Positions 1-64,000 of a DNA stretch of 64,000 nucleotides are shown piece by piece. This stretch comes from Herbaspirillum sp. WKF16. GTDB lineage: Bacteria > Pseudomonadota > Gammaproteobacteria > Burkholderiales > Burkholderiaceae_D. Under the pieces are notes generated by a model. The model searched no databases and was not told the origin of the DNA. It worked only from the letters and a program-made list of their open reading frames with translations. A program made the translations under genes and the position numbers. The stretch covers positions 186,001 through 250,000 of the forward strand of contig NZ_CP118632.1 of NCBI RefSeq assembly GCF_028993615.1. Reading direction: 5' to 3'. The first letter of the stretch is position 1. Every line of letters starts with the position of its first letter.

Positions 1-1218
1 TTCTACGGTGCGCGCATCGACACCGCGCTGCCCGAGCGCAAGCCGCTGCCGCGTCCGGACGTGCGCCAGTACAAGATCGGCGTGGGTCCCGTGGCCGTGT
101 TCGGCGCCAGCAACTTCCCGCTGGCCTTCTCGGTGGCCGGCGGCGACACCGCCGCTGCGCTGGCGGCCGGCTGCCCGGTGGTGTTCAAGGCCCACACCGG
201 TCACCTGGTGACGTCCGAACTGGTAGCCGATGCCATCGAACGCGCGGTCAAGAAGACCGGCATGCCGGCCGGCACCTTCAACATGGTCTACGGCGACCGC
301 GTCGGCGCCCAGCTGGTCAAGAGCGCCGGCATCCAGGCGGTCGGCTTCACCGGCTCGCTGCGCGGCGGCCGCGCGCTGTGCGACATGGCGGCCGCGCGCC
401 CGCAGCCGATCCCGGTGTTTGCCGAGATGTCCAGCATCAACCCCATCATCCTGATGCCCGAAGCGCTGAAGGTGCGCGGCGAGGCCATCGCCAAGGACCT
501 GGCCGGTTCGGTCACGGTCGGCGTGGGTCAGCTGTGCACCAGCCCCGGCCTCTTGATGGGCGTGAAGTCGCCCGAGCTGACCGCCTTCATCGAGAAGCTG
601 TCGGCCGCGTTCGGCGGCGCCAACCCCGCCACCATGCTCAACAGCGGCGGCCTGTCGCACTACAACAGCGGGGTGGCGCGCCTGACCCAGTTGCCTGGCG
701 TGAAGGTCATCTCCACCGGCGGCAGCAGCTACACCCAGGCCGTGCCGCACCTGTTCCAGGCCGACGCCTCGCTGCTGTTCTCCAAGGAAGCGCCGCTGGA
801 AGAAGAAGTGTTCGGCCCCTCGACCGTGATCGTCGAGCTGGAAAGCCGCGAGCAGCTGCTGGACTTCGCCGCCAACATGCACGGCCAGCTGACGGCCACG
901 CTGCAAGCCGAGATCGGCGACCTGCAAGGCAATGAAGACCTGATCGCGATCCTGGAGCAGAAGGCCGGCCGCCTGCTGCTGAACGGCTACCCGACCGGCG
1001 TCGAAGTGTGCGACGCGATGGTTCACGGCGGCCCGTACCCGGCCACCTCCGACGCGCGCGGCACCTCGGTGGGCACGCTGGCCATCGAGCGCTTCCTGCG
1101 TCCGGTGTGCTACCAGAACTACCCGGACAGCATGCTGCCGGCGCCGCTGAAGAACGCCAATCCGCTGGGCCTCTTGCGCCTGGTCGATGGCGAGCAGACG
1201 CGCGCCGTGGTCGGCTGA
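1..1218 (+). CDS. 2,5-dioxovalerate (alpha-ketoglutarate semialdehyde) dehydrogenase, 5' end outside window
   Basis: NADP-dependent aldehyde dehydrogenase family protein that oxidises alpha-ketoglutarate semialdehyde to 2-oxoglutarate, the last step of several sugar-acid and hydroxyproline routes. The frame is open from base 1, so the N-terminal part lies outside the window; 405 codons and the stop are visible. The segment ARIDTALPERKPLPRPD followed by GPVAVFGASNFPLAFS is typical of this subfamily. The likely catalytic Cys is in GQLCTSPG (codon at 535-537), and the general-base Glu in FAEMSS. An ABC substrate-binding gene follows after 163 bases. The exact substrate is inferred from the subfamily; a general ALDH assignment is certain. 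Confidence 0.85.
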   Translation, partial: FYGARIDTALPERKPLPRPDVRQYKIGVGPVAVFGASNFPLAFSVAGGDTAAALAAGCPVVFKAHTGHLVTSELVADAIERAVKKTGMPAGTFNMVYGDRVGAQLVKSAGIQAVGFTGSLRGGRALCDMAAARPQPIPVFAEMSSINPIILMPEALKVRGEAIAKDLAGSVTVGVGQLCTSPGLLMGVKSPELTAFIEKLSAAFGGANPATMLNSGGLSHYNSGVARLTQLPGVKVISTGGSSYTQAVPHLFQADASLLFSKEAPLEEEVFGPSTVIVELESREQLLDFAANMHGQLTATLQAEIGDLQGNEDLIAILEQKAGRLLLNGYPTGVEVCDAMVHGGPYPATSDARGTSVGTLAIERFLRPVCYQNYPDSMLPAPLKNANPLGLLRLVDGEQTRAVVG

Positions 1219-1231
1219 TCCATCGCAACAC

Positions 1232-1303
1232 CGGGCATGCGCCGCGCGGCGCATGCCCGCAACGCCGCATTACCGCATGACTTCCCGGCACTCGACTGCC
1301 GGG
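1232..1303. repeat. Two strong hairpins between the dehydrogenase and the substrate-binding protein gene
   Basis: Bases 1232-1259 form a 28-base perfect, loopless palindrome (half-site CGGGCATGCGCCGC). A second hairpin pairs 1284-1290 (CCCGGCA) with 1297-1303 (TGCCGGG). Neither is followed by a T-run, so these are not ordinary intrinsic terminators. They could act as an mRNA processing or stabilising element for the downstream binding-protein gene. That role is an inference. Confidence 0.6.
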
Positions 1304-1381
1304 TCGCAACAAGAACACCACAAGAAATCGAAACGGGCCGCAGGCAGGCTGCCGCGGCTTCCATCTACAGGAGGAGAACCC

Positions 1382-2599
1382 TTGAAGAACATCATCAAAC
1401 GCGCGGCCTCGTCGGTCGCCGTATGCGCAGCGCTGGCCGCCCTGGGCGCCTCGCCGCTGGCCCACGCCGCAGGCGACACCATCAAGATCGGCTTCATCAC
1501 CGACCTCTCCGGCACCTATGCCGACATGGACGGCCAGGGCGGCATCGAAGCCATCAAGATGGCCATTGCGGACGCCGGCGGCACCATCAACGGCAAGAAG
1601 GTCGAGTTCGTCTTCGCCGACCACCAGAACAAGGCCGACATCGCCGCCAACAAGGCGCGTGAATGGTTCGACCGCGACGGCGTCGACATGCTCGTCGGCG
1701 GCGTCAACTCGGCGGCCAGCCTGGCCATGGGCAAGGTCGCCGGCGAAAAGAAGAAGGTCTTCATCTCGGTCGGCGCGGGCACCACGCGCCAGACCAATGA
1801 GGAATGCAACGCCTACACCATCCAGTACGCCTACGACACCACGGCATTGGCGCGCGGCACGGGCGCGGCCATCACCAAGCAGGGCGGCAAGTCGTGGTAC
1901 TTCGTGACGGCCGACTATGCCTTCGGCACGTCGCTGGAGAAGGACACCAGCGACGTCGTGAAGGCCGGCGGCGGCACCGTCGTGGGCCAGGTGCGCGCAC
2001 CGCTGGCGACCTCGGACTTCTCGTCCTTCCTGCTGCAGGCGCAATCTTCCAAGGCGCAGATCCTGGGCCTGGCGGTGGCGGGCGGCGACGTGATCAACGC
2101 CATCAAGGCGGCCAATGAATTCGGCGTGAACAAGACGATGAAGCTGGCCGGCCTCCTGATCTTCATCACCGACACGCATTCGCTGGGCCTGCAGGTCACC
2201 CAGGGCATGTACCTCACCGACGGCTGGTACTGGGACATGAACGACCAGACCCGCGCCTGGGGCAACCGCTACTTCGGCAAGATGAAGAAGATGCCGACCA
2301 TGTTCCAGGCCGGCGACGCCTCGGCCGTGGGCCAGTACCTGAAGGCGGTCAAGGCGGTCGGCAGCACCGACGCCGACAAGGTCATGGACTACCTGCGCAA
2401 GAACAAGATCAGCGACTTCTTCACCCCCAACGGCGTGGTCCGTCCGGACGGCCGCATGGTGCACGACATGTACCTGATGGAAGTGAAGAAGCCGTCCGAG
2501 TCCAAGCGTCCGTGGGACTACTACAAGCTGGTGCAGACCATCCCCGGCGACCAGGCCTACATGACCAAGGCCGAGTCCAAATGCGCGCTGTGGAAATAA
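1382..2599 (+). CDS. ABC transporter substrate-binding protein (branched-chain amino acid/amide type)
   Basis: Periplasmic binding protein of the type I fold Leu/Ile/Val-binding family (Peripla_BP_6), 405 residues. The start is TTG at 1382, chosen because a strong GGAGGAG-like ribosome site (about 1369-1376) sits just upstream and the next residues form a clean signal peptide ending near AHA-AGDTIKIG. The mature protein begins with the family pattern IKIGFITDLSGTYADMDG. No permease or ATPase gene is adjacent, so it is either an orphan binding protein or serves a transporter encoded elsewhere. It follows a semialdehyde dehydrogenase, which suggests a sugar-acid or hydroxy-amino-acid ligand. 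The ligand cannot be read from the sequence. Confidence 0.88.
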   Translation: MKNIIKRAASSVAVCAALAALGASPLAHAAGDTIKIGFITDLSGTYADMDGQGGIEAIKMAIADAGGTINGKKVEFVFADHQNKADIAANKAREWFDRDGVDMLVGGVNSAASLAMGKVAGEKKKVFISVGAGTTRQTNEECNAYTIQYAYDTTALARGTGAAITKQGGKSWYFVTADYAFGTSLEKDTSDVVKAGGGTVVGQVRAPLATSDFSSFLLQAQSSKAQILGLAVAGGDVINAIKAANEFGVNKTMKLAGLLIFITDTHSLGLQVTQGMYLTDGWYWDMNDQTRAWGNRYFGKMKKMPTMFQAGDASAVGQYLKAVKAVGSTDADKVMDYLRKNKISDFFTPNGVVRPDGRMVHDMYLMEVKKPSESKRPWDYYKLVQTIPGDQAYMTKAESKCALWK

Positions 2600-2690
2600 T
2601 GGCCGCGTGAAACGACAAGACGGGCGGCGCCACTGCCGCCGCCCGCAAGATTTTGAGCACCAAGTCTGATGTGGATCGGACCATGTTCAG

Positions 2691-2722
2691 CGCATCCCGG
2701 GTAACCGGGGTGCGTTTTTTTT
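2691..2722 (+). terminator. Intrinsic terminator after the substrate-binding protein gene
   Basis: CGCATCCCGG pairs imperfectly with CCGGGGTGCG across a GTAA loop and is followed by eight T residues. Confidence 0.85.
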
Positions 2723-2800
2723 CGGCTTTTCAATGTCTGCAACCGGTACGTTGCCGTGCAAAAGACTTTGCGGCCTTTTCCGCCGTTCGACGACAAGTCA

Positions 2801-2909
2801 ACGACACTGGATCCCGGCCTGCGCCGGGACGACAAGGAAGAGAAATTCGCACCGCAATCGGTTCGAGTTCCTGCCTGTCGTCCTGACGAAAGTCAGGACC
2901 CAGTGTCGT
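2801..2909. repeat. REP-like dispersed palindromic element, copy 1
   Basis: The outer arms ACGACACTGG (2801-2810) and CCAGTGTCGT (2900-2909) are exact inverse complements. Each arm encloses a small hairpin (CCCGGCCTGCGCCGGG on the left; GTCCTGACGAAAGTCAGGAC on the right), with a variable centre. A second copy with the same arm architecture lies at 31877-31977. This is the usual form of a dispersed REP/BIME-type intergenic repeat. Confidence 0.75.
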
Positions 2910-2940
2910 TCGTCGCGCCCTGCTCAGGCCGAGGCGACGC

Positions 2941-3402
2941 TCAGGCGCGGCGCTGCACCTGCGGGCGCATCGATACGCCCAGGCGGTTCCAGGCGTTGAT
3001 GATGGCGACCGCGAAGGTGACGTTGGCGATTTCGGATTCGCTGAAGTGCTGCTTCATGAGCGCGAAGGCGGCATCTTCCTTTTCGCCGTCGGGGTTCTTC
3101 AGGTCGGTGAAACGCTCGGCCCAGTTCAGGGCGGCGCGTTCCTGTTCAGTGAAGAAGGGGATCTCGCGCCAGGCGGCCAGGGTGTTGAGGCGCTGCTGGT
3201 CTTCACCGGCCTTGAGCAGGTCGTGCGAGTGCATGTCGGCGCAGAAGGCGCAGCCGTTGATCTGCGAGACGCGCAGGAAGATCAGTTCCAGCAGCTTGGG
3301 GTCGACGCCGCTCTGGTGCACGGCCTCGCTGGCCTTGAGCAGGGCGTTGAAGGCGGGAGCGGCGAGCTTGGCGTGGGGCAGGCGTTGCTTGAAGTCGGAC
3401 AT
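2941..3402 (-). CDS. Carboxymuconolactone decarboxylase / AhpD-like protein, probable ECF41 target
   Basis: A 153-residue protein of the CMD/AhpD fold. The redox motif is C51-A-F-C54 followed by H58, the CxxC...H site used by alkylhydroperoxidase-like members. The start ATG at 3402 has an AGGAGA ribosome site just upstream. The adjacent upstream gene encodes an ECF41-type sigma factor, and a perfect ECF41 promoter lies 62 bases before the start codon. In known genomes ECF41 sigmas control neighbouring carboxymuconolactone decarboxylases, oxidoreductases or epimerases. The physiological substrate is unknown; peroxide or radical detoxification is a guess from the fold. Confidence 0.85.
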   Translation of the reverse strand: MSDFKQRLPHAKLAAPAFNALLKASEAVHQSGVDPKLLELIFLRVSQINGCAFCADMHSHDLLKAGEDQQRLNTLAAWREIPFFTEQERAALNWAERFTDLKNPDGEKEDAAFALMKQHFSESEIANVTFAVAIINAWNRLGVSMRPQVQRRA

Positions 3403-3463
3403 GGCAATATCTCCTATCGGATTGAGGGTGACGCCGACGCAAATCGCCGGGGTTCATCCATAA

Positions 3464-3490
3464 GACGGAGGGCCATGCCCGCGTGTGACA
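3464..3490 (-). promoter_or_regulatory. ECF41 sigma-factor promoter
   Basis: On the minus strand TGTCACA (3490-3484) is followed by exactly 16 bases and then CGTC (3467-3464). This equals the published ECF41 consensus TGTCACA-N16-CGTC, as I recall it. The element lies between the stop of the ECF41 sigma gene and the start of the CMD gene and faces the CMD gene. Confidence 0.85.
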
Positions 3491-3519
3491 GTTTTTGTGA
3501 AAAAAAACGGAAAAAAATT

Positions 3520-4512
3520 TTAGGGGGCCAGGGTCTGGCGCGCGATCGCCGCCAGCTTGTCGGGATTGCGCACGACGTAGATCTCGGCAATGAGGCCGTT
3601 CTCGGTTTCCAGCACCTGGGCCGACTCCAGCTTGTCATCCACATAACGCAGCAGGCCCGGGCTGCCGTTGATCCAGGCGGCGCGGTAGGCGATGCGTTCG
3701 CCGAAGCGGCGGATGTTGGCGTAATACAGCCATGAGATGCGCTGGCCGGAGAACAGCGGATGCGGGAAGGACGCGACCTTGTCGCCGCCGTCGCCGATCA
3801 GGCGGGCGTCCTCGGCCAGCAGGCCCAGCATGGCCTCGCGCTCGCCGCTTTGCACCGCCTGCATGAACTTCTGCAGCAGCGTGGTGTGGGCTTCGCGCGA
3901 GACCGGGCTGGATGCCGTGCGCAAGGGTTTGCGCGGCGCCGGGCTGCGCTTGTCGGACCGGTCGGCTTCTTCCAGGCTGGCCAGCCGTTCGCGCGCGCGA
4001 TGCACCAGCTGGCGACAGCTCGCTTCGTTCTTTTGCAGGATGGCGGCGATGTCGGGATAGTCATTGTCGAACACTTCGCGCAGCAGGAAGGCGGCGCGCT
4101 CCTCCGGTTTCAGGCGTTCGAGCAGCAGCAGGTAGGCGAAGGAAAGGTCGCTGTGCTGTTCCAGCAGGGTTTCGGGCGAGGGCGCCAGCATGGCGTGGCC
4201 GAACAGGTCGATCTCCGGGCCGGCCTCGGCCAGGTCCACCAGCGGTTCCGGCAGCCAGTGGCCGACATAGGACAGGCGCTCCTGCTGCGCCTGGCGCAGG
4301 CGGTCGATGCACAGGCGCGTGACCACGGTGACCAGCCAGGCCTCGGCCGAATCCAGCGCCTGCGCATCCCGGCCATGCCAGCGCAGCCAGGCGTCCTGCA
4401 GCACATCCTCGGCGTCGCTGCGCGAGCCGAGCATGCGGTAGGCCACGCCGAACAGGCGCGGCCGGTGGCGCGTGAAGGCGTCGGTGTCGTCGGCTTTGGC
4501 GCTGGCGCTCAT
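3520..4512 (-). CDS. ECF41-type RNA polymerase sigma factor with SnoaL-like C-terminal domain
   Basis: A 330-residue extracytoplasmic-function sigma factor. Region 2 is at about residues 12-75 (SDAEDVLQDAWLRWHG), region 4 at about 125-180 (LKPEERAAFLLREVF; HRARERL), followed by a SnoaL/NTF2-like extension from about 205 to 330. The extension carries DGGDK (241-245, a variant of the ECF41 DGGGK signature) and NPDKL (316-320). In this group the extension replaces an anti-sigma factor. The ATG at 4512 is preferred over an upstream start because it falls directly before the conserved N-terminus. It lies 16 bases after hemB, so read-through from hemB is possible, and it precedes its likely target gene. 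Confidence 0.9.
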   Translation of the reverse strand: MSASAKADDTDAFTRHRPRLFGVAYRMLGSRSDAEDVLQDAWLRWHGRDAQALDSAEAWLVTVVTRLCIDRLRQAQQERLSYVGHWLPEPLVDLAEAGPEIDLFGHAMLAPSPETLLEQHSDLSFAYLLLLERLKPEERAAFLLREVFDNDYPDIAAILQKNEASCRQLVHRARERLASLEEADRSDKRSPAPRKPLRTASSPVSREAHTTLLQKFMQAVQSGEREAMLGLLAEDARLIGDGGDKVASFPHPLFSGQRISWLYYANIRRFGERIAYRAAWINGSPGLLRYVDDKLESAQVLETENGLIAEIYVVRNPDKLAAIARQTLAP

Positions 4513-4528
4513 GGCTGGCCGCAGGGGC

Positions 4529-5850
<1,322 letters not shown>

Positions 5851-6588
5851 TCATGGCGCTTCGTCGTTCAGCGGTTCCTCGCCGGGCGCTTCTTCGCCTT
5901 GCCCTCCGGTCTGCGCCTCGGGCTCATCCAGCAAGCCCGCCATTTCCAGGATACGGTCGTTGGCCTCGTCCAGCCCGGTGCGCTTGAGCGCGGAGAACAG
6001 CTGGGCGGTGAACGGGAAGGGCTCGCCGTTGGCGTCGACGTAGCTGGACAGGTAAGTGCGCGCCTGGCGCAGGGCGTTGGTGGCGTCGTTGCGGTTGAGC
6101 TTGTCGGCCTTGCTCAGGATGCAATGGATCGGTTTGCCGGTAGGGGCGAACCACTCGATCATCTGGATATCCAGGTCGGTGAAGGGGCGGCGCGAGTCGA
6201 CGATCAGCACCAGCGCCGCCAGCTGCGGGCGATGGCGCACGTAGTCGCCCAGCAACGCCTGCCAGTGGTGCTTGGCCGAGCCGGAGACTTCGGCGTAGCC
6301 GTAGCCCGGGAGGTCGACGATCATGGCGCGGATGTCGTCCGGACGCGCCTCGTCGTTGCGGTGCTGGCCCACGTGGGCGCCGCCGATCGAGAAATAATTG
6401 ATGTGCTGGGTGCGGCCCGGCGTCTTCGAGGCGAAGGCCAGGCGCTTCTGGTTGCACAGCACATTGATGGCGGTGGACTTGCCTGCGTTGGAGCGGCCGG
6501 CGAAGGCGATCTCAGGCACGGTAGTCTTGGGCAGGTCCCGCAGGTGATTGACGGTGGTGAAAAAGCGGGCTTGCCAAAGTTGCGACAT
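5851..6588 (-). CDS. engB: Ribosome biogenesis GTPase EngB/YihA (YsxC)
   Basis: GTPase needed for late assembly of the 50S ribosomal subunit. It has 245 residues from the ATG at 6588, which begins [10 protein letters not shown] as in other betaproteobacterial EngB proteins; a longer frame upstream would cover the divergent promoter region and is rejected. G1 is [10 protein letters not shown]3 is [11 protein letters not shown] and G4 is SKADK. The C-terminus is extended by an acidic Glu/Pro-rich tail. It is divergent from the cytochrome c4 gene. Confidence 0.95.
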
Positions 6589-6792
6589 GGTGGGGGGAAA
6601 TCCGAAAGAGGGGGCTAGTAACGCGGAGAAGCTATTGTACAATGGCCCGATACCCATTGCCGTGTTGACGCCAAGCAATCAAAAAATATGGCGGCCATTG
6701 GAGACAGGTCAAAAGACCGGCATTTGGTATGGGGGCAGCCAGCCGCCAAACGGGCAAAATCTTCCAATTCACAATAAGTATTAGGGTGACGA

Positions 6793-7455
6793 ATGAACCG
6801 TGCCTTTTCCCCGCTTTTGCATACCGTGTTTGTTGCATTGCTGGCAGTATCCTCGCTGGCCCATGCAGCCGAAGAGAAAAAAGCAGTAGCCAAGGCCGAT
6901 CCGGCCAAGGGTGAAACCCTCTACACCAACGGCGACAACGCCCGCAACATCGTGGCCTGCGTGTCTTGCCACGGCGCCGCCGGCAACTCGACCATTACCC
7001 AGAATCCCAGGCTGGCCGGGCAGCACGAGGCCTACATCGCCAAGCAATTGATGAACTTCCGCGCGCCGGAACGCAACAATCCGGTGATGTCGCCGCTGGC
7101 CAAGGCCTTGTCGGACGATGACATCCGCAACGTCGCGGCCTACCTCTCGGCCCAGGCGCCCAAGCCGGGCGCGGCCAAGAACAAGGAAACCATCGACCTG
7201 GGCAAGCAGATCTGGCGCGGCGGCATCGCGGCCAAGAGCGTGCCGGCCTGTGCCGGCTGCCACAGCCCCAACGGCGCCGGCATCCCGGCCCAGTACCCGC
7301 GACTGGCCGGCCAGCACCAGGACTACACGGTGGCCCAGCTGACCAACTTCCGCGGCGGCGCCCGCAGCAACAGCCCGCAGATGACGGCCATCGCCGAGCG
7401 CCTGTCGGACAAGGAAATCAAGGCGGTGGCGGACTACATCGCCGGCCTGAAGTAA
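6793..7455 (+). CDS. Cytochrome c4, dihaem
   Basis: Periplasmic dihaem c-type cytochrome that passes electrons to terminal oxidases. It has 220 residues, with a signal peptide ending near AHA-AEEKK. Two haem sites are visible: C56-VS-C59-H60 and C153-AG-C156-H157, with matching NPRLAGQH / YPRLAGQH repeats that show the internal duplication. It is divergent from engB, with about 200 bases between. TTGACG (6665-6670) with TATGGC (6687-6692) is a possible promoter, as is TACAAT at 6638-6643. The system II maturation genes resB-ccsA follow downstream, which fits a c-type cytochrome gene. Confidence 0.93.
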   Translation: MNRAFSPLLHTVFVALLAVSSLAHAAEEKKAVAKADPAKGETLYTNGDNARNIVACVSCHGAAGNSTITQNPRLAGQHEAYIAKQLMNFRAPERNNPVMSPLAKALSDDDIRNVAAYLSAQAPKPGAAKNKETIDLGKQIWRGGIAAKSVPACAGCHSPNGAGIPAQYPRLAGQHQDYTVAQLTNFRGGARSNSPQMTAIAERLSDKEIKAVADYIAGLK

Positions 7456-7477
7456 GGACCCGCAGGGATCCGGGAAG

Positions 7478-7507
7478 AGAGGCGGCCGTGGTGCCGCCTC
7501 TTTTTTT
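7478..7507 (+). terminator. Intrinsic terminator of the cytochrome c4 gene
   Basis: AGAGGCGGC pairs with GCCGCCTCT over a six-base loop, followed by seven T residues. Confidence 0.92.
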
Positions 7508-7834
7508 GTCCGCATCTTGCCGGGCGCCGGCCTTTTCGGCGGCTTCCTTGATGCAGGTCCTGGCGCGCCGCCGCGGCTCGCATCACCATCATGGCCACGC
7601 GCGCAACGGGCGCCGTTCGCAGCCGGATCACCGGGACGGGTCGGGCTGGGAAGATTCGCGTTTTTTCGCGGCACAGACGCAGAAGATAAGCGTTCGCGCA
7701 TACCGCGGCTATGGCGCCGCGTATCACGGACTTTCGCCGGGGACGGTAAAATCCCGGGTTGACCATGCTTTGCCGTTCGGCAAGGCGAACCCCATGTAAG
7801 CGGATCCGCGCGCCGGATCCGGTAAGGCAGGAAT
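7508..7834. other. Intergenic region before resB
   Basis: A 327-base gap with no supported gene; the short frames here have no recognisable features. The resB promoter is expected here. A TAAAAT box is at 7747-7752, but no good -35 accompanies it. Confidence 0.4.
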
Positions 7835-9988
7835 ATGACGACGGGCAGCAGTACCCAAGGGATTCAGATCAGGACCAGGCAGCGCTGGGTCGGCGACGCG
7901 GTGGAGCTGGTGTCATCGATGCGCTTTGCGATCAGCCTGCTGACGCTGATCGCCATCGCCTCCGTCATCGGCACCGTGATGAAGCAGAACGAGCCGATGC
8001 CCAACTACGTCAACCAGTTCGGTCCGTTCTGGTTCGAGGTGTTCAACAAGCTGGGGCTGTACGCAGTGTATTCGGCCTGGTGGTTCCTGCTGATCATGGG
8101 CTTCCTGGTGCTGTCGACCTCGCTGTGCATTGCGCGCAACGCGCCCAAGATGCTGCGCGACGTCAAGAGCTGGCGCGACAACGTGCGCGAGCAGTCGCTG
8201 CGCAACTTCCACCACAAGGTCGAATGGCGCCTCGCCGGCGCGCCGGCGCAGGTCGCGCCGCTGTTGGCCCGGCAGGTGGCCGCGCGCGGCTACAAGGTCA
8301 AGCTGGTGGAGAAAGACGGCGGCACGCTGCTGGCGGCCAAGCAGGGCGCGGCCAACAAGTGGGGCTACATCTTCGCGCACGCGGCCATCGTCATCATCTG
8401 CCTGGGCGGCCTGCTCGACTCCGACCTGCCGATCCGCTTCCAGCAATGGTTCTACGGCAAGGAGGCGTTCGCCGGCAACGGCATCATCTCGCAGATCCCG
8501 GAGCGCTATCGCCTGGGCATCGGCAATCCGACCTTCCGCGGCAATACGATGATCCCCGAGGGCGCCACCAGCAGCACCGCCATCATCCCGCAAAAGGACG
8601 GCGTGATGATCCAGGACCTGCCGTTCTCGATCCACCTCAAGCGCTTCATCATCGACTTCTACTCGACCGGCATGCCCAAGCTGTTCGCCAGCGAAGTGGT
8701 GGTGCGCGACCATGAGACCGGGCAGGAAACCGCGGCTACCATCAAGGTCAACGAGCCGCTGATCTACAAGAACGTGGCGATCTACCAGTCCAGTTTCGAG
8801 GACGGCGGCAGCAAGCTCAAGCTGGTCGGCTATGCGATGCGCGGCGGCGCCGACAGCCGCTTCGACCTCGCCGGCGAAGTCAGCGGCAGCACTGCGCTGC
8901 CGCAGGGCATGGGCGACTACACGGTGGAGTGGACGGGCTTTCGTCCCTTCAACGTCGAGAACATGAACACCGCCGGCAATGGCGCCGGCGCGGCCACGGC
9001 CTCGGGCGACGCGCGCGCGGTCAACGTCGGCAAGAGCGTCAATCGCGGCTTCATGGGCGACCTCGACAAGCACCTCGGTTCCAGCGCCAAGAGCGTCAAC
9101 ACCAAGGACTTCAAGAACGTCGGCCCGAGCCTGCAGTACAAGCTGCGCGACAAGACCGGCCAGGCGCGCGAATACTTCAACTACATGCAGTCGCTGCAGA
9201 TCGACGGCGCCTATGTGTTCCTGGCCGGCATGCGCGAGCAGCCCGACCAGCCGTTCCGCTACCTGCGCATCCCCGCCGACGACAACGACAGCGTAGCCGA
9301 ATGGATGCGCCTGCGCGCAGCCTTGTCCAATCCCGCCTTGCGCGAAGAGGCGGCGCGCCGCTACGCGCAGCAGGCCATCGCCGGCGGCCGCGAAGCGCCG
9401 GCCGCGCTGCGCGAGCAACTGCAGCAATCGGCGCTGCGCGGTCTGAGCATCTTCGCCGGCGACGGCAAGGTCACCGGCTTCATCGCGGTGACGCGCTTCC
9501 TGGAAAAGCTGCCTGCAGCCGAGCAGGAGAAGGCGGCCGACATCTTCATGAAGATCCTCAACGGCAGCATGTGGGAGCTGTGGCAGGCCGCGCGCGTCAA
9601 GGACGGGCTGGAGCCGGTCAAGAGCGACGAGGCGCACGGCAAGTACCTGCAGCTGGCGATCAATGCGTTGGCCGACGCCGCCTTCTACCCGGCGCCGGTG
9701 TTCCTGCAGCTCTCGAGCTTCCAGGAGATCAAGGCCTCGGTGCTGCAGGTGACGCGTTCGCCGGGCAAGAAGGTGGTCTACCTGGGGTGCCTGTTCCTGG
9801 TGCTGGGCGTGTTCTCGATGCTGTACATCCGCGAGCGTCGTTTGTGGATCTGGATCAAGGACGGCGACAATGACGGCCGCAGCCATGCGCTCATGGCAAT
9901 GAGCACCCAGCGCAAGACGCTGGACTTCGACAAGGAATTCGAGCAGATGAAGACGCGCTTGACCGGTACTTCCGGCAGCGCTTCCTGA
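7835..9988 (+). CDS. resB: Cytochrome c biogenesis protein ResB (Ccs1)
   Basis: Membrane component of system II cytochrome c maturation, which delivers haem to apocytochromes in the periplasm together with CcsA. It has 717 residues. Membrane segments lie near residues 30-50 (FAISLLTLIAIASVIGTVM), 70-95, 180-200 (FAHAAIVIICLGGLL) and near 645-665, with a large periplasmic domain between the third and fourth, as in the family. ccsA follows after about 150 bases. The ATG at 7835 has a modest AGGA site upstream. Confidence 0.94.
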   Translation: MTTGSSTQGIQIRTRQRWVGDAVELVSSMRFAISLLTLIAIASVIGTVMKQNEPMPNYVNQFGPFWFEVFNKLGLYAVYSAWWFLLIMGFLVLSTSLCIARNAPKMLRDVKSWRDNVREQSLRNFHHKVEWRLAGAPAQVAPLLARQVAARGYKVKLVEKDGGTLLAAKQGAANKWGYIFAHAAIVIICLGGLLDSDLPIRFQQWFYGKEAFAGNGIISQIPERYRLGIGNPTFRGNTMIPEGATSSTAIIPQKDGVMIQDLPFSIHLKRFIIDFYSTGMPKLFASEVVVRDHETGQETAATIKVNEPLIYKNVAIYQSSFEDGGSKLKLVGYAMRGGADSRFDLAGEVSGSTALPQGMGDYTVEWTGFRPFNVENMNTAGNGAGAATASGDARAVNVGKSVNRGFMGDLDKHLGSSAKSVNTKDFKNVGPSLQYKLRDKTGQAREYFNYMQSLQIDGAYVFLAGMREQPDQPFRYLRIPADDNDSVAEWMRLRAALSNPALREEAARRYAQQAIAGGREAPAALREQLQQSALRGLSIFAGDGKVTGFIAVTRFLEKLPAAEQEKAADIFMKILNGSMWELWQAARVKDGLEPVKSDEAHGKYLQLAINALADAAFYPAPVFLQLSSFQEIKASVLQVTRSPGKKVVYLGCLFLVLGVFSMLYIRERRLWIWIKDGDNDGRSHALMAMSTQRKTLDFDKEFEQMKTRLTGTSGSAS

Positions 9989-10136
9989 GGGACGGAACAA
10001 GCCGGCGGCGCAGCGCATGCAGCCGGCAGTCGCATATGACGCAGACCGTGCCGCCGGCGTATGGCGGTTATCATCCTGTGGAGATGCATGCCGGCGGCGT
10101 CGCCGGCGTGGCAGCAGGAGTGCAGTGGAGAATGGA

Positions 10137-11291
10137 ATGGAACTGACAGAAGCAACCCAAGGTTATGCCCAGGAGCCAGGCTTCTTTCGCCGCTTGAGCG
10201 TGGTGGACTGGATTTACGCTGCCGCCCTGGTGGCCGGCTCGCTGTACGCGTTCGCGCGTTTCGGCGGCTTCATGGATTATTACGAGAAGGCGGTGCTGCT
10301 GCTGGCTGCGCCCACCTTCGCCTGGCTGGGCTGGCACTGGAAGCCGGCGCGCCTGCTGATGGCGCTGATCGCGATCTGCTCGCTGGGCGCCATCGCCATG
10401 TACGGCGGCGCGCTGGAGATGGCCGACAAGAAATTCTTCCTCAAGTACATGCTCTCCAGCCAGTCGGCGATCCTGTGGATGAGCGCATTGTTCTTCCTCT
10501 CCACGCTGTTCTACTGGGGCGGCCTGGCCACCCGCGCCGGCACCGGCACCGCGATCGGTTCGCGCCTGTGCTGGGCGGCGGTGCTGCTGGGCTTCACCGG
10601 CATGATGGTGCGCTGGTACGAGTCCTACCTGATCGGCGCCGATGTCGGTCACATCCCCATTTCCAACCTGTACGAAGTCTTCGTGCTGTTCTGCATGATC
10701 ACCGCGCTGTTCTACCTGTACTACGAAGAGCGCTACGCCACGCGCCAGCTGGGCGCCTTCGTGCTGACGGTGATCTCGGCGGCGGTCGGCTTCCTGATGT
10801 GGTACACCGTTTCGCGGGATGCGGCCGAGATCCAGCCGCTGGTGCCCGCGCTGCAGAGCTGGTGGATGAAGATCCACGTGCCGGCCAACTTCATCGGCTA
10901 CGGCACCTTCGCGCTGGCGGCCATGGTCGCGGTCGCCTACCTGCTCAAGGACCGGGGCTACCTGGCCGACCGCCTGCCTTCGCTGGAGGTGCTGGACGAC
11001 CTGATGTACAAGGCCATCGCCGTGGGCTTCGCCTTCTTCACCATCGCCACCATCCTCGGCGCGCTGTGGGCGGCCGAGGCCTGGGGCGGCTACTGGTCGT
11101 GGGATCCCAAGGAAACCTGGGCGCTGATCGTCTGGCTCAACTACGCCGCCTGGCTGCACATGCGCCTGATGAAGGGCCTGCGCGGGCAAGTCGCGGCATG
11201 GTGGGCGCTGGTGGGCCTGCTGGTGACCACCTTCGCCTTCCTGGGCGTGAACATGTTCCTCTCCGGGCTGCATTCCTACGGCGAACTTTGA
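10137..11291 (+). CDS. ccsA: Cytochrome c biogenesis protein CcsA/ResC (CcsB-type haem handling protein)
   Basis: Polytopic membrane partner of ResB in system II cytochrome c maturation. It has 384 residues from the ATG at 10137, preceded by GGAG at 10127-10130. The tryptophan-rich WWD haem-binding motif is clear (WGGYWSWDPKETWAL), flanked by the conserved His of the haem channel (KIHVPANFIGYG upstream and WLHMRL downstream). At least eight hydrophobic segments are seen. An overlapping frame just upstream is not needed. Confidence 0.95.
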   Translation: MELTEATQGYAQEPGFFRRLSVVDWIYAAALVAGSLYAFARFGGFMDYYEKAVLLLAAPTFAWLGWHWKPARLLMALIAICSLGAIAMYGGALEMADKKFFLKYMLSSQSAILWMSALFFLSTLFYWGGLATRAGTGTAIGSRLCWAAVLLGFTGMMVRWYESYLIGADVGHIPISNLYEVFVLFCMITALFYLYYEERYATRQLGAFVLTVISAAVGFLMWYTVSRDAAEIQPLVPALQSWWMKIHVPANFIGYGTFALAAMVAVAYLLKDRGYLADRLPSLEVLDDLMYKAIAVGFAFFTIATILGALWAAEAWGGYWSWDPKETWALIVWLNYAAWLHMRLMKGLRGQVAAWWALVGLLVTTFAFLGVNMFLSGLHSYGEL

Positions 11292-11348
11292 CTCCGTTTG
11301 CGCGCTCCCTGCGGAGTGCGGCAAACATACGCTGATAAAGGAAGCGCA

Positions 11349-11996
11349 ATGAAAGACTCCGGCAACGCCATCGATCTGGTCATCTTCGATTGCGACGGCA
11401 CCCTGGTCGACAGCGAAGTGGTGGCGGCCCAGGCCTGGTCCGAGCACGTCGCCCGCTACGGCGTCGACCTCACCGCCCAGCAGGCGCTGGCGCAGTTTCG
11501 CGGCGTGAGCATGACGCTGTGCCTGGCCCGCATCGAGGAGCTGCACGGCAAGCCCCTGCCCGCGAGCTTCGAGCAGGAGCTGCGCGCGCTCATGGGCGAG
11601 ATGCTGGAGCAGCGCCTGCAGCCCATCGCCGGCGCCCTCGAGATGGTGCAGGCGCTGGCCGTTCCCTATGCGCTGGCCTCCAACGCGCCGCATCACAAGA
11701 TCGAACTCTGCCTGCGCGTGACCGGCCTGTTGCCGTATTTCGCCGGTCGCATCTACAGCGCCTACGACGTGCAGCGCTGGAAGCCGGATCCGGCGTTGTT
11801 CCTGTTCGCCGCGCAAAGCCTGGGCGTGGATCCGGCGCGTTGCGCGGTGGTCGAGGACAGCCTGCCCGGCGTGCAGGCGGGCCTGGCCGCCGGCATGAAG
11901 GTGATCGCACTGCAGGAACATGGCGTGCATGCCGGCATGCCCGAAGGCGTATCCGTCATCACCCGCCTGGCCGAGCTGCATCCCCATCTGGCGTGA
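11349..11996 (+). CDS. HAD-superfamily sugar-phosphate phosphatase, YieH-like
   Basis: Haloacid-dehalogenase hydrolase, subclass I with a helical cap, 215 residues. Motif I is FDCDGTLVDSE, with the nucleophile Asp and acid/base Asp. Motif II is ALASNAPHHK, motif III the lysine in RWKPDPALF, and motif IV VEDSLPGVQAG. This pattern matches the 6-phosphogluconate phosphatase / phosphoglucomutase-like group. The start ATG at 11349 follows an AAGGAAG site. The substrate is not certain; a general HAD phosphatase is. Confidence 0.85.
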   Translation: MKDSGNAIDLVIFDCDGTLVDSEVVAAQAWSEHVARYGVDLTAQQALAQFRGVSMTLCLARIEELHGKPLPASFEQELRALMGEMLEQRLQPIAGALEMVQALAVPYALASNAPHHKIELCLRVTGLLPYFAGRIYSAYDVQRWKPDPALFLFAAQSLGVDPARCAVVEDSLPGVQAGLAAGMKVIALQEHGVHAGMPEGVSVITRLAELHPHLA

Positions 11997-12080
11997 GCGG
12001 CATCGGAGCGCGCCGAATTTAGGTAAGATCGACAGCAGGCGAGCAACGCCACCGCACCTATCCACGCCAAGCAAGCGAGC

Positions 12081-12671
12081 ATGAACCGCCACATCGACCG
12101 CGACCGGCAAATCATTTACTGCGACCGCAACTATGAAGTGCGTCCGCTGGGTTTGCGCGAAGCGCCGGCGCTGTACGACGCCGTGCGCCAGTCGGTGCCG
12201 GCCATCAGCGAATGGGAGGCGTGGTGCACGCGCGACTATGCGCTGGCCGACGCCAAGCTGTTCCTGCAGCGCAGTATCGAGCAGTGGAACGTTCGCGCGG
12301 CCTACGACTTCAACGTCATCGAACGCTCATCGGGCCTGGTGGTCGGCTCGGTGGCGATTAACCAGGTCAGCCAGCTGAACCAGCTGGCCAACCTCGGCTA
12401 CTGGGTGCGCGAGGGGCACACCGGGCGCGGCATCGCGGTGCTGGCCGCGCGCGCGGCGGCGGCCTTCGCCTTCGCCAAGACCGGCCTGACCCGGCTGGAG
12501 ATCGTGGCCCAGGCCGGCAACCTGCGCAGCCAGCGGGTGGCGGAAAAGGCCGGGGCCACGCTGGAATGCCTGGCGCGCAACCGGCTGGTTTTCCATGGCG
12601 AGCCGCGCGACGCCAAGGTGTTCTCGCTGGTGCCCTCCGACCTGGGAATATCGGTGCCGGCGGCGGCCTGA
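12081..12671 (+). CDS. GNAT acetyltransferase, RimJ/RimL type
   Basis: Acetyl-CoA-dependent N-acetyltransferase of the Acetyltransf_3 group, 196 residues. Its features are VRPLGLREAPALYDAV at the N-terminus, the central strands GLVVGSVAINQV and ANLGYWVREGHTGRGIA (acetyl-CoA loop), and the C-terminal NLRSQRVAEKAGATLE, the usual RimJ/RimL ending. Targets in this family are N-terminal residues of ribosomal proteins or small molecules; which applies here is unknown. It is a stand-alone gene. Confidence 0.85.
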   Translation: MNRHIDRDRQIIYCDRNYEVRPLGLREAPALYDAVRQSVPAISEWEAWCTRDYALADAKLFLQRSIEQWNVRAAYDFNVIERSSGLVVGSVAINQVSQLNQLANLGYWVREGHTGRGIAVLAARAAAAFAFAKTGLTRLEIVAQAGNLRSQRVAEKAGATLECLARNRLVFHGEPRDAKVFSLVPSDLGISVPAAA

Positions 12672-13094
12672 CATTTCGTTAAAAATCTTTCAAAGAAGAA
12701 AACTTTCGCATCCTGCGTCGTTTTTTTGCGCCGTTCCGGCGGCGACGATACGTTTGGCAACAATTGTTTCGTTTTTATTTTGTTCCGAAAAAGTGCACAA
12801 ACCGTCGTTTGCTGACAGCCTTGTCAGCCAGTATGGGCGCGGGTTTGCGTCATTTTTGCGCAGCAGCGTAGAAATGTTGCCCTAAAATAAATCGAAATTG
12901 GCTGACAAAATACTGACTTTTCGCGTATTCCAAATCGCCGCTGGAGCGTTACATAGTTAAAGCGCCCGTTAAGGTCGCCTGTGTATCTGGAGCAGTTGCC
13001 CGGGATCAAGCGTGTTGTGCCCGGACGCTGCCGGTTCTCCGAAAAACTCAGGAACGGAGAATTTTGAGCGTCAAGCGACGTAAGAGGAAATGCG
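12672..13094. other. Long intergenic region before a small unknown gene
   Basis: A 423-base region of lower GC than its flanks. It contains an inverted repeat GCTGAC-AGCCTT-GTCAGC (12811-12828), a related GGCTGACA near 12900, and a hairpin just before the small gene (13035-13065). CTGACA (about 12901) with TATTCC 18 bases later is a weak promoter candidate. No coding frame is supported. Confidence 0.45.
13035..13065 (+). promoter_or_regulatory. Leader hairpin with T-run (possible attenuator)
   Basis: TTCTCCG (13035-13041) pairs with CGGAGAA (13055-13061), followed by TTTT, 30 bases before the small gene start. The stem is short and the T-run is only four to five bases, so termination here would be partial at most. 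Confidence 0.4.
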
Positions 13095-13346
13095 ATGCAA
13101 GCTATTCAACGCAACAAGACCGCCAATAATAATCACGCCGGCCGCGCCGCCCAACAATACGTCATGGGCGGCGAAGCACGCGCTTCGCGCCTGGCCAAGC
13201 GCCTCAAGGGCGCCGAAACCGCGCCCCAGGACGACTGCGCTCCACGTTACGACAAGATCTCCAAGCAGATGGACGACATCGTGGAAGGCGGTTCGCCGCA
13301 GCGCTTCAAACGTCCCAAGATGGAAAGCGACATCATTGCTCGCTGA
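13095..13346 (+). CDS. Small basic protein of unknown function (83 aa)
   Basis: Encodes 83 residues from the ATG at 13095, preceded by AGAGGA with good spacing, and is followed by a strong terminator. It is rich in Arg, Lys, Gln and Asn. No membrane segment, signal peptide or known motif is visible, so it is probably a cytosolic, possibly nucleic-acid-associated small protein. Its own terminator, ribosome site and long leader support a real, independently expressed gene. I do not recognise the family. Confidence 0.7.
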   Translation: MQAIQRNKTANNNHAGRAAQQYVMGGEARASRLAKRLKGAETAPQDDCAPRYDKISKQMDDIVEGGSPQRFKRPKMESDIIAR

Positions 13347-13353
13347 AACAACA

Positions 13354-13393
13354 ATGCCGCCGCATCCCGCGAGGGAGGCGGCGGCATTCTTTT
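13354..13393 (+). terminator. Intrinsic terminator after the small protein gene
   Basis: ATGCCGCCGC (13354-13363) pairs perfectly with GCGGCGGCAT (13378-13387), followed by TCTTTT. It sits between convergent genes. Confidence 0.9.
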
Positions 13394-13434
13394 GAACGGC
13401 GCAGGCCGCATGCGCGGCGCAGCGCCCGGATCGT

Positions 13435-14439
13435 TCAGATCGTCTCTTCGCGGGCATCCCGCGACAGCAGGCGCGACACCATCTCCTTTACCGATACCCC
13501 ATCGAACAAGGCCGCGGCCACCGCATCGGTGATCGGCATGTCGATCGCCTGTTCCCGTGCCAGTTCGCGCACCGCCTTGGCGCAGCGCACTCCTTCGGCC
13601 ACATGGCCCAGTTCGGCCACGATATCCTCAAGCTTCTTGTCTTGCGCCAGGCCCAGGCCCACGCGCCGGTTGCGCGACAGGTCGCCGGTGCAGGTCAGGA
13701 TGAGGTCGCCCACGCCCGACAGTCCCATGAAGGTCTCAGGCCGGCCGCCCAGCGCCACGCCCAGCCGGGTGATCTCGGCCAGGCCGCGGGTGATCAGCGC
13801 GGCGCGCGCATTGAGGCCCAATTGCAGGCCGTCGGCCACGCCGGTGGCAATGGCCAGGATGTTCTTGACCGCGCCGCCGATTTCCACGCCGATCAGGTCG
13901 TCGCTGGAATAGATGCGGATGTTGTTGCCGTGGACCGCCTGCACCACGCGCGCGCACAGCGTGGCGTCGGCGCCGGCGATGGTCAGCGCGCAGGGCAGGC
14001 CGCGCGCGACTTCCTGGGCGAACGAGGGGCCCGACAGCGCGCCGGCGGGGACGTCGGCCCCCAGCACCTCTTGCACCACCTGGTGCGGCAGCAGTCGAGA
14101 GCCTTCTTCCAGGCCCTTGCACAGCCACACCAGATTGGGAATGGGATACGCGCGCAGCTGGCCGGCCAGTTCGCGCAGGCCCGCCACCGAGGAGGCGGCA
14201 ATCAGCAGCGAATCGTCGGGCGCGTCGCAGACGTGGCGCACTGCCGCCCCGAAATCGGCGGTGACCGCCAGTTCGTCCGGCAGCGGGAAGCCCGGCAGGT
14301 AAAGCGCGTTCTCGCGCAGCCGGGCAGCCTGTTCCATGGCCTGGGCATTGCGCCCCCACAGAACGACCTCGTGCTTGCGCGCCAGCGGGATGGCCAGGGC
14401 GGTGCCCCATGCTCCGGCGCCCAGGATGGTGATTTTCAT
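13435..14439 (-). CDS. gpsA: NAD(P)-dependent glycerol-3-phosphate dehydrogenase
   Basis: Reduces dihydroxyacetone phosphate to sn-glycerol 3-phosphate for phospholipid synthesis; cytosolic. It has 334 residues, normal length. The nucleotide-binding motif is [10 protein letters not shown] at the N-terminus. Substrate and catalytic residues are in [25 protein letters not shown] (catalytic Lys) and [12 protein letters not shown]. It ends the minus-strand run rhodanese-grxC-secB-SH3-gpsA, a conserved proteobacterial order in which secB and gpsA are neighbours. Confidence 0.97.
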
Positions 14440-14484
14440 TGGATGGCGTCGATCGCGGTAGTGATGCTTGCAGGAAGGGGCGGC

Positions 14485-14934
14485 TCAGTCGCCCCAGACG
14501 TCGCCGACCTTGGCGTAGCCGGTCTGGCCGTCACGGTGGCGAACCTTGACCCAGCCGTTGTTGGGGCTCTCCAGCATTTCCAGCAGCACGTTCTTGTCGG
14601 CGGTAAACACCACCGGGCCGCTCTCGTCGGCGGCGTTGAAAATGCGGGCGTTGGCGGCCGACACCACCAGCATGCGCTTGGGCGTGAGCGCCTTGGACTG
14701 CATCCAGGACAGCGTGCCGGCGGCGTCGCGCACCTTGCTCCATTCGCCGTAGGTCAGCACCACTTCCACCGGCATGCCGCGCGGGGCGACGTAGACGCGG
14801 CGGCCCTTCTCGGACGGGGCGTCGTACATGATGACCGGCGCGGCGCCGACTGATTTGAAATCGAGCGCGAGAGCGTCCTTGGCCATGACGGCGCCGAACA
14901 GGGTTGCGGAAAGGATCAGGGGCAGGCGTTTCAT
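14485..14934 (-). CDS. Periplasmic SH3-domain protein
   Basis: A 149-residue protein with a signal peptide (MKRLPLILSATLFGAVMAKDALA) followed by two bacterial SH3-like repeats at about residues 30-85 and 92-149, each with the typical ending (GEWSKVRDAAGTLSWM; NNGWVKVRHRDGQTGYAK). Such domains usually bind peptidoglycan or peptides in the cell envelope. It lies between secB and gpsA, which are usually adjacent in proteobacteria. The function is unknown beyond the fold. Confidence 0.85.
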   Translation of the reverse strand: MKRLPLILSATLFGAVMAKDALALDFKSVGAAPVIMYDAPSEKGRRVYVAPRGMPVEVVLTYGEWSKVRDAAGTLSWMQSKALTPKRMLVVSAANARIFNAADESGPVVFTADKNVLLEMLESPNNGWVKVRHRDGQTGYAKVGDVWGD

Positions 14935-15056
14935 CGTTGAAGTCTCCGCGGGAGGGGAAGCGCCGCGGCCCGCAGAGGGGGGCGCGGCGGCAGGTCGGTG
15001 CGCCGGGCGCGGGCTCCGGATGTGGCCCGGCTGCCCGGCCGGCGGGCAAGCTGCGA

Positions 15057-15551
15057 TCAGTTGACCGCGGTCGAGCCGTTGTTGACCAGGGTCGCGCCTT
15101 GCTGCTCGGCCAGCGCCTGCAGGCGCTGCTGGTAGAACACTTCGAAGTTGATCTCGGCCAGGTGCACCGGCGGGAAACCGGCGCGGGTGATGGCGTCGGC
15201 GATGTTGGCGCGCAGGTACGGGTAGATGATGTTGGGGCAGCCGATGCCCAACAGCGGATCCAGCTGTTCGGCCGGCACGTTGCGGATCTCGAAGATGCCG
15301 GCTTGCTTGCCCTCGACCAGGAAGGCGGTCTTGTCCTTGACCTTGGCGGTCACGGTGATGGTCACGGTCGACTCGAACACGCCATCGGCCAGCGCCTCGG
15401 CGCCGACGTCCACGGACACCTCGATCGACGGCGCTTCCTGCTCCAGGAAGATGCCCGGCGAGTTCGGCTGTTCCAGCGACAGGTCCTTCAGGTAGACGCG
15501 CTGGATCTGGAAAACGGGTTGCTGCTCAGCTTGTTGGTTCTGTTCCGACAT
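15057..15551 (-). CDS. secB: Protein-export chaperone SecB
   Basis: Tetrameric cytosolic chaperone that keeps preproteins unfolded and hands them to SecA. It has 164 residues. Characteristic segments are [19 protein letters not shown] near the N-terminus, the acidic strand [13 protein letters not shown], and the C-terminal helix after [33 protein letters not shown] (cited piecewise). grxC lies just upstream and the SH3 gene just downstream on the same strand. Confidence 0.97.
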
Positions 15552-15598
15552 GGATTTCTTTCAGGTTCGGTGAATCGTTTAAAGGTGTGTGCCGCGCT

Positions 15599-15859
15599 TT
15601 ACGCTTGCAGCAGCGGGTCCAGCTTGCCGGCGCGGTCCAGTGCGCTCAGATCGTCGAAACCGCCGACATGGGTGTCGCCGATGTAGATCTGGGGCACGGT
15701 GCGGCGGCCGGTCTGTTGCATCATCAGCTCGCGCTGCTGAGGTTCGAGGTCGACGCGGATCTTTTCGATCTGCGTCACGCCCTTGTTGGCGAGCAGGCGC
15801 TCGGCCATCATGCAATAGGGGCACACGGCGGTGCAGTACATTTTGACCGCGGCGCTCAT
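15599..15859 (-). CDS. grxC: Glutaredoxin 3
   Basis: Thiol-disulfide reductase using glutathione, 86 residues. Active site C13-P-Y-C16, cis-proline region TVPQIYIG and glutathione-binding GGFDDLSALD. The start ATG at 15859 shares one base with the stop of the upstream rhodanese gene (TAATG), so the two are translationally coupled. Confidence 0.96.
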   Translation of the reverse strand: MSAAVKMYCTAVCPYCMMAERLLANKGVTQIEKIRVDLEPQQRELMMQQTGRRTVPQIYIGDTHVGGFDDLSALDRAGKLDPLLQA

Positions 15860-16272
15860 TATTTCGCGTCCTTGGTGGTCAGCGGCAGACCCTGGCCGCT
15901 CCAGGCGGCGATGCCGCCGCTCAAGCCGTAGACCTCGGTGAAGCCGGCCCTCTTCAGGGTGGCTTCGGCGCGATTGGCCTGGGTGCCGTTCTGGCACACC
16001 ACGATCACCGGGCGGCCCTTCAACTTGTCGAGCTCGGAAATGCGCTGCGGCAACTCCTTCAACGGGATGTTGCGGGCGTCGCGCAGATGCCCGGCGGCGA
16101 ATTGCTCGGTGTCGCGCACGTCCAGCACCAGGGTCTTGCCCTGGTTGAGCATTTGCGTGGCCTGCAGCAGGGTCAGCTTGCTGCCGCGCTGCTGGATGTA
16201 AGGAACCAGCAGGGCGCCGCCCGAGACCAAGGCCAAAGCGATCAGGAAAATATTATCGATGATGAATTTCAC
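15859..16272 (-). CDS. Membrane-anchored rhodanese-like protein (YibN type)
   Basis: Single rhodanese domain after an N-terminal membrane anchor (residues about 5-25), 137 residues. The catalytic cysteine is C93 in [12 protein letters not shown]; the family landmarks [16 protein letters not shown] and [13 protein letters not shown] are present. It is the first gene of the rhodanese-grxC-secB cluster, the same order as yibN-grxC-secB of enterobacteria. The role is probably sulfur transfer or thiol redox at the inner membrane; no substrate can be read. Confidence 0.92.
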
Positions 16273-16439
16273 GGCTATCCAATGAGTTTACTGAATCCCG
16301 GCATTATAAAATAGAAGCATTCGCGGTTTGCATGCCGTTCGTATTATCGCAGCCGCGCGCCTGCAAAGGCCCGGAAGCCGCAGCGGCCACGCGCTTGCGC
16401 CATCCCGTACAGTTTATCCATCATCAGAAAAGTCCCACT

Positions 16440-17186
16440 ATGTACAAGATCGTATTCATGCGCCACGGCGAATCGACCTGGAACCTGGCCAACCGCTTCA
16501 CCGGCTGGGTCGACGTCGACCTGACCGAAAAGGGCGTGGCCGAGGCGCGCCAAGCCGGCAAGCTGCTCAAGGAAGCCGGTTTCTCCTTCGACCTGGCCTA
16601 CACCTCGGTGCTCAAGCGCGCCATCCGCACCCTGTGGACCACGCTCGACGAGATGGACCAGATGTACGTCCCGGTGAAGAACGACTGGCGCCTGAACGAG
16701 CGCCACTACGGCGCGCTGCAAGGCCTGAACAAGGCCGAGACCGCCGCCCAGTACGGCGACGAGCAGGTGCTGGTCTGGCGCCGCAGCTACGACACCCCGC
16801 CCAATCCGCTGACGCCCGGCGACGAGCGCGACGCCTTCGGCGACGCCCGTTACGCCGGCCTGTCGCGCCAGCAGGTGCCGCTGACCGAATGCCTGAAGGA
16901 CACCGTGGCCCGCGTGCTGCCGGCCTGGAACGACTCCATCGCCCCGGCCATCCGCGCCGGCCGCCAGATCATCGTGTCCGCCCACGGCAACAGCCTGCGC
17001 GCCCTGATCAAGTACCTGGACGGCATCAGCGACAACGACATCGTCGGCCTGAACATCCCCAACGGCCAGCCGCTGGTGTATGAGCTGGACGCCGACCTCA
17101 AGCCGATCAAGAGCTACTACCTGGGCGACCAGTCCGCCATCGAAGCGGCGCTCAAGGCGGTGGCCAATCAAGGGAAGTCGAAATAA
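16440..17186 (+). CDS. gpmA: 2,3-bisphosphoglycerate-dependent phosphoglycerate mutase
   Basis: Interconverts 3- and 2-phosphoglycerate in glycolysis and gluconeogenesis, 248 residues. Phosphohistidine motif [11 protein letters not shown] (His9), then [17 protein letters not shown] and [16 protein letters not shown] with the second catalytic His. The ATG at 16440 begins [10 protein letters not shown] as in the family; longer upstream starts are not needed. It is divergent from the rhodanese gene. Confidence 0.97.
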
Positions 17187-17305
17187 AACTGCGTTTCTTC
17201 CGCGCGGCGCCGCTCGCGCAGGCTTCGTCTCCAGGCGAATGCGAATCGCTGACGCGCTCCGGATCTTCCGGCGCGCGCGGCGGGCGCGTTCGCCTGTCCG
17301 CGTCG

Positions 17306-18709
17306 GTGCGCCGGATGGGCGCCGCCGCGTTGCTGCTGGCGGCCGCCGCCGGCGCATGGCCGCCCTCCGCGCAGGCCCAGGCCATCACCGAGCGCGCCAG
17401 GCAGAAGCAGGCCGCCGAGAAGGAGCGGGCCGACCTGCAGCAGCGCCTCTCCAGCCTCAAGCGCGACATCGACCAGACCGAGACCGCCAAGGACAACGCC
17501 GCCGACGCGCTGGCCGTCTCCGAGCAGGCCATCTCCAAGGCCAACCGCTCGCTGCGCGACCTGACCCAGGAGCAGCTGGAAACCGAGCAGCGCCTGGCGC
17601 AGCTGGTCAGGCAGCTCAATGAGTTGACGGCGCTGGTCAATGCCCAGCAGGCGCAGCTCTCCAAGCTGATGCGCGAGCAGTACGTGGCCGGCAACGAGGA
17701 CCGCATCAAGCTGCTGCTCTCGGGCGACAACCCCAATCGCATCAACCGCGAGCTGCAGTACATGGGCTACGTCTCGCAGGCCCAGGCCAGGCTGATCGAG
17801 ACCCTGCGCGCCAACCAGCAGGCGATCCGCGCCAACAAGGCCGATACCCAGAACGCCAAGTACGAGCTGGAAGAGATCGCCCAGGAAGAAATCGAGCAGA
17901 AGAAGGTGCTGGAGAAGGAAAAGGCGCGCCGCTCCACGCTGCTGTCGCAGTTGTCCACCAAGCTGACCGCGCAGCGCCGCGAGGTCGGCCGCATCGAGCA
18001 GGACCAGCAGCGCCTGTCGGCCCTGGTGGACAAGCTGGCGCAGATCATCGAACAGCAGAAAAAGGCCGAAGCCGAGGCGCGCGAGAAGCGGCGCCAGGAA
18101 CAATTGGCCAAAGCCCGTGCCGAACGCGAGAAGCGTTTGGCCGAACAGCGCGCACGCGCGGCGGCGCGCGCCGCCGAAGCGGCCAAGGCCGGCAAGCCCG
18201 TGCCCAAGCAGCCCGATCCGGCCGACGCCATCGACGACGACGAACCGCCGCAGGCCGCCTCGCTGGGCCGCAACGACGTCTTGCCCGAGCCGCAGGCCGA
18301 CAACTTCGGCAAGCCCTTCGCCAGCCTGCGCGGCCAGCTGCGCCTGCCGGTCAAGGGCGACCTGACCTCCAGGTTCGGCAGCCGCCACGGCGACGGGCCG
18401 ACCTCGCGCGGCTTCTTCATCCGCGCCGCGGAAGGCGCGGAAGTGCGCGCCGTGGCGGCCGGACGGGTGGTGTTCGCCGATTGGCTGCGCGGATTCGGCA
18501 ACCTGATCATCGTCGATCACGGCAGCCAGTACATGACGATCTACGGCAACAACCAGTCGGTGCTCAAACGCGCCGGCGATGTGGTCAAGGCAGGGGAGGC
18601 CATCGCCACCGCTGGCAACAGCGGCGGCAACGAGCAATCGGGTTTATACTTTGAAATGCGGCATCAGGGCCGCGCATTCGACCCACAAGGGTGGGTAACT
18701 ACTAGGTGA
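17306..18709 (+). CDS. envC: Murein hydrolase activator EnvC-like protein (degenerate M23/LytM domain)
   Basis: Periplasmic protein of 467 residues from the GTG at 17306 (an ATG at 17315 is an alternative), with a signal peptide ending near AQA-QAITE. Residues about 28-270 are a long coiled coil; a LytM/M23 domain fills the last 130. Its metal ligands look lost: the first motif reads SRGFFIRA instead of an HxxxD pattern, and the last reads LYFEMRHQG instead of HxHFE. Such non-catalytic LytM proteins activate amidases at the division septum. It sits between gpmA and ctpA, a standard Burkholderiales order. Confidence 0.88.
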   Translation: MRRMGAAALLLAAAAGAWPPSAQAQAITERARQKQAAEKERADLQQRLSSLKRDIDQTETAKDNAADALAVSEQAISKANRSLRDLTQEQLETEQRLAQLVRQLNELTALVNAQQAQLSKLMREQYVAGNEDRIKLLLSGDNPNRINRELQYMGYVSQAQARLIETLRANQQAIRANKADTQNAKYELEEIAQEEIEQKKVLEKEKARRSTLLSQLSTKLTAQRREVGRIEQDQQRLSALVDKLAQIIEQQKKAEAEAREKRRQEQLAKARAEREKRLAEQRARAAARAAEAAKAGKPVPKQPDPADAIDDDEPPQAASLGRNDVLPEPQADNFGKPFASLRGQLRLPVKGDLTSRFGSRHGDGPTSRGFFIRAAEGAEVRAVAAGRVVFADWLRGFGNLIIVDHGSQYMTIYGNNQSVLKRAGDVVKAGEAIATAGNSGGNEQSGLYFEMRHQGRAFDPQGWVTTR

Positions 18710-18712
18710 CAC

Positions 18713-20209
18713 ATGGGCAGCAAACTCAAGAATATCAGTCTGATCGGGTTGGGCATGGTGGCAGGCGCCACCGCGATGATTCAATTCGACGCCATCGCGC
18801 AAAAGAACGCAACGGCGTCGCTGCCGCTGGAGGAGCTGCGCCAGATGGCCGACGTGTTCGGCCTCATCAAGTCCGACTACGTCGAGCAGGTGGATGACAA
18901 GAAGCTGCTGACCGAAGCCATTTCCGGCATGGTCGCCTCGCTCGATCCGCACTCGGCCTACCTGGACAAGAAGGCCTACAAGGAGCTGCGTGAAGGCACC
19001 ATGGGCAAGTTCGTCGGCCTGGGCATCGAGGTCGGCATGGAAGACGGCTACGTCAAGGTGATCTCGCCGATCGAGGATTCCCCGGCGTTCAAGGCCGGCA
19101 TCAAGGCCGGCGACCTGATCACCCGCCTGGACAGCACCCCGGTCAAGGGCCTGACCCTGGATGAAGCCGTCAAGAAGATGCGCGGCGAGCCCAACACCAA
19201 GATCACCCTGACCATCGCCCGCAAGGAAGAAGACAAGCCCATCGTGCTGACCATCATGCGCCAGGAAATCCGTGTGCAGAGCGTCAAGTCCAAGGTGGTC
19301 GAGCCCGGCTACGCCTGGCTGCGCGTCACCCAGTTCCAGGAACCGACGGTGGACGACATGGCCAAGAAGCTGGCCGCGATCTACGCCCAGGAACCCAACC
19401 TGAAGGGCATCGTGCTGGACCTGCGCAACGACCCGGGCGGCGTGCTGCCGGGCGCCATCGGCGTGTCGGCCGCCTTCCTGCCCAAGGATGCGGTGGTGGT
19501 CTCGACCAACGGCCAGATCCCCAGCTCCAAGCAGACCTTCTACGCCAAGCGCGAGTTCTACGCGGCCAACCCGCTGAACGACCCGCTGTCGCGCCTGCCG
19601 GACGCCATCAAGAAGGTGCCGATGGTGGTGCTGATCAACAGCGGCTCGGCCTCGGCTTCCGAAATCGTGGCCGGCGCGCTGCAGGACTACCAGCGCGCCA
19701 CCATCATGGGCACGCAGTCCTTCGGCAAGGGCTCGGTGCAGTCAGTGATCGCGCTGCCGCCGGAGAAGAACACCGCCGTCAAGCTGACCACCGCGCGCTA
19801 CTACACGCCCAAGGGCCGTTCGATCCAGGCGCGCGGCATCGTGCCTGACATCATGGTCGACGAATACCCCGACGGCGACGGCTTGAACGGCCTGCGCCTG
19901 CGCGAGGCCGATCTCTCCAAGCACCTGAGCAACGACACCGACAAGTCGGCCGAAGTGAAGGCGCAGGCCATGGATGAAATCGCCGAGGAACGCCTGATCG
20001 CCGCCGAGAAGAAGCGCAAGCCGCTGGACTTCGGCAGCAAGGACGACTTCCAGCTGTCCCAGGCCCTGAACCACCTCAAGGGCCTGCCGGTGAAGGTGTC
20101 CAACGCCAAGCCTGAAGTGCGCAACGAAGAAGGCAAGCAAGCCGCGCCGGTGAAGGACGACCGCAAGGACAACAAGGCGCCGCCGGAAAAGATCGACACC
20201 AACAAGTAA
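18713..20209 (+). CDS. ctpA: Carboxyl-terminal processing peptidase (S41 family)
   Basis: Serine/lysine-dyad protease of the periplasm that trims C-termini and is often linked to peptidoglycan hydrolase turnover. It has 498 residues. An N-terminal hydrophobic segment (about residues 6-25) anchors or exports it. A PDZ domain lies near residues 100-180 (GLGIEVGMEDGYVKVISPIE). The catalytic Ser is in NSGSASASEIVAGAL and the Lys in SFGKGSVQS. The tail is Lys/Glu-rich and low complexity. It starts four bases after the envC-like gene, so they are probably co-transcribed. Confidence 0.95.
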   Translation: MGSKLKNISLIGLGMVAGATAMIQFDAIAQKNATASLPLEELRQMADVFGLIKSDYVEQVDDKKLLTEAISGMVASLDPHSAYLDKKAYKELREGTMGKFVGLGIEVGMEDGYVKVISPIEDSPAFKAGIKAGDLITRLDSTPVKGLTLDEAVKKMRGEPNTKITLTIARKEEDKPIVLTIMRQEIRVQSVKSKVVEPGYAWLRVTQFQEPTVDDMAKKLAAIYAQEPNLKGIVLDLRNDPGGVLPGAIGVSAAFLPKDAVVVSTNGQIPSSKQTFYAKREFYAANPLNDPLSRLPDAIKKVPMVVLINSGSASASEIVAGALQDYQRATIMGTQSFGKGSVQSVIALPPEKNTAVKLTTARYYTPKGRSIQARGIVPDIMVDEYPDGDGLNGLRLREADLSKHLSNDTDKSAEVKAQAMDEIAEERLIAAEKKRKPLDFGSKDDFQLSQALNHLKGLPVKVSNAKPEVRNEEGKQAAPVKDDRKDNKAPPEKIDTNK

Positions 20210-20232
20210 TCCCGGCGCATCGGGATCGCTCC

Positions 20233-20263
20233 GGGCCGCTGCCGGCAAGCAGTGGCCCTTTTT
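20233..20263 (+). terminator. Intrinsic terminator after ctpA
   Basis: GGGCCGCTGC pairs with GCAGTGGCCC (one G-T pair) over six bases, followed by five T residues. Confidence 0.88.
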
Positions 20264-20300
20264 CATGGAGCGGCAGCATCGCCCACCAACCGGACCCGCC

Positions 20301-21056
20301 ATGGACGACCAACAGTTGCTGCGCTACTCGCGCCACATCCTGCTCGACGAGATCGACATCGCAGGCCAGTCGCGCCTGCTGGCCGCGCACGCTCTGGTGA
20401 TCGGAGCCGGCGGGCTGGGCTCGCCGGCCGCCATGTACCTGGCCTCGGCCGGCCTCGGCCGCATCACGCTGGTGGACGACGACACGGTGGACCTGACCAA
20501 CCTGCAGCGCCAGATCATGCACACCACGGCGCGCGTGGGCCGGCCCAAGGTCGAGTCCGGGCGCGAGGCGCTGGCGCAGATCAATCCGGGCGTGGAGGTG
20601 GTCGGCCTGGCCGAACGCGTCGAGGGCGAGCGCTTGCGGGAACTGGTGCGCGCGGCCGACGTGGTGCTCGATTGCAGCGACAACTTCGCCACCCGCCACG
20701 CCGTCAACCAGGCCTGCGTGGAGGCCGGCGTGCCGCTGGTATCGGGCGCGGCGATCCGGTTCGACGGCCAGATCAGCGTGTTCGATACGCGGCGCGACGA
20801 GGCGCCATGCTATGCCTGCCTGTTCCCGCCCGAGCGCGAGTTCGAGGAAGTGCAATGTTCGGTGATGGGCGTCTTCTCGCCGCTGGTGGGGATCATCGGC
20901 GCCATGCAGGCGGCCGAGGCCATCAAGCTGGTGGCCGGCATCGGCCGCTCGCTGGCCGCGCGCCTGCTGATCCTGGACGCGCGCGAGATGGAATGGACCG
21001 AGATCGCCGTCGCGCGCGACCGCAATTGCCCCGTCTGCGGCGCCAGGCACGCCTGA
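20301..21056 (+). CDS. moeB: Molybdopterin-synthase adenylyltransferase MoeB / ThiF-HesA family
   Basis: E1-like enzyme that adenylates the C-terminal Gly-Gly of a ubiquitin-fold sulfur carrier (MoaD or ThiS). It has 251 residues. The N-terminal LRYSRHILLDEID, ATP loop GAGGLGS, LQRQIMH, and zinc-binding CYAC and CPVC pairs are all present. It lies directly after ctpA, the usual Burkholderiales position for moeB. MoeB versus ThiF cannot be settled by sequence alone. The ATG at 20301 has only a weak ribosome site. Confidence 0.9.
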   Translation: MDDQQLLRYSRHILLDEIDIAGQSRLLAAHALVIGAGGLGSPAAMYLASAGLGRITLVDDDTVDLTNLQRQIMHTTARVGRPKVESGREALAQINPGVEVVGLAERVEGERLRELVRAADVVLDCSDNFATRHAVNQACVEAGVPLVSGAAIRFDGQISVFDTRRDEAPCYACLFPPEREFEEVQCSVMGVFSPLVGIIGAMQAAEAIKLVAGIGRSLAARLLILDAREMEWTEIAVARDRNCPVCGARHA

Positions 21057-21266
21057 ACCCGGCCGCCCGGGCCGCTTTGTTGCCGTCGGGATAAGACGGC
21101 GCGCCACTTCCGGCCTATCTTCTGGTATAAACGCTTAGTCGGCCTGCCGCTGCAACACGCCGCGCGGCGGGCCGAGGCTGTTGCCGGAATCAATAGAACA
21201 ACCACCACCACGACCAGGCGCGCCGGCGCTCCCGGTTTCTCCCGGCCGCCGAGGCGGCCCTGCCTC
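21057..21266. other. moeB-dksA intergenic region, upstream part
   Basis: Part of a 408-base gap before dksA. It contains an extended -10-like TGGTATAAA near 21123-21131 without a clear -35. The rest of the gap holds the dksA promoter and a leader of about 160 bases. Confidence 0.4.
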
Positions 21267-21294
21267 TTGGCATCCGGGAGCGTTGGTGTACAAT
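21267..21294 (+). promoter_or_regulatory. Sigma-70-type promoter for dksA
   Basis: TTGGCA (21267-21272), 16-base spacer, TACAAT (21289-21294). It gives a leader of about 160 bases before the dksA start. Confidence 0.75.
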
Positions 21295-21464
21295 CCTTGA
21301 CCGCGAAAAAGGCTGCGCCACCTGCAGTCGCGGTCCGGCAGGCAGATCAACGTCGGCGATGCGGCCGCGCGAACTTCAATCGAAGAGGTGCCCACGCGGC
21401 AAGGGAAGTGGATTCACAAGCGACCAGTTCCGGCAGCGAAGTATCCGCCGGGAAAATGGATTAG

Positions 21465-21944
21465 TTGAAAAACCCCGTAGTATTGAAAGTAAGCGAAGTG
21501 GCAACCAAAACTCCCAAAACTACCCCTGCAGCGCAACAATTGCTGACCGAGGAGCAAATCCTCAAGATGGCTGAGAAGGACTACATGAACGAAGCGCAGC
21601 TTGCTTTCTTCAAGGCCCGTCTCCAGCAACTGGAAAAGGATCTGCTCAAGAATGCGGGCGAAACCACCGAACACCTGCGCGAAACCGTGCTGGTGCCGGA
21701 CCCGGCCGACCGCGCCACCATCGAGGAAGAACACGCCCTCGAACTGCGCACCCGCGATCGCGAACGCAAGCTGCTGAAGAAGGTTCAGCAGTCCATCGTC
21801 TCGATCGACAACGGCGAGTACGGCTGGTGTGAAGAAACCGGTGAGCCCATCGGCATTCCGCGTCTGCTGGCGCGTCCGACTGCGACCCTGTCGCTGGAAG
21901 CCCAGCAACGCCGCGAGCTGAAGCAAAAGCTGTACGGCGACTGA
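21465..21944 (+). CDS. dksA: RNA polymerase-binding transcription factor DksA, cysteine-poor form
   Basis: Secondary-channel regulator that works with ppGpp, 159 residues from the TTG at 21465; a GTG at 21501 (VATKTPK) is an alternative start. The coiled-coil tip acidic region DPADRATIEEE and helix RTRDRERKLLKKV are conserved. The C-terminal zinc-finger region keeps only one cysteine: the four ligand positions read C122, T125, S143 and A146 where the E. coli protein has four Cys. Such C-poor DksA proteins are zinc-independent in some other bacteria. It is expressed from a strong promoter (21267-21294). A perfect hairpin at 21989-22011 lacks a T-run. Confidence 0.93.
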   Translation: MKNPVVLKVSEVATKTPKTTPAAQQLLTEEQILKMAEKDYMNEAQLAFFKARLQQLEKDLLKNAGETTEHLRETVLVPDPADRATIEEEHALELRTRDRERKLLKKVQQSIVSIDNGEYGWCEETGEPIGIPRLLARPTATLSLEAQQRRELKQKLYGD

Positions 21945-22164
21945 TTCGCCCCAGGGCAAGCCCGTGCCGCGCGGCGGCCGGGCCATGACGCCGGCAGCGC
22001 GGCTGCCGGCGAGGGTAGACTGACCGCATCGTTTTCAGACCGGCCCCGCCCTGTGTAGCGTCCAGGTCGCGCATCACCGCAATACCGCATCACCCGTTAC
22101 CGCCAGACAGAATTTCCACGTGCGCCGCATTTGCCCGGCGCCGCTTCCGAACCAGAACTGCGCC

Positions 22165-22566
22165 ATGCCCACCTCGCGTTCCCTGCGTCAATCAGCCTTC
22201 ATCGCCGTCCTGGCGCTGTCGCTGCTGTTCGCGCAGATGATGGGTTTCGTGCACGGCATCGCGCACGCGGGCTGGCAGAGCGGCGCGGTGCATTCGCTGA
22301 TCGACGAATCGCTGTTCGACTACGGCGAAGACCACCTCGACGCCGCGGCCGACCGCGCCGACGGCGAGCAATCGGGCCAGCACGCCCACGACCTGCATCA
22401 CTCCTGCGCCGCCTACGACGCCGCCACGCTGTCGGCCGGCGTGCATTTCGATTTCCCGCCGTTGCCGCTGCTGCCGCCGGTGCGCGTGCTGGCGCTGTGG
22501 CAGGCCTTCGCATCCTGGGATGCGCCGCTCAACTGCCATTTCTCCTCGCGCGCGCCGCCGCGCTGA
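22165..22566 (+). CDS. Small His-containing membrane/periplasmic protein of unknown function
   Basis: 133 residues from the ATG at 22165 (a GTG at 22120 would add 15). An N-terminal hydrophobic segment (SAFIAVLALSLLFAQMMGFVHG) is followed by an acidic, His-rich stretch (DYGEDHLD; SGQHAHDLHHSCAAYD) and a proline-rich tail. It immediately precedes a ZnuD-like TonB receptor, so a metal-handling role is plausible. I do not recognise a named family. Clustered His and Cys and the position are the only functional hints. Confidence 0.7.
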   Translation: MPTSRSLRQSAFIAVLALSLLFAQMMGFVHGIAHAGWQSGAVHSLIDESLFDYGEDHLDAAADRADGEQSGQHAHDLHHSCAAYDAATLSAGVHFDFPPLPLLPPVRVLALWQAFASWDAPLNCHFSSRAPPR

Positions 22567-22758
22567 ATTCCTTCCCACGCTGAACGTTCATTCTCGTTGC
22601 CGGTTGTCCCTCGTGCATCCGGCCGCGCGCGCATCGCCCTTGCCGGCGTCATGCGCCGGCGCGGCATGGGCACGTCCGGACGGCCGGCGTATTTCGCGCC
22701 GCCCCCGCATCCCTCCCTGAACCGGCGGGCGGCGCTTCGCGTACTACAAGGAATTCAC

Positions 22759-24795
22759 ATGGCACTTCAACGCCAACTTCTCGCCGCCGCGGTCGTCTCC
22801 GCTTTGTCGGCATGGTCGGTCTCCGCCTCGGCCCAGGCCATCTCCGCCGGCGGCGACGCCGCGCCGGCGCAACCCGCGCTGCAACCCATCGTCGTCACCG
22901 CCACGCCCTTCGCTTCCGACGAAAGCGTGCAGGTGCTGGCGCCGGCCAAGGTGCTGGCCGGTGACGAACTGAAGAACAAACTGGGCAATTCGCTGGGCGA
23001 CACCCTGTCCTCCGAGCTGGGCGTGTCGGCCTCGGCCTTCGGCGCCGGCGCCTCGCGCCCCATCATCCGCGGCATGGAAGGCCCGCGCGTGATGATCCTG
23101 CAGAACGGCATGGGCGTGTCCGACGTTTCCACCGTCTCCAACGACCACGCGGTCGCCACCGAGGCCGCCACCGCGCGCCAGATCGAGATCCTGCGCGGTC
23201 CGGCGGCGCTGCTGTACGGCTCGGGCGCCATCGGCGGCCTGGTCAACGTGGTCAACGACCGCATTCCCACCGAACTGGTCGGCAAGCCCACCGGCACCGT
23301 CGAGGGACGCTACGGCACGGTGGATGGCGAGAAGAACAGCTCCTTCTCGCTGGACACCTCGGCTGGCCAGATCGGCCTGCACGTGGACGGCAACTACCGC
23401 GACACCGACAACTACAAGATCCCGGGCAACGCCAGGCAAGGCGACGCTTCCAGCGCCTCGGGCCGCCTGCCCAACTCGTTCACGCACGAGACCAGCGGCG
23501 GCGTGGGCGCGTCCTATGTCGCCAACTGGGGCTACGTGGGCCTGTCGGCGGCGACCATGGATGATCACTATGGCATTCCCACCGACGAGAAGTCCTTCAT
23601 CGACCTTCACCAGAGCCGCTACGACATCGACACGCTGGTCAACAATCCCTTCGCCGGCATCGAGAAGTTCCGCTTCAAGTTCGGCTACACCGACTACACC
23701 CACACCGAGAAGGAAGAGGACGGCACGCCCGCTACGGTGTTCCGCAACCGCGTGCTGCAGACCCGCTGGGAGCTGACCCATGCGCCGTTGGCCGGCTGGC
23801 GCGGCACCTTCGGCGTGCAGACCGAGCAGGGCAACTACTCGGCGCTGTCGGCCGCGACCGGCGCCTCCGAGCTGACCCCGCCGACGCGCTCCAGCTCCTT
23901 CGCCGGCTTCCTGGTGGAAGAGCGCCAGTTCGGCCAGGTACTGGCCAGCGCCGGCCTGCGCGCCGAGAGCGTGAACCGTCGTCCGGACAGCGCCAGCGGC
24001 CTGGCCGGGCGCGACTTCAGCCTGCTGTCCTGGTCGGCCGGGGCGTTGTGGAGTTTCCAACCCGGCTACGGCCTGGGCCTGACCTACTCGCTGGCGCAGC
24101 GCGCGCCGACGGTGGAGGAGCTGTATTCCAACGGCCCGCATGAATCGACCGCCACCTTCGACATCGGCGACGGCCAGCTGAAGAAGGAGACCTCCCACAA
24201 CATCGAGCTGACGCTGCAAAAGACCGAGGGCCTGTTCCGCTGGAAGGGCAACCTGTTCCGCAACAAGGTGAACAACTTCATCTACGGCCGCACCAACGGC
24301 CAGGTGGACGACTCCGGCGCGCCGGATCCGACCGGCGAATTCACCCAGCGCTTCTGGTCGCAGGGCAACGCCACCATCCGCGGCGCCGAAGCCGAGCTGA
24401 CCTACAACTGGAACGGCGAAGGCATCTCCGGACGGGTCTTCGCCGACACCTCGCGCGGCACGCTGGACGACCTCGGCAGCCTGCCCCTGCAGCCGGCCAC
24501 GCGCTACGGCGCCGAGCTGGGCTACAAGACCGGTCCGTGGGCCGGCGGCGTGAAGGTGCTGCGCGCGCAGAAGCAGGATCGCCTGGCTTCGTTCGAGACC
24601 TACGAGACCCCGGCATACACCCAGCTCGACGCCAACCTGTCGTACACGCAGAAACTCAATGGCGTGAAGCTGACCTGGTTCGCGTTGGCGCGCAACCTGC
24701 TGAACCAGGACATTCGCCTGTCCACCTCGGTGCTGAAGGAGTCGGTGCCGCTGGGCGGCCGCAACTTCATCGTCGGCGCGCGCACCAGCTTCTAA
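22759..24795 (+). CDS. TonB-dependent outer-membrane receptor, ZnuD-like
   Basis: Outer-membrane beta-barrel receptor, 678 residues from the ATG at 22759 with an AAGGAA ribosome site. The signal peptide ends near ASAQA. The plug domain has the pattern seen in ZnuD zinc receptors: IIRGMEGPRVMILQNG, then NDHAVATEAATARQIEILRG and LLYGSGAIGGLVNVVNDRIP. The barrel closes with GGRNFIVGARTSF, with the expected terminal Phe. The zinc assignment rests on plug similarity and the adjacent His-containing protein. Copper or another metal is possible. Confidence 0.85.
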   Translation: MALQRQLLAAAVVSALSAWSVSASAQAISAGGDAAPAQPALQPIVVTATPFASDESVQVLAPAKVLAGDELKNKLGNSLGDTLSSELGVSASAFGAGASRPIIRGMEGPRVMILQNGMGVSDVSTVSNDHAVATEAATARQIEILRGPAALLYGSGAIGGLVNVVNDRIPTELVGKPTGTVEGRYGTVDGEKNSSFSLDTSAGQIGLHVDGNYRDTDNYKIPGNARQGDASSASGRLPNSFTHETSGGVGASYVANWGYVGLSAATMDDHYGIPTDEKSFIDLHQSRYDIDTLVNNPFAGIEKFRFKFGYTDYTHTEKEEDGTPATVFRNRVLQTRWELTHAPLAGWRGTFGVQTEQGNYSALSAATGASELTPPTRSSSFAGFLVEERQFGQVLASAGLRAESVNRRPDSASGLAGRDFSLLSWSAGALWSFQPGYGLGLTYSLAQRAPTVEELYSNGPHESTATFDIGDGQLKKETSHNIELTLQKTEGLFRWKGNLFRNKVNNFIYGRTNGQVDDSGAPDPTGEFTQRFWSQGNATIRGAEAELTYNWNGEGISGRVFADTSRGTLDDLGSLPLQPATRYGAELGYKTGPWAGGVKVLRAQKQDRLASFETYETPAYTQLDANLSYTQKLNGVKLTWFALARNLLNQDIRLSTSVLKESVPLGGRNFIVGARTSF

Positions 24796-24844
24796 GATAG
24801 GGACGCGGGACGCAGCTGCTTCCCGCGATCCTGCCGGTGTGCCG

Positions 24845-24893
24845 CAAAAACGGCCCGGACCGCTTCATCACGAAGCGGTCCGGGCTTTTTTTT
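24845..24893. terminator. Bidirectional intrinsic terminator
   Basis: GCCCGGACCGCTTC (24853-24866) pairs perfectly with 24872-24885, with eight T residues on the right and an A-run on the left. It serves the TonB receptor and the convergent AhpD-like gene. Confidence 0.95.
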
Positions 24894-24911
24894 CAGCGAG
24901 GTGCGCGGGCC

Positions 24912-25445
24912 TTACGCCGCCGGCGGGAAATCCACCACCGTGTCGTTGACGCGGTTGAACAGGTTGGTGAGGGTGATGGCGCTCACTGCCAGCAGGGTGT
25001 CGACGATCTGGGCGTCGCTGTAGACCGCACGCACGCGCTCGACCAGCGCGGCGGCCACGGTGCCGCGGGTGCCCACCAGGTTGCGCGCGAATTCGGTCAG
25101 CAGGTCCAGCTTGTCGTCGCCGGTAGCCTGGCCATGACGGGCGCCCAGGATGGCCTGGTTGTCCAGGCCGGCCTTCTTGCCCATCAGGCTATGGGCGGCC
25201 AGGCAGTAATCGCAGCCGGCCTTTTCGCTGACGGCCAGCTTGACCGCTTCGATTTCCTTGGCCGACAGGCTGCTCTTGCGCAGCGCGCCGTCCAGGTGCA
25301 GCACGGATTCCAGCGCCACCGGGCTGAGCATGCCCATGTTGGCGTAGGCGTTGGGAACCATGCCGGCCGCCGACTTGATAGCAGTGAACAGTTGGGCGGC
25401 CTGGCCGGTGGCTTCGGTGATCGGTTGGGTGGAGAGACGGGGCAT
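24912..25445 (-). CDS. AhpD-like carboxymuconolactone decarboxylase family protein
   Basis: 177-residue alkylhydroperoxidase-like protein with the CxxC motif in GCDYCLAAHSLMGKKAG. Overall pattern MPRLSTQPITEATGQAAQLFTAI is typical of the peroxidase-related subgroup. It is divergent from an AraC-type regulator with a cupin sensor domain, so the two probably form a regulator-target pair. It is the second CMD-fold gene of the window and not closely similar to the one at 2941-3402. The substrate is unknown. Confidence 0.87.
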   Translation of the reverse strand: MPRLSTQPITEATGQAAQLFTAIKSAAGMVPNAYANMGMLSPVALESVLHLDGALRKSSLSAKEIEAVKLAVSEKAGCDYCLAAHSLMGKKAGLDNQAILGARHGQATGDDKLDLLTEFARNLVGTRGTVAAALVERVRAVYSDAQIVDTLLAVSAITLTNLFNRVNDTVVDFPPAA

Positions 25446-25597
25446 GATGTTTTCCTTTACGGGTTGGCGCGCAGCGGCGGGATTGCCGGTGGTTCGTTGT
25501 TCGTTCAGCGCATGGACGTACTGTAGGCCCAGTCGATGTAATTTTTAATGCCATTAAATCGCTTAAAATTGCTCAAAAATCTCATCGATCGAAAAAT

Positions 25598-26578
25598 ATG
25601 GATGCCTTGAGCCGCCTGCTGTCCCTGCACCCGGTGCGCGCCGCGCTGGATATCCGCTGTCGCTTCGGCGAGCCCTGGAACCTGCGCAACGAGGCCCTGG
25701 CGCTGGGCGTGGCTCCCTATCACTTCATTCTCGAAGGCCGCGCCTGGGTCGAGGTGGCCGGCCAGCCGCCGCTGGCGCTGCAGGCCGGCGACCTGGTGCT
25801 GTTCGCGCGCGGCGCCGCCCACGGCATCTATACCGCGCCGCCCGAGCGCGCGGCGGCGGTGCGGGTGGTCGATGCGGCGGCGCCGGTGCAACTGCACGTC
25901 AACGACGGCGCCGCCGGTGGCGCGCAGCCGGTGTCCGATTTCCTGTGCGGGCAATTTCATTTCGAATCACCGCACTCCAATGCCCTGATGCAGGCCATGC
26001 CGGAGGTGGTGCTGGTGCGCGGCGACGAACTGCCAGAAGGACATGGGTTGCGCATGTTGGCCACGCTGCTGCGCGACGAATGCGGCGGGAGCGACGGCAG
26101 CGGCGCGCTGCGCGAGGGCGCGCAGGCGGTGGTGGCGGGCCTGGCCGCGGCGCTGTTCGGGTTGGCGATGCGCGCCTGGCTGGGGCAAGGCGGCCCCCAG
26201 CCGGGTTTGCTGGCGCTGCTGGCGCATCCGCGCCTGCAACGGGCGGTCCAGGCCATGCTGGATGCGCCCCAGGACGAGTGGCCGCTGGAGCGCCTGGCCG
26301 CGGCCTGCCATCTCTCGCGCGCCACCTTCGCGCGCCAGTTCCGCGAGGTCGGCGGGGCCACGCCGGGCGACATGCTGCAGCAGCTGCGCATGGCCCAGGC
26401 GGCCAGGTTGCTGGCCTACGGCAAGATGGGAACGGCCGAGATCGGCGAAGCGGTGGGCTACCAGTCGGAAGCGGCGTTCAACCGGGTGTTCAAGAAATAC
26501 AGCGGGATCGGGCCCGGCGCTTACCGGCGCCGGCTGCGCGGCGGTGCAGGGGATGCCGACCCCGCGCCGGGCGCCTGA
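25598..26578 (+). CDS. AraC-family transcriptional regulator with cupin sensor domain
   Basis: 326 residues. Residues about 10-190 form an AraC cupin_6-type domain (HFILEGRAWVEVAG, LALQAGDLVLFARGAAH); the last 100 residues carry the two AraC helix-turn-helix units (LERLAAACHLSRATFARQF; IGEAVGYQSEAAFNRVFKK). It faces away from the AhpD-like gene across about 150 bases and is its probable regulator, a very common pairing. The inducer cannot be read. Confidence 0.9.
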   Translation: MDALSRLLSLHPVRAALDIRCRFGEPWNLRNEALALGVAPYHFILEGRAWVEVAGQPPLALQAGDLVLFARGAAHGIYTAPPERAAAVRVVDAAAPVQLHVNDGAAGGAQPVSDFLCGQFHFESPHSNALMQAMPEVVLVRGDELPEGHGLRMLATLLRDECGGSDGSGALREGAQAVVAGLAAALFGLAMRAWLGQGGPQPGLLALLAHPRLQRAVQAMLDAPQDEWPLERLAAACHLSRATFARQFREVGGATPGDMLQQLRMAQAARLLAYGKMGTAEIGEAVGYQSEAAFNRVFKKYSGIGPGAYRRRLRGGAGDADPAPGA

Positions 26579-26593
26579 GGGCGGAGGCGGGGA

Positions 26594-27058
26594 TCAGCGG
26601 ATCGGCAGGCGGATGGTGTTCTTCACTTCTTCCATCACCGCGTAGGTGTGGGTCTCGCGCACGCCCTTCAACTGCAGCAGCGACTTGCCGAGGAATTCGC
26701 GATAGGCGTTCATGTCCTTGACGCGCGACTTGACCAGGTAGTCGAAGCCGCCCGCCACCATGTGGCACTCCATGATCTCGGGAATGCTCTGCACGCTCTT
26801 CTTGAACTCGGCGAAGACGTCCGGCGTGGTGCGGTCCAGCACCACCTCGATGAACACCAGCAACGACACGTCCAGCAGCTCGGGATTCAACTGCGCGGCA
26901 TAGCCCAGGATATAGCCGGCCTCCTGCAGCTTGCGCACCCGTTCCAGGCAAGCGGCGGGCGACAGGTTCACGCGCGCGGCTAGGTCGACGTTGCTGATGC
27001 GGCCATCGTTTTGCAGTTCCGCCAGAATTTTCTTGCTGATCTTGTCGAGCGTAGCCAT
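26594..27058 (-). CDS. Lrp/AsnC-family transcriptional regulator
   Basis: 154 residues. N-terminal winged helix-turn-helix (DKISKKILAELQNDGRISNVDLAARVNLSPAACLERVRKL, cited as the segment from residue 5 to 45) and a C-terminal RAM ligand-binding domain (ECHMVAGGFDYLVKSRVKD). It is divergent from livK. Two phased palindromes sit directly before its start codon, and the same 11-base core appears upstream of putA. Lrp-family PutR proteins activate putA in alphaproteobacteria. Together this suggests a proline or branched-chain amino acid sensor for the island to the right; the effector is inferred. Confidence 0.9.
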   Translation of the reverse strand: MATLDKISKKILAELQNDGRISNVDLAARVNLSPAACLERVRKLQEAGYILGYAAQLNPELLDVSLLVFIEVVLDRTTPDVFAEFKKSVQSIPEIMECHMVAGGFDYLVKSRVKDMNAYREFLGKSLLQLKGVRETHTYAVMEEVKNTIRLPIR

Positions 27059-27063
27059 GGTTT

Positions 27064-27107
27064 CTGAATTTTATTCAGTAAAATAATTTTAAAGAGAATT
27101 TAATTCT
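27064..27107. promoter_or_regulatory. Two phased palindromes in the lrp-livK divergent region
   Basis: CTGAAT-TTT-ATTCAG (27064-27078) contains the 11-mer GAATTTTATTC (27066-27076). AGAATT-T-AATTCT (27095-27107) contains GAATTTAATTC (27096-27106). The two 11-mers differ by one base and start exactly 30 bases apart, about three helical turns. The first lies six bases from the lrp start, so autorepression is likely. Confidence 0.7.
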
Positions 27108-27411
27108 GATTATAAAGGCAATAAACACGCCTAATATCAGGGAAGAGTAAATAGAATCCTCCCTCATAAAAAATACAACGTAATGCGGGCATGGCGCGCC
27201 AACGGCGGCGCGCTTGCGCGGATGACAGCAGCATTTCCGGAATTTCTTTTACGAGTTTTATATGTTCGTACCTGCAACGGCGCAGCCAGTACAGCATCGA
27301 CGGAACCGCGGCCTCGCGTCCCACTGGGACCGGGGTGGCGCATATCCTGCTTTTCCAGCGTTTTAACCAATCACCCGCAGTCTGACTTTCTAGAAGAGAG
27401 GAAACACCCAC
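27108..27411. other. lrp-livK intergenic region, livK side
   Basis: A 304-base remainder of the divergent gap. It is AT-rich near the Lrp sites, then GC-rich. It carries the livK leader and an AGAGAGGAAA ribosome site before 27412. No other gene is supported. Confidence 0.5.
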
Positions 27412-28548
27412 ATGTTCAAGCGCGTCTCCGGACTCAACATCATCGCCGCTTCGCTGGCGCTCATCCCCGCGTTCGCCATGGCGCAGGAAACCCAGGTGGT
27501 CAAGATCGGCTTCTCCAGCCCGCTGACCGGTCCGCAGGCATCGGCCGGCAAGGACAACCAGGGCGGCCTGACGATGGCCGTCGAGCGCCTGAATGCGCAG
27601 CCCATCACCGTCGGCGGCAAGAAGATCAAGTTCGAAGTGATCGCCGAAGACGACCAGGCCGACCCGAAGTCGGGCGTGGCCGCCGCGCAGAAGCTGGCCG
27701 ACCAGGGCATCAAGGCCATCGTCGGTCCCTACAACTCGGGCGTGACCATCCCCGCTTCGCGCGTGTTCAATGACGCCGGCATCGTGGTTGCCACCGTGGC
27801 CTCCAATCCCAAGATCACCCAGCAAGGTTTCGCCACCCTGTTCCGCGTCGCCGCCAGCGACAGCCAGCTGGGCGGCAAGATGGCCCTGTACGCCGCCAAG
27901 GAGCTCAAGCTCAAGCGCGTCTCGGTGATCGACGACCGCACCGCCTACGGCCAGGGCCTGGCCGAGGAGTTCAGCAAGGTCGCCAAGGCCAACGGCCTGG
28001 AAGTGGTCAGCAAGGACTTCACCAACGACAAGGCGACCGACTTCACCGCCATCCTGACCTCCATCAAGGGCAAGAAGCCCGACGCCGTGTTCATCGGCGG
28101 CTACGCTCCCCAAGGCGGCCCGATCAAGCGCCAGATGAAGCAGCTGGGCATCGACGTCGTGCTCATGGGCGGCGACGGCATCTGCTCGCCGGAAATGGGC
28201 CGCCTGGGCGGCGACGCCATCGGCGAGTCGGTCTACTGTACCCAAGGCGGCACCATGCTGGACAAGGCCAAGGAAGGCAAGATCTTCGCCGACGACTACC
28301 AGAAGAAGTTCGGCCGTCCCGCGGAAACCTACGCCGTGTCGTTCTACGACGGCATGATGCTGATCGCCCAGGCCATGAAGGACGCCAACTCGGTCGAGCC
28401 CAAGCAGTTCGGCCCGGCCCTGGCCAAGATCAGCTACAAGGGTGTGGCCGGCCAGTACGACTTCGACGCCAACCACGACCTGAAGCAATCCCCGGTGACC
28501 GTGTACCGCTTCAAGAACGGCCTGCCGGTTCCGCTGACCAGCTACTGA
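27412..28548 (+). CDS. livK: Branched-chain amino acid ABC transporter substrate-binding protein (LivK/LivJ type)
   Basis: Periplasmic binding protein of the Leu/Ile/Val family, 378 residues with a signal peptide ending at AMAQE. The mature start VVKIGFSSPLTGPQASAGKDNQGG (cited as a segment) and the VGPYNSGVTIPASRVF hinge region are typical. The permease and ATPase genes livHMGF lie 2.4 kb downstream on the same strand, separated by two hydroxyproline-catabolic genes. Ligands in this family include branched-chain amino acids and sometimes proline or related imino acids. The context makes hydroxyproline or proline a candidate ligand. Confidence 0.92.
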   Translation: MFKRVSGLNIIAASLALIPAFAMAQETQVVKIGFSSPLTGPQASAGKDNQGGLTMAVERLNAQPITVGGKKIKFEVIAEDDQADPKSGVAAAQKLADQGIKAIVGPYNSGVTIPASRVFNDAGIVVATVASNPKITQQGFATLFRVAASDSQLGGKMALYAAKELKLKRVSVIDDRTAYGQGLAEEFSKVAKANGLEVVSKDFTNDKATDFTAILTSIKGKKPDAVFIGGYAPQGGPIKRQMKQLGIDVVLMGGDGICSPEMGRLGGDAIGESVYCTQGGTMLDKAKEGKIFADDYQKKFGRPAETYAVSFYDGMMLIAQAMKDANSVEPKQFGPALAKISYKGVAGQYDFDANHDLKQSPVTVYRFKNGLPVPLTSY

Positions 28549-28775
28549 TCGGCCCCCGGCCTGTCATCGCCTGATCCATCGCCCCGTCCGGCCGCAGCCG
28601 GCGGGGCGGCAGGCGGCCGGCGCCGCCTGTCCGCACTCCCTCCCGTTGCAGTTTTTCCTGCCGGCTTCGTCCGGTGGCGGGAGAGCGTTTGCCCGCGGTC
28701 GCCCGGCGTCCCAAGGTGGTACCCTGTCGCCTCGGCCGCAGCGGCAAAAAATACTCGGAAGTTAGAAGGAATACT

Positions 28776-29786
28776 ATGCTCAGCTATACCCGCACCGTCC
28801 AGACCATCGACGCCCATACCGGCGGGGAGCCGCTGCGCATCGTGGTGTCCGGCCTGCCCAAGATCCCGGCCGGCCCGATCCTGCAGCAGCGCGCTTGGCT
28901 GAAAGAGCATCGCGACGACTTGCGCCAGTTCCTGATGAACGAACCGCGCGGCCACGCCGACATGTATGGCGCCTACCTGCTGCCGCCGGTCACCGCGGGC
29001 GCCGACTTCGGCGTCATCTTCATCCACAACGAAGGCTACAGCGACATGTGCGGCCACGGCATCATCGCCCTGGGCAAGGTGCTGGTCGAGATGGGCTACG
29101 TCGAACCGGTGGCGCCGGTCACGCGCATCTGCTTCGACGCCCCGGCCGGCTTCATCGAGGCCTTCGTCGAGTGGGACGGCAAGCGCGCCGGGCGCGTGAG
29201 CTTCAACAACGTGCCGGCCTTCATCTATCGGCGCGACGTCGAGGTCGACACGCCCAGCTTCGGCAAGATCACCGGCGACATCGTCTTCGGCGGCGCCTTT
29301 TACTATTACATCAACGCCCGGCAGGCCAAGCTCACCGTCAAGCCGGAGCTGGTGCGCCAGCTGATCCAGCTGGGCGCCGAAACCAAGGCCGCAGTGATCG
29401 CCAAGGTCGACATCCAGCATCCGCTGGAGCCGGGCCTCAATACCCTGTACGGCACCATCGTCGACAGCGAACCCAATTTCCCCGGCGCCGACCAGTCCAA
29501 CGTGTGCATCTTCGCCGACCGCGAAGTGGACCGTTCGCCCACCGGCACCGGCACCTCCGGCCGCGCCGCGCAGCTGTTCCTGCGCGGGCGGCTGGCGCTG
29601 GGCCAGAACTACGTCAACGGCAGCATCGTCGGCAGCAACTTCGGCGTGCGCGTGACCGCGCCCGTCAAGGTTGGCGAATTCGACGGCGCGCTCACCGAGG
29701 TCAGCGGCCACGCCCACATCATGAGCACCAACCAGTGGGTGCTGGAAGAGTCCGATCCCTTCCCCACCGGTTTCTTCCTGCGCTGA
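28776..29786 (+). CDS. Trans-3-hydroxy-L-proline dehydratase (proline racemase superfamily)
   Basis: 336 residues from the ATG at 28776 with a GAAGGA ribosome site. Proline racemases and 4-hydroxyproline epimerases use two Cys. Here the first is kept (C92 in DMCGHGI), but the second is Thr (T256 in DRSPTGTGTSGR). That Cys/Thr pair is the known signature of trans-3-hydroxy-L-proline dehydratase (EC 4.2.1.77), which forms Delta1-pyrroline-2-carboxylate. The next gene encodes a reductase fitting the second step. This function call rests on the residue change and gene context. Confidence 0.88.
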   Translation: MLSYTRTVQTIDAHTGGEPLRIVVSGLPKIPAGPILQQRAWLKEHRDDLRQFLMNEPRGHADMYGAYLLPPVTAGADFGVIFIHNEGYSDMCGHGIIALGKVLVEMGYVEPVAPVTRICFDAPAGFIEAFVEWDGKRAGRVSFNNVPAFIYRRDVEVDTPSFGKITGDIVFGGAFYYYINARQAKLTVKPELVRQLIQLGAETKAAVIAKVDIQHPLEPGLNTLYGTIVDSEPNFPGADQSNVCIFADREVDRSPTGTGTSGRAAQLFLRGRLALGQNYVNGSIVGSNFGVRVTAPVKVGEFDGALTEVSGHAHIMSTNQWVLEESDPFPTGFFLR

Positions 29787-29813
29787 GCCGGCGCCGGACA
29801 TCAAGGACACGCC

Positions 29814-30752
29814 ATGCACATCCTGGACGCACAGCAAACCGCCGCCGCGCTGCCCTACGCCAAACTGGTCGCCGCGCTTGAGACCGCCGCGCAGGAGTTC
29901 GTCTCCGGCCGCATCCGCGCGCCCGAGCGCCAGGTGGTGCCGATCGACCCGGCCAGCGTGCTGCTGAGCATGCCGGCGATCGCCGACGACCTCTCGGTGA
30001 CCAAGCTGATCACCGTGCACGCCGACAACGGCCGGCACGGCCTGCCCGCCATCCAGGGCGAGGTGGTGGCCTTCGAGACGCATACCGGCCGTCGCATCGC
30101 GCTCATGGACGGCCCCACCGTCACCGGCCGCCGCACCGCCGCCATGACCATGCTGGGCATCAAGACCTTGCTGCCGCGCGCGCCGCGCTCGGCGCTGCTG
30201 ATCGGCACCGGCGTGCAGGCCGCGGCGCATGCCGACGCCCTGGCCGAGTTCTTCGGCGTCACCCAGTTCTGGATCGCCGCGCGCGACCTGCCGCGCACCC
30301 AGGCCTTCTGCAGCGACCTGTGCGCGCGCCATCCGCACGCCGTCGCCAGCCCGCTGCCCACCGAACTGCTGGCGCGCGACCTGCCGCATACCGACGTGCT
30401 GATCGCGCTGACCACCTCGCGCAGCGCCGTCATCCCCGAGCAGGTCGCGCCCGACACGCTGGCCATCGGCGTGGGCGCCTTCAAGCCCGACATGGTCGAA
30501 TTCCCGGCCTCGCTGCTGCATGCGCGCGCCATCGTGGTCGACGATCTGGGCGGCGCGCAGCACGAGGCCGGCGACCTGATCCAGGCCAAGGTGGACTGGA
30601 ACGGCGTGAGCGCCATCGGCGACGTGCTCTCGGGCAAGACCGCGGCCGCCGCGCTGGTGCGCAACGGCGCGCTGCCGGTCTTCAAGACCGTGGGCCAGGC
30701 CTCCTGGGACCTGGCCGCGGCGCGCGTGATGCGAGCGTCGCTGGCCGCATGA
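29814..30752 (+). CDS. Ornithine cyclodeaminase/mu-crystallin family reductase, probable Delta1-pyrroline-2-carboxylate reductase
   Basis: 312 residues with the NAD(P)-binding motif GTGVQAAAHADALA and the family substrate residues near LSVTKLITVHADNGRHG and MDGPTVTGRRTAA. Members of this family reduce Delta1-pyrroline-2-carboxylate to L-proline. It starts 27 bases after the trans-3-hydroxyproline dehydratase gene, which produces exactly that substrate. Ornithine cyclodeaminase is the main alternative and is less likely given the neighbour. A terminator follows. Confidence 0.87.
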   Translation: MHILDAQQTAAALPYAKLVAALETAAQEFVSGRIRAPERQVVPIDPASVLLSMPAIADDLSVTKLITVHADNGRHGLPAIQGEVVAFETHTGRRIALMDGPTVTGRRTAAMTMLGIKTLLPRAPRSALLIGTGVQAAAHADALAEFFGVTQFWIAARDLPRTQAFCSDLCARHPHAVASPLPTELLARDLPHTDVLIALTTSRSAVIPEQVAPDTLAIGVGAFKPDMVEFPASLLHARAIVVDDLGGAQHEAGDLIQAKVDWNGVSAIGDVLSGKTAAAALVRNGALPVFKTVGQASWDLAAARVMRASLAA

Positions 30753-30763
30753 CCCCATTGACG

Positions 30764-30793
30764 GAGCGCGAACCTGGTTCGCGCTCTTTTCTT
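30764..30793 (+). terminator. Intrinsic terminator after the reductase gene
   Basis: GAGCGCGAA (30764-30772) pairs perfectly with TTCGCGCTC (30778-30786), followed by TTTTCTT. It separates livK-dehydratase-reductase from livHMGF. Confidence 0.88.
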
Positions 30794-30933
30794 ATCAGCA
30801 GCAAACCGGCAGCACACTTGGGCACAACAGGGAGAATGCAATGACCACCACACCGCAGCGTCGTCCACAAGGCGCAGGCAACCACATCGTCCGGCCTCCG
30901 GTCCGACCGTAAAGAGACAGAGGAGACAGACTC

Positions 30934-31863
30934 ATGGACATTTTCATCCAGCAGATCATCAACGGCCTGGTGCTGGGCAGCATGTACGCGCTGATCGCAT
31001 TGGGTTACACGATGGTGTACGGCGTGCTGAACCTGATCAACTTTGCGCACGGGGACATCCTGATGGTGGGGGCGATGGTGGGCCTCTCGCTGCTCAAGCT
31101 GGTGCAGAACGTGGCGCCGCAGTTGCCGGGGATCGTGCAATTGATCATCGCCATCGTGGGCGCCATTCCGGTGTGCATCGTGGTCAGCCTGGTCATCGAG
31201 CGGGTGGCGTATCGTCCGCTGCGCAACGCGCCGCGGCTGGCGCCCTTGATCACGGCCATCGGCGTGTCGATCCTGTTGCAGACCATCGCCATGATGATCT
31301 GGGGCCGCAGCCCCTTGCCGTTCCCGCAGGTGATGCCGTCGGATCCGGTGCATATCGCCGGGGCGCTGATTTCGCCCACGCAGATCATGCTGCTGGCGCT
31401 GGCGGTGCTGGCCATGGTGGGGTTGGTGCTGGTGGTGGAGAAGACCAAGATGGGGCGCGCCATGCGGGCCACGGCGGAGAACCCGCGCATTGCGGGCTTG
31501 ATGGGGGTGGATTCGAACAAGGTGATCGTGGTGACGTTCGCCATCGGCGCGGGCCTGGCGGCCATTGCCGGGGTGATGTGGGCGGCCAACTACTCGACGG
31601 CGCAGTTCGCCATGGGCTTCGTGCCGGGCTTGAAGGCGTTCTCGGCGGCGGTGCTGGGCGGCATCGGCAACATCTACGGCGCCATGCTGGGCGGCATCTT
31701 GCTGGGGCTGATCGAGAGCCTGGGCGCGGGTTACATCGGCGACCTGACGGGCGACTTCCTGGGCAGCAACTACCAGGACATCTTCGCCTTCATCGTGCTG
31801 ATCATCGTGCTCACGCTGCGTCCGTCCGGCATCATGGGTGAGCGAGTCGCAGACCGCGCCTGA
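30934..31863 (+). CDS. livH: Branched-chain amino acid ABC transporter permease LivH
   Basis: Inner-membrane permease of 309 residues with about eight hydrophobic segments. It begins MDIFIQQIINGLVLGSMYAL, the standard LivH opening, and has the coupling region ENPRIAGLMGVDSNKVI. It is the first gene of livHMGF. Between it and livM there is a 150-base gap holding a REP-like repeat (31877-31977). Confidence 0.96.
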   Translation: MDIFIQQIINGLVLGSMYALIALGYTMVYGVLNLINFAHGDILMVGAMVGLSLLKLVQNVAPQLPGIVQLIIAIVGAIPVCIVVSLVIERVAYRPLRNAPRLAPLITAIGVSILLQTIAMMIWGRSPLPFPQVMPSDPVHIAGALISPTQIMLLALAVLAMVGLVLVVEKTKMGRAMRATAENPRIAGLMGVDSNKVIVVTFAIGAGLAAIAGVMWAANYSTAQFAMGFVPGLKAFSAAVLGGIGNIYGAMLGGILLGLIESLGAGYIGDLTGDFLGSNYQDIFAFIVLIIVLTLRPSGIMGERVADRA

Positions 31864-31876
31864 TCAAGAACAAGCC

Positions 31877-31977
31877 GTCGTTCCTGCGCAAGCAGGAACC
31901 CAGTGACGTCAGTGGCGAAAGGCGAGCGCCGTCAAGACATTGAAACGACACTGGGTCCCTGCTTTCGCAGGGACGAC
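31877..31977. repeat. REP-like dispersed palindromic element, copy 2, inside the liv operon
   Basis: GTCGTTCCTGCGCAAGCAGG (31877-31896) and its continuation to CAGTG (31901-31905) oppose ACGACACTGGGTCCCTGC (from 31945) and GGGACGAC (31970-31977). The arms are inverse complements and each contains a small internal hairpin. It has the same architecture and core (CCAGTG / CACTGG with GTCGT ends) as 2801-2909. It sits in the livH-livM gap and may affect mRNA stability. Confidence 0.8.
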
Positions 31978-32012
31978 AGGTAGCTTACTTATTTATTGAA
32001 TCGGAAACCAAT

Positions 32013-33227
32013 ATGGCTCTCCTATCCTTCGACATGAAACGCAACCCGGCGCAAGCCAGGACCAGCCTGCTGGTGCTGCTGGCGCTGATGATCGTGTTCC
32101 CCTTCATCGCGCAGCAGTTCGGCAACTCCTGGGTGCGCATCATGGACATCGCCCTGCTGTACATCATGCTGGCGCTGGGCCTGAACGTGGTGGTGGGCTT
32201 TGCCGGCCTGCTGGACCTGGGCTACATCGCCTTCTACGCCATCGGCGCGTACACGGCGGGCCTGCTGGCCTCGCCGCAGTTTGCGGCGGTGATCGAATCC
32301 TTCGTCAACACCTACCCGGCGGTGGGCAACTTCCTGGTGTGGGTGTGCGGGCCGGAGATCGTGCAGAACGGCATCCACCTGTCGCTGTGGCTGATCGTGC
32401 CGGTGTCGGGCCTGTTCGCGGCGCTGTTCGGGGCGTTGCTGGGCGCGCCGACCCTGAAGCTGCGCGGCGACTACCTGGCCATCGTGACGCTGGGCTTCGG
32501 CGAGATCATCCGCATCTTCATGAACAACCTGAACGCGCCGGTGAACATCACCAACGGCCCGCAGGGGATCAACCTGATCGACCCGATCCGGGTGTTCGGG
32601 GTGTCGCTGGCCGGCGAGCCGGGTTCGGGCTCGATGGTCAAGATCTTCGGCATGAGCACGCCCTCGGTGAACGCCTACTACTTCCTGTTCCTGCTGTTGT
32701 GCATCGGCGTGATCTTCTTCTCGGTGCGGCTGCAGGACTCGCGCCTGGGCCGCGCCTGGGTGGCGATCCGCGAGGATGAGATCGCCGCCAAGGCGATGGG
32801 CATCAACACCCGCAACGTCAAGCTGCTGGCGTTCGCCATGGGCGCGTCCTTCGGCGGCGTCTCGGGCGCCATGTTCGGCGCCTTCCAGGGCTTCGTGTCG
32901 CCGGAATCGTTCTCGCTGACCGAGTCCATCGCGGTGCTGGCCATGGTGGTGCTGGGCGGCATCGGCCACATCCCCGGCGTGGTGCTGGGCGGGGTGATCC
33001 TGGCGGCGCTGCCGGAAGTGCTGCGCCACGTGGTGGAGCCGCTGCAGATGGCCATCTTCGGCAAGGTCTGGATCGACGCCGAAGTGCTGCGCCAGCTGCT
33101 CTACGGCCTGGCCATGGTGGTGATCATGCTGACGCGCCCGGCAGGCCTGTGGCCCTCGCCGCGGCATGAAGACCGTCCGGAAGCGGATCACGCGTCGGTG
33201 GGCAGCACCGGCGAAGTCAAGGCATAA
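32013..33227 (+). CDS. livM: Branched-chain amino acid ABC transporter permease LivM
   Basis: Inner-membrane permease of 404 residues with about nine or ten hydrophobic segments. It has the LivM landmarks YIMLALGLNVVVGFAGLLDLG and AIREDEIAAKAMGINTRNVK. It carries a soluble C-terminal tail after MLTRPAGLWPS. livG starts 12 bases downstream. Confidence 0.96.
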   Translation: MALLSFDMKRNPAQARTSLLVLLALMIVFPFIAQQFGNSWVRIMDIALLYIMLALGLNVVVGFAGLLDLGYIAFYAIGAYTAGLLASPQFAAVIESFVNTYPAVGNFLVWVCGPEIVQNGIHLSLWLIVPVSGLFAALFGALLGAPTLKLRGDYLAIVTLGFGEIIRIFMNNLNAPVNITNGPQGINLIDPIRVFGVSLAGEPGSGSMVKIFGMSTPSVNAYYFLFLLLCIGVIFFSVRLQDSRLGRAWVAIREDEIAAKAMGINTRNVKLLAFAMGASFGGVSGAMFGAFQGFVSPESFSLTESIAVLAMVVLGGIGHIPGVVLGGVILAALPEVLRHVVEPLQMAIFGKVWIDAEVLRQLLYGLAMVVIMLTRPAGLWPSPRHEDRPEADHASVGSTGEVKA

Positions 33228-33239
33228 GGAGCACATCAC

Positions 33240-34007
33240 ATGACACAGACACTGCTCAAGATCCGCGACGTGAGCAAGCGCTTCGGCGGCCTGCAGGCCT
33301 TGAACGGCGTGGGCATCACGATCGAACGCGGCCAGATCTACGGCCTGATCGGCCCCAACGGCGCCGGCAAGACCACCTTCTTCAACGTCATCACCGGGCT
33401 GTACCAGCCCGACACCGGCAGCTTCGAGCTGGACGGCAAGCCGTATAGCCCGAGCGCGCCGCACGAAGTGGCCAAGGCCGGCATTGCGCGCACCTTCCAG
33501 AACATCCGCCTGTTCGGCGAGATGACGGTGCTGGAGAACGTGATGGTGGGCTGCCACGTGCGCACCAAACAGAACGTCTTCGGGGCGGTGTTCCGCCACA
33601 AGGCGGCGCGCGAAGAGGAAGCGGCGATCCGCGCCAAGTCGCAGCAGCTGCTGGACTTCGTGGGCATCGGCCAGTTCGCCAAGCGCACCGCGCGCCACCT
33701 GTCGTACGGCGACCAGCGGCGCCTGGAGATCGCCCGGGCGCTGGCGACCGACCCGCAACTGCTGGCGCTGGACGAACCGGCGGCGGGCATGAACGCCACC
33801 GAGAAGCTGGGCCTGCGCGAGCTGCTGGTGAAGATCCAGGCCGAAGGCAAGACGATCCTATTGATCGAACACGATGTGAAACTGATGATGGGCCTGTGCA
33901 ACCGCATCACGGTGCTGGACTACGGCAAGCCGATTGCCGAGGGCGTGCCGGCGGATGTGCAGAAGAACCCGGCCGTGATCGAGGCCTACCTGGGCGCCGG
34001 CCATTGA
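33240..34007 (+). CDS. livG: Branched-chain amino acid ABC transporter ATPase LivG
   Basis: Cytosolic ATPase subunit, 255 residues. Walker A GPNGAGKTTF, signature LSYGDQRRLEIARALA, Walker B LLALDEPAAGM and switch His in LLIEHDVKLMM. The Tyr-containing signature (LSYGDQ) is the normal LivG form. Confidence 0.97.
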   Translation: MTQTLLKIRDVSKRFGGLQALNGVGITIERGQIYGLIGPNGAGKTTFFNVITGLYQPDTGSFELDGKPYSPSAPHEVAKAGIARTFQNIRLFGEMTVLENVMVGCHVRTKQNVFGAVFRHKAAREEEAAIRAKSQQLLDFVGIGQFAKRTARHLSYGDQRRLEIARALATDPQLLALDEPAAGMNATEKLGLRELLVKIQAEGKTILLIEHDVKLMMGLCNRITVLDYGKPIAEGVPADVQKNPAVIEAYLGAGH

Positions 34008-34055
34008 CGTTGCATGCCACAGATTAGTCAGAACATTATTCGAGATTGAAAAGCG

Positions 34056-34778
34056 ATGACGAATATTCTTAAAGTTGAAAACCTGTCGGTGGCCTACGGC
34101 GGCATCCAGGCCGTGAAGGGCATCAGCCTGGAAGTGAACGAAGGCGAACTGGTGACGCTGATCGGCGCCAACGGCGCGGGCAAGACCACGACCCTCAAAG
34201 CCATCACCGGCACGCTGCCCAGCAGCAAGGTGGACGGCCATATCGAATACCTGGGGCAGGGCCTGAAGGGCAAGAAGTCCTTCGAGCTGGTCAAGGACAA
34301 GCTGGCGATGGTGCCGGAAGGTCGCGGGGTCTTCACGCGCATGAGCATCCAGGAAAACCTGTTGATGGGCGCCTACACCAGCGATGACAAGGGGCAAATA
34401 CAAGCCGACATCGACAAGTGGTTCGAGGTTTTCCCGCGCTTGAAGGAACGCGCGGCGCAGATGGCGGGCACCCTGTCGGGCGGGGAGCAGCAGATGCTGG
34501 CCATGGCGCGCGCGCTGATGAGCCATCCGACGCTGCTGCTGCTGGACGAACCGTCGATGGGCCTGTCGCCGATCATGGTGGAGAAGATCTTCGAGGTGAT
34601 CCGCAATGTGTCGGCGCAGGGGATCACGATCCTCTTGGTGGAGCAGAACGCCAAGCTGGCGCTGGAGGCGGCGCACCGCGGCTATGTGATGGAGTCGGGG
34701 CTGATCACCATGAACGGCGAGGCCAGGCAGATGCTGGATGATCCGCGGGTGAAGGCGGCTTATCTCGGGGAAGGCTGA
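34056..34778 (+). CDS. livF: Branched-chain amino acid ABC transporter ATPase LivF
   Basis: Cytosolic ATPase subunit, 240 residues. Walker A GANGAGKTTT, signature LSGGEQQMLAMARAL, Walker B LLLLDEPSMGL and LLVEQNAKLAL. It is the last gene of livHMGF and is followed by a terminator. Confidence 0.97.
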   Translation: MTNILKVENLSVAYGGIQAVKGISLEVNEGELVTLIGANGAGKTTTLKAITGTLPSSKVDGHIEYLGQGLKGKKSFELVKDKLAMVPEGRGVFTRMSIQENLLMGAYTSDDKGQIQADIDKWFEVFPRLKERAAQMAGTLSGGEQQMLAMARALMSHPTLLLLDEPSMGLSPIMVEKIFEVIRNVSAQGITILLVEQNAKLALEAAHRGYVMESGLITMNGEARQMLDDPRVKAAYLGEG

Positions 34779-34807
34779 GCTTCTCCTGCGCATCGCAATA
34801 CCCGAAG

Positions 34808-34833
34808 GCCGCATGCTCGCATGCGGCTTTTTT
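34808..34833 (+). terminator. Intrinsic terminator after livF
   Basis: GCCGCATG and CATGCGGC pair perfectly around CTCG, followed by six T residues. Confidence 0.93.
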
Positions 34834-34934
34834 ATTGCCGCAGCGTCGTCAAGCGATGGCGAAGGTATCGCAGAACTCCCAGCCCGTGGCCGCTGTCCCT
34901 TGGATATCGCCCACTCGCCCGCAAGCCGCCCGCC

Positions 34935-35978
34935 ATGCCCCGGCAACCGCCCCTGCAAAGAGAACGCTGGATAGACGTCTACCGCGGCATCGGCATCGCG
35001 CTGGTGGTGTGGGGTCACGTCTATGGCGGCTACAGCTTCGAGCTCATCTTCCTGTTCCACATGCCGCTGTTCTTCTTCATCAGCGGTTACCTGTTTCGCC
35101 CGGTGGCTTCACCCGCGGCGTTTTGCCGGCGCAAGGCGGCGCAGCTGCTGATTCCCTATGCGATGTTCCTGCTGGCCATCGGCATTCCACTGGCGATCAG
35201 CCTCTACATGAAGAACCCGCGCGACACGGCCGCGTTGCTCGGCTTTGCCGGCAACCTGCTGCTGGGAGGCAGCCGCCTGTCGGCCTGGCTGGCGGCATTC
35301 TGGTTCGTGACGTCCTTCTACGCGGTGCTGGCGATCGAGGCGGCGCTGGTCGGCCGCTGTTCGCGCGCCACGCTGCTTTGGCTGCACGCGGCGATGCTGG
35401 CGCTGGCATATGCCAATGCGCATCTGGCGCCGGGCCTGCAGGTGCCGTTTGCCGTCAATGTGGCGCTGGCGGCCGCGCCGATCTTCCATGCCGGCTATCG
35501 GTTCGGCCGGATGCGTGAGCCCGGGCGTCTGTATCGCCCCGCCGCAACGGTGGCCGCGCTCGGGTTGGTTGCGGTGACGGTCAACCACTACGCCGGCTGG
35601 CGCCTGAGCCTGGGCTACGACATGAAGGTCACGCAATACGGCGTGCCGGTCCTGAGCTTCGCCGCGGCGCTGGCCTGCTGCGTGTGCATGATGCGCGCGG
35701 CGCGCCGGATCGACGCCAGCCGACCCGCCCTGGCGCGCTGGCTGGCGGAACTCGGCCGGGCCGCCTTCGTCATCATGTTCATGCACATGGTGTTTACCAT
35801 GGGGCTGGCGGCGCTGCTGGGCGAGCAGTACCGTCTGCTGCGCGTGGCGGCGGGCCTGGGCGGCAGCTGGCTGCTGTATCGCGCAAGCCTCAGGTGGACC
35901 TGGAGCAGGGCGCTGCTGCTGGGTTCGGCCCCTGATCTCGCGGCGCTGGGCGGGCATCGCCGGGCAACGCGCGGCTGA
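34935..35978 (+). CDS. Acyltransferase 3 family membrane protein (fucose 4-O-acetylase type)
   Basis: 347 residues from the ATG at 34935, with about ten hydrophobic segments. The opening RERWIDVYRGIGIALVVWGH and the LFHMPLFFFISGYLF segment are typical of acyltransferase 3 proteins that O-acetylate surface sugars; the His in WGHV is the likely catalytic residue. It stands between livF and putA with no cell-surface polysaccharide genes nearby. The substrate is unknown. Confidence 0.85.
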   Translation: MPRQPPLQRERWIDVYRGIGIALVVWGHVYGGYSFELIFLFHMPLFFFISGYLFRPVASPAAFCRRKAAQLLIPYAMFLLAIGIPLAISLYMKNPRDTAALLGFAGNLLLGGSRLSAWLAAFWFVTSFYAVLAIEAALVGRCSRATLLWLHAAMLALAYANAHLAPGLQVPFAVNVALAAAPIFHAGYRFGRMREPGRLYRPAATVAALGLVAVTVNHYAGWRLSLGYDMKVTQYGVPVLSFAAALACCVCMMRAARRIDASRPALARWLAELGRAAFVIMFMHMVFTMGLAALLGEQYRLLRVAAGLGGSWLLYRASLRWTWSRALLLGSAPDLAALGGHRRATRG

Positions 35979-36011
35979 GCTGGAAAACCGTCCCATCGGC
36001 AAAATGGAGTC

Positions 36012-36084
36012 GAATTTAATTCCTTGATATTTTTATTTACCAAATTAAATATTGGATATATGCCATAAATACAGAATTAATATT
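36012..36084. promoter_or_regulatory. Phased Lrp-like sites upstream of putA
   Basis: GAATTTAATTC at 36012-36022 is identical to the site at 27096-27106. Weaker relatives follow at about 30-base steps: AAATTAAATAT at 36042-36052 (7 of 11 bases) and GAATTAATATT at 36074-36084 (7 of 11). The whole 36000-36110 stretch is strikingly AT-rich in a GC-rich genome. CCAAAT...ATTGG (36040-36055) is also palindromic. Confidence 0.6.
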
Positions 36085-36157
36085 GGTTGATCCCACATAG
36101 AATCCGGGTGCGAAAAACCTTCCAATTACCGTTTCCTATTGAGATTCCAGGCCAGTC

Positions 36158-39100
36158 ATGACCACCGCCGCTCCCTCCGCACCCACTTCCCCCGCCGGTT
36201 TGCCGTTCGGCGATTTCCATGCTGAAGTCATGCACGCGCCCGCCGCGCTGCGCGCCGCCATCACCGCCGCCTATCGCCGCGACGAACCGGACGCCGTGCA
36301 ATGGCTGCTGGGACAGGTCGGCAACGCTCCCTCCTGGCAGGAGCAGACCCAGGCGCTGGCCGGCAAGCTGGTGCGGCAAGTGCGCGAGAAGCGCACCCGC
36401 TCCTCGGGCGTGGATGCGCTGATGCATGAATTCTCGCTGTCCTCGGAAGAAGGCGTGGCGCTGATGTGCCTGGCCGAAGCGTTGCTGCGCATTCCCGACC
36501 GCCAGACCGCGGATCGCCTGATCGCAGACAAGATCAGCCGCGGCGACTGGCGCAAGCACCTGGGCGAGTCGCCGTCGTTGTTCGTCAATGCCGCCACCTG
36601 GGGCCTGCTGATCACCGGCAAGCTGGTCTCGACCAGCAGCGAAAGCAGCCTGGGCTCGGCCATCACGCGCCTGATCGGGCGCGGCGGCGAGCCGCTGATC
36701 CGCAAGGGAGTGGACCTGGCCATGCGCATGCTGGGCAACCAGTTCGTGACCGGCCAGACCATCGCCGAAGCGCTCGACAACAGCCGCGAGAACGAGAAGC
36801 GCGGCTATCGCTATTCCTACGACATGCTGGGCGAGGCGGCGCTGACCATGCACGACGCCGACGCCTACTACCAATCGTATGAAGACGCGATCCACGCCAT
36901 CGGGCGCGCTTCCAACGGCCGTGGCATCAAGGACGGCCCGGGCATCTCGGTCAAGCTGTCGGCGCTGCACCCGCGCTATTCGCGCGCCCAGCAGTCGCGC
37001 GTGATGAGCGAGCTGCTGCCGCGCCTGAAGAAGCTGCTGCTGCTGGCCAAGCAATACGACATCGGCCTGAACATCGACGCCGAGGAAGCCGACCGCCTGG
37101 AGCTGTCGCTGGACATGATGGAAGTGCTGGCGGCCGATCCCGACCTGGCCGGCTTCGACGGCATCGGCTTCGTGGTGCAGGGTTACCAGAAGCGCTGCCC
37201 CTTCGTGATCGACTACCTGGTCGACCTGGCCCGCCGCAACAAGCGTCGCCTGATGATCCGCCTGGTCAAGGGCGCCTACTGGGACAGCGAGATCAAGCGC
37301 GCCCAGGTGGATGGCCTGGAGGGCTATCCGGTCTACACCCGCAAGGTGCATACCGACTTGTCCTACCTGACCTGCGCGCAGAAGCTGCTGGCCGCCACCG
37401 ACGTCATCTACCCGCAGTTCGCCACCCACAACGCGGCAACGCTGGCGGCGATCTGGCACTGGGCCAAGCTGCACAACGTGGACGACTACGAATTCCAGTG
37501 CCTGCACGGCATGGGCGAGACCCTGTACGACCAGGTGGTGGGCCAGGAGAATCTCGGCAAGGCTTGCCGCGTGTACGCACCGGTCGGCTCGCACCAGACG
37601 CTGCTGGCGTATCTGGTGCGCCGCCTGCTGGAGAACGGCGCCAACTCCTCGTTCGTGAACCAGATCGTCGACGCCGAGGTGCCGCTGGAGCGCCTGGTCG
37701 CCGACCCCATCGAGACCGTGCGCGCCCAGGGCGGCCTGCCGCATCCGGCCATCGCGCTGCCGCAGCGCCTGTACGGCCAGGAACGCAAGAATTCATCAGG
37801 CATCGACCTCTCCAACGAAGACCGCCTGCGCCAGCTGGACCAGCTGTTCGGCCGCATGGTGGAACGCCAGTGGCAAGCCGCGCCGCTGATCGCCGGCCCG
37901 GTCGTCGCGGATGCGGCGCAGGCCGTGCTGAACCCGGCCGACCGTCGCGAGACCGTGGGCCGGGTGATCGAGGCCGCGCTGCCCGACGTCGAGACCGCGC
38001 TGGCCGCCGCCGCCGACTTCGCGCCGCAATGGCAAGCCACGCCGGCCGACGAGCGCGCCCGCATGCTGGAGCGCGCGGCCGACCTCCTGGAAGACAACAT
38101 CGCCGAGCTGATGGCGCTGGCCGTGCGCGAAGCCGGCAAGTCGCTGCCCAACGCCATCGCCGAGGTGCGCGAGGCGGTCGACTTCCTGCGCTACTACGCC
38201 ATCGCCTCGCGCCATGACGGCAACGCGCTGGCCTATGGCCCCGTGGTGTGCATCAGTCCGTGGAACTTCCCGCTGGCGATCTTCGTGGGCGAAGTCAGCG
38301 CCGCGCTGGCCGCCGGCAATACGGTGCTGGCCAAGCCGGCCGAGCAGACCGCGCTGATCGCCCATCGCGCCGTGCAATTGCTGCACGAGGCCGGCGTGCC
38401 GCGCGCCGCGCTGCAACTGTTGCCGGGCCGCGGCGAGACCGTCGGCGCCGCGCTGACCTCGGACGAGCGCGTCAAGGGCGTGATCTTCACCGGCTCCACC
38501 GAGGTGGCGCAGCTGATCAACCGTACCCTCGCCAAGCGCAATCACGGAGAGAACGGCGAGCACGGCGAAGTGCCGCTGATCGCCGAGACCGGCGGCCAGA
38601 ACGCGCTGATCGTCGACTCCAGCGCCCTGGCCGAGCAGGTGGTGGTGGACGTGCTCTCGTCCGCCTTCGACAGCGCCGGCCAGCGCTGCTCGGCGCTGCG
38701 CGTGCTGTGCCTGCAGGAAGACATCGCCGAGCGCACCCTGGACATGCTCCGGGGCGCCATGGCCGAACTGCGCGTGGGCCGTCCGGATCGCCTGTCCACC
38801 GACATCGGCCCGGTGATCGACGCCGAGGCGCGCCAGAACCTGCTGGGCCACATCGAACGCATGCGCGCCGGCGCCAAGTCGGTGCACCAGCTGGCACTGG
38901 GGCCTGAGTGCGAGCACGGCACCTTCGTGCCGCCCACGGTGATCGAGATCAACGACCTCTCGCAGCTGCAGCGCGAGGTGTTCGGTCCGGTGCTGCACGT
39001 GCTGCGCTACCGCCGCGAACAGCTGCCGCAGCTGGTCGACGCGATCAACGCTACCGGCTACGGCCTGACGCTGGGCGTGCACTCGCGCATCGATGAGACC

Positions 39101-39850
39101 ATCGACTTCGTGGCGCAGCGCGCGCACGTGGGCAATATCTACGTCAACCGCAATATCGTCGGCGCCGTGGTGGGCGTGCAGCCCTTCGGCGGCGAGGGCA
39201 AGTCGGGCACCGGTCCCAAGGCCGGCGGCCCGCTCTATCTGAAGCGCCTGCAGCGCAATCCGCAACTGCTGGGCGAGCTTGCCCGCGCGCAGCCGGCCGC
39301 CGGCGCTCCGGCCAATGCCTTGCTGGAGAGCCTGCTGCAATGGGCGCAGACCCACGGCCATGAGCGCCTGGCCGCGGCCGGCCGCCGCTATCACGGCGAC
39401 AGCCTGCTGCAGCGCAGCCTGCTTCTGCCCGGTCCGACCGGCGAGCGCAACACCCTGGCTTTCGCTGCGCGCGGCCTGGTGCTGTGCGTGGCCGGCAGCG
39501 TCGGCGCGCTGTTCAACCAGTTGGCGGCGGCGTTCGCGACCGGCAACAGCGTGCTGGTGGATGCCGCCACCGCGGCCTTCATCCCGGCCGGCTTGCCGCC
39601 GCAGGTGCGCGCGGCGATCCGCCAGGCTGCGCAGCTGGAGCGCGAGCCCTTGCAGGCGGCGCTGGTGGACAGCCATCTGGCGCTGGAGTGGCGGGCGCGG
39701 CTGGCGGCGCGGGAAGGCGCGCTGGTGCCGATGGTGGTGTGCAGCGAGGACGTTGTCATCCCGCTTTGGCGACTGGTGGCGGAGCGCGCCCTGTGCGTCA
39801 ACACCACGGCGGCGGGGGGCAATGCCAGCCTGATGACGATCTCGGTGTAA
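36158..39850 (+). CDS. putA: Bifunctional proline dehydrogenase / L-glutamate gamma-semialdehyde dehydrogenase
   Basis: Oxidises proline to glutamate in two channelled steps, FAD then NAD dependent; 1230 residues. Order of domains: arm and alpha domain (about 15-150), proline dehydrogenase barrel (about 190-550; RLVKGAYWDSEIKRAQ), aldehyde dehydrogenase (about 610-1060; catalytic Cys844 in SAGQRCSALRV), and a C-terminal ALDH-superfamily-like domain. The N-terminus lacks the ribbon-helix-helix DNA-binding domain of E. coli-type trifunctional PutA, so it cannot repress itself by that route and needs another regulator. Lrp-like sites lie upstream. Confidence 0.97.
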   Translation: MTTAAPSAPTSPAGLPFGDFHAEVMHAPAALRAAITAAYRRDEPDAVQWLLGQVGNAPSWQEQTQALAGKLVRQVREKRTRSSGVDALMHEFSLSSEEGVALMCLAEALLRIPDRQTADRLIADKISRGDWRKHLGESPSLFVNAATWGLLITGKLVSTSSESSLGSAITRLIGRGGEPLIRKGVDLAMRMLGNQFVTGQTIAEALDNSRENEKRGYRYSYDMLGEAALTMHDADAYYQSYEDAIHAIGRASNGRGIKDGPGISVKLSALHPRYSRAQQSRVMSELLPRLKKLLLLAKQYDIGLNIDAEEADRLELSLDMMEVLAADPDLAGFDGIGFVVQGYQKRCPFVIDYLVDLARRNKRRLMIRLVKGAYWDSEIKRAQVDGLEGYPVYTRKVHTDLSYLTCAQKLLAATDVIYPQFATHNAATLAAIWHWAKLHNVDDYEFQCLHGMGETLYDQVVGQENLGKACRVYAPVGSHQTLLAYLVRRLLENGANSSFVNQIVDAEVPLERLVADPIETVRAQGGLPHPAIALPQRLYGQERKNSSGIDLSNEDRLRQLDQLFGRMVERQWQAAPLIAGPVVADAAQAVLNPADRRETVGRVIEAALPDVETALAAAADFAPQWQATPADERARMLERAADLLEDNIAELMALAVREAGKSLPNAIAEVREAVDFLRYYAIASRHDGNALAYGPVVCISPWNFPLAIFVGEVSAALAAGNTVLAKPAEQTALIAHRAVQLLHEAGVPRAALQLLPGRGETVGAALTSDERVKGVIFTGSTEVAQLINRTLAKRNHGENGEHGEVPLIAETGGQNALIVDSSALAEQVVVDVLSSAFDSAGQRCSALRVLCLQEDIAERTLDMLRGAMAELRVGRPDRLSTDIGPVIDAEARQNLLGHIERMRAGAKSVHQLALGPECEHGTFVPPTVIEINDLSQLQREVFGPVLHVLRYRREQLPQLVDAINATGYGLTLGVHSRIDETIDFVAQRAHVGNIYVNRNIVGAVVGVQPFGGEGKSGTGPKAGGPLYLKRLQRNPQLLGELARAQPAAGAPANALLESLLQWAQTHGHERLAAAGRRYHGDSLLQRSLLLPGPTGERNTLAFAARGLVLCVAGSVGALFNQLAAAFATGNSVLVDAATAAFIPAGLPPQVRAAIRQAAQLEREPLQAALVDSHLALEWRARLAAREGALVPMVVCSEDVVIPLWRLVAERALCVNTTAAGGNASLMTISV

Positions 39851-39871
39851 TCGTCATCCTTGCTGTTCGAG

Positions 39872-39898
39872 ACGGGCGCCTTGGCGCCCGTTTTCTTT
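39872..39898 (+). terminator. Intrinsic terminator after putA
   Basis: ACGGGCGCC and GGCGCCCGT form the stem, followed by TTTTCTTTT. Confidence 0.85.
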
Positions 39899-40029
39899 TG
39901 TGCTCCCTTGCCTGCGGGGGCAACGGCTGTCGGGACGCGTCGTCCGTGGCTTTTCGCAGAACGCCGCCAAGGCCGCTTGGCCGCGCTTGACCGCGCCGGA
40001 CGTAAAATACCCTCCGGCAATGGCCGCGC

Positions 40030-40057
40030 CTTGCAATCCGCCCGAGCAACCCCATCT
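40030..40057 (+). promoter_or_regulatory. Sigma-32 (heat-shock) promoter of hslVU
   Basis: CTTGCAA (40030-40036), 13-base spacer, then CCCCATCT (40050-40057). The -10 equals the enterobacterial RpoH consensus CCCCATNT and the -35 differs by one base from CTTGAAA. It ends 93 bases before hslV, itself a classic heat-shock gene. Confidence 0.8.
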
Positions 40058-40150
40058 CGACAAAACGCGGGCAGGCAGGCGCGGCTCTCCCGGCCGGCGC
40101 AAGCGCCGCCCGCAGGCAGGACACAACGCACATATTGAACAGAGGCAAGC

Positions 40151-40687
40151 ATGGAACAATTTCACGGCACCACCATCCTTTCCGTCCGTCGCGGCAACCA
40201 GGTCGCGCTGGGCGGCGACGGTCAGGTGACGCTCGGCAATATCGTCATGAAGGGCACCGCGCGCAAGGTGCGCAAGCTCTACCACGGCAAGGTCCTAGTC
40301 GGTTTCGCCGGCGGCACCGCGGATGCCTTCACGCTGCTCGACCTGTTCGAGGCCAAGCTGGAGAAGCACCAGGGCAACCTGATGCGCGCCTCCGTCGAGC
40401 TGGCCAAGGACTGGCGCACCGACCGCATGCTGCGCCGCCTGGAGGCGATGCTGCTGTGCGCCGACAAGGACGTCACCCTGGTCATCACCGGCAACGGCGA
40501 CGTGCTGGAGCCCAACGACGGCATCGGCGCCATCGGCTCGGGCGGCAGCTACGCGCAGTCGGCCGCCAAGGCCCTGCAGGAGAACACCGACCTGTCGCCC
40601 GCCGAGGTCGTCAAGAAATCGCTGACCATCGCCGGCGAGCTGTGCATCTACACCAACCTGAACCACATCATCGAGACGCTGGAGTAA
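40151..40687 (+). CDS. hslV: ATP-dependent protease subunit HslV (ClpQ)
   Basis: Proteasome-like threonine protease subunit, 178 residues. The propeptide MEQFHG is followed by the catalytic N-terminal Thr (T7 in TTILSVRR). [13 protein letters not shown] and the [14 protein letters not shown] loop are conserved. It works with HslU as a stress-induced AAA+ protease. Confidence 0.98.
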
Positions 40688-40700
40688 GTGGTGAGAGCTT

Positions 40701-40748
40701 GAGCCGGGCGACCCGACATCGGAACCCGGCTCTTTTTTATCCCTCCGG
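40701..40748 (+). terminator. Intrinsic terminator between hslV and hslU
   Basis: GAGCCGGG (40701-40708) pairs with CCCGGCTC (40735-40742), followed by six T residues. Only about 30 bases remain before hslU, so it probably tunes the V:U ratio by partial termination. Confidence 0.8.
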
Positions 40749-40780
40749 CCGCAACCTCAAAAGAACACTGGAACACTGCC

Positions 40781-42136
<1,356 letters not shown>

Positions 42137-42174
42137 GCCAGGCGCCGGCGCCGCCGGGTTGTCTCCGGCGCAAA

Positions 42175-42214
42175 GAAAAAACCTCCGCGGGATTGCTCCC
42201 GCGGAGGTTTTTTT
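42175..42214. terminator. Bidirectional terminator between hslU and the siderophore receptor
   Basis: ACCTCCGCGGGA (42181-42192) pairs perfectly with TCCCGCGGAGGT (42197-42208), with seven T residues on the right and six A on the left. Confidence 0.95.
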
Positions 42215-42231
42215 ACGGCCTAGGGAAAACG

Positions 42232-44397
42232 TCACATGTGGTAGCGCAGCGTCAGCGCGAAGCTGCGCGGCGCGCCCGGCAGGCTCAGGTTGGGGCTGGA
42301 GCCGTGGCCGGAGATGATGTAGCCGGTGTTGAAGATGTTATTGACGTTGAACTGCAGCTCGTACTTGGCGGTGCGGTAGGCAGCCATGGCGTCGGCGGTC
42401 ACATAACCCGGCAGCAGAACCGTGTTGCCCGGGTTGGCCGCGCGCGCCGCGACGGCATTGGCGCCGCTGCCGACGGTGAAGCCGCTGCCCAGGTCCTTGG
42501 TCACCCACAGGTTGGCGCTGTGCTTGGGCGTCAGGGTGGCGTTCTTGCCCTGGATGGGGACGTTGAGCTGTGTACCTGCTGTGCCGGGCACGTTGGTGGT
42601 GCCGTCGACGGCGATGGAATCGGTGATCTTCGCATCCAGATAGGCGTAGCCGGCCACCACTTTCCAGCCTTGCTTGAGGTCGGCATTGAAGGTCAGTTCG
42701 ATACCGTCGGTACGTTGCTTGCCGACCGGAACGACACGGTTGGTAGTGGGGTCGGTCGTTTTGATGTTGTCACGTTCCAGGCGGAACACCGAGACCGTGG
42801 CACTGGCGCGGTTATCCCAGAAATCATATTTGGCGCCGACTTCCGTGTTGCGAGTGTTTTCCGGCGCCAGGTCGGCGTTGCTGGCGGCCAGCGCGAAGTT
42901 TTCACCTGACGGCTGGAACGATTTGCTCCACGACAGATAGTAGGACTGGGTTTCCGTCGGCTGCCATACCAGGCCGGCGCGCGGGCTGTAGGCGGTGTCC
43001 GTGCGCGCCAGGTTGAACGGGGTGACGACGCCGTTGTTGACATTGATATTGGCCCCGTTGGCCTTTTGCCTGAAGCTGTCGTAGCGCACTCCCAGCAACG
43101 CCTTCCATTGCTCGCTGAAGGCAACGGTGTCTTGCAGGTACGCGCCGAACGTGTCGTAGCTGCCGACCGTGTAATTGCTGGTGAGTACTTGCGCAGGATT
43201 GATCTGGGGCAGGACGGGATTGAAGATCGATACCGTGTTCGATGCCAGGGCCGACGCTTGCAGCGAATTCTTGCTCTGGCGGCCGAATTCGACGCCGTAC
43301 AGAATCTCGTGTTTGGTTTCGCCCAGACGCAGTTTTTGTGTCAGCTCGGATTGGTTGAACCAGCCGTTCTCATCGCGGGCTAGCGAGCCGTGCAGCAGCG
43401 CCATCGTGCCGGCCACTTCATTGACTCGGCCGCTGATATTGGTGCTATTGCGGTTCAGGTGATAGTCGTAATAGCGCAAGCCGTTACGGAACGAGAATTC
43501 ATCGTTGAAGCGATGCGTGAAAGTGGCAGTAGTCGAGGCTACGCGCGACTGCACGAAGTCAGCCTCGCGCGCATTGCGGGCGCCGTAGTAGGTGCCCGGG
43601 TCCACGTTCACCGGACGGCCGCGATAGGCCGGGATGCCGAAGTCCATCACGCGGCGGTCTTCCAGGTAATCGGCCTGCAACAGCAGCTTGGTGTCCGCAG
43701 AGAAGCGCAGCTCGATCGAGGGAGCGATGGCGGTGCGGTCGATGAATTGCTGGGCGCGGAAGCCGTCGCCGCGCTCCACCGCGCCGGTCAGGCGCCACGA
43801 CACCACGCCGTCGCCGGCGCCGCGGCCCAGGTCCAGCTCGGCGCGGCGGCCGGCGGTGCTGTTGGCGGTGAAGCTGACGTCGGAGACGTCGATGCCCGGC
43901 TTCTTGGTCACGCGGTTGATCAGGCCGCCCGAGGAGCCGCGGCCGTACAGCACGGCGGCAGGGCCCTTGATCACTTCCAGCGATTCGACATTGGAGAGGT
44001 CGCGGAAATACAGCGCGTCGTCGCGGAAGCCGTCCACGAACTGGTCGCCGATGGCGGTGAAGCCACGGATGAAGACCTGGTCGCGCTGGCCGTCGCCGGT
44101 CGACAGGCCCAGGCCGGGCACGTTCTTGAGCACGTCCTGGATCGAGGTGGCGTTCTGGTCCTTGATGACCTGCGCCGGCACCACGTTGATGGTCTGCGGG
44201 ATGTCGCGCAGCGGCGCTTCGCTCTTGGTGCCGGACACCGCGGTCGGGGCGACGTAGCTGTCATTGGCGCGCGAGCCGCTGACCTGGACCTGGGGCAGGT
44301 TGTCAGTGCTTTGAGCGAAGACCGGAGAAACGGCGGCGGGGGAAACGGAAAAGGCGGCGATCACAGCCAGGCTGAGCGGCTTGAGGCGGAACTTCAT
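42232..44397 (-). CDS. TonB-dependent siderophore receptor
   Basis: Outer-membrane receptor for ferric siderophores, 721 residues. A signal peptide ends near SPVFAQS. The plug has LRDIPQTINVVPAQVIKDQ, the FhuE/FpvA/FoxA-type signature, and VFIRGFTAIGDQFVDG. The barrel ends with SFALTLRYHM. No siderophore synthesis or TonB genes are adjacent, so it probably imports a xenosiderophore. An imperfect Fur-type palindrome lies 29 bases upstream. Confidence 0.93.
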   Translation of the reverse strand: MKFRLKPLSLAVIAAFSVSPAAVSPVFAQSTDNLPQVQVSGSRANDSYVAPTAVSGTKSEAPLRDIPQTINVVPAQVIKDQNATSIQDVLKNVPGLGLSTGDGQRDQVFIRGFTAIGDQFVDGFRDDALYFRDLSNVESLEVIKGPAAVLYGRGSSGGLINRVTKKPGIDVSDVSFTANSTAGRRAELDLGRGAGDGVVSWRLTGAVERGDGFRAQQFIDRTAIAPSIELRFSADTKLLLQADYLEDRRVMDFGIPAYRGRPVNVDPGTYYGARNAREADFVQSRVASTTATFTHRFNDEFSFRNGLRYYDYHLNRNSTNISGRVNEVAGTMALLHGSLARDENGWFNQSELTQKLRLGETKHEILYGVEFGRQSKNSLQASALASNTVSIFNPVLPQINPAQVLTSNYTVGSYDTFGAYLQDTVAFSEQWKALLGVRYDSFRQKANGANINVNNGVVTPFNLARTDTAYSPRAGLVWQPTETQSYYLSWSKSFQPSGENFALAASNADLAPENTRNTEVGAKYDFWDNRASATVSVFRLERDNIKTTDPTTNRVVPVGKQRTDGIELTFNADLKQGWKVVAGYAYLDAKITDSIAVDGTTNVPGTAGTQLNVPIQGKNATLTPKHSANLWVTKDLGSGFTVGSGANAVAARAANPGNTVLLPGYVTADAMAAYRTAKYELQFNVNNIFNTGYIISGHGSSPNLSLPGAPRSFALTLRYHM

Positions 44398-44425
44398 GAG
44401 GCGGGCTCTCGTTACTATTCTAGTT

Positions 44426-44444
44426 AATAGGAATTGTTTCTATT
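44426..44444 (-). promoter_or_regulatory. Possible Fur box upstream of the siderophore receptor
   Basis: AATAGGAA-TTG-TTTCTATT is an imperfect 19-base inverted repeat in an AT-rich stretch. It matches the Fur consensus only about half-way, so the call depends mainly on position and gene function. Confidence 0.45.
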
Positions 44445-44627
44445 TATATTTAACCACCAAATGTAAATTCATGTAAGGAAAATGACAGGTTTCACCCGGC
44501 CTGTGCGCCGGAACAACAGTGGATCTTGCCGGCAGGAACTGCCGTCGATGAAAGCCGGGGCGGCGCGCAGAGGCGCCTTTCCCCGGGGCATGGGAAAGGG
44601 CGGGGAATTGCGTGGCAGGGGAGGGGA

Positions 44628-45095
44628 TTAGTGCAGGCGAATCGCGTGTGGATCGTCTTCGCCGCCGTCGGGGCCGGCTTCGCCGAACGAGAACAGCTGG
44701 AAGCTGCCGCCGTCTTCATCGGCGCCGTACTGGTAGCTGTTGCCCCAGGCGTCGCGCGGCAGGCGCTCGACGTAGCCGCCGGTCTGCCAGTTATTGGCGG
44801 CCGGGCCGCGCGCCGGCTTGATCACCAGCGCCTGCAATCCCTGCTGGGTGCTGGGATAGCGGCCGTTGTCGCGGCGGTATTGCTCCAGGCCCGCGGCGAT
44901 GGCGCGCAGGTCGGTTTCGACGGCGCGGGTCTGCGGGCTGTGATCGTGGCTGATGCGCGCAACCAGCTGCGGCAGGCCGAGCGCGGCGATCACCGCCAGC
45001 GCCGCCAGCACGATGATCCAGCGCAGGCGCGCCAAGCCGCGTTGCAGGAACAGGAAGGCGGGGTGACGCCTGGAGGGCAAGAGGGAACGGCGCAT
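44628..45095 (-). CDS. GspG-like pseudopilin-related protein lacking a prepilin cleavage motif
   Basis: 155 residues from the ATG at 45095. The C-terminal two-thirds match type II secretion major pseudopilin GspG: DLRAIAAGLEQYRRDNGRYPST, QGLQAL, GGYVERLPRDAWGNSYQYG and a Ca-site-like ending. The N-terminus should contain G-FTLIE for prepilin peptidase, but instead reads HPAFLFLQRGLARLRWIIVL. The protein may stay anchored by its hydrophobic segment (about residues 28-50). No other gsp genes are nearby. The basic fold call is firm; the function is not. Confidence 0.8.
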   Translation of the reverse strand: MRRSLLPSRRHPAFLFLQRGLARLRWIIVLAALAVIAALGLPQLVARISHDHSPQTRAVETDLRAIAAGLEQYRRDNGRYPSTQQGLQALVIKPARGPAANNWQTGGYVERLPRDAWGNSYQYGADEDGGSFQLFSFGEAGPDGGEDDPHAIRLH

Positions 45096-45234
45096 GGGTG
45101 CTGCTGGCTTCAAATCGGCTGGTGAAAGTGGAAACACGCAAGTATAAGCGCCGCGCCGCTCAAAAAGCGACACGCGCCGCGGCAGGCCGGCAGTGCGCCG
45201 GCGCGGCGGATTGCGGACACGGGGCGAGCCCGGT

Positions 45235-45567
45235 TCAGGGCTGCAGGGTGACCTGCACGCCGCTCTGGCCGCTGACGATGTCCGACAGCGCCGCGTACAG
45301 CTCGGAGCCGTCGCGGGTGTTGCGCCAGCGCTGGCCGTCGTACTTGTAGTGGAAGCCGCCCGAGCGCGCCGCCACCCACATCTCCTGCATCGGCGCCTGG
45401 CTGTTGATGATGATCTTGGCGCCGTTGTTCACGCATTCGATCTCCAGGACATTGCCGCTGCGGCTGCACTCGACATCCAGGTCGCCTTCGTCGCAGGCCT
45501 TTTCAAGCACGCCTTCGATGGCGGCCAGCGTGGCGTCGGCCAGGTCCAGGAATTCCGATTCCGTCAT
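45235..45567 (-). CDS. cyaY: Iron donor protein CyaY (frataxin)
   Basis: Bacterial frataxin, 110 residues, which regulates iron-sulfur cluster assembly. The acidic ridge MTESEFLDLADATLAAIE and EKACDEGDLDVE, and the sheet motifs IIINSQAPMQEMWVAA and GGFHYKYDGQRWRNTRDG, are conserved. The start ATG at 45567 is preferred over one four codons upstream. It is divergent from lptM, the standard betaproteobacterial order cyaY / lptM-lysA. Confidence 0.97.
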   Translation of the reverse strand: MTESEFLDLADATLAAIEGVLEKACDEGDLDVECSRSGNVLEIECVNNGAKIIINSQAPMQEMWVAARSGGFHYKYDGQRWRNTRDGSELYAALSDIVSGQSGVQVTLQP

Positions 45568-45616
45568 GCTAAACTCCAAGTCATTCTAAGATTTCATCGC
45601 AATCCGCCATTTTATC

Positions 45617-45847
45617 GTGAAGTCACATATTTCTCCCGCCCGCCTCGCCGTTCTCCTGGCCACCGCCGCGCCGCTGTTGATGCTGGCCGGTTGCGGCCAG
45701 AAGGGGCCGCTCTACATGCCCAGGGTCCCTCCCGATCCGCTGGCGCAGACCGCGCCCAAACCGGCGACGTCCAAATCCGACGCCGCCGGCGTTGCCGCAT
45801 CCGATGCGGGAGCAACCCAGTCCAAACCGGCCGCCGGCGACAAATAA
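45617..45847 (+). CDS. lptM: Small lipoprotein LptM (YifL family)
   Basis: 76-residue lipoprotein with a GTG start. The lipobox LMLAGCGQKGPLYMP is diagnostic: the QKGPLY motif after the Cys is the LptM family signature. LptM assists assembly of the LptD-LptE LPS translocon. The tail is low-complexity Ala/Lys/Ser. It sits between cyaY and lysA as in many proteobacteria, and lysA follows after 66 bases. Confidence 0.93.
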   Translation: MKSHISPARLAVLLATAAPLLMLAGCGQKGPLYMPRVPPDPLAQTAPKPATSKSDAAGVAASDAGATQSKPAAGDK

Positions 45848-45913
45848 GCGCTTCCAGCCGGCCTGGACCTGACAGGCCGTGCACCGACCAACGATCTTGC
45901 AACGTCGACTTCC

Positions 45914-47197
45914 ATGTCCCATTTTTCCTATCGCAACGGCGTGCTGCACGCTGAACAAGTGTCCCTGCAGGCATTGGCCGCGCAATTCGGCACGCCGCTC
46001 TACATCTACTCCAAGGCGGCCCTGGTCGAGAACTACTCGGCCTATGCCGACGCCTGCCGCAAGGCCGGCCGCGCCGACGCCGGCGCGCTGGTGTGCTACT
46101 CGGTCAAGTCCAACTCCAACCTGGCGGTGCTGAACCTGCTGGGCCGCCTGGGTTCGGGTTTCGACATCGTCTCCGGCGGCGAGCTGCTGCGGGTGGTGGC
46201 CGCCGGCGGCGACGCGCGCAAGGTCATCTTCTCGGGCGTGGGCAAGGGCCGCGACGAGATGAAGCTGGCCCTGGAGCACGACATCCTGTGCTTCAACGTC
46301 GAGTCCATCCCCGAGGTGGCGCGCCTCAACGAAGTGGCCGGCGAACTGGGCAAGCGCGCGCGCATCTCTCTGCGCGTGAATCCCAACGTCGACGCCAAGA
46401 CCCATCCCTACATCTCCACCGGCCTGAAGGAAAACAAGTTCGGCGTGGCCTATGAAGATGCGCTGAACTGCTATCGCACCGCCGCCGCGCTGTCCAACAT
46501 CGAGGTGGTCGGCATCGACTGCCACATCGGCTCGCAGCTGCTGGACGACTCGCCGCTGCTCGAAGCGCTGGACAAGGTGATCGAGCTGGTCGACGCGTTG
46601 GAGGCCGAGGGCATCCCGATCCATCATCTCGACATCGGCGGCGGCATCGGCATCCGCTATGACGACGAGCAGCCGGTCGCCGTGGGCGACTACCTGGCGC
46701 GCGTGTTCGCTCGCGTGGACGCCTGGCGCAAGGAAAAGTACGGCGGCCGCCAGATCCAGGTGATGTTCGAGCCGGGCCGCTCCATCGTCGGCAACGCCGG
46801 CGTGCTGCTGACCGAAGTGCAATACCTGAAGCACGGCGAGAGCAAGAACTTCGCGATCGTGGATGCTGCCATGAACGACCTGATGCGCCCGGCCATGTAC
46901 GAAGCCTGGCACGGCGTGCAGGCGGTCAGGCAAGACGCCGGCCGCGCCCAGGTCTACGACGTGGTCGGCCCGGTCTGCGAATCGGGCGACTGGCTGGCGC
47001 GCGGACGCGAACTGGCCATCGCGCCGGGCGACCTGCTGGCGTTCGCCTCGGCCGGCGCCTATGGCATGACCATGGCTTCCAACTACAACACCCGCGGCCG
47101 CGCCGCCGAGGTATTGGTGGACGGCGTGCGTGCACATCTGATCCGCAAGCGTGAGAATCCGTCCGACCTGTTTGCGCTGGAAAGCATCGCCGACTGA
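45914..47197 (+). CDS. lysA: Diaminopimelate decarboxylase
   Basis: PLP-dependent last step of lysine synthesis, 427 residues. PLP lysine K65 in VCYSVKSNSNLAVL, substrate loop HIGSQLLDDSP, GGGIGIRY and EPGRSIVGNAGV are in order, and VGPVCESGDWLARGR carries the catalytic Cys of the dimer partner. Normal length. Confidence 0.97.
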   Translation: MSHFSYRNGVLHAEQVSLQALAAQFGTPLYIYSKAALVENYSAYADACRKAGRADAGALVCYSVKSNSNLAVLNLLGRLGSGFDIVSGGELLRVVAAGGDARKVIFSGVGKGRDEMKLALEHDILCFNVESIPEVARLNEVAGELGKRARISLRVNPNVDAKTHPYISTGLKENKFGVAYEDALNCYRTAAALSNIEVVGIDCHIGSQLLDDSPLLEALDKVIELVDALEAEGIPIHHLDIGGGIGIRYDDEQPVAVGDYLARVFARVDAWRKEKYGGRQIQVMFEPGRSIVGNAGVLLTEVQYLKHGESKNFAIVDAAMNDLMRPAMYEAWHGVQAVRQDAGRAQVYDVVGPVCESGDWLARGRELAIAPGDLLAFASAGAYGMTMASNYNTRGRAAEVLVDGVRAHLIRKRENPSDLFALESIAD

Positions 47198-47222
47198 TGT
47201 GATCTGTTGACGTTCCGGCAGG

Positions 47223-47259
47223 ACGGCAGCCGTGGAAACGCGGCTGCCGTTTTGTTTTT
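47223..47259 (+). terminator. Intrinsic terminator after lysA
   Basis: ACGGCAGCCG pairs with CGGCTGCCGT over eight bases, followed by TTTGTTTTT. Confidence 0.9.
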
Positions 47260-47495
47260 GTTGGTCGCCCGGCAATACGCGCCGGCGCTGGCCCGCAGAA
47301 TTTTCACGGCAAACGCATTCTTTGATTTTCCTTTCAGAAATTTGGGCGCAGAATAGCCCTTCGTCGAAAAAAATACGCCTGAATAAAACGCCGGAAGATG
47401 GCGACAACGGAGACCGGGCAGACGCACAATCAGACGCATGGGAGAGATACCGATCCGCCGGGACGGCGGTCAGCACCGAAACACAGGGGAAGTCC

Positions 47496-48425
47496 ATGCA
47501 GGTCCTGCATCGCAAAGGGGAAGATTGCGAACAACGCCAGGCGTCGCCCGATGCCGGTTCCGCCGCGCTTGCGCCCCCCGTTCCTGAAGAAAACATCATC
47601 GCCGACGACGAGCTTGAAATACGCGCGTCGCACATCACCGCCGCCGCCGTGGCCGCGGCCTCGGTCACCGCGGCCGTAGTCACCGAAGCGGCCGCCGCAG
47701 CCGCCGACGCGCTGCGTGAACCGCTCCCCGCCCAGGATGCCTTGCCGGCCGCATTGCCGTTGCCTGACGTGCAACGGCAGCCGCAGCCGGAACTCCAGCC
47801 GCGCGCCCGCAGCGCCGGATTCACCGACGCCGCCCACGAGGTCAGCGGATCGCCGCGCGCCGCCTGGCCGGTCTCGCTGCTGACGCTGGCGGCCATCGGC
47901 CTGGCCCTGTGGTGGAGCGCGCAATGGCCGTGGCCGCAGCGCGCGCTCAAGCCCATGGTGCGCGAACTGCCCTCCTTGAGGAAACCTGTCGCGCCGCCGC
48001 CGGCCGTACCTGCTCCCGCTGCCGCAGTGGCCGCGGCCGATGCCGAGCCGGCGCCGCTGCGCGACGAGATCGCCATCCTGCAGCAGGAGGCCGAAGACCG
48101 GGCGCAGCTGCTGGCGCAAAAGCGCGCCGCGACCGAAGCGCGCCATCGCCGCGAAGACGCCGCCCTGGCCTTGCGCGAGCAGCGCCGCAGCCAAGCCGAG
48201 GCGCAACTGGCCGCCGCGCGCGCCAAGGCCGAACGCGCCCAGGCCGCGGCGCTGCCGCAGCCCGAGGTGGTGGAGGTGGCGCCGGCGCCCTCCCTGGCCG
48301 AGCAGGTCCAGCAATGCCGCGCGCTGTCGCTGTTCTCCCGCGAATCGTGCCTGTGGAAACTGTGCAATGGGCAATGGGGCAAGAACGGTTGCCCGTCCTA
48401 CGAGCAAAACAGCGGCGGCGCCTGA
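47496..48425 (+). CDS. Membrane-anchored coiled-coil protein of unknown function
   Basis: 309 residues from the ATG at 47496, preceded by GGGGAAG. Residues about 50-75 are a very Ala/Val-rich stretch, then comes a single membrane segment (about 120-140, AAWPVSLLTLAAIGLALWW) and a long Ala/Glu/Arg coiled coil (about 175-265). The C-terminus has four Cys in CRALSLFSRESCLWKLCNG and NGCPSY. The topology suggests a cytosolic N-terminus and a periplasmic coiled coil with a Cys-stabilised tail. I do not recognise the family. Confidence 0.65.
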   Translation: MQVLHRKGEDCEQRQASPDAGSAALAPPVPEENIIADDELEIRASHITAAAVAAASVTAAVVTEAAAAAADALREPLPAQDALPAALPLPDVQRQPQPELQPRARSAGFTDAAHEVSGSPRAAWPVSLLTLAAIGLALWWSAQWPWPQRALKPMVRELPSLRKPVAPPPAVPAPAAAVAAADAEPAPLRDEIAILQQEAEDRAQLLAQKRAATEARHRREDAALALREQRRSQAEAQLAAARAKAERAQAAALPQPEVVEVAPAPSLAEQVQQCRALSLFSRESCLWKLCNGQWGKNGCPSYEQNSGGA

Positions 48426-48631
48426 GCGGCGTTTGCCCCCGCCAATGCGGCCGCCGTCAGGCGGCCGTGTCGTTTGGGCGCTGCTTGTCGCGCGGCGCCC
48501 GCCCTTCCTCACACCGTGATTTCCCTGATAGAAGCCATGCCGGCGGGAGCATTTCTTGCTTGCCGGTAACGGCGTGCGCGCGCATCCGCGGCCGGCCTCG
48601 GCCGGGTGCGTAAATGTCACGCGGCAAGCGC

Positions 48632-48659
48632 TTTTGCGGGCCGAAGTTGCCGCTATAAT
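48632..48659 (+). promoter_or_regulatory. Promoter of the sodium/solute symporter gene
   Basis: A perfect TATAAT (48654-48659) with a weak -35 (TTTTGC at 48632-48637, 16-base spacer). It gives a leader of about 40 bases. Confidence 0.6.
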
Positions 48660-48704
48660 GCGCGTTTTTCTCCCACTCCCAGGCCTCACTGCAAGGAACA
48701 AGGC

Positions 48705-50162
48705 ATGAATGCTCTCCTCTGGTTCGTCGTCCTCTATTGGGTCATTTCGGTAGGCATCGGCCTGTATGCCACCCGGTTCGTCAAGAGTTCGAAGGACTAC
48801 GCCGTCGCCGGCCGTTCGCTGCCGATGTCGGTGGTGACGGCAACGGTATTTGCGACCTGGTTCGGTTCGGAGGCGGTGCTGGGCGTGTCCTCCACCTTCC
48901 TCAAGGAGGGGCTGGGCGGCATCGTCGCCGACCCCTTCGGTTCTTCGCTGTGCCTGATCCTGGTCGGCGTGTTCTTCGCCAAGCGCCTGTACCGGATGAA
49001 CCTGCTCACCATCGGCGACTACTACAAGAAGCGCTACGGCCGCGCCGCCGAGATGCTGGTCACGATCTGCATCGTGATCTCCTACCTGGGCTGGGTGGCG
49101 GCGCAGATCAAGGCGCTGGGCCTGGTGTTCAGCGTGGTCTCGGGCGGTTACATCCCGATGCACTGGGGCATGATCATCGGCGCCGGCAGCGTGCTGATCT
49201 ACACACTGATGGGCGGCATGTGGGCGGTGGCCATCACCGACTTCCTGCAGATGATCATCGTGGTGGTCGGCATGTTCTACATCGGTTGGGAAGTCTCCGG
49301 CATGGTCGGCGGCCCGGCGGTGGTGATCCAGCACGCGGCCGAGGCCGGCAAGTTCGATTTCTGGCCGCAAGCCAACATCAGGGACGTGCTGTGGTTCTTC
49401 GCCGCGTGGATCACCATGATGCTGGGCTCGATCCCGCAGCAGGACGTGTTCCAGCGCGTGATGTCGTCCAAGAACGAGACCGTGGCGCGCAACGCCTCCA
49501 TCCTGGGCGGCGTGATCTATTTCTGCTTCGTGTTCATCCCCATCTTCCTGGCCTACTCGGCCACGCTGATCGATCCGGCCATGGTGTCGCGCCTGCTGGA
49601 GACCGATTCGCAACTGGTGCTGCCCACGCTGATCATGGAGAAGATGCCGGTGTTCGCCCAGGTGATGTTCTTCGGCGCGCTGCTCTCGGCCATCAAGAGC
49701 TGCGCCAGCGCCACGCTGCTGGCGCCGTCGGTGACCTTCACCGAAAACGTGTTGAAGGAAATCCGCCCCTGGAAGAGCGACCGCGAGTTCCTGTTCTCGA
49801 TGCGCGCGGTGGTGCTGGTCTTCACCGTCGGCGTGACCGCGCTGGCATTGAACAGCCAGTCCAGCATCTATGAGATGGTGGAGAACGCCTACAAGGTGAC
49901 CCTGGTCGCGGCCTTCGTGCCGCTGGCCTTCGGCGTCTATTGGCAGCGCGCCACCCGCCAGGGCGCGCTGATGGCCATGGTGCTCGGACTGTTGTCCTGG
50001 ATCACGCTGGAGTACACCGCGCCGGAAGGCTTCTGGCCGCCGCAACTGGCGGGCTTGCTGTTCTCCATCGGCGGCATGGTGGTCGGTTCACTGATGCCGC
50101 AGGTGCTGGCGCCGGTCCCGCCCATCCTGGCCGGCGCGCCGGAGGGCGGTGCCCGCTCCTGA
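48705..50162 (+). CDS. Sodium:solute symporter (SLC5 family)
   Basis: Inner-membrane transporter of 485 residues with 12 to 13 hydrophobic segments. The start ATG at 48705 begins MNALLWFVVLYWVISVGIGL. The region DYAVAGRSLPMSVVTATVFATWFGSEAVLG is the conserved first part of the SSSF core with the unwound first helix. Neighbouring genes give no hint of the substrate. A metabolite, urea or organic acid carrier are all possible. Confidence 0.9.
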   Translation: MNALLWFVVLYWVISVGIGLYATRFVKSSKDYAVAGRSLPMSVVTATVFATWFGSEAVLGVSSTFLKEGLGGIVADPFGSSLCLILVGVFFAKRLYRMNLLTIGDYYKKRYGRAAEMLVTICIVISYLGWVAAQIKALGLVFSVVSGGYIPMHWGMIIGAGSVLIYTLMGGMWAVAITDFLQMIIVVVGMFYIGWEVSGMVGGPAVVIQHAAEAGKFDFWPQANIRDVLWFFAAWITMMLGSIPQQDVFQRVMSSKNETVARNASILGGVIYFCFVFIPIFLAYSATLIDPAMVSRLLETDSQLVLPTLIMEKMPVFAQVMFFGALLSAIKSCASATLLAPSVTFTENVLKEIRPWKSDREFLFSMRAVVLVFTVGVTALALNSQSSIYEMVENAYKVTLVAAFVPLAFGVYWQRATRQGALMAMVLGLLSWITLEYTAPEGFWPPQLAGLLFSIGGMVVGSLMPQVLAPVPPILAGAPEGGARS

Positions 50163-50181
50163 GCGTTCCCTGGCGCATGCA

Positions 50182-50215
50182 ACGGCCGCCCGGCATCGCC
50201 GCGCGGCCGTTTTTC
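50182..50215 (+). terminator. Intrinsic terminator after the symporter gene
   Basis: ACGGCCGC (50182-50189) pairs with GCGGCCGT (50203-50210), followed by five T residues. Confidence 0.8.
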
Positions 50216-50364
50216 CTTTGCGGCGGCAGTACGGCAGAACTGCCGCCGCCTTTGCTGTCAAAGCCAATTCGCGCATTGGCTTTTCCATGCGTCTCCGATG
50301 TCAGACGGACAAGTTGCCGGACAGGCAATCGGAACTAATTTGCTTTTCATCAACCTGACTGACC

Positions 50365-51135
50365 ATGACTGAGCAAACTCGACATTACGATTTTGCTGCC
50401 GATGCGTTATTTCTGGACTTCGACGGCACCCTGGTCGAACTCGCGCCACAACCCGAAGACGTGGTGGTGCCGCCGGAACTGATCACGCTCCTGCAGCGCT
50501 TGCACCAGGAGTCGGACGGCGCGCTGGCCATCGTCAGCGGCCGCCCCCTGGATCAGCTCGATTTCTTCCTGGCGCCGCTGCGCCTGCCGATGGCGGGCGT
50601 GCACGGCGCCGAGCGGCGCACCGCTGACGGCCGCATCATCGCGCTGCCGGTGGCTGACGTGCATCACCTGCGCGAACGCCTGTTGCCGCTGGTCACCGCC
50701 CATCCCGGATTGCAGCTGGAACTCAAGCGCGGCGCGCTGGCGCTGCACTACCGCCATGCGCCCCAGCTCGAACAGCGCTGCGTCGAGACCATGATGGAGG
50801 CCCTCAAGCACGAGCCGGGTTTCTCCATGCTGCACGGAAAGATGGTGGTCGAGGCCAAGCCCCACGTGAACAAGGGCGACGCCATCGCCGCCTTCCTGAG
50901 GGAGGCGCCGTTCCAGGGCCGCCGGCCGGTCTTCATCGGCGACGACGTCACCGACGAGGCCGGCTTCGCCGTGGCGCAGTCCGAGTCCATGAAAGGGCTC
51001 GGCATCAAGGTCGGCGCCGGCCCCAGCCAGGCCCGTGCGCGCGTGGCCGATCCGGCCTCGGTGCTGGCGCTGCTGCGCCAGGCGCTGGACGCCGGATTGG
51101 CCGGCCGCCGCCCGCGGGAGCAAGCCGCCGGCTAG
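50365..51135 (+). CDS. otsB: Trehalose-6-phosphate phosphatase
   Basis: HAD-family phosphatase of 256 residues that makes trehalose from trehalose-6-phosphate. Motif I LFLDFDGTLVELAP, AIVSGRPLDQL, and the motif IV region FIGDDVTDEAGFAV. It is the first gene of the operon otsB-GH15-otsA for osmoprotectant synthesis. Confidence 0.96.
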   Translation: MTEQTRHYDFAADALFLDFDGTLVELAPQPEDVVVPPELITLLQRLHQESDGALAIVSGRPLDQLDFFLAPLRLPMAGVHGAERRTADGRIIALPVADVHHLRERLLPLVTAHPGLQLELKRGALALHYRHAPQLEQRCVETMMEALKHEPGFSMLHGKMVVEAKPHVNKGDAIAAFLREAPFQGRRPVFIGDDVTDEAGFAVAQSESMKGLGIKVGAGPSQARARVADPASVLALLRQALDAGLAGRRPREQAAG

Positions 51136-51210
51136 CGCCGCGCCCGCCCCGCCATTCTTTCGAAGCACCACGCCTTCCAAGAAATCTGTCCAACAGAACA
51201 TGAGGGAACC

Positions 51211-53099
51211 ATGAGCCAGCCCAGCACCGACCCGCAGCAGGAACCGCAGCCCCAGCCGCATTCCCAGACCCAGCAATCCGAACAGCCGCACCTGGCGGCG
51301 CAGGCGCACGACAATCCGTCCACCTCGACGCTCGAGCTCGGCGTGATCGGCAACTGCGCGTTCTCCGCGCTGGTCGACAAGATGGGCCGCATCGTCTGGT
51401 GCTGCCTGCCGCGCTTCGACGGCGACCCGGTCTTCAACGCCTTGCTCGACCCCGGCGACAACGGCAGCCTGTGGGCCTTCCAGCTGGAGAACTTCTCGCA
51501 CAGCGAGCAGTGGTACGAACCCAATACCGCGGTGCTGCGCACGCGGCTGTACGACACATTGGGGCAGGGCGTGGAGATCACCGACTTCGCGCCGCGCTTC
51601 GCCAGCCGCGGTCGCTTCTTCCGGCCGCTGCAGCTGGTGCGGCGTGTGCATCCGCTGTCGGGCGCGCCGCGCATGCGCGTGGTCCTGCGCCCCAAGTTCA
51701 ACTGGGGCCGCGAAGAGCCGCTGGAGACGCGCGGCAGCAACCACATCCGCTTCGTCGGCGAGGAGCAGACGCTGCGCCTCAATACCGACGCGCCGATCAG
51801 CTACATCGTCGGCGAGACCGCCTTCGTGGTCAGCCGTCCCTACAACTTCATCCTCGGCCCCGACGAGACCCTGCACGCCGGCATCAACGACACCGCGCGC
51901 GACTTCGAGCAGGAGACCCTGGCCTACTGGCGCAACTGGAGCCGCGCCCTGGCCACGCCGCTGGAATGGCAGGACGCCGTGATCCGCGCCGCCATCACCC
52001 TCAAGCTCTCGGTGTTCGAAGACACCGGCGCCATCATCGCCGCCATGACCACCAGCGTGCCCGAAGCGCCGGGCAGCCAGCGCAACTGGGACTACCGCTA
52101 CTGCTGGCTGCGCGACGCCTTCTTCGTGGTGCGCGCCCTGAACAGCCTTTCCGAGCTGGGCACCATGGAAGACTACCTGCGCTGGATGACCAACGTCGTG
52201 GTGCGCTCCGCCGGCGGCCACGTCCAGCCGCTGTACGGCATCGGCCTGGAAGAGGCGCTGCCCGAGCAGATCCTCGACCACCTGCCCGGGTACCAGAACT
52301 TCGGCCCGGTGCGCGTGGGCAACCAGGCCTACGAGCACTTCCAGCACGACGTCTACGGCAACATCGTGCTGGGCGCGGCGCAGGCCTTCCACGACATGCG
52401 TCTGCACCATCGCGCCGGCGCCGAGCACTTCCAGCACCTGGAGGCGGTCGGCGAGCGCGCCTACGAGGTCTACAACCAGCCCGACGCCGGCATGTGGGAG
52501 TTGCGCACGCGCTCGCGCATCCACACTTCCTCGGCGCTGATGAGCTGGGCCGCCTGCGACCGCCTGGGCAAGATCGCCGCGCGGCTGGACCTGCCCGAGC
52601 GCGCCCGGCACTGGGGCGACCGCGCCAAGGAGATCGGCGAGCGCATCCTCACCGAGGCCTGGAACGAAGATCGCCAGGCCTACGCCGAGAGCTTCGGCGG
52701 GCGCGACCTCGACGCCAGCGTGCTGCTGATGGTGGAGGTCGGCCTGATCGCGCCGACCGACAAGCGCTTCATCGCCACGGTCGACGCGCTGGAGAAGTCG
52801 CTGTGCGACGGCCCCTACATGCGCCGCTACGAGGCGCCGGACGATTTCGGCCGGCCCGAGACGGCGTTCAACATCTGCACCTTCTGGCGCATCGACGCGC
52901 TGGCCCGCATCGGCCGCAAGGAGCAGGCGCGCGAGATCTTCAAGGACATGCTCGACGCCCGCAACCACCTCGGCCTGCTGTCCGAAGACACCCACCCGGT
53001 CACGCGCCAGATGTGGGGCAACTTCCCGCAGACCTATTCGATGGTGGGCATCATCAATTGTGCGATGCGCTTGTCGGCATCATGGGAGGCGGTGATCTG

Positions 53100-53100
<1 letters not shown>
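51211..53100 (+). CDS. Glycoside hydrolase family 15 protein
   Basis: 629 residues with the GH15 glucoamylase-like fold: a beta-sandwich N-domain (about 45-260) and an (alpha/alpha)6 barrel (about 270-620). NWDYRYCWLRDAFFVV, GIGLEEALPEQIL and a later catalytic-base region (MWGNFPQTYSMVG) are conserved. The first 35 residues are a low-complexity Gln/Pro tail. It lies between otsB and otsA and its stop overlaps the otsA start by one base. In some bacteria such GH15 enzymes are trehalases, in others glucoamylases; the cluster argues for a trehalose-linked role. Confidence 0.9.
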
Positions 53101-54488
<1,388 letters not shown>

Positions 54489-54507
54489 ATCGAATGATCG
54501 GGTGAGG

Positions 54508-55851
54508 CTATGCGGCGAGCTTTTCCGCGGCGCTTGCCAGGCCATCGAAAATGGGTTCGCTGACGCTTGAAGGAAAATCCGAAGCCAGCACCGAGCGCAC
54601 GCTCGCAATCACCCCGGTCGTTTTTGCCGCCAGCTCGGCGAGTATCTGCTCAGGATCCTGGCCGTCCGGTGAAACGATCCCGTATTTCTCCCCGACGGCG
54701 ATCCAATGGCGGCGCACGATCTCGCGCATTTTCCAATGATCGTTCCTGGAGCGCACCGCCATGGCCATCTTTGCCTTGAACGGCGACAATTTCCCGGGAC
54801 CCTCGCCCAGTATCGGATACACCGACAGCACGTCATACAGTGGCGTAAGTTCGTAGGCGCCGCCGGCGCGCAGGAAGAGCGAGAAGTTCTTGGCGTGGCC
54901 ATCGGTGGCCCACAGCATCCAGAACAGCACTTGCGCCTCGAAGAAGCGGCGCCGGGCAGCGACCCGGTCGATCGATCCGCTGAGCAGCCGCATGATGGCG
55001 TCCATGCTGGGGCCGCCATCCGCTTCGTATTTCAGCCAGGGTGGCGCCCCGGTGGCCTGGCACATGTCTTCCTGCGGCAGCCTGAGCAGGCGCAGATCTC
55101 CTTCTGGTGCCTGCCACCAGGTGCGGTCGAACCGTTCGACCGACAGCACGGTCATGTCCCCGAACCTGGCGATGTCGCATGACGCGACCGGCATGCCGTA
55201 AGCGGCCAGGATTTGTGCGCACAGCCATTCGTTCTCGACGGAATGGCGCATATCGTATCGCTGGCCGCCGACCAGGCCGAGCGGCAGCTTGAGGATATGC
55301 GTGGTGGGTGTCGGGCCGTGCGGCATGCACCATCGGTCCCGGTAGCGCAGCAAGGCGGTTTTTTCCTGTGCGCCGGCAATGGAAATACGGAAGTCGTCGG
55401 AATCGGGGAGGCCGGGCGCCGCAGGCGTCAATGTATCCCGCAGCAGCTGGGCCACCTCATCGTCCGACAATGCGGTGGCTTCGATCGGTACGATACCGGT
55501 TGATGCTGCGGACTGCGGCAAGATCTGGAGCGCACCGACGCAATCGCGGCCGATTTCCGCCAGCAGTCCGAAGGCGTCCGATGTCTTCGTACGGTATTTG
55601 CGAGCGATACGTTCTCGAATGGCTTTGCTGTCCGGGAGCAGGTTGTCGAAGTAGTTATGCACCACCTCTCCCCGGTGTGGCAGGTTGCCCGGCATAAAGG
55701 GCAGCGACAGGGAGAGCGGGCGGGCACCGGGAGCGTTGACCCATGCGTCGGCGTACTGCAATTGTTCGCCTTGCGGCGAGAGCGTCCAGGTGCCGACGAA
55801 CTGACCGTTCATCCACAGGCTTTGCGACCGGCTGTGAGAGCTGCGTCCCAT
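54508..55851 (-). CDS. hipA: Type II toxin HipA (serine/threonine kinase)
   Basis: Toxin kinase linked to persistence, 447 residues from the ATG at 55851 (a GTG at 55857 would add two). The autophosphorylation Ser157 is in RISIAGAQEK, catalytic D317 in TDGHAKNFS, and Mg-binding D340 in YELTPLYDVLS; all match E. coli HipA. Its ATG shares one base with the hipB stop. It is convergent with otsA, whose end lies 20 bases away. Lower GC and an AT-rich upstream region suggest horizontal gain. Confidence 0.94.
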   Translation of the reverse strand: MGRSSHSRSQSLWMNGQFVGTWTLSPQGEQLQYADAWVNAPGARPLSLSLPFMPGNLPHRGEVVHNYFDNLLPDSKAIRERIARKYRTKTSDAFGLLAEIGRDCVGALQILPQSAASTGIVPIEATALSDDEVAQLLRDTLTPAAPGLPDSDDFRISIAGAQEKTALLRYRDRWCMPHGPTPTTHILKLPLGLVGGQRYDMRHSVENEWLCAQILAAYGMPVASCDIARFGDMTVLSVERFDRTWWQAPEGDLRLLRLPQEDMCQATGAPPWLKYEADGGPSMDAIMRLLSGSIDRVAARRRFFEAQVLFWMLWATDGHAKNFSLFLRAGGAYELTPLYDVLSVYPILGEGPGKLSPFKAKMAMAVRSRNDHWKMREIVRRHWIAVGEKYGIVSPDGQDPEQILAELAAKTTGVIASVRSVLASDFPSSVSEPIFDGLASAAEKLAA

Positions 55852-56114
55852 CACCACACCGGCTTGTCTGGCGACGGCGCTCCTGATTCGGAGGGGGTGC
55901 GTTTGCGCAGGATGACCTCCACGCCGAGGACGTTGAGCAGTTCCAGCAAGCGGTCGGCGCCAGCTTTGTCGGCATTGCGTTCGAGTGCCGACAAGGTCTG
56001 CTGAGTAACGCCAAGCCGCGCGGCGGCTTCGGCCTGAGTCAGGCCGGCTTGTTTTCGATAAGCCTGCAGCAGGGCGGTCAACTGGCTGGCGGTGCGAACG
56101 TGATAGTCGGGCAT
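55851..56114 (-). CDS. hipB: Antitoxin HipB (XRE-family helix-turn-helix)
   Basis: DNA-binding antitoxin, 87 residues from the ATG at 56114; a TTG at 56135 would add seven. The helix-turn-helix is TQAEAAARLGVTQQTLSALERN, followed by LLELLNVLGVEVILRKR. It is the first gene of a hipBA operon and would repress it by binding the upstream inverted repeat. Overlap with hipA is a single base, consistent with coupling. Confidence 0.94.
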   Translation of the reverse strand: MPDYHVRTASQLTALLQAYRKQAGLTQAEAAARLGVTQQTLSALERNADKAGADRLLELLNVLGVEVILRKRTPSESGAPSPDKPVW

Positions 56115-56194
56115 GCGGGTCTCGGCGGCGGTCAATGTCTACAAATTTTAGTTTGTTTTTTTAATTTACTCAATTTGATTTGTATTTTTCATAA

Positions 56195-56237
56195 ACAGTT
56201 TTTAATTTGTAAAATAAGAAAACATATTAAAAACTGT
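56195..56237. promoter_or_regulatory. Perfect inverted repeat upstream of hipBA
   Basis: ACAGTTTTTAAT (56195-56206) and ATTAAAAACTGT (56226-56237) are exact inverse complements separated by 19 bases in a very AT-rich stretch. It lies about 80 bases before hipB and is a candidate operator for the HipB-HipA complex, or a hairpin of a leader RNA. Confidence 0.6.
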
Positions 56238-56383
56238 ATGCGGGTGGTCGTAGCGCAATTTTTCTTGTGCAACTCCCGCAGTCGTCCTCGGTGTGCATCC
56301 ACACGGCAACAGTGCTTGCGCGCATCGACGCGCAAGTACACCGAAGTCTATCGTGAATTCGCAAAAGCCTCGCCAAAAGCCTT

Positions 56384-56389
56384 TATAAT
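56384..56389 (+). promoter_or_regulatory. -10 box for the fmdB-DUF502 genes
   Basis: A TATAAT box 34 bases before the fmdB start; no convincing -35 at 16-18 bases. Confidence 0.5.
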
Positions 56390-56422
56390 TCAGGGTTTTG
56401 GAAGTTTTTTGCGGAGTGTGTC

Positions 56423-56785
56423 ATGCCGATTTACGCGTATCGCTGCGAAGCGTGTGGTTTTGCCAAGGATGTCTTGCAAAAGATGTCTGACGATGCGTTG
56501 ACCGTTTGCCCGTCCTGCAATCAGGACAGTTTCAGGAAGCAGCTCACCGCGGCAGGTTTCCAGCTCAAGGGCGCCGGCTGGTACGTGACCGATTTCCGCG
56601 GCAACGGCAGCGGCGGCGCCAACAGCAAGGGCGCCACCGGCACCGGCCTGGCCGCGAGCGACGCTTCCACCGCCGGCACGCCGCCCGCCAGCGCGCCGGC
56701 CGCCGCCACCCCTGCGGCACCTGCGGCCGCAGCTTCCGCCCCGGCCGCATCGACGACTTCGACGACCACATCCAGCACCAGCTGA
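56423..56785 (+). CDS. FmdB-family zinc ribbon protein
   Basis: 120 residues. The N-terminal zinc ribbon has C-EAC-GF and VCPSC-N pairs (residues about 8-37) and the MPIYAYRCEACGF opening of the family. The C-terminal half is low-complexity Ala/Gly/Thr/Ser. It is the first gene of the conserved fmdB-DUF502-aspS set. No biochemical role is established. Confidence 0.93.
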   Translation: MPIYAYRCEACGFAKDVLQKMSDDALTVCPSCNQDSFRKQLTAAGFQLKGAGWYVTDFRGNGSGGANSKGATGTGLAASDASTAGTPPASAPAAATPAAPAAAASAPAASTTSTTTSSTS

Positions 56786-56802
56786 GAGGCCTGCACCGAC
56801 CC

Positions 56803-57438
56803 ATGCGCAAATACTTCATTACCGGCCTGCTGATCCTGGTGCCCCTGGCGATCACCCTGTGGGTGCTCAACCTGATCATCAGCACCATGGACCAGTCGCT
56901 GCTGCTGCTGCCGCCGAGCTGGCGGCCGGAAGCGCTGCTGGGTTTCTACATCCCGGGCCTGGGTTCCATCCTCACGCTGCTGATCATCTTCCTCACCGGG
57001 CTGGCCGCGCGCAACTTCATCGGCCGCCAGATCGTCTCGCTGTGGGAAGGCATGCTGACCCGCATCCCGGTGGTGAAGTCGATCTACTCCAGCGTCAAGC
57101 AGGTCTCGGACACGCTGTTCTCGTCCTCCGGCAACGCCTTCCGCAAGGCGGTGCTGATCCAGTATCCGCGCCAGGGCTCCTGGACCATCGCCTTCCTCAC
57201 CGGCACTCCCGGCGGCGAGGTGAAGAACCACCTGCAGGGCGACTTCATCAGCGTCTACGTGCCGACCACGCCGAACCCGACCTCGGGCTTCTTCCTGATG
57301 CTGCCGCGCGCCGATTCGATCGAGCTCGACATGTCCGTCGACGAGGCCCTGAAGTACATCGTCTCGATGGGCGTGGTGGCCCCCGAGATGGCGGCCGACA
57401 AGAAAATCATCACCGAGACGGCGGGGCCGAACAATTGA
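56803..57438 (+). CDS. DUF502 family membrane protein
   Basis: 211 residues from the ATG at 56803, with two membrane segments (about 3-25 and 48-72). Family landmarks: [35 protein letters not shown] and [13 protein letters not shown]. The function is unknown. It lies between fmdB and aspS. Confidence 0.93.
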
Positions 57439-57535
57439 CGGGGCGGCCGGCGCATCGCTTGCCGGCCAGCCCCGCCTCCGCCGTCATCATCCCCATTACG
57501 AATCAAACAAGAACACTGTCAACGGAATCAGAACC

Positions 57536-59341
57536 ATGTCCATGCGAACCCAATACTGTGGCCTCACTACCGAGGCACTGCTCGGCCAAACCGTCAGCCT
57601 GTGCGGCTGGGTGCACCGTCGCCGCGATCACGGCGGCGTGATCTTCATCGACCTGCGCGACCGCGAAGGCCTGGTCCAGGTGGTGTGCGACCCGGACCGC
57701 GCCGAAGTGTTCAAGAACGCCGAATCGGTGCGCAACGAATTCTGCCTGCGCATCACCGGCGTGGTGCGCGGCCGCCCGGAAGGCACCGGCAACGCCAACC
57801 TGAAGTCGGGCAAGATCGAAGTGCTGTGCCATGAGCTGGAAGTGCTGAACCCGTCGGTGACGCCGCCGTTCCAGCTGGACGACGACAACCTGTCGGAAAC
57901 CACCCGCCTGACGCACCGCGTGCTGGACCTGCGCCGCCCGCAGATGCAGAACAACCTGCGCCTGCGCTACAAGGTGGCCATGGAAGTGCGCAAGTTCCTG
58001 GACGCGCAAGGCTTCATCGACATCGAAACCCCGATGCTGACCAAGTCGACCCCGGAAGGCGCGCGCGACTACCTGGTGCCCTCGCGCGTGAACGCCGGCG
58101 AATTCTTCGCGCTGCCGCAGTCGCCGCAGCTGTTCAAGCAGCTGCTGATGGTGGCCAACTTCGACCGCTACTACCAGATCACCAAGTGCTTCCGCGACGA
58201 AGACCTGCGCGCCGATCGCCAGCCTGAGTTCACCCAGATCGACTGCGAAACCTCGTTCCTCTCGGAACAGGAAATCCGCGACCTGTTCGAAGGCATGATC
58301 CGCCTGGTGTTCAAGAACGTGCTGGACATCGACCTGCCGAACCCGTTCCCGGTGATGGACTTCGCCACCGCCATGGGCATGTACGGTTCCGACAAGCCGG
58401 ACATGCGCGTCAAGCTCGAGTTCACCGAGCTGACCGACGTCATGAAGGACGTCGACTTCAAGGTCTTCTCGGGCGCGGCCAACAGCGAAGGCGGCCGCGT
58501 GGTCGGCCTGCGCGTGCCGGGCGGCGCCGACATGCCGCGTTCGGAAATCGACGCCTACACCCAGTTCGTCGCTATCTACGGCGCCAAGGGCCTGGCCTAC
58601 ATCAAGGTCAACGAAAAGGCCAAGGGACGTGACGGCCTGCAGTCGCCCATCGTCAAGAACATCCATGACGCCGCGCTGGCCGCCATCGTCGAGAAGACCG
58701 GCGCCCAGGACGGCGACCTGATCTTCTTCGGCGCCGACCGCGCCAAGGTCGTCAACGACGCCATCGGCGCGCTGCGCGTGAAGATCGGCCACAGCGATTT
58801 CGGCAAGAAGAACGGCCTGTTCGACGACCAGTGGCGTCCGCTGTGGGTGGTCGACTTCCCGATGTTCGAGTACGACGAGGACAACCAGCGCTGGGTCGCG
58901 CTGCACCACCCGTTCACCTCGCCCAAGGACGGCCACGAGGACTTCATCTCGACCAACCCGGGCGCGGCCATCGCCAAGGCCTACGACCTGGTCCTGAACG
59001 GCTGGGAAATGGGTGGCGGCTCGGTGCGTATCCACCGCGCCGACGTGCAGAGCAAGGTGTTCCGCGCGCTCAAGATCGACGACGAGGAAGCGCGCCTGAA
59101 GTTCGGCTTCCTGCTCGACGCGCTGCAATACGGCGCGCCCCCGCACGGCGGCATCGCCTTCGGCCTGGACCGCCTGGTCACCATGATGGCCGGCGCCGAG
59201 TCGATCCGCGACGTCATCGCCTTCCCCAAGACCCAGCGCGCGCAGGACCTGCTGACGCAGGCGCCGTCGGCAGTCGACGAGAAGCAACTGCGCGAGCTGC
59301 ACATTCGCCTGCGCAATGCGGAGCCGGCAGTGAAGGCCTGA
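57536..59341 (+). CDS. aspS: Aspartyl-tRNA synthetase
   Basis: Class II synthetase, 601 residues. The OB-fold anticodon-binding domain is at the N-terminus ([19 protein letters not shown], cited as segment). Motif 2 is in [18 protein letters not shown] and motif 3 in [11 protein letters not shown]. The bacterial GAD insertion is present in the middle. A terminator follows 23 bases after the stop. Confidence 0.97.
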
Positions 59342-59363
59342 TCGTCGATCAAGCCATCCCGGG

Positions 59364-59398
59364 AAAAACGCATGCAGCAATGCATGCGTTTTTTTTTG
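59364..59398 (+). terminator. Intrinsic terminator after aspS
   Basis: AACGCATGCA (59367-59376) pairs perfectly with TGCATGCGTT (59381-59390) around GCAA, followed by about nine T residues. Confidence 0.93.
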
Positions 59399-59419
59399 TC
59401 CGAGCAAGGAGCACGCAGT

Positions 59420-59514
59420 TGCCGTTCGTCCTGCGTAGGCCGCAGGCCGTATCGAAGGATCACGGACGGCGAACCTTCGATACGCCGCAAGGCGACTACT
59501 CAGGACGAACGGCA
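59420..59514. repeat. Large interrupted palindrome (dispersed intergenic repeat)
   Basis: The outer arms TGCCGTTCGTCCTG (59420-59433) and CAGGACGAACGGCA (59501-59514) are exact inverse complements. The inner arms CGTATCGAAGG (59448-59458) and CCTTCGATACG (59474-59484) are also exact. The transcript would fold into one long imperfect hairpin. Similar CCGTTCGT...TCGAAGG repeats occur between genes in many proteobacteria, as I recall. It lies in the aspS-MFS gap. Confidence 0.75.
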
Positions 59515-59709
59515 GGTTTTGTGCGATCAATGCCAGCGTTCGCAAGACGCGCGGCCAGGTTTCTTGCGGGCCGTTCCTGAAAATAATTTACGCATGCATG
59601 CGCGGCGATCATGGCGACATGCGCAGATATCATTTCCGGCTCGCTTGCCGCTCCCCCTATCATCGGTCGAATTCGCGTCCATCCATGAAATGCGTTCCAA
59701 GGGGAGATC
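59515..59709. other. Gap between palindrome and MFS gene
   Basis: The rest of the 368-base aspS-MFS gap. It shows no supported gene and no clear promoter; a GGGGAGA ribosome site precedes 59710. Confidence 0.4.
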
Positions 59710-61011
59710 ATGCAAGCCAACACCATCCAGGCCAGCGGCATTCCGCAGGTAAGCAATAACCAGCGCCGGCGCGCCATCGTCGCCACCGTCATCGGCAACG
59801 GCCTCGAATGGTTCGACTTCACCGTCTACAGCTTCTTCGCGGTGATCATCGCCAAGCTGTTCTTCCCGACCGGCAACGAGCTGACCTCGCTGCTGCTGGC
59901 GGTGGCCACCTTCGGCGTGGGCTTCTTCATGCGTCCGGTGGGCGGCATCCTGCTCGGCATCTACGCCGACCGCGTCGGCCGCAAGGCGGCGCTGTCGGTC
60001 ACCATCCTGCTGATGGCGCTGGGCACCACCATCATCGGCCTGGCCCCCACCTATGAGCAGATCGGCCTGTTCGCGCCGCTGCTCATCGTGGTGGCGCGCC
60101 TGCTGCAAGGCTTCTCCGCCGGCGGCGAGATGGGCAGCGCCACCGCCTTCCTGACCGAGTACGCGCCGGTCAGGGAGCGCGCCTTCTACTCCAGCTGGAT
60201 CCAGGCCAGCATCGGCGTGGCCGTGCTGCTGGGCGCCGCGGTCGGCACCTTCGTCACCTCCAGCCTGGATGCACAATCGCTGGCGAGCTGGGGCTGGCGC
60301 CTGCCGTTCCTGCTGGGCATCGTGATCGGCCCGGTCGGCTACTACATCCGCAACCACCTCGATGAAACCCCCGCCTTCCTGGAAGAGAAGGACAAGACCG
60401 ATTCGCCGCTGAAGGAAGTGATCCGCAACTTCCCGCGCGAGACCGCGGCCAGCTTCTCGATGGTGATCCTGTGGACGGTCTGCACCTACGTGCTGCTGTT
60501 CTACATGCCGACCTATTCGATCAAGGTGCTCAAGCTGCCGCAGTCGACCGGCTTCATCGCCGGCATGGTGGGCGGCCTGTGCATCATGGTGTTCGCGCCC
60601 ATCGTCGGCCGCCTGGCCGATCGCCTGGGACGCCGCGTGTTCCTGTCCGGCGCGTCGCTGCTGATCCTGTTGCTGGCCTATCCCATGTTCGCCTACATCA
60701 ACATGGCGCCGGGCCTGGGTTCGCTGCTGCTGTTCCAGCTGGTGTTCGGCGTGCTGATCGCGGCCTACACCGGTCCGATCCTGGCGGCCTTCTCCGAGCT
60801 GTTCCCGGCCAAGGTGCTGTCGACCGGCCTGTCGGTGGCCTACAACCTGGCGGTGACCATCTTCGGCGGCTTCGCCTCGTTCATCATCACCTGGTTCATC
60901 GCCGCCACCGGCAGCGCCATGGCCCCGGCTTTCTACGTGATGATCGCCGCCGCCATCAGCTTCGTCGGCACGCGCTTCGTGCGTGAGCCCCAATACCTGC
61001 AACCCCGTTGA
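59710..61011 (+). CDS. MFS transporter, metabolite:H+ symporter type
   Basis: 433 residues with 12 hydrophobic segments. The opening ATVIGNGLEWFDFTVYSFF and the loop motif ADRVGRKAALS are typical of the MHS (metabolite:proton symporter) group, which includes proline/betaine, citrate and shikimate carriers. It lies immediately upstream of an amidohydrolase gene and a LysR regulator, so it probably imports the amidohydrolase substrate or its product. Confidence 0.9.
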   Translation: MQANTIQASGIPQVSNNQRRRAIVATVIGNGLEWFDFTVYSFFAVIIAKLFFPTGNELTSLLLAVATFGVGFFMRPVGGILLGIYADRVGRKAALSVTILLMALGTTIIGLAPTYEQIGLFAPLLIVVARLLQGFSAGGEMGSATAFLTEYAPVRERAFYSSWIQASIGVAVLLGAAVGTFVTSSLDAQSLASWGWRLPFLLGIVIGPVGYYIRNHLDETPAFLEEKDKTDSPLKEVIRNFPRETAASFSMVILWTVCTYVLLFYMPTYSIKVLKLPQSTGFIAGMVGGLCIMVFAPIVGRLADRLGRRVFLSGASLLILLLAYPMFAYINMAPGLGSLLLFQLVFGVLIAAYTGPILAAFSELFPAKVLSTGLSVAYNLAVTIFGGFASFIITWFIAATGSAMAPAFYVMIAAAISFVGTRFVREPQYLQPR

Positions 61012-61019
61012 TTTCATCC

Positions 61020-62252
61020 ATGACCAAGATTCTCCTGCAGGGCGGCAACGTCCTCGACCCCGCGCTGGGCAGCCTGTTCCCACGCCATGACGTCCTGATC
61101 GAAAAGGACCGCATCATCGACGTCTCGGCCACGCCGCTGGACGTCCCCGGCGCGCGCCGCATCGACGTCTCCGGCAAGACCGTGATGCCGGGCCTGATCG
61201 ACTGCCACGTGCACGTGCTGGCCTCGCTGGCCAACCTCGGCCTGAACGCGCTGCAGCCGGGTTCGCTGACCTCGATTCGCGCCTTGCCCATCGTCGAGGC
61301 CATGTTGAACCGCGGCTTCACCAGCGTGCGCGACGCCGGCGGCGCCGATTGGGGCCTGGCGCAGGCGATCGCCATCGGCCTGGTGCCGGGGCCGCGCATC
61401 TTCCCATCCGGCAAGGCCCTGTCGCAGACCGGCGGCCACGGCGACTTCCGCCCGCGTTCCGATGTGCTGGAGCCATGCTCCTGCGCCTTCCGCGCCGGCG
61501 CCATCGCGCGCGTGGCCGACGGCGTGGACGCGGTGCGCCTGGCGGCCCGCGAAGAGCTGCAGAAGGGCGCCACGCAGATCAAGATCATGGCCTCCGGGGG
61601 CGTGGCCTCGCCCACCGATCCGATCGGCAACACCCAGTACAGCGAGGATGAGATCCGCGCCATCGTGGCCGAAGCCGAAGCGGCCCAGACCTACGTCATG
61701 GCGCACGCCTACACCGGCCGCGCCATCACGCGCGCGGTGCGCTGCGGCGTGCGCACCATCGAGCACGGCAACCTGGTGGACGCCGATGCCGCGCGCGTGA
61801 TGCGCGAGCACGGCGCCTTCGTGGTGCCGACCCTGGTCACCTACGATTCATTGGCGCGCGACGGCGCGCGCCTGGGCCTGCCGGCCGATTCGGTGGCCAA
61901 GATCGAGTCGGTGCGCCAGGCCGGGCGCGACTCGCTGCGCATCTATGCCGAGCACGGCGTGCAGATGGGCTTCGGCTCCGACCTGCTGGGCGAGATGCAC
62001 CAGGACCAGTCGCACGAATTCATCATCCGCGCGGAGATCCTCGGCAACCTCGAGACCATCCGCTCGGCCACCTCGGTGGCGGCCGCCATCCTGCAGCGCG
62101 AAGGCGTGCTGGGCACGGTGCGCGCCGGCGCCCAGGCCGACCTGATCGTGGTCGACGGCAACCCGCTGCAAGACATCACGCTGCTCACCGGCCAGGGCGA
62201 GCACCTGTCGCTGGTGATGCAGGCCGGCCACATCCACCGCAGCCGCGCGTAA
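61020..62252 (+). CDS. Metal-dependent amidohydrolase (prolidase/imidazolonepropionase-like)
   Basis: 410 residues from the ATG at 61020. Metal-binding DCHVHV, later AHAYTG, TIEHGN and the catalytic Asp in FGSDLLG are all in place. MASGGVASPTDPIGNTQYS carries the bridging Lys/substrate region of the Xaa-Pro dipeptidase/organophosphate-hydrolase-like group. It starts nine bases after the MFS gene and is coupled with it. It probably cleaves an amide, dipeptide or cyclic imide; the substrate is unknown. Confidence 0.88.
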   Translation: MTKILLQGGNVLDPALGSLFPRHDVLIEKDRIIDVSATPLDVPGARRIDVSGKTVMPGLIDCHVHVLASLANLGLNALQPGSLTSIRALPIVEAMLNRGFTSVRDAGGADWGLAQAIAIGLVPGPRIFPSGKALSQTGGHGDFRPRSDVLEPCSCAFRAGAIARVADGVDAVRLAAREELQKGATQIKIMASGGVASPTDPIGNTQYSEDEIRAIVAEAEAAQTYVMAHAYTGRAITRAVRCGVRTIEHGNLVDADAARVMREHGAFVVPTLVTYDSLARDGARLGLPADSVAKIESVRQAGRDSLRIYAEHGVQMGFGSDLLGEMHQDQSHEFIIRAEILGNLETIRSATSVAAAILQREGVLGTVRAGAQADLIVVDGNPLQDITLLTGQGEHLSLVMQAGHIHRSRA

Positions 62253-62256
62253 TTCC

Positions 62257-62302
62257 TGCCCGCCGGGACAATCTCGATCCCGCTCCCGGCGGGCATGCTT
62301 TT
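62257..62302 (+). terminator. Terminator-like hairpin after the amidohydrolase gene
   Basis: TGCCCGCCGGGA (62257-62268) pairs perfectly with TCCCGGCGGGCA (62284-62295), followed by TGCTTTT. Confidence 0.65.
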
Positions 62303-62347
62303 CGCTCTAACATCTGGGTATTCCCGAGTCATGTTGGAGCGTCATCC

Positions 62348-63259
62348 ATGCGTATTTCCCCGCTTCCCCCACTGCCTTCGCTGATCGCCTTCGAAGCCGC
62401 CATGCGGCACGGCAGCTTCACGCGCGCCGCCGCCGAACTGCACCTCACGCAAAGCGCCGTCAGCCGCCAGATCGCCCAGCTGGAACGCTTCCTCGGCAAG
62501 AAGCTGTTCCTGCGCGAGCCGCGCGCGCTGCGCCTGACCGTCAGCGGCCAGCGCTACGCAGAACTGGTGCAGCGCCTCCTGGTCGATTGCGCCGAAGGCA
62601 CCGAGGACGTGATGAAGCGCAAGGGCCACCAGGAACTGACGGTGGCCTGTTCCTCGGGCGTGGCCGTGCTGTGGCTCACGCCGCGCCTGGCGCGTTTTCG
62701 CGCGCTGCACCCGGATTGCCACCTGCGGCTGATCGTCAACGACCGCCTGGCCTTCCTCTCCGAGACCGACTTCGACATGGGCATCTACTTCCTGCGCGAC
62801 GGCCCGCCGTCGGGCATGGCCGCGCGCCGGCTGTATGACGAGGAAGTGTTCCCGGTGTGCTCGCCCGCGTACCTGGCCGGACGCAGCCTGGCGCCCAAGG
62901 ACTTGCAGGACGAGACGCTGCTGTTGCTGGAGGACGGCCAGCGCCAGTGGATGTCGTGGCAGAACTGGCTGGCCCACAACGGCTTGCCGGAGACGCGCAT
63001 CGAACACCAGATCCTCTCCAACCAGTACCCGATCCTGCTGCAGCTGGCCATGGAAGGGCACGGCATCGTGCTGGCCTGGCGCCATATGATCGACGCCTGC
63101 ATGCGCGCCGGGCTGCTGGTGCGCGCCTGTCCGGCCAGCGCCAGCCTGGGCGGCGGCTACTACGCGGTGTGGCCGCGCGACCGCATCGAGCACGCCGCCG
63201 CGCGCAGCTTTCGCAACTGGCTGGTGGCCGAGAGCGAGATGCCGGATGCGCCGGCATAA
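62348..63259 (+). CDS. LysR-family transcriptional regulator (GcvA-like)
   Basis: 303 residues. The N-terminal helix-turn-helix is LIAFEAAMRHGSFTRAAAELHLTQSAVSRQI (cited as a segment), followed by a GcvA-type effector-binding domain with FDMGIYFLRDGPP and HGIVLAWRHMIDAC. It is downstream of and in the same direction as the MFS-amidohydrolase pair and probably regulates it. Confidence 0.9.
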   Translation: MRISPLPPLPSLIAFEAAMRHGSFTRAAAELHLTQSAVSRQIAQLERFLGKKLFLREPRALRLTVSGQRYAELVQRLLVDCAEGTEDVMKRKGHQELTVACSSGVAVLWLTPRLARFRALHPDCHLRLIVNDRLAFLSETDFDMGIYFLRDGPPSGMAARRLYDEEVFPVCSPAYLAGRSLAPKDLQDETLLLLEDGQRQWMSWQNWLAHNGLPETRIEHQILSNQYPILLQLAMEGHGIVLAWRHMIDACMRAGLLVRACPASASLGGGYYAVWPRDRIEHAAARSFRNWLVAESEMPDAPA

Positions 63260-63315
63260 CGGCGCCGATGCGGCGCATGCCGATACAATGTCCGTTTTGC
63301 AGACGGACCAGGCAG

Positions 63316-63819
63316 ATGACGCAAACCAAGCCCTACAAGATTCCGGAATCGGTGCTGGTGGTGATCCACACCGCCCAGCGCGAGGTGCTGTTGATCGAGC
63401 GCGCCGACAAGCCCGGTTTCTGGCAATCGGTGACCGGCTCCAAGGATACGCCGGAAGAAGACCTGTCGGAGACCGCCCGACGCGAAGTACAGGAAGAGAC
63501 CGGCATTCTGGTGCGCGCCCCCGGCGTAGAATCGGGACATGGCGAGGGAAGGCGGCTGCCGGCCGAGAACTTGCGCGACTGGCAACTTTCCAACATCTAT
63601 GAGATCTACCCCGTCTGGCGGCACCGCTACGCCCCGGGCGTGACGAAGAACACCGAGCACGTCTTCGGCCTGCTGGTGCCGCGCGACATCCCGATCACGC
63701 TGGCGCCGCGCGAGCATACGCGCCATGAATGGCTGCCCTTGCGCGAGGCGGCGGATCGCTGCTTCTCGCCCTCCAACGCGGAGGCGATCCTGCAGCTGCC
63801 GAGCTACATGCAGGCGTAG
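63316..63819 (+). CDS. nudB: Dihydroneopterin triphosphate diphosphatase (Nudix)
   Basis: 167 residues from the ATG at 63316. The start MTQTKPYKIPESVLVVIHT and GFWQSVTGS are NudB hallmarks, followed by the Nudix box (ETARREVQEETG). NudB removes pyrophosphate from dihydroneopterin triphosphate in folate synthesis. In related bacteria nudB lies close to aspS; here the MFS-amidohydrolase-LysR module separates them. Confidence 0.94.
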   Translation: MTQTKPYKIPESVLVVIHTAQREVLLIERADKPGFWQSVTGSKDTPEEDLSETARREVQEETGILVRAPGVESGHGEGRRLPAENLRDWQLSNIYEIYPVWRHRYAPGVTKNTEHVFGLLVPRDIPITLAPREHTRHEWLPLREAADRCFSPSNAEAILQLPSYMQA

Positions 63820-63855
63820 GGCGGGCGCCGGAAGAACAGAAGAAAGGTTGCACAG

Positions 63856-64000
63856 ATGAAGCTGCGCGTGGCGACATACAACATCCACAAGGGCGTGACC
63901 TCGTTCGGCGGGCGGCCGCGCATCCTGGCGTTGAAGCAGGCGCTGGCCCAGCTCGACGCCGACATCCTGTTCCTGCAGGAAGTGCAGGGCCGGCACGACC
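63856..64000 (+). CDS. Endonuclease/exonuclease/phosphatase family protein, 3' end outside window
   Basis: The first 48 codons are visible: MKLRVATYNIHKGV, then ADILFLQEVQGRHD, the N-terminal Asn/His and metal-binding Glu motifs of the EEP family (YbhP type). In Burkholderiales this gene follows nudB and usually precedes a cardiolipin synthase gene, beyond the window. The ATG at 63856 is 37 bases after nudB. Confidence 0.87.
   Translation, partial: MKLRVATYNIHKGVTSFGGRPRILALKQALAQLDADILFLQEVQGRHD

Follow-up and report, generated by a model that had tools for sequence, protein, structure and literature searches.

Does the 11-base palindrome GAATTTAATTC, found beside an Lrp-family regulator gene and again in front of putA, mark a common control by that regulator? 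The two copies (27096-27106 and 36012-36022) and a one-base variant, GAATTTTATTC (27066-27076), lie where the original prediction had placed them, in a 64,000-nucleotide stretch of Herbaspirillum sp. WKF16 DNA that we analysed as a whole and refer to as the window. Eight genes separate lrp from putA in this window (Table 1), so that the two are not adjacent. The lrp product scores above the cut-offs of PF13404 and PF01037, which places it in the Lrp/AsnC family, and 91 of 150 aligned residues (60%) are identical to those of E. coli Lrp (2gqq). Its score against the E. coli Lrp equivalog model NF008370 (219.2 bits) stays below the cut-off of 233. The model scores of all four liv transporter genes are also below the curated cut-offs, and we infer the substrate of this transporter from the neighbouring genes. 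The match of PutA to PRK11809 begins at profile position 74 (of 1318) and its total score passes the cut-off of this model; an in-frame TGA at 36140 lies 18 bases upstream of the putA ATG. This stop and the late start of the profile match show that PutA lacks the N-terminal RHH domain, and self-repression by the RHH route is therefore impossible.

Table 1. Genes, candidate sites and inferred promoter boxes between lrp and putA (positions in the window)
Feature	Position	Strand	Basis or remark
lrp/putR-like gene, Lrp/AsnC family, 154 aa	26597..27058	-	Pfam AsnC_trans_reg and HTH_AsnC-type
Distal site 1, livK/lrp cassette	27064..27078	none	CTGAATTTTATTCAG; centre 27071; 5 bases from lrp start codon
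Site 2, livK/lrp cassette	27094..27108	none	GAGAATTTAATTCTG; centre 27101; 30 bp from site 1
Inferred -10 box of lrp, TATAAT	27109..27114	-	Sequence; kept in most congener alignment rows
Proximal half-site of livK promoter, at expected -35 place	27132..27140	+	TAATATCAG; exact composite match, conserved
Inferred -10 box of livK operon, TAGAAT	27152..27157	+	Letters and distances identical to putA promoter
livK-like gene, substrate-binding protein	27412..28548	+	Peripla_BP_6; divergent from lrp
Proline racemase family gene	28776..29786	+	Closest model trans-3-hydroxy-L-proline dehydratase, 538.8 bits (cut-off 540)
Delta1-pyrroline-2-carboxylate reductase family gene	29814..30752	+	NF005603 above cut-off
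livH, livM, livG, livF-like transporter genes	30934-31863, 32013-33227, 33240-34007, 34056-34778	+	Best models LivH, LivM, LivG, LivF
Acyltransferase-3 family gene, between liv operon and putA	34821..35978	+	PF01757
Distal site 1, putA cassette	36010..36024	none	TCGAATTTAATTCCT; centre 36017; 81 bp before TAGAAT
Site 2, putA cassette	36041..36055	none	CAAATTAAATATTGG; centre 36048
Site 3, putA cassette, at -35 position	36072..36086	none	CAGAATTAATATTGG; centre 36079; best conserved element
Inferred -10 box of putA, TAGAAT	36098..36103	+	Conserved at fixed distance
putA, 1230 aa, bifunctional type without N-terminal RHH domain	36158..39850	+	PRK11809 alignment and upstream stop

Rarity and anatomy of the cassette

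A search of the whole genome (4,986,464 bases) left the proposed link standing. Exact GAATTTAATTC occurs at two places in these 4.99 Mb, both in the window, and the degenerate form GAATWWWATTC at four, three of them in the window. With up to one mismatch allowed, we found 25 forward and reverse matches compared with 6 for a reversed-letter control, and some of the one-mismatch copies elsewhere in the genome fall inside predicted reading frames. The 11-mer had been called very unlikely by chance. By itself it is a moderate signal, because a first-order Markov model of the window letters expects 0.25 exact places per genome (P of at least two about 0.03) and the six window matches at up to two mismatches are equalled in 14 of 100 shuffles. 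The claim does hold for a larger cassette: the palindrome repeat is real, and it is the distal part of a cassette common to the livK-side and putA promoters, which lie about 9 kb from each other.

In both promoters this cassette consists of three AT-rich sites followed by a TAGAAT -10-like box, which is embedded in ATAGAATCC at 27151-27159 and 36097-36105, and the centre of the distal site lies 81 bp before the box in each. The sites form arrays of imperfect, AT-rich inverted repeats of 15 bp with centres 30-32 bp apart, a spacing that fits three helical turns. The predicted distance of 30 bp between the two sites near lrp, where GAATTTTATTC sits 7 bases before the gene start, proved correct. 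Of the weaker copies expected 30 and 62 bases further on in front of putA, the second is where it was proposed; the first is best centred 31 bp on. The original prediction had missed the best conserved element, the proximal CAGAATTAAT-N16-TAGAATC, and also the equivalent third half-site on the livK side. In the whole genome the proximal composite TAATATYRG-N10-ATAGAATC is matched exactly at these two promoters alone, and the next best place has two mismatches. About 2e-5 exact genome matches would be expected by chance for this pattern, which was chosen after both copies had been seen. It is this excess, together with conservation, that makes the evidence for the cassette strong. Places with two or three mismatches to the composite and other near-copies of the 11-mer adjoin genes for a PcaR-type regulator, a TonB receptor/OmpR-type regulator, LysR/SDR or an E1-type dehydrogenase (among the nine proteins examined), or fall within predicted reading frames. 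Further targets with looser sites may exist beyond the two promoters. An RNA element search over 26500-36200 gave no Rfam match at E<=0.1.

The arginine-repressor box has TGAAT half-sites, and GAATWWWATTC could on that account be read as an ArgR-like box through which ArgR controls these genes. The resemblance is one of half-sites only, and the genome contains no match to Arg_repressor (PF01316), compared with 9 of 14 control genomes that do. The boxes themselves also differ in layout, since the ARG boxes of E. coli are 18 bp long and 3 bp apart (PMC6640053) and the sites here have centres 30-32 bp apart. With no ArgR encoded in the genome, an ArgR regulon is largely refuted, and we regard this reading as extremely improbable.

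Conservation in the genus and the family

Our genus set comprised 34 Herbaspirillum genomes including that of WKF16. Copies of lrp are 94-100% identical in 27 of these genomes and 85-88% identical in four; no lrp that close was found in the remaining three (G005, G023 and G024). Divergent orientation of livK and lrp holds for 29 of 30 congener loci, and the thirtieth lacks upstream DNA. The composite is present at up to one mismatch in 29 of the 34 genomes, at one or two places each (55 matches, none for the control), and 54 of these matches lie within about 125 bp of an lrp or putA match. The last one is on contig C32 of G009, a genome in which the lrp contig starts 27 bases before lrp. At this threshold the composite is absent from G018, G023, G030, G031 and G032; all of these except G023 carry the putA core with the identical N16 spacing and diverged letters, as read separately from the alignment of congener putA loci, which did not include these four. 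In G005 and G024, both fragmented assemblies, the putA cassette is present without a close lrp match, and G002 has the cassette at putA and none within one mismatch at lrp. Genome G006 carries lrp-livK at 4.74 Mb and livHMGF-putA at 1.99 Mb of a single 4.97-Mb contig, and both cassettes are kept. Site 2 of the livK/lrp cassette aligns almost without gaps across congeners, in an alignment of lrp upstream regions that left out L050 and L051, for which no start was identified, and L048, which has 27 bases upstream. The distal site of the livK/lrp cassette is centred 81 bp before TAGAAT in 10 of 10 Herbaspirillum liv-type loci among the matches listed. On the putA side, 81 bp is the best position in 21 of the 28 Herbaspirillum promoters with the module and another position in seven; two further loci of the 30, L071 (the other putA copy of G019) and L081 (G023), were left out because they are without the module.

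For the family we examined named loci that were the best 80 of a longer list. Among these, livK is divergent beside lrp in L118-L127, and L128 has no upstream DNA. The loci L129-L197, which include Massilia, Collimonas, Janthinobacterium, Noviherbaspirillum, Glaciimonas, Duganella and others, have putA divergent from and adjacent to lrp in 66 of 69 cases among the matches listed. The exceptions are two metagenome-assembled genomes titled Herbaspirillum that carry liv genes (L146 and L161) and L189, which yielded no putA. Two other records titled Herbaspirillum, L130 and L176, belong to the loci with divergent lrp and putA. The consensus of the lrp-putA intergenic region in the 66 loci, again among the matches listed, reads CCAGAATTAATCC...TACAATCG. 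We could measure the distance from the distal site to the -10-like box in 75 of the 80 loci, leaving out L128 for want of upstream DNA and L139, L146, L153 and L161 for want of an exact core. With the best match sought over 40 offsets, this distance is 81 bp in 74 of the 75 loci listed and 82 bp in one. The flanks of the same 75 loci vary, with 14 different distances to the lrp start and 48 to the next start. Conservation in the family has no significant periodicity of about 10 bp (0.447 of shuffles reach the observed value).

These data bear on the possibility that the sites are plain AT-rich promoter DNA, that is UP elements and -35/-10 boxes kept by descent and read by no specific regulator. 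The sites are indeed AT-rich in a window of 66% G+C, the proximal element overlaps the -35 position, and the spacing that these related species have in common partly reflects descent. However, an ordinary promoter needs no element 81 bp before its -10 box, held at that distance almost without exception while the flanks drift, and the module is confined to one or two places in 29 of 34 genus genomes. A consensus promoter scan also failed to recover ordinary promoters at the conserved boxes. Over 26950-27420 it gave no sigma-70 pattern, so that the TAGAAT of the livK side was not picked, and one terminator-like pattern, inside lrp. Over 35900-36200 it gave one sigma-70 pattern, at 36024-36053 and hence not at the conserved TAGAAT, and a terminator-like pattern at 35996-36013 that overlaps the start of the putA distal site. 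Promoter and terminator numbers in both regions are near those of shuffles. We consider plain promoter DNA an improbable explanation.

When one mismatch is tolerated, the putA core, CAGAATTAAT-N16-TANAATC, is found in 162 of the 245 genomes of the family and the control in none; an lrp orthologue at E<=1e-60 is found in 166. Counted per genome rather than per locus, 158 have both, eight have lrp only, four have the core only and 75 have neither, so that core and lrp orthologue agree in presence or absence in 233 of the 245. The genomes with lrp and no core at this threshold are G034, G035, G048, G052, G076, G085, G096 and G109 (8 of 166). Those with the core only are G061 and G196, whose matches have one mismatch, G233, where the match is near a contig edge, and G255, a 48%-complete assembly. 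Outside the family the exact core was found in none of 290 genomes, and the one-mismatch core in 17 compared with seven for the control.

This co-occurrence also speaks to the question of which protein would bind the cassette. A different factor, either an Lrp paralogue or something unrelated, could be the binding protein, with the window lrp as a mere target or neighbour. The genome holds nine Lrp-family matches, and among them the window gene and the one at 3243517 have the same identity to E. coli Lrp (60%). Yet another Lrp-family gene has a near-copy of the 11-mer 5 bases before its start, similar to the position of GAATTTTATTC before the window lrp, so that a paralogue may use a similar motif. 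Against this stands the joint presence or absence of core and window lrp orthologue, even if it is partly due to their being neighbours, and the directly divergent layout of lrp and putA in most of the loci listed, which is that of putR-putA in Caulobacter as given in part of PMC6168545. Binding by another regulator seems unlikely to us, though less so than plain promoter DNA.

Proposed regulation and origin of the two promoters

Given the observed sites, their uniqueness, conservation and fixed spacing, and the gene orders around them, we think it probable that the palindromes serve as distal operators in a cassette that is present twice and is under the control of the neighbouring PutR-like Lrp-family protein, and that lrp, the liv operon and putA form a putative local regulon. 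The link between these genes that had been proposed is well supported by the specificity of the cassette, its conservation in genus and family, the distant loci of G006 and the divergent layout in relatives; the interpretation as a whole is supported in part. As expected for a PutR-type operator, the putA promoter contains conserved candidate sites. In each cassette, dimers of the Lrp-family protein would bind one face of the helix at three sites spaced by about 31 bp, with the last site taking the place of the -35 element, so that putA and the liv/hydroxyproline operon would need the protein for their transcription. By analogy with Caulobacter PutR, the window protein bound to the three phased sites would probably activate both promoters, the signal being proline or perhaps some related amino acid. 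We infer this binding, and with it the sign of control, the ligand and the oligomer. The DNA may also wrap around an octamer, as had been proposed from the phasing near three helical turns. The sites on the lrp side overlap the lrp start region, and because both palindromes lie between TATAAT and the lrp start codon, the protein is also predicted to repress its own gene.

The usual family layout has one cassette between divergent lrp and putA. In Herbaspirillum, with the liv operon between the two genes and a cassette at both promoters, the simplest route would be a duplication of the ancestral control region. Profiles of the family putA, Herbaspirillum putA and Herbaspirillum liv promoters agree in register from -88 to -28, outside the anchor letters, with z = 5.1, 4.9 and 6.0 relative to 37 shifted registers. 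These profiles comprise 64, 28 and 25 loci, respectively, with identical segments counted once; the liv profile is drawn from 28 scanned loci, three of which (L047, L048 and L049) did not match and were left out. The genes lrp, livK and putA follow one another in G032, and each gap holds a stretch that resembles the cassette. In L149 (Massilia niastensis) the control region is present twice, and the copy nearer lrp is truncated. The profile agreement, the gap cassettes and this double control region together suggest that the control region was duplicated when livK entered between lrp and putA. A fuller scenario, to which we give slightly less than an even chance, is that the whole regulated promoter was duplicated as the uptake/hydroxyproline operon moved in, by a route of which G032 and L149 would be examples. 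The regulator would thereby have acquired another target of the same nucleoprotein geometry, and the near-invariant 81 bp would reflect a rigid Lrp-DNA complex that places RNA polymerase instead of a -35 box.

Comparison with known systems

Among the matches listed in the open-licence literature, we found no paper on this system in Oxalobacteraceae. According to the present analysis, two promoters would make up a proline/hydroxyproline regulon, and the matches listed for this family included no study of such control. The analysis also offers a rigid geometry, open to testing, by which a protein of the Lrp family might activate transcription, and a candidate natural case of regulon growth through copying of a whole control region.

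In trifunctional PutA proteins the RHH domain serves self-regulation (PMC5293562, in part). Control of putA is common to both systems, and the RHH domain is absent from the window PutA. The GntR-type regulator HypR jointly controls hydroxyproline genes and, in some groups, putA, according to sections of PMC5343134, in the main text of which the term 'lrp' occurs 0 times. Joint control of hydroxyproline genes and putA would be alike here, and the regulator family is different (GntR versus Lrp). For E. coli Lrp, the consensus CAG-N9-CTG and wrapping of DNA around the octamer are described in PMC6640053. The candidate operators resemble those of E. coli Lrp as arrayed AT-rich inverted repeats, and the window protein is 60% identical to E. 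coli Lrp. The operators differ in that none of the six sites contains an exact CAG-N9-CTG (the nearest, on the minus strand at 27101, is CAG-N9-CTC) and in that the composite is confined to two promoters in the genome.

The closest parallel is PutR-putA of Alphaproteobacteria. In Caulobacter the Lrp-like PutR, encoded divergently from putA, activates this gene and needs proline to do so, and Lrp-like regulators of putA also occur in Agrobacterium, Brucella and Rhodobacter (PMC6168545, in part). An Lrp-like gene divergent from putA is likewise found in most family loci listed, the operator layout here being known from conservation alone. In contrast to PutR-putA, the present system belongs to Betaproteobacteria, and in Herbaspirillum an uptake/hydroxyproline operon with its own copy of the cassette stands between the two genes.

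Gap and putative leader within the liv operon

Between livH and livM, an imperfect inverted repeat (GTTCCTGCGCAAGCAGGAACCCAGTG vs CACTGGGTCCCTGCTTTCGCAGGGAC) was spotted by eye; a computational repeat search returned no pair in this gap. The untranslated leader of livK would span approximately 250 bases if the inferred transcription start is correct, and this leader gave no Rfam match at E ≤ 0.1.

Features and their positions (L, fetched locus; C, contig)
Feature	Locus	Coordinates
livH-livM gap		window 31876-31980
Putative livK leader		window 27164-27411
Further GAATWWWATTC	L015 1501-1511	C1:3236136-3236146
11-mer near-copy	L019 1501-1511	C1:4126476-4126486
Second putA, congener G019	L071	G019:C3:160696-161859
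Doubled control region, Massilia niastensis	L149	around 9590-10001

Palindrome-like sites elsewhere in the genome

The sole further genomic place of GAATWWWATTC, the degenerate form of the AT-rich 11-mer palindrome, is flanked by genes for a TonB-dependent receptor and an OmpR-type response regulator. Another Lrp-family gene has a one-mismatch copy of the 11-mer 5 bases upstream of its start; the divergent gene beside it encodes an E1-type dehydrogenase (TIGR03186/aceE models). By its position, this near-copy looks as if the paralogue had a similar self-control site.

Control regions in relatives

The second putA copy of G019 lacks the cassette of three AT-rich sites and a TAGAAT −10-like box. 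In M. niastensis the lrp-putA control region is present twice, and the lrp-adjoining copy ends early, after CAGAATTAA. Congener G032 (L208) has the order lrp, livK, putA with cassette-like sequence in both gaps, possibly an intermediate between the family layout, in which lrp lies divergently beside putA, and that of Herbaspirillum, in which the liv operon separates them.
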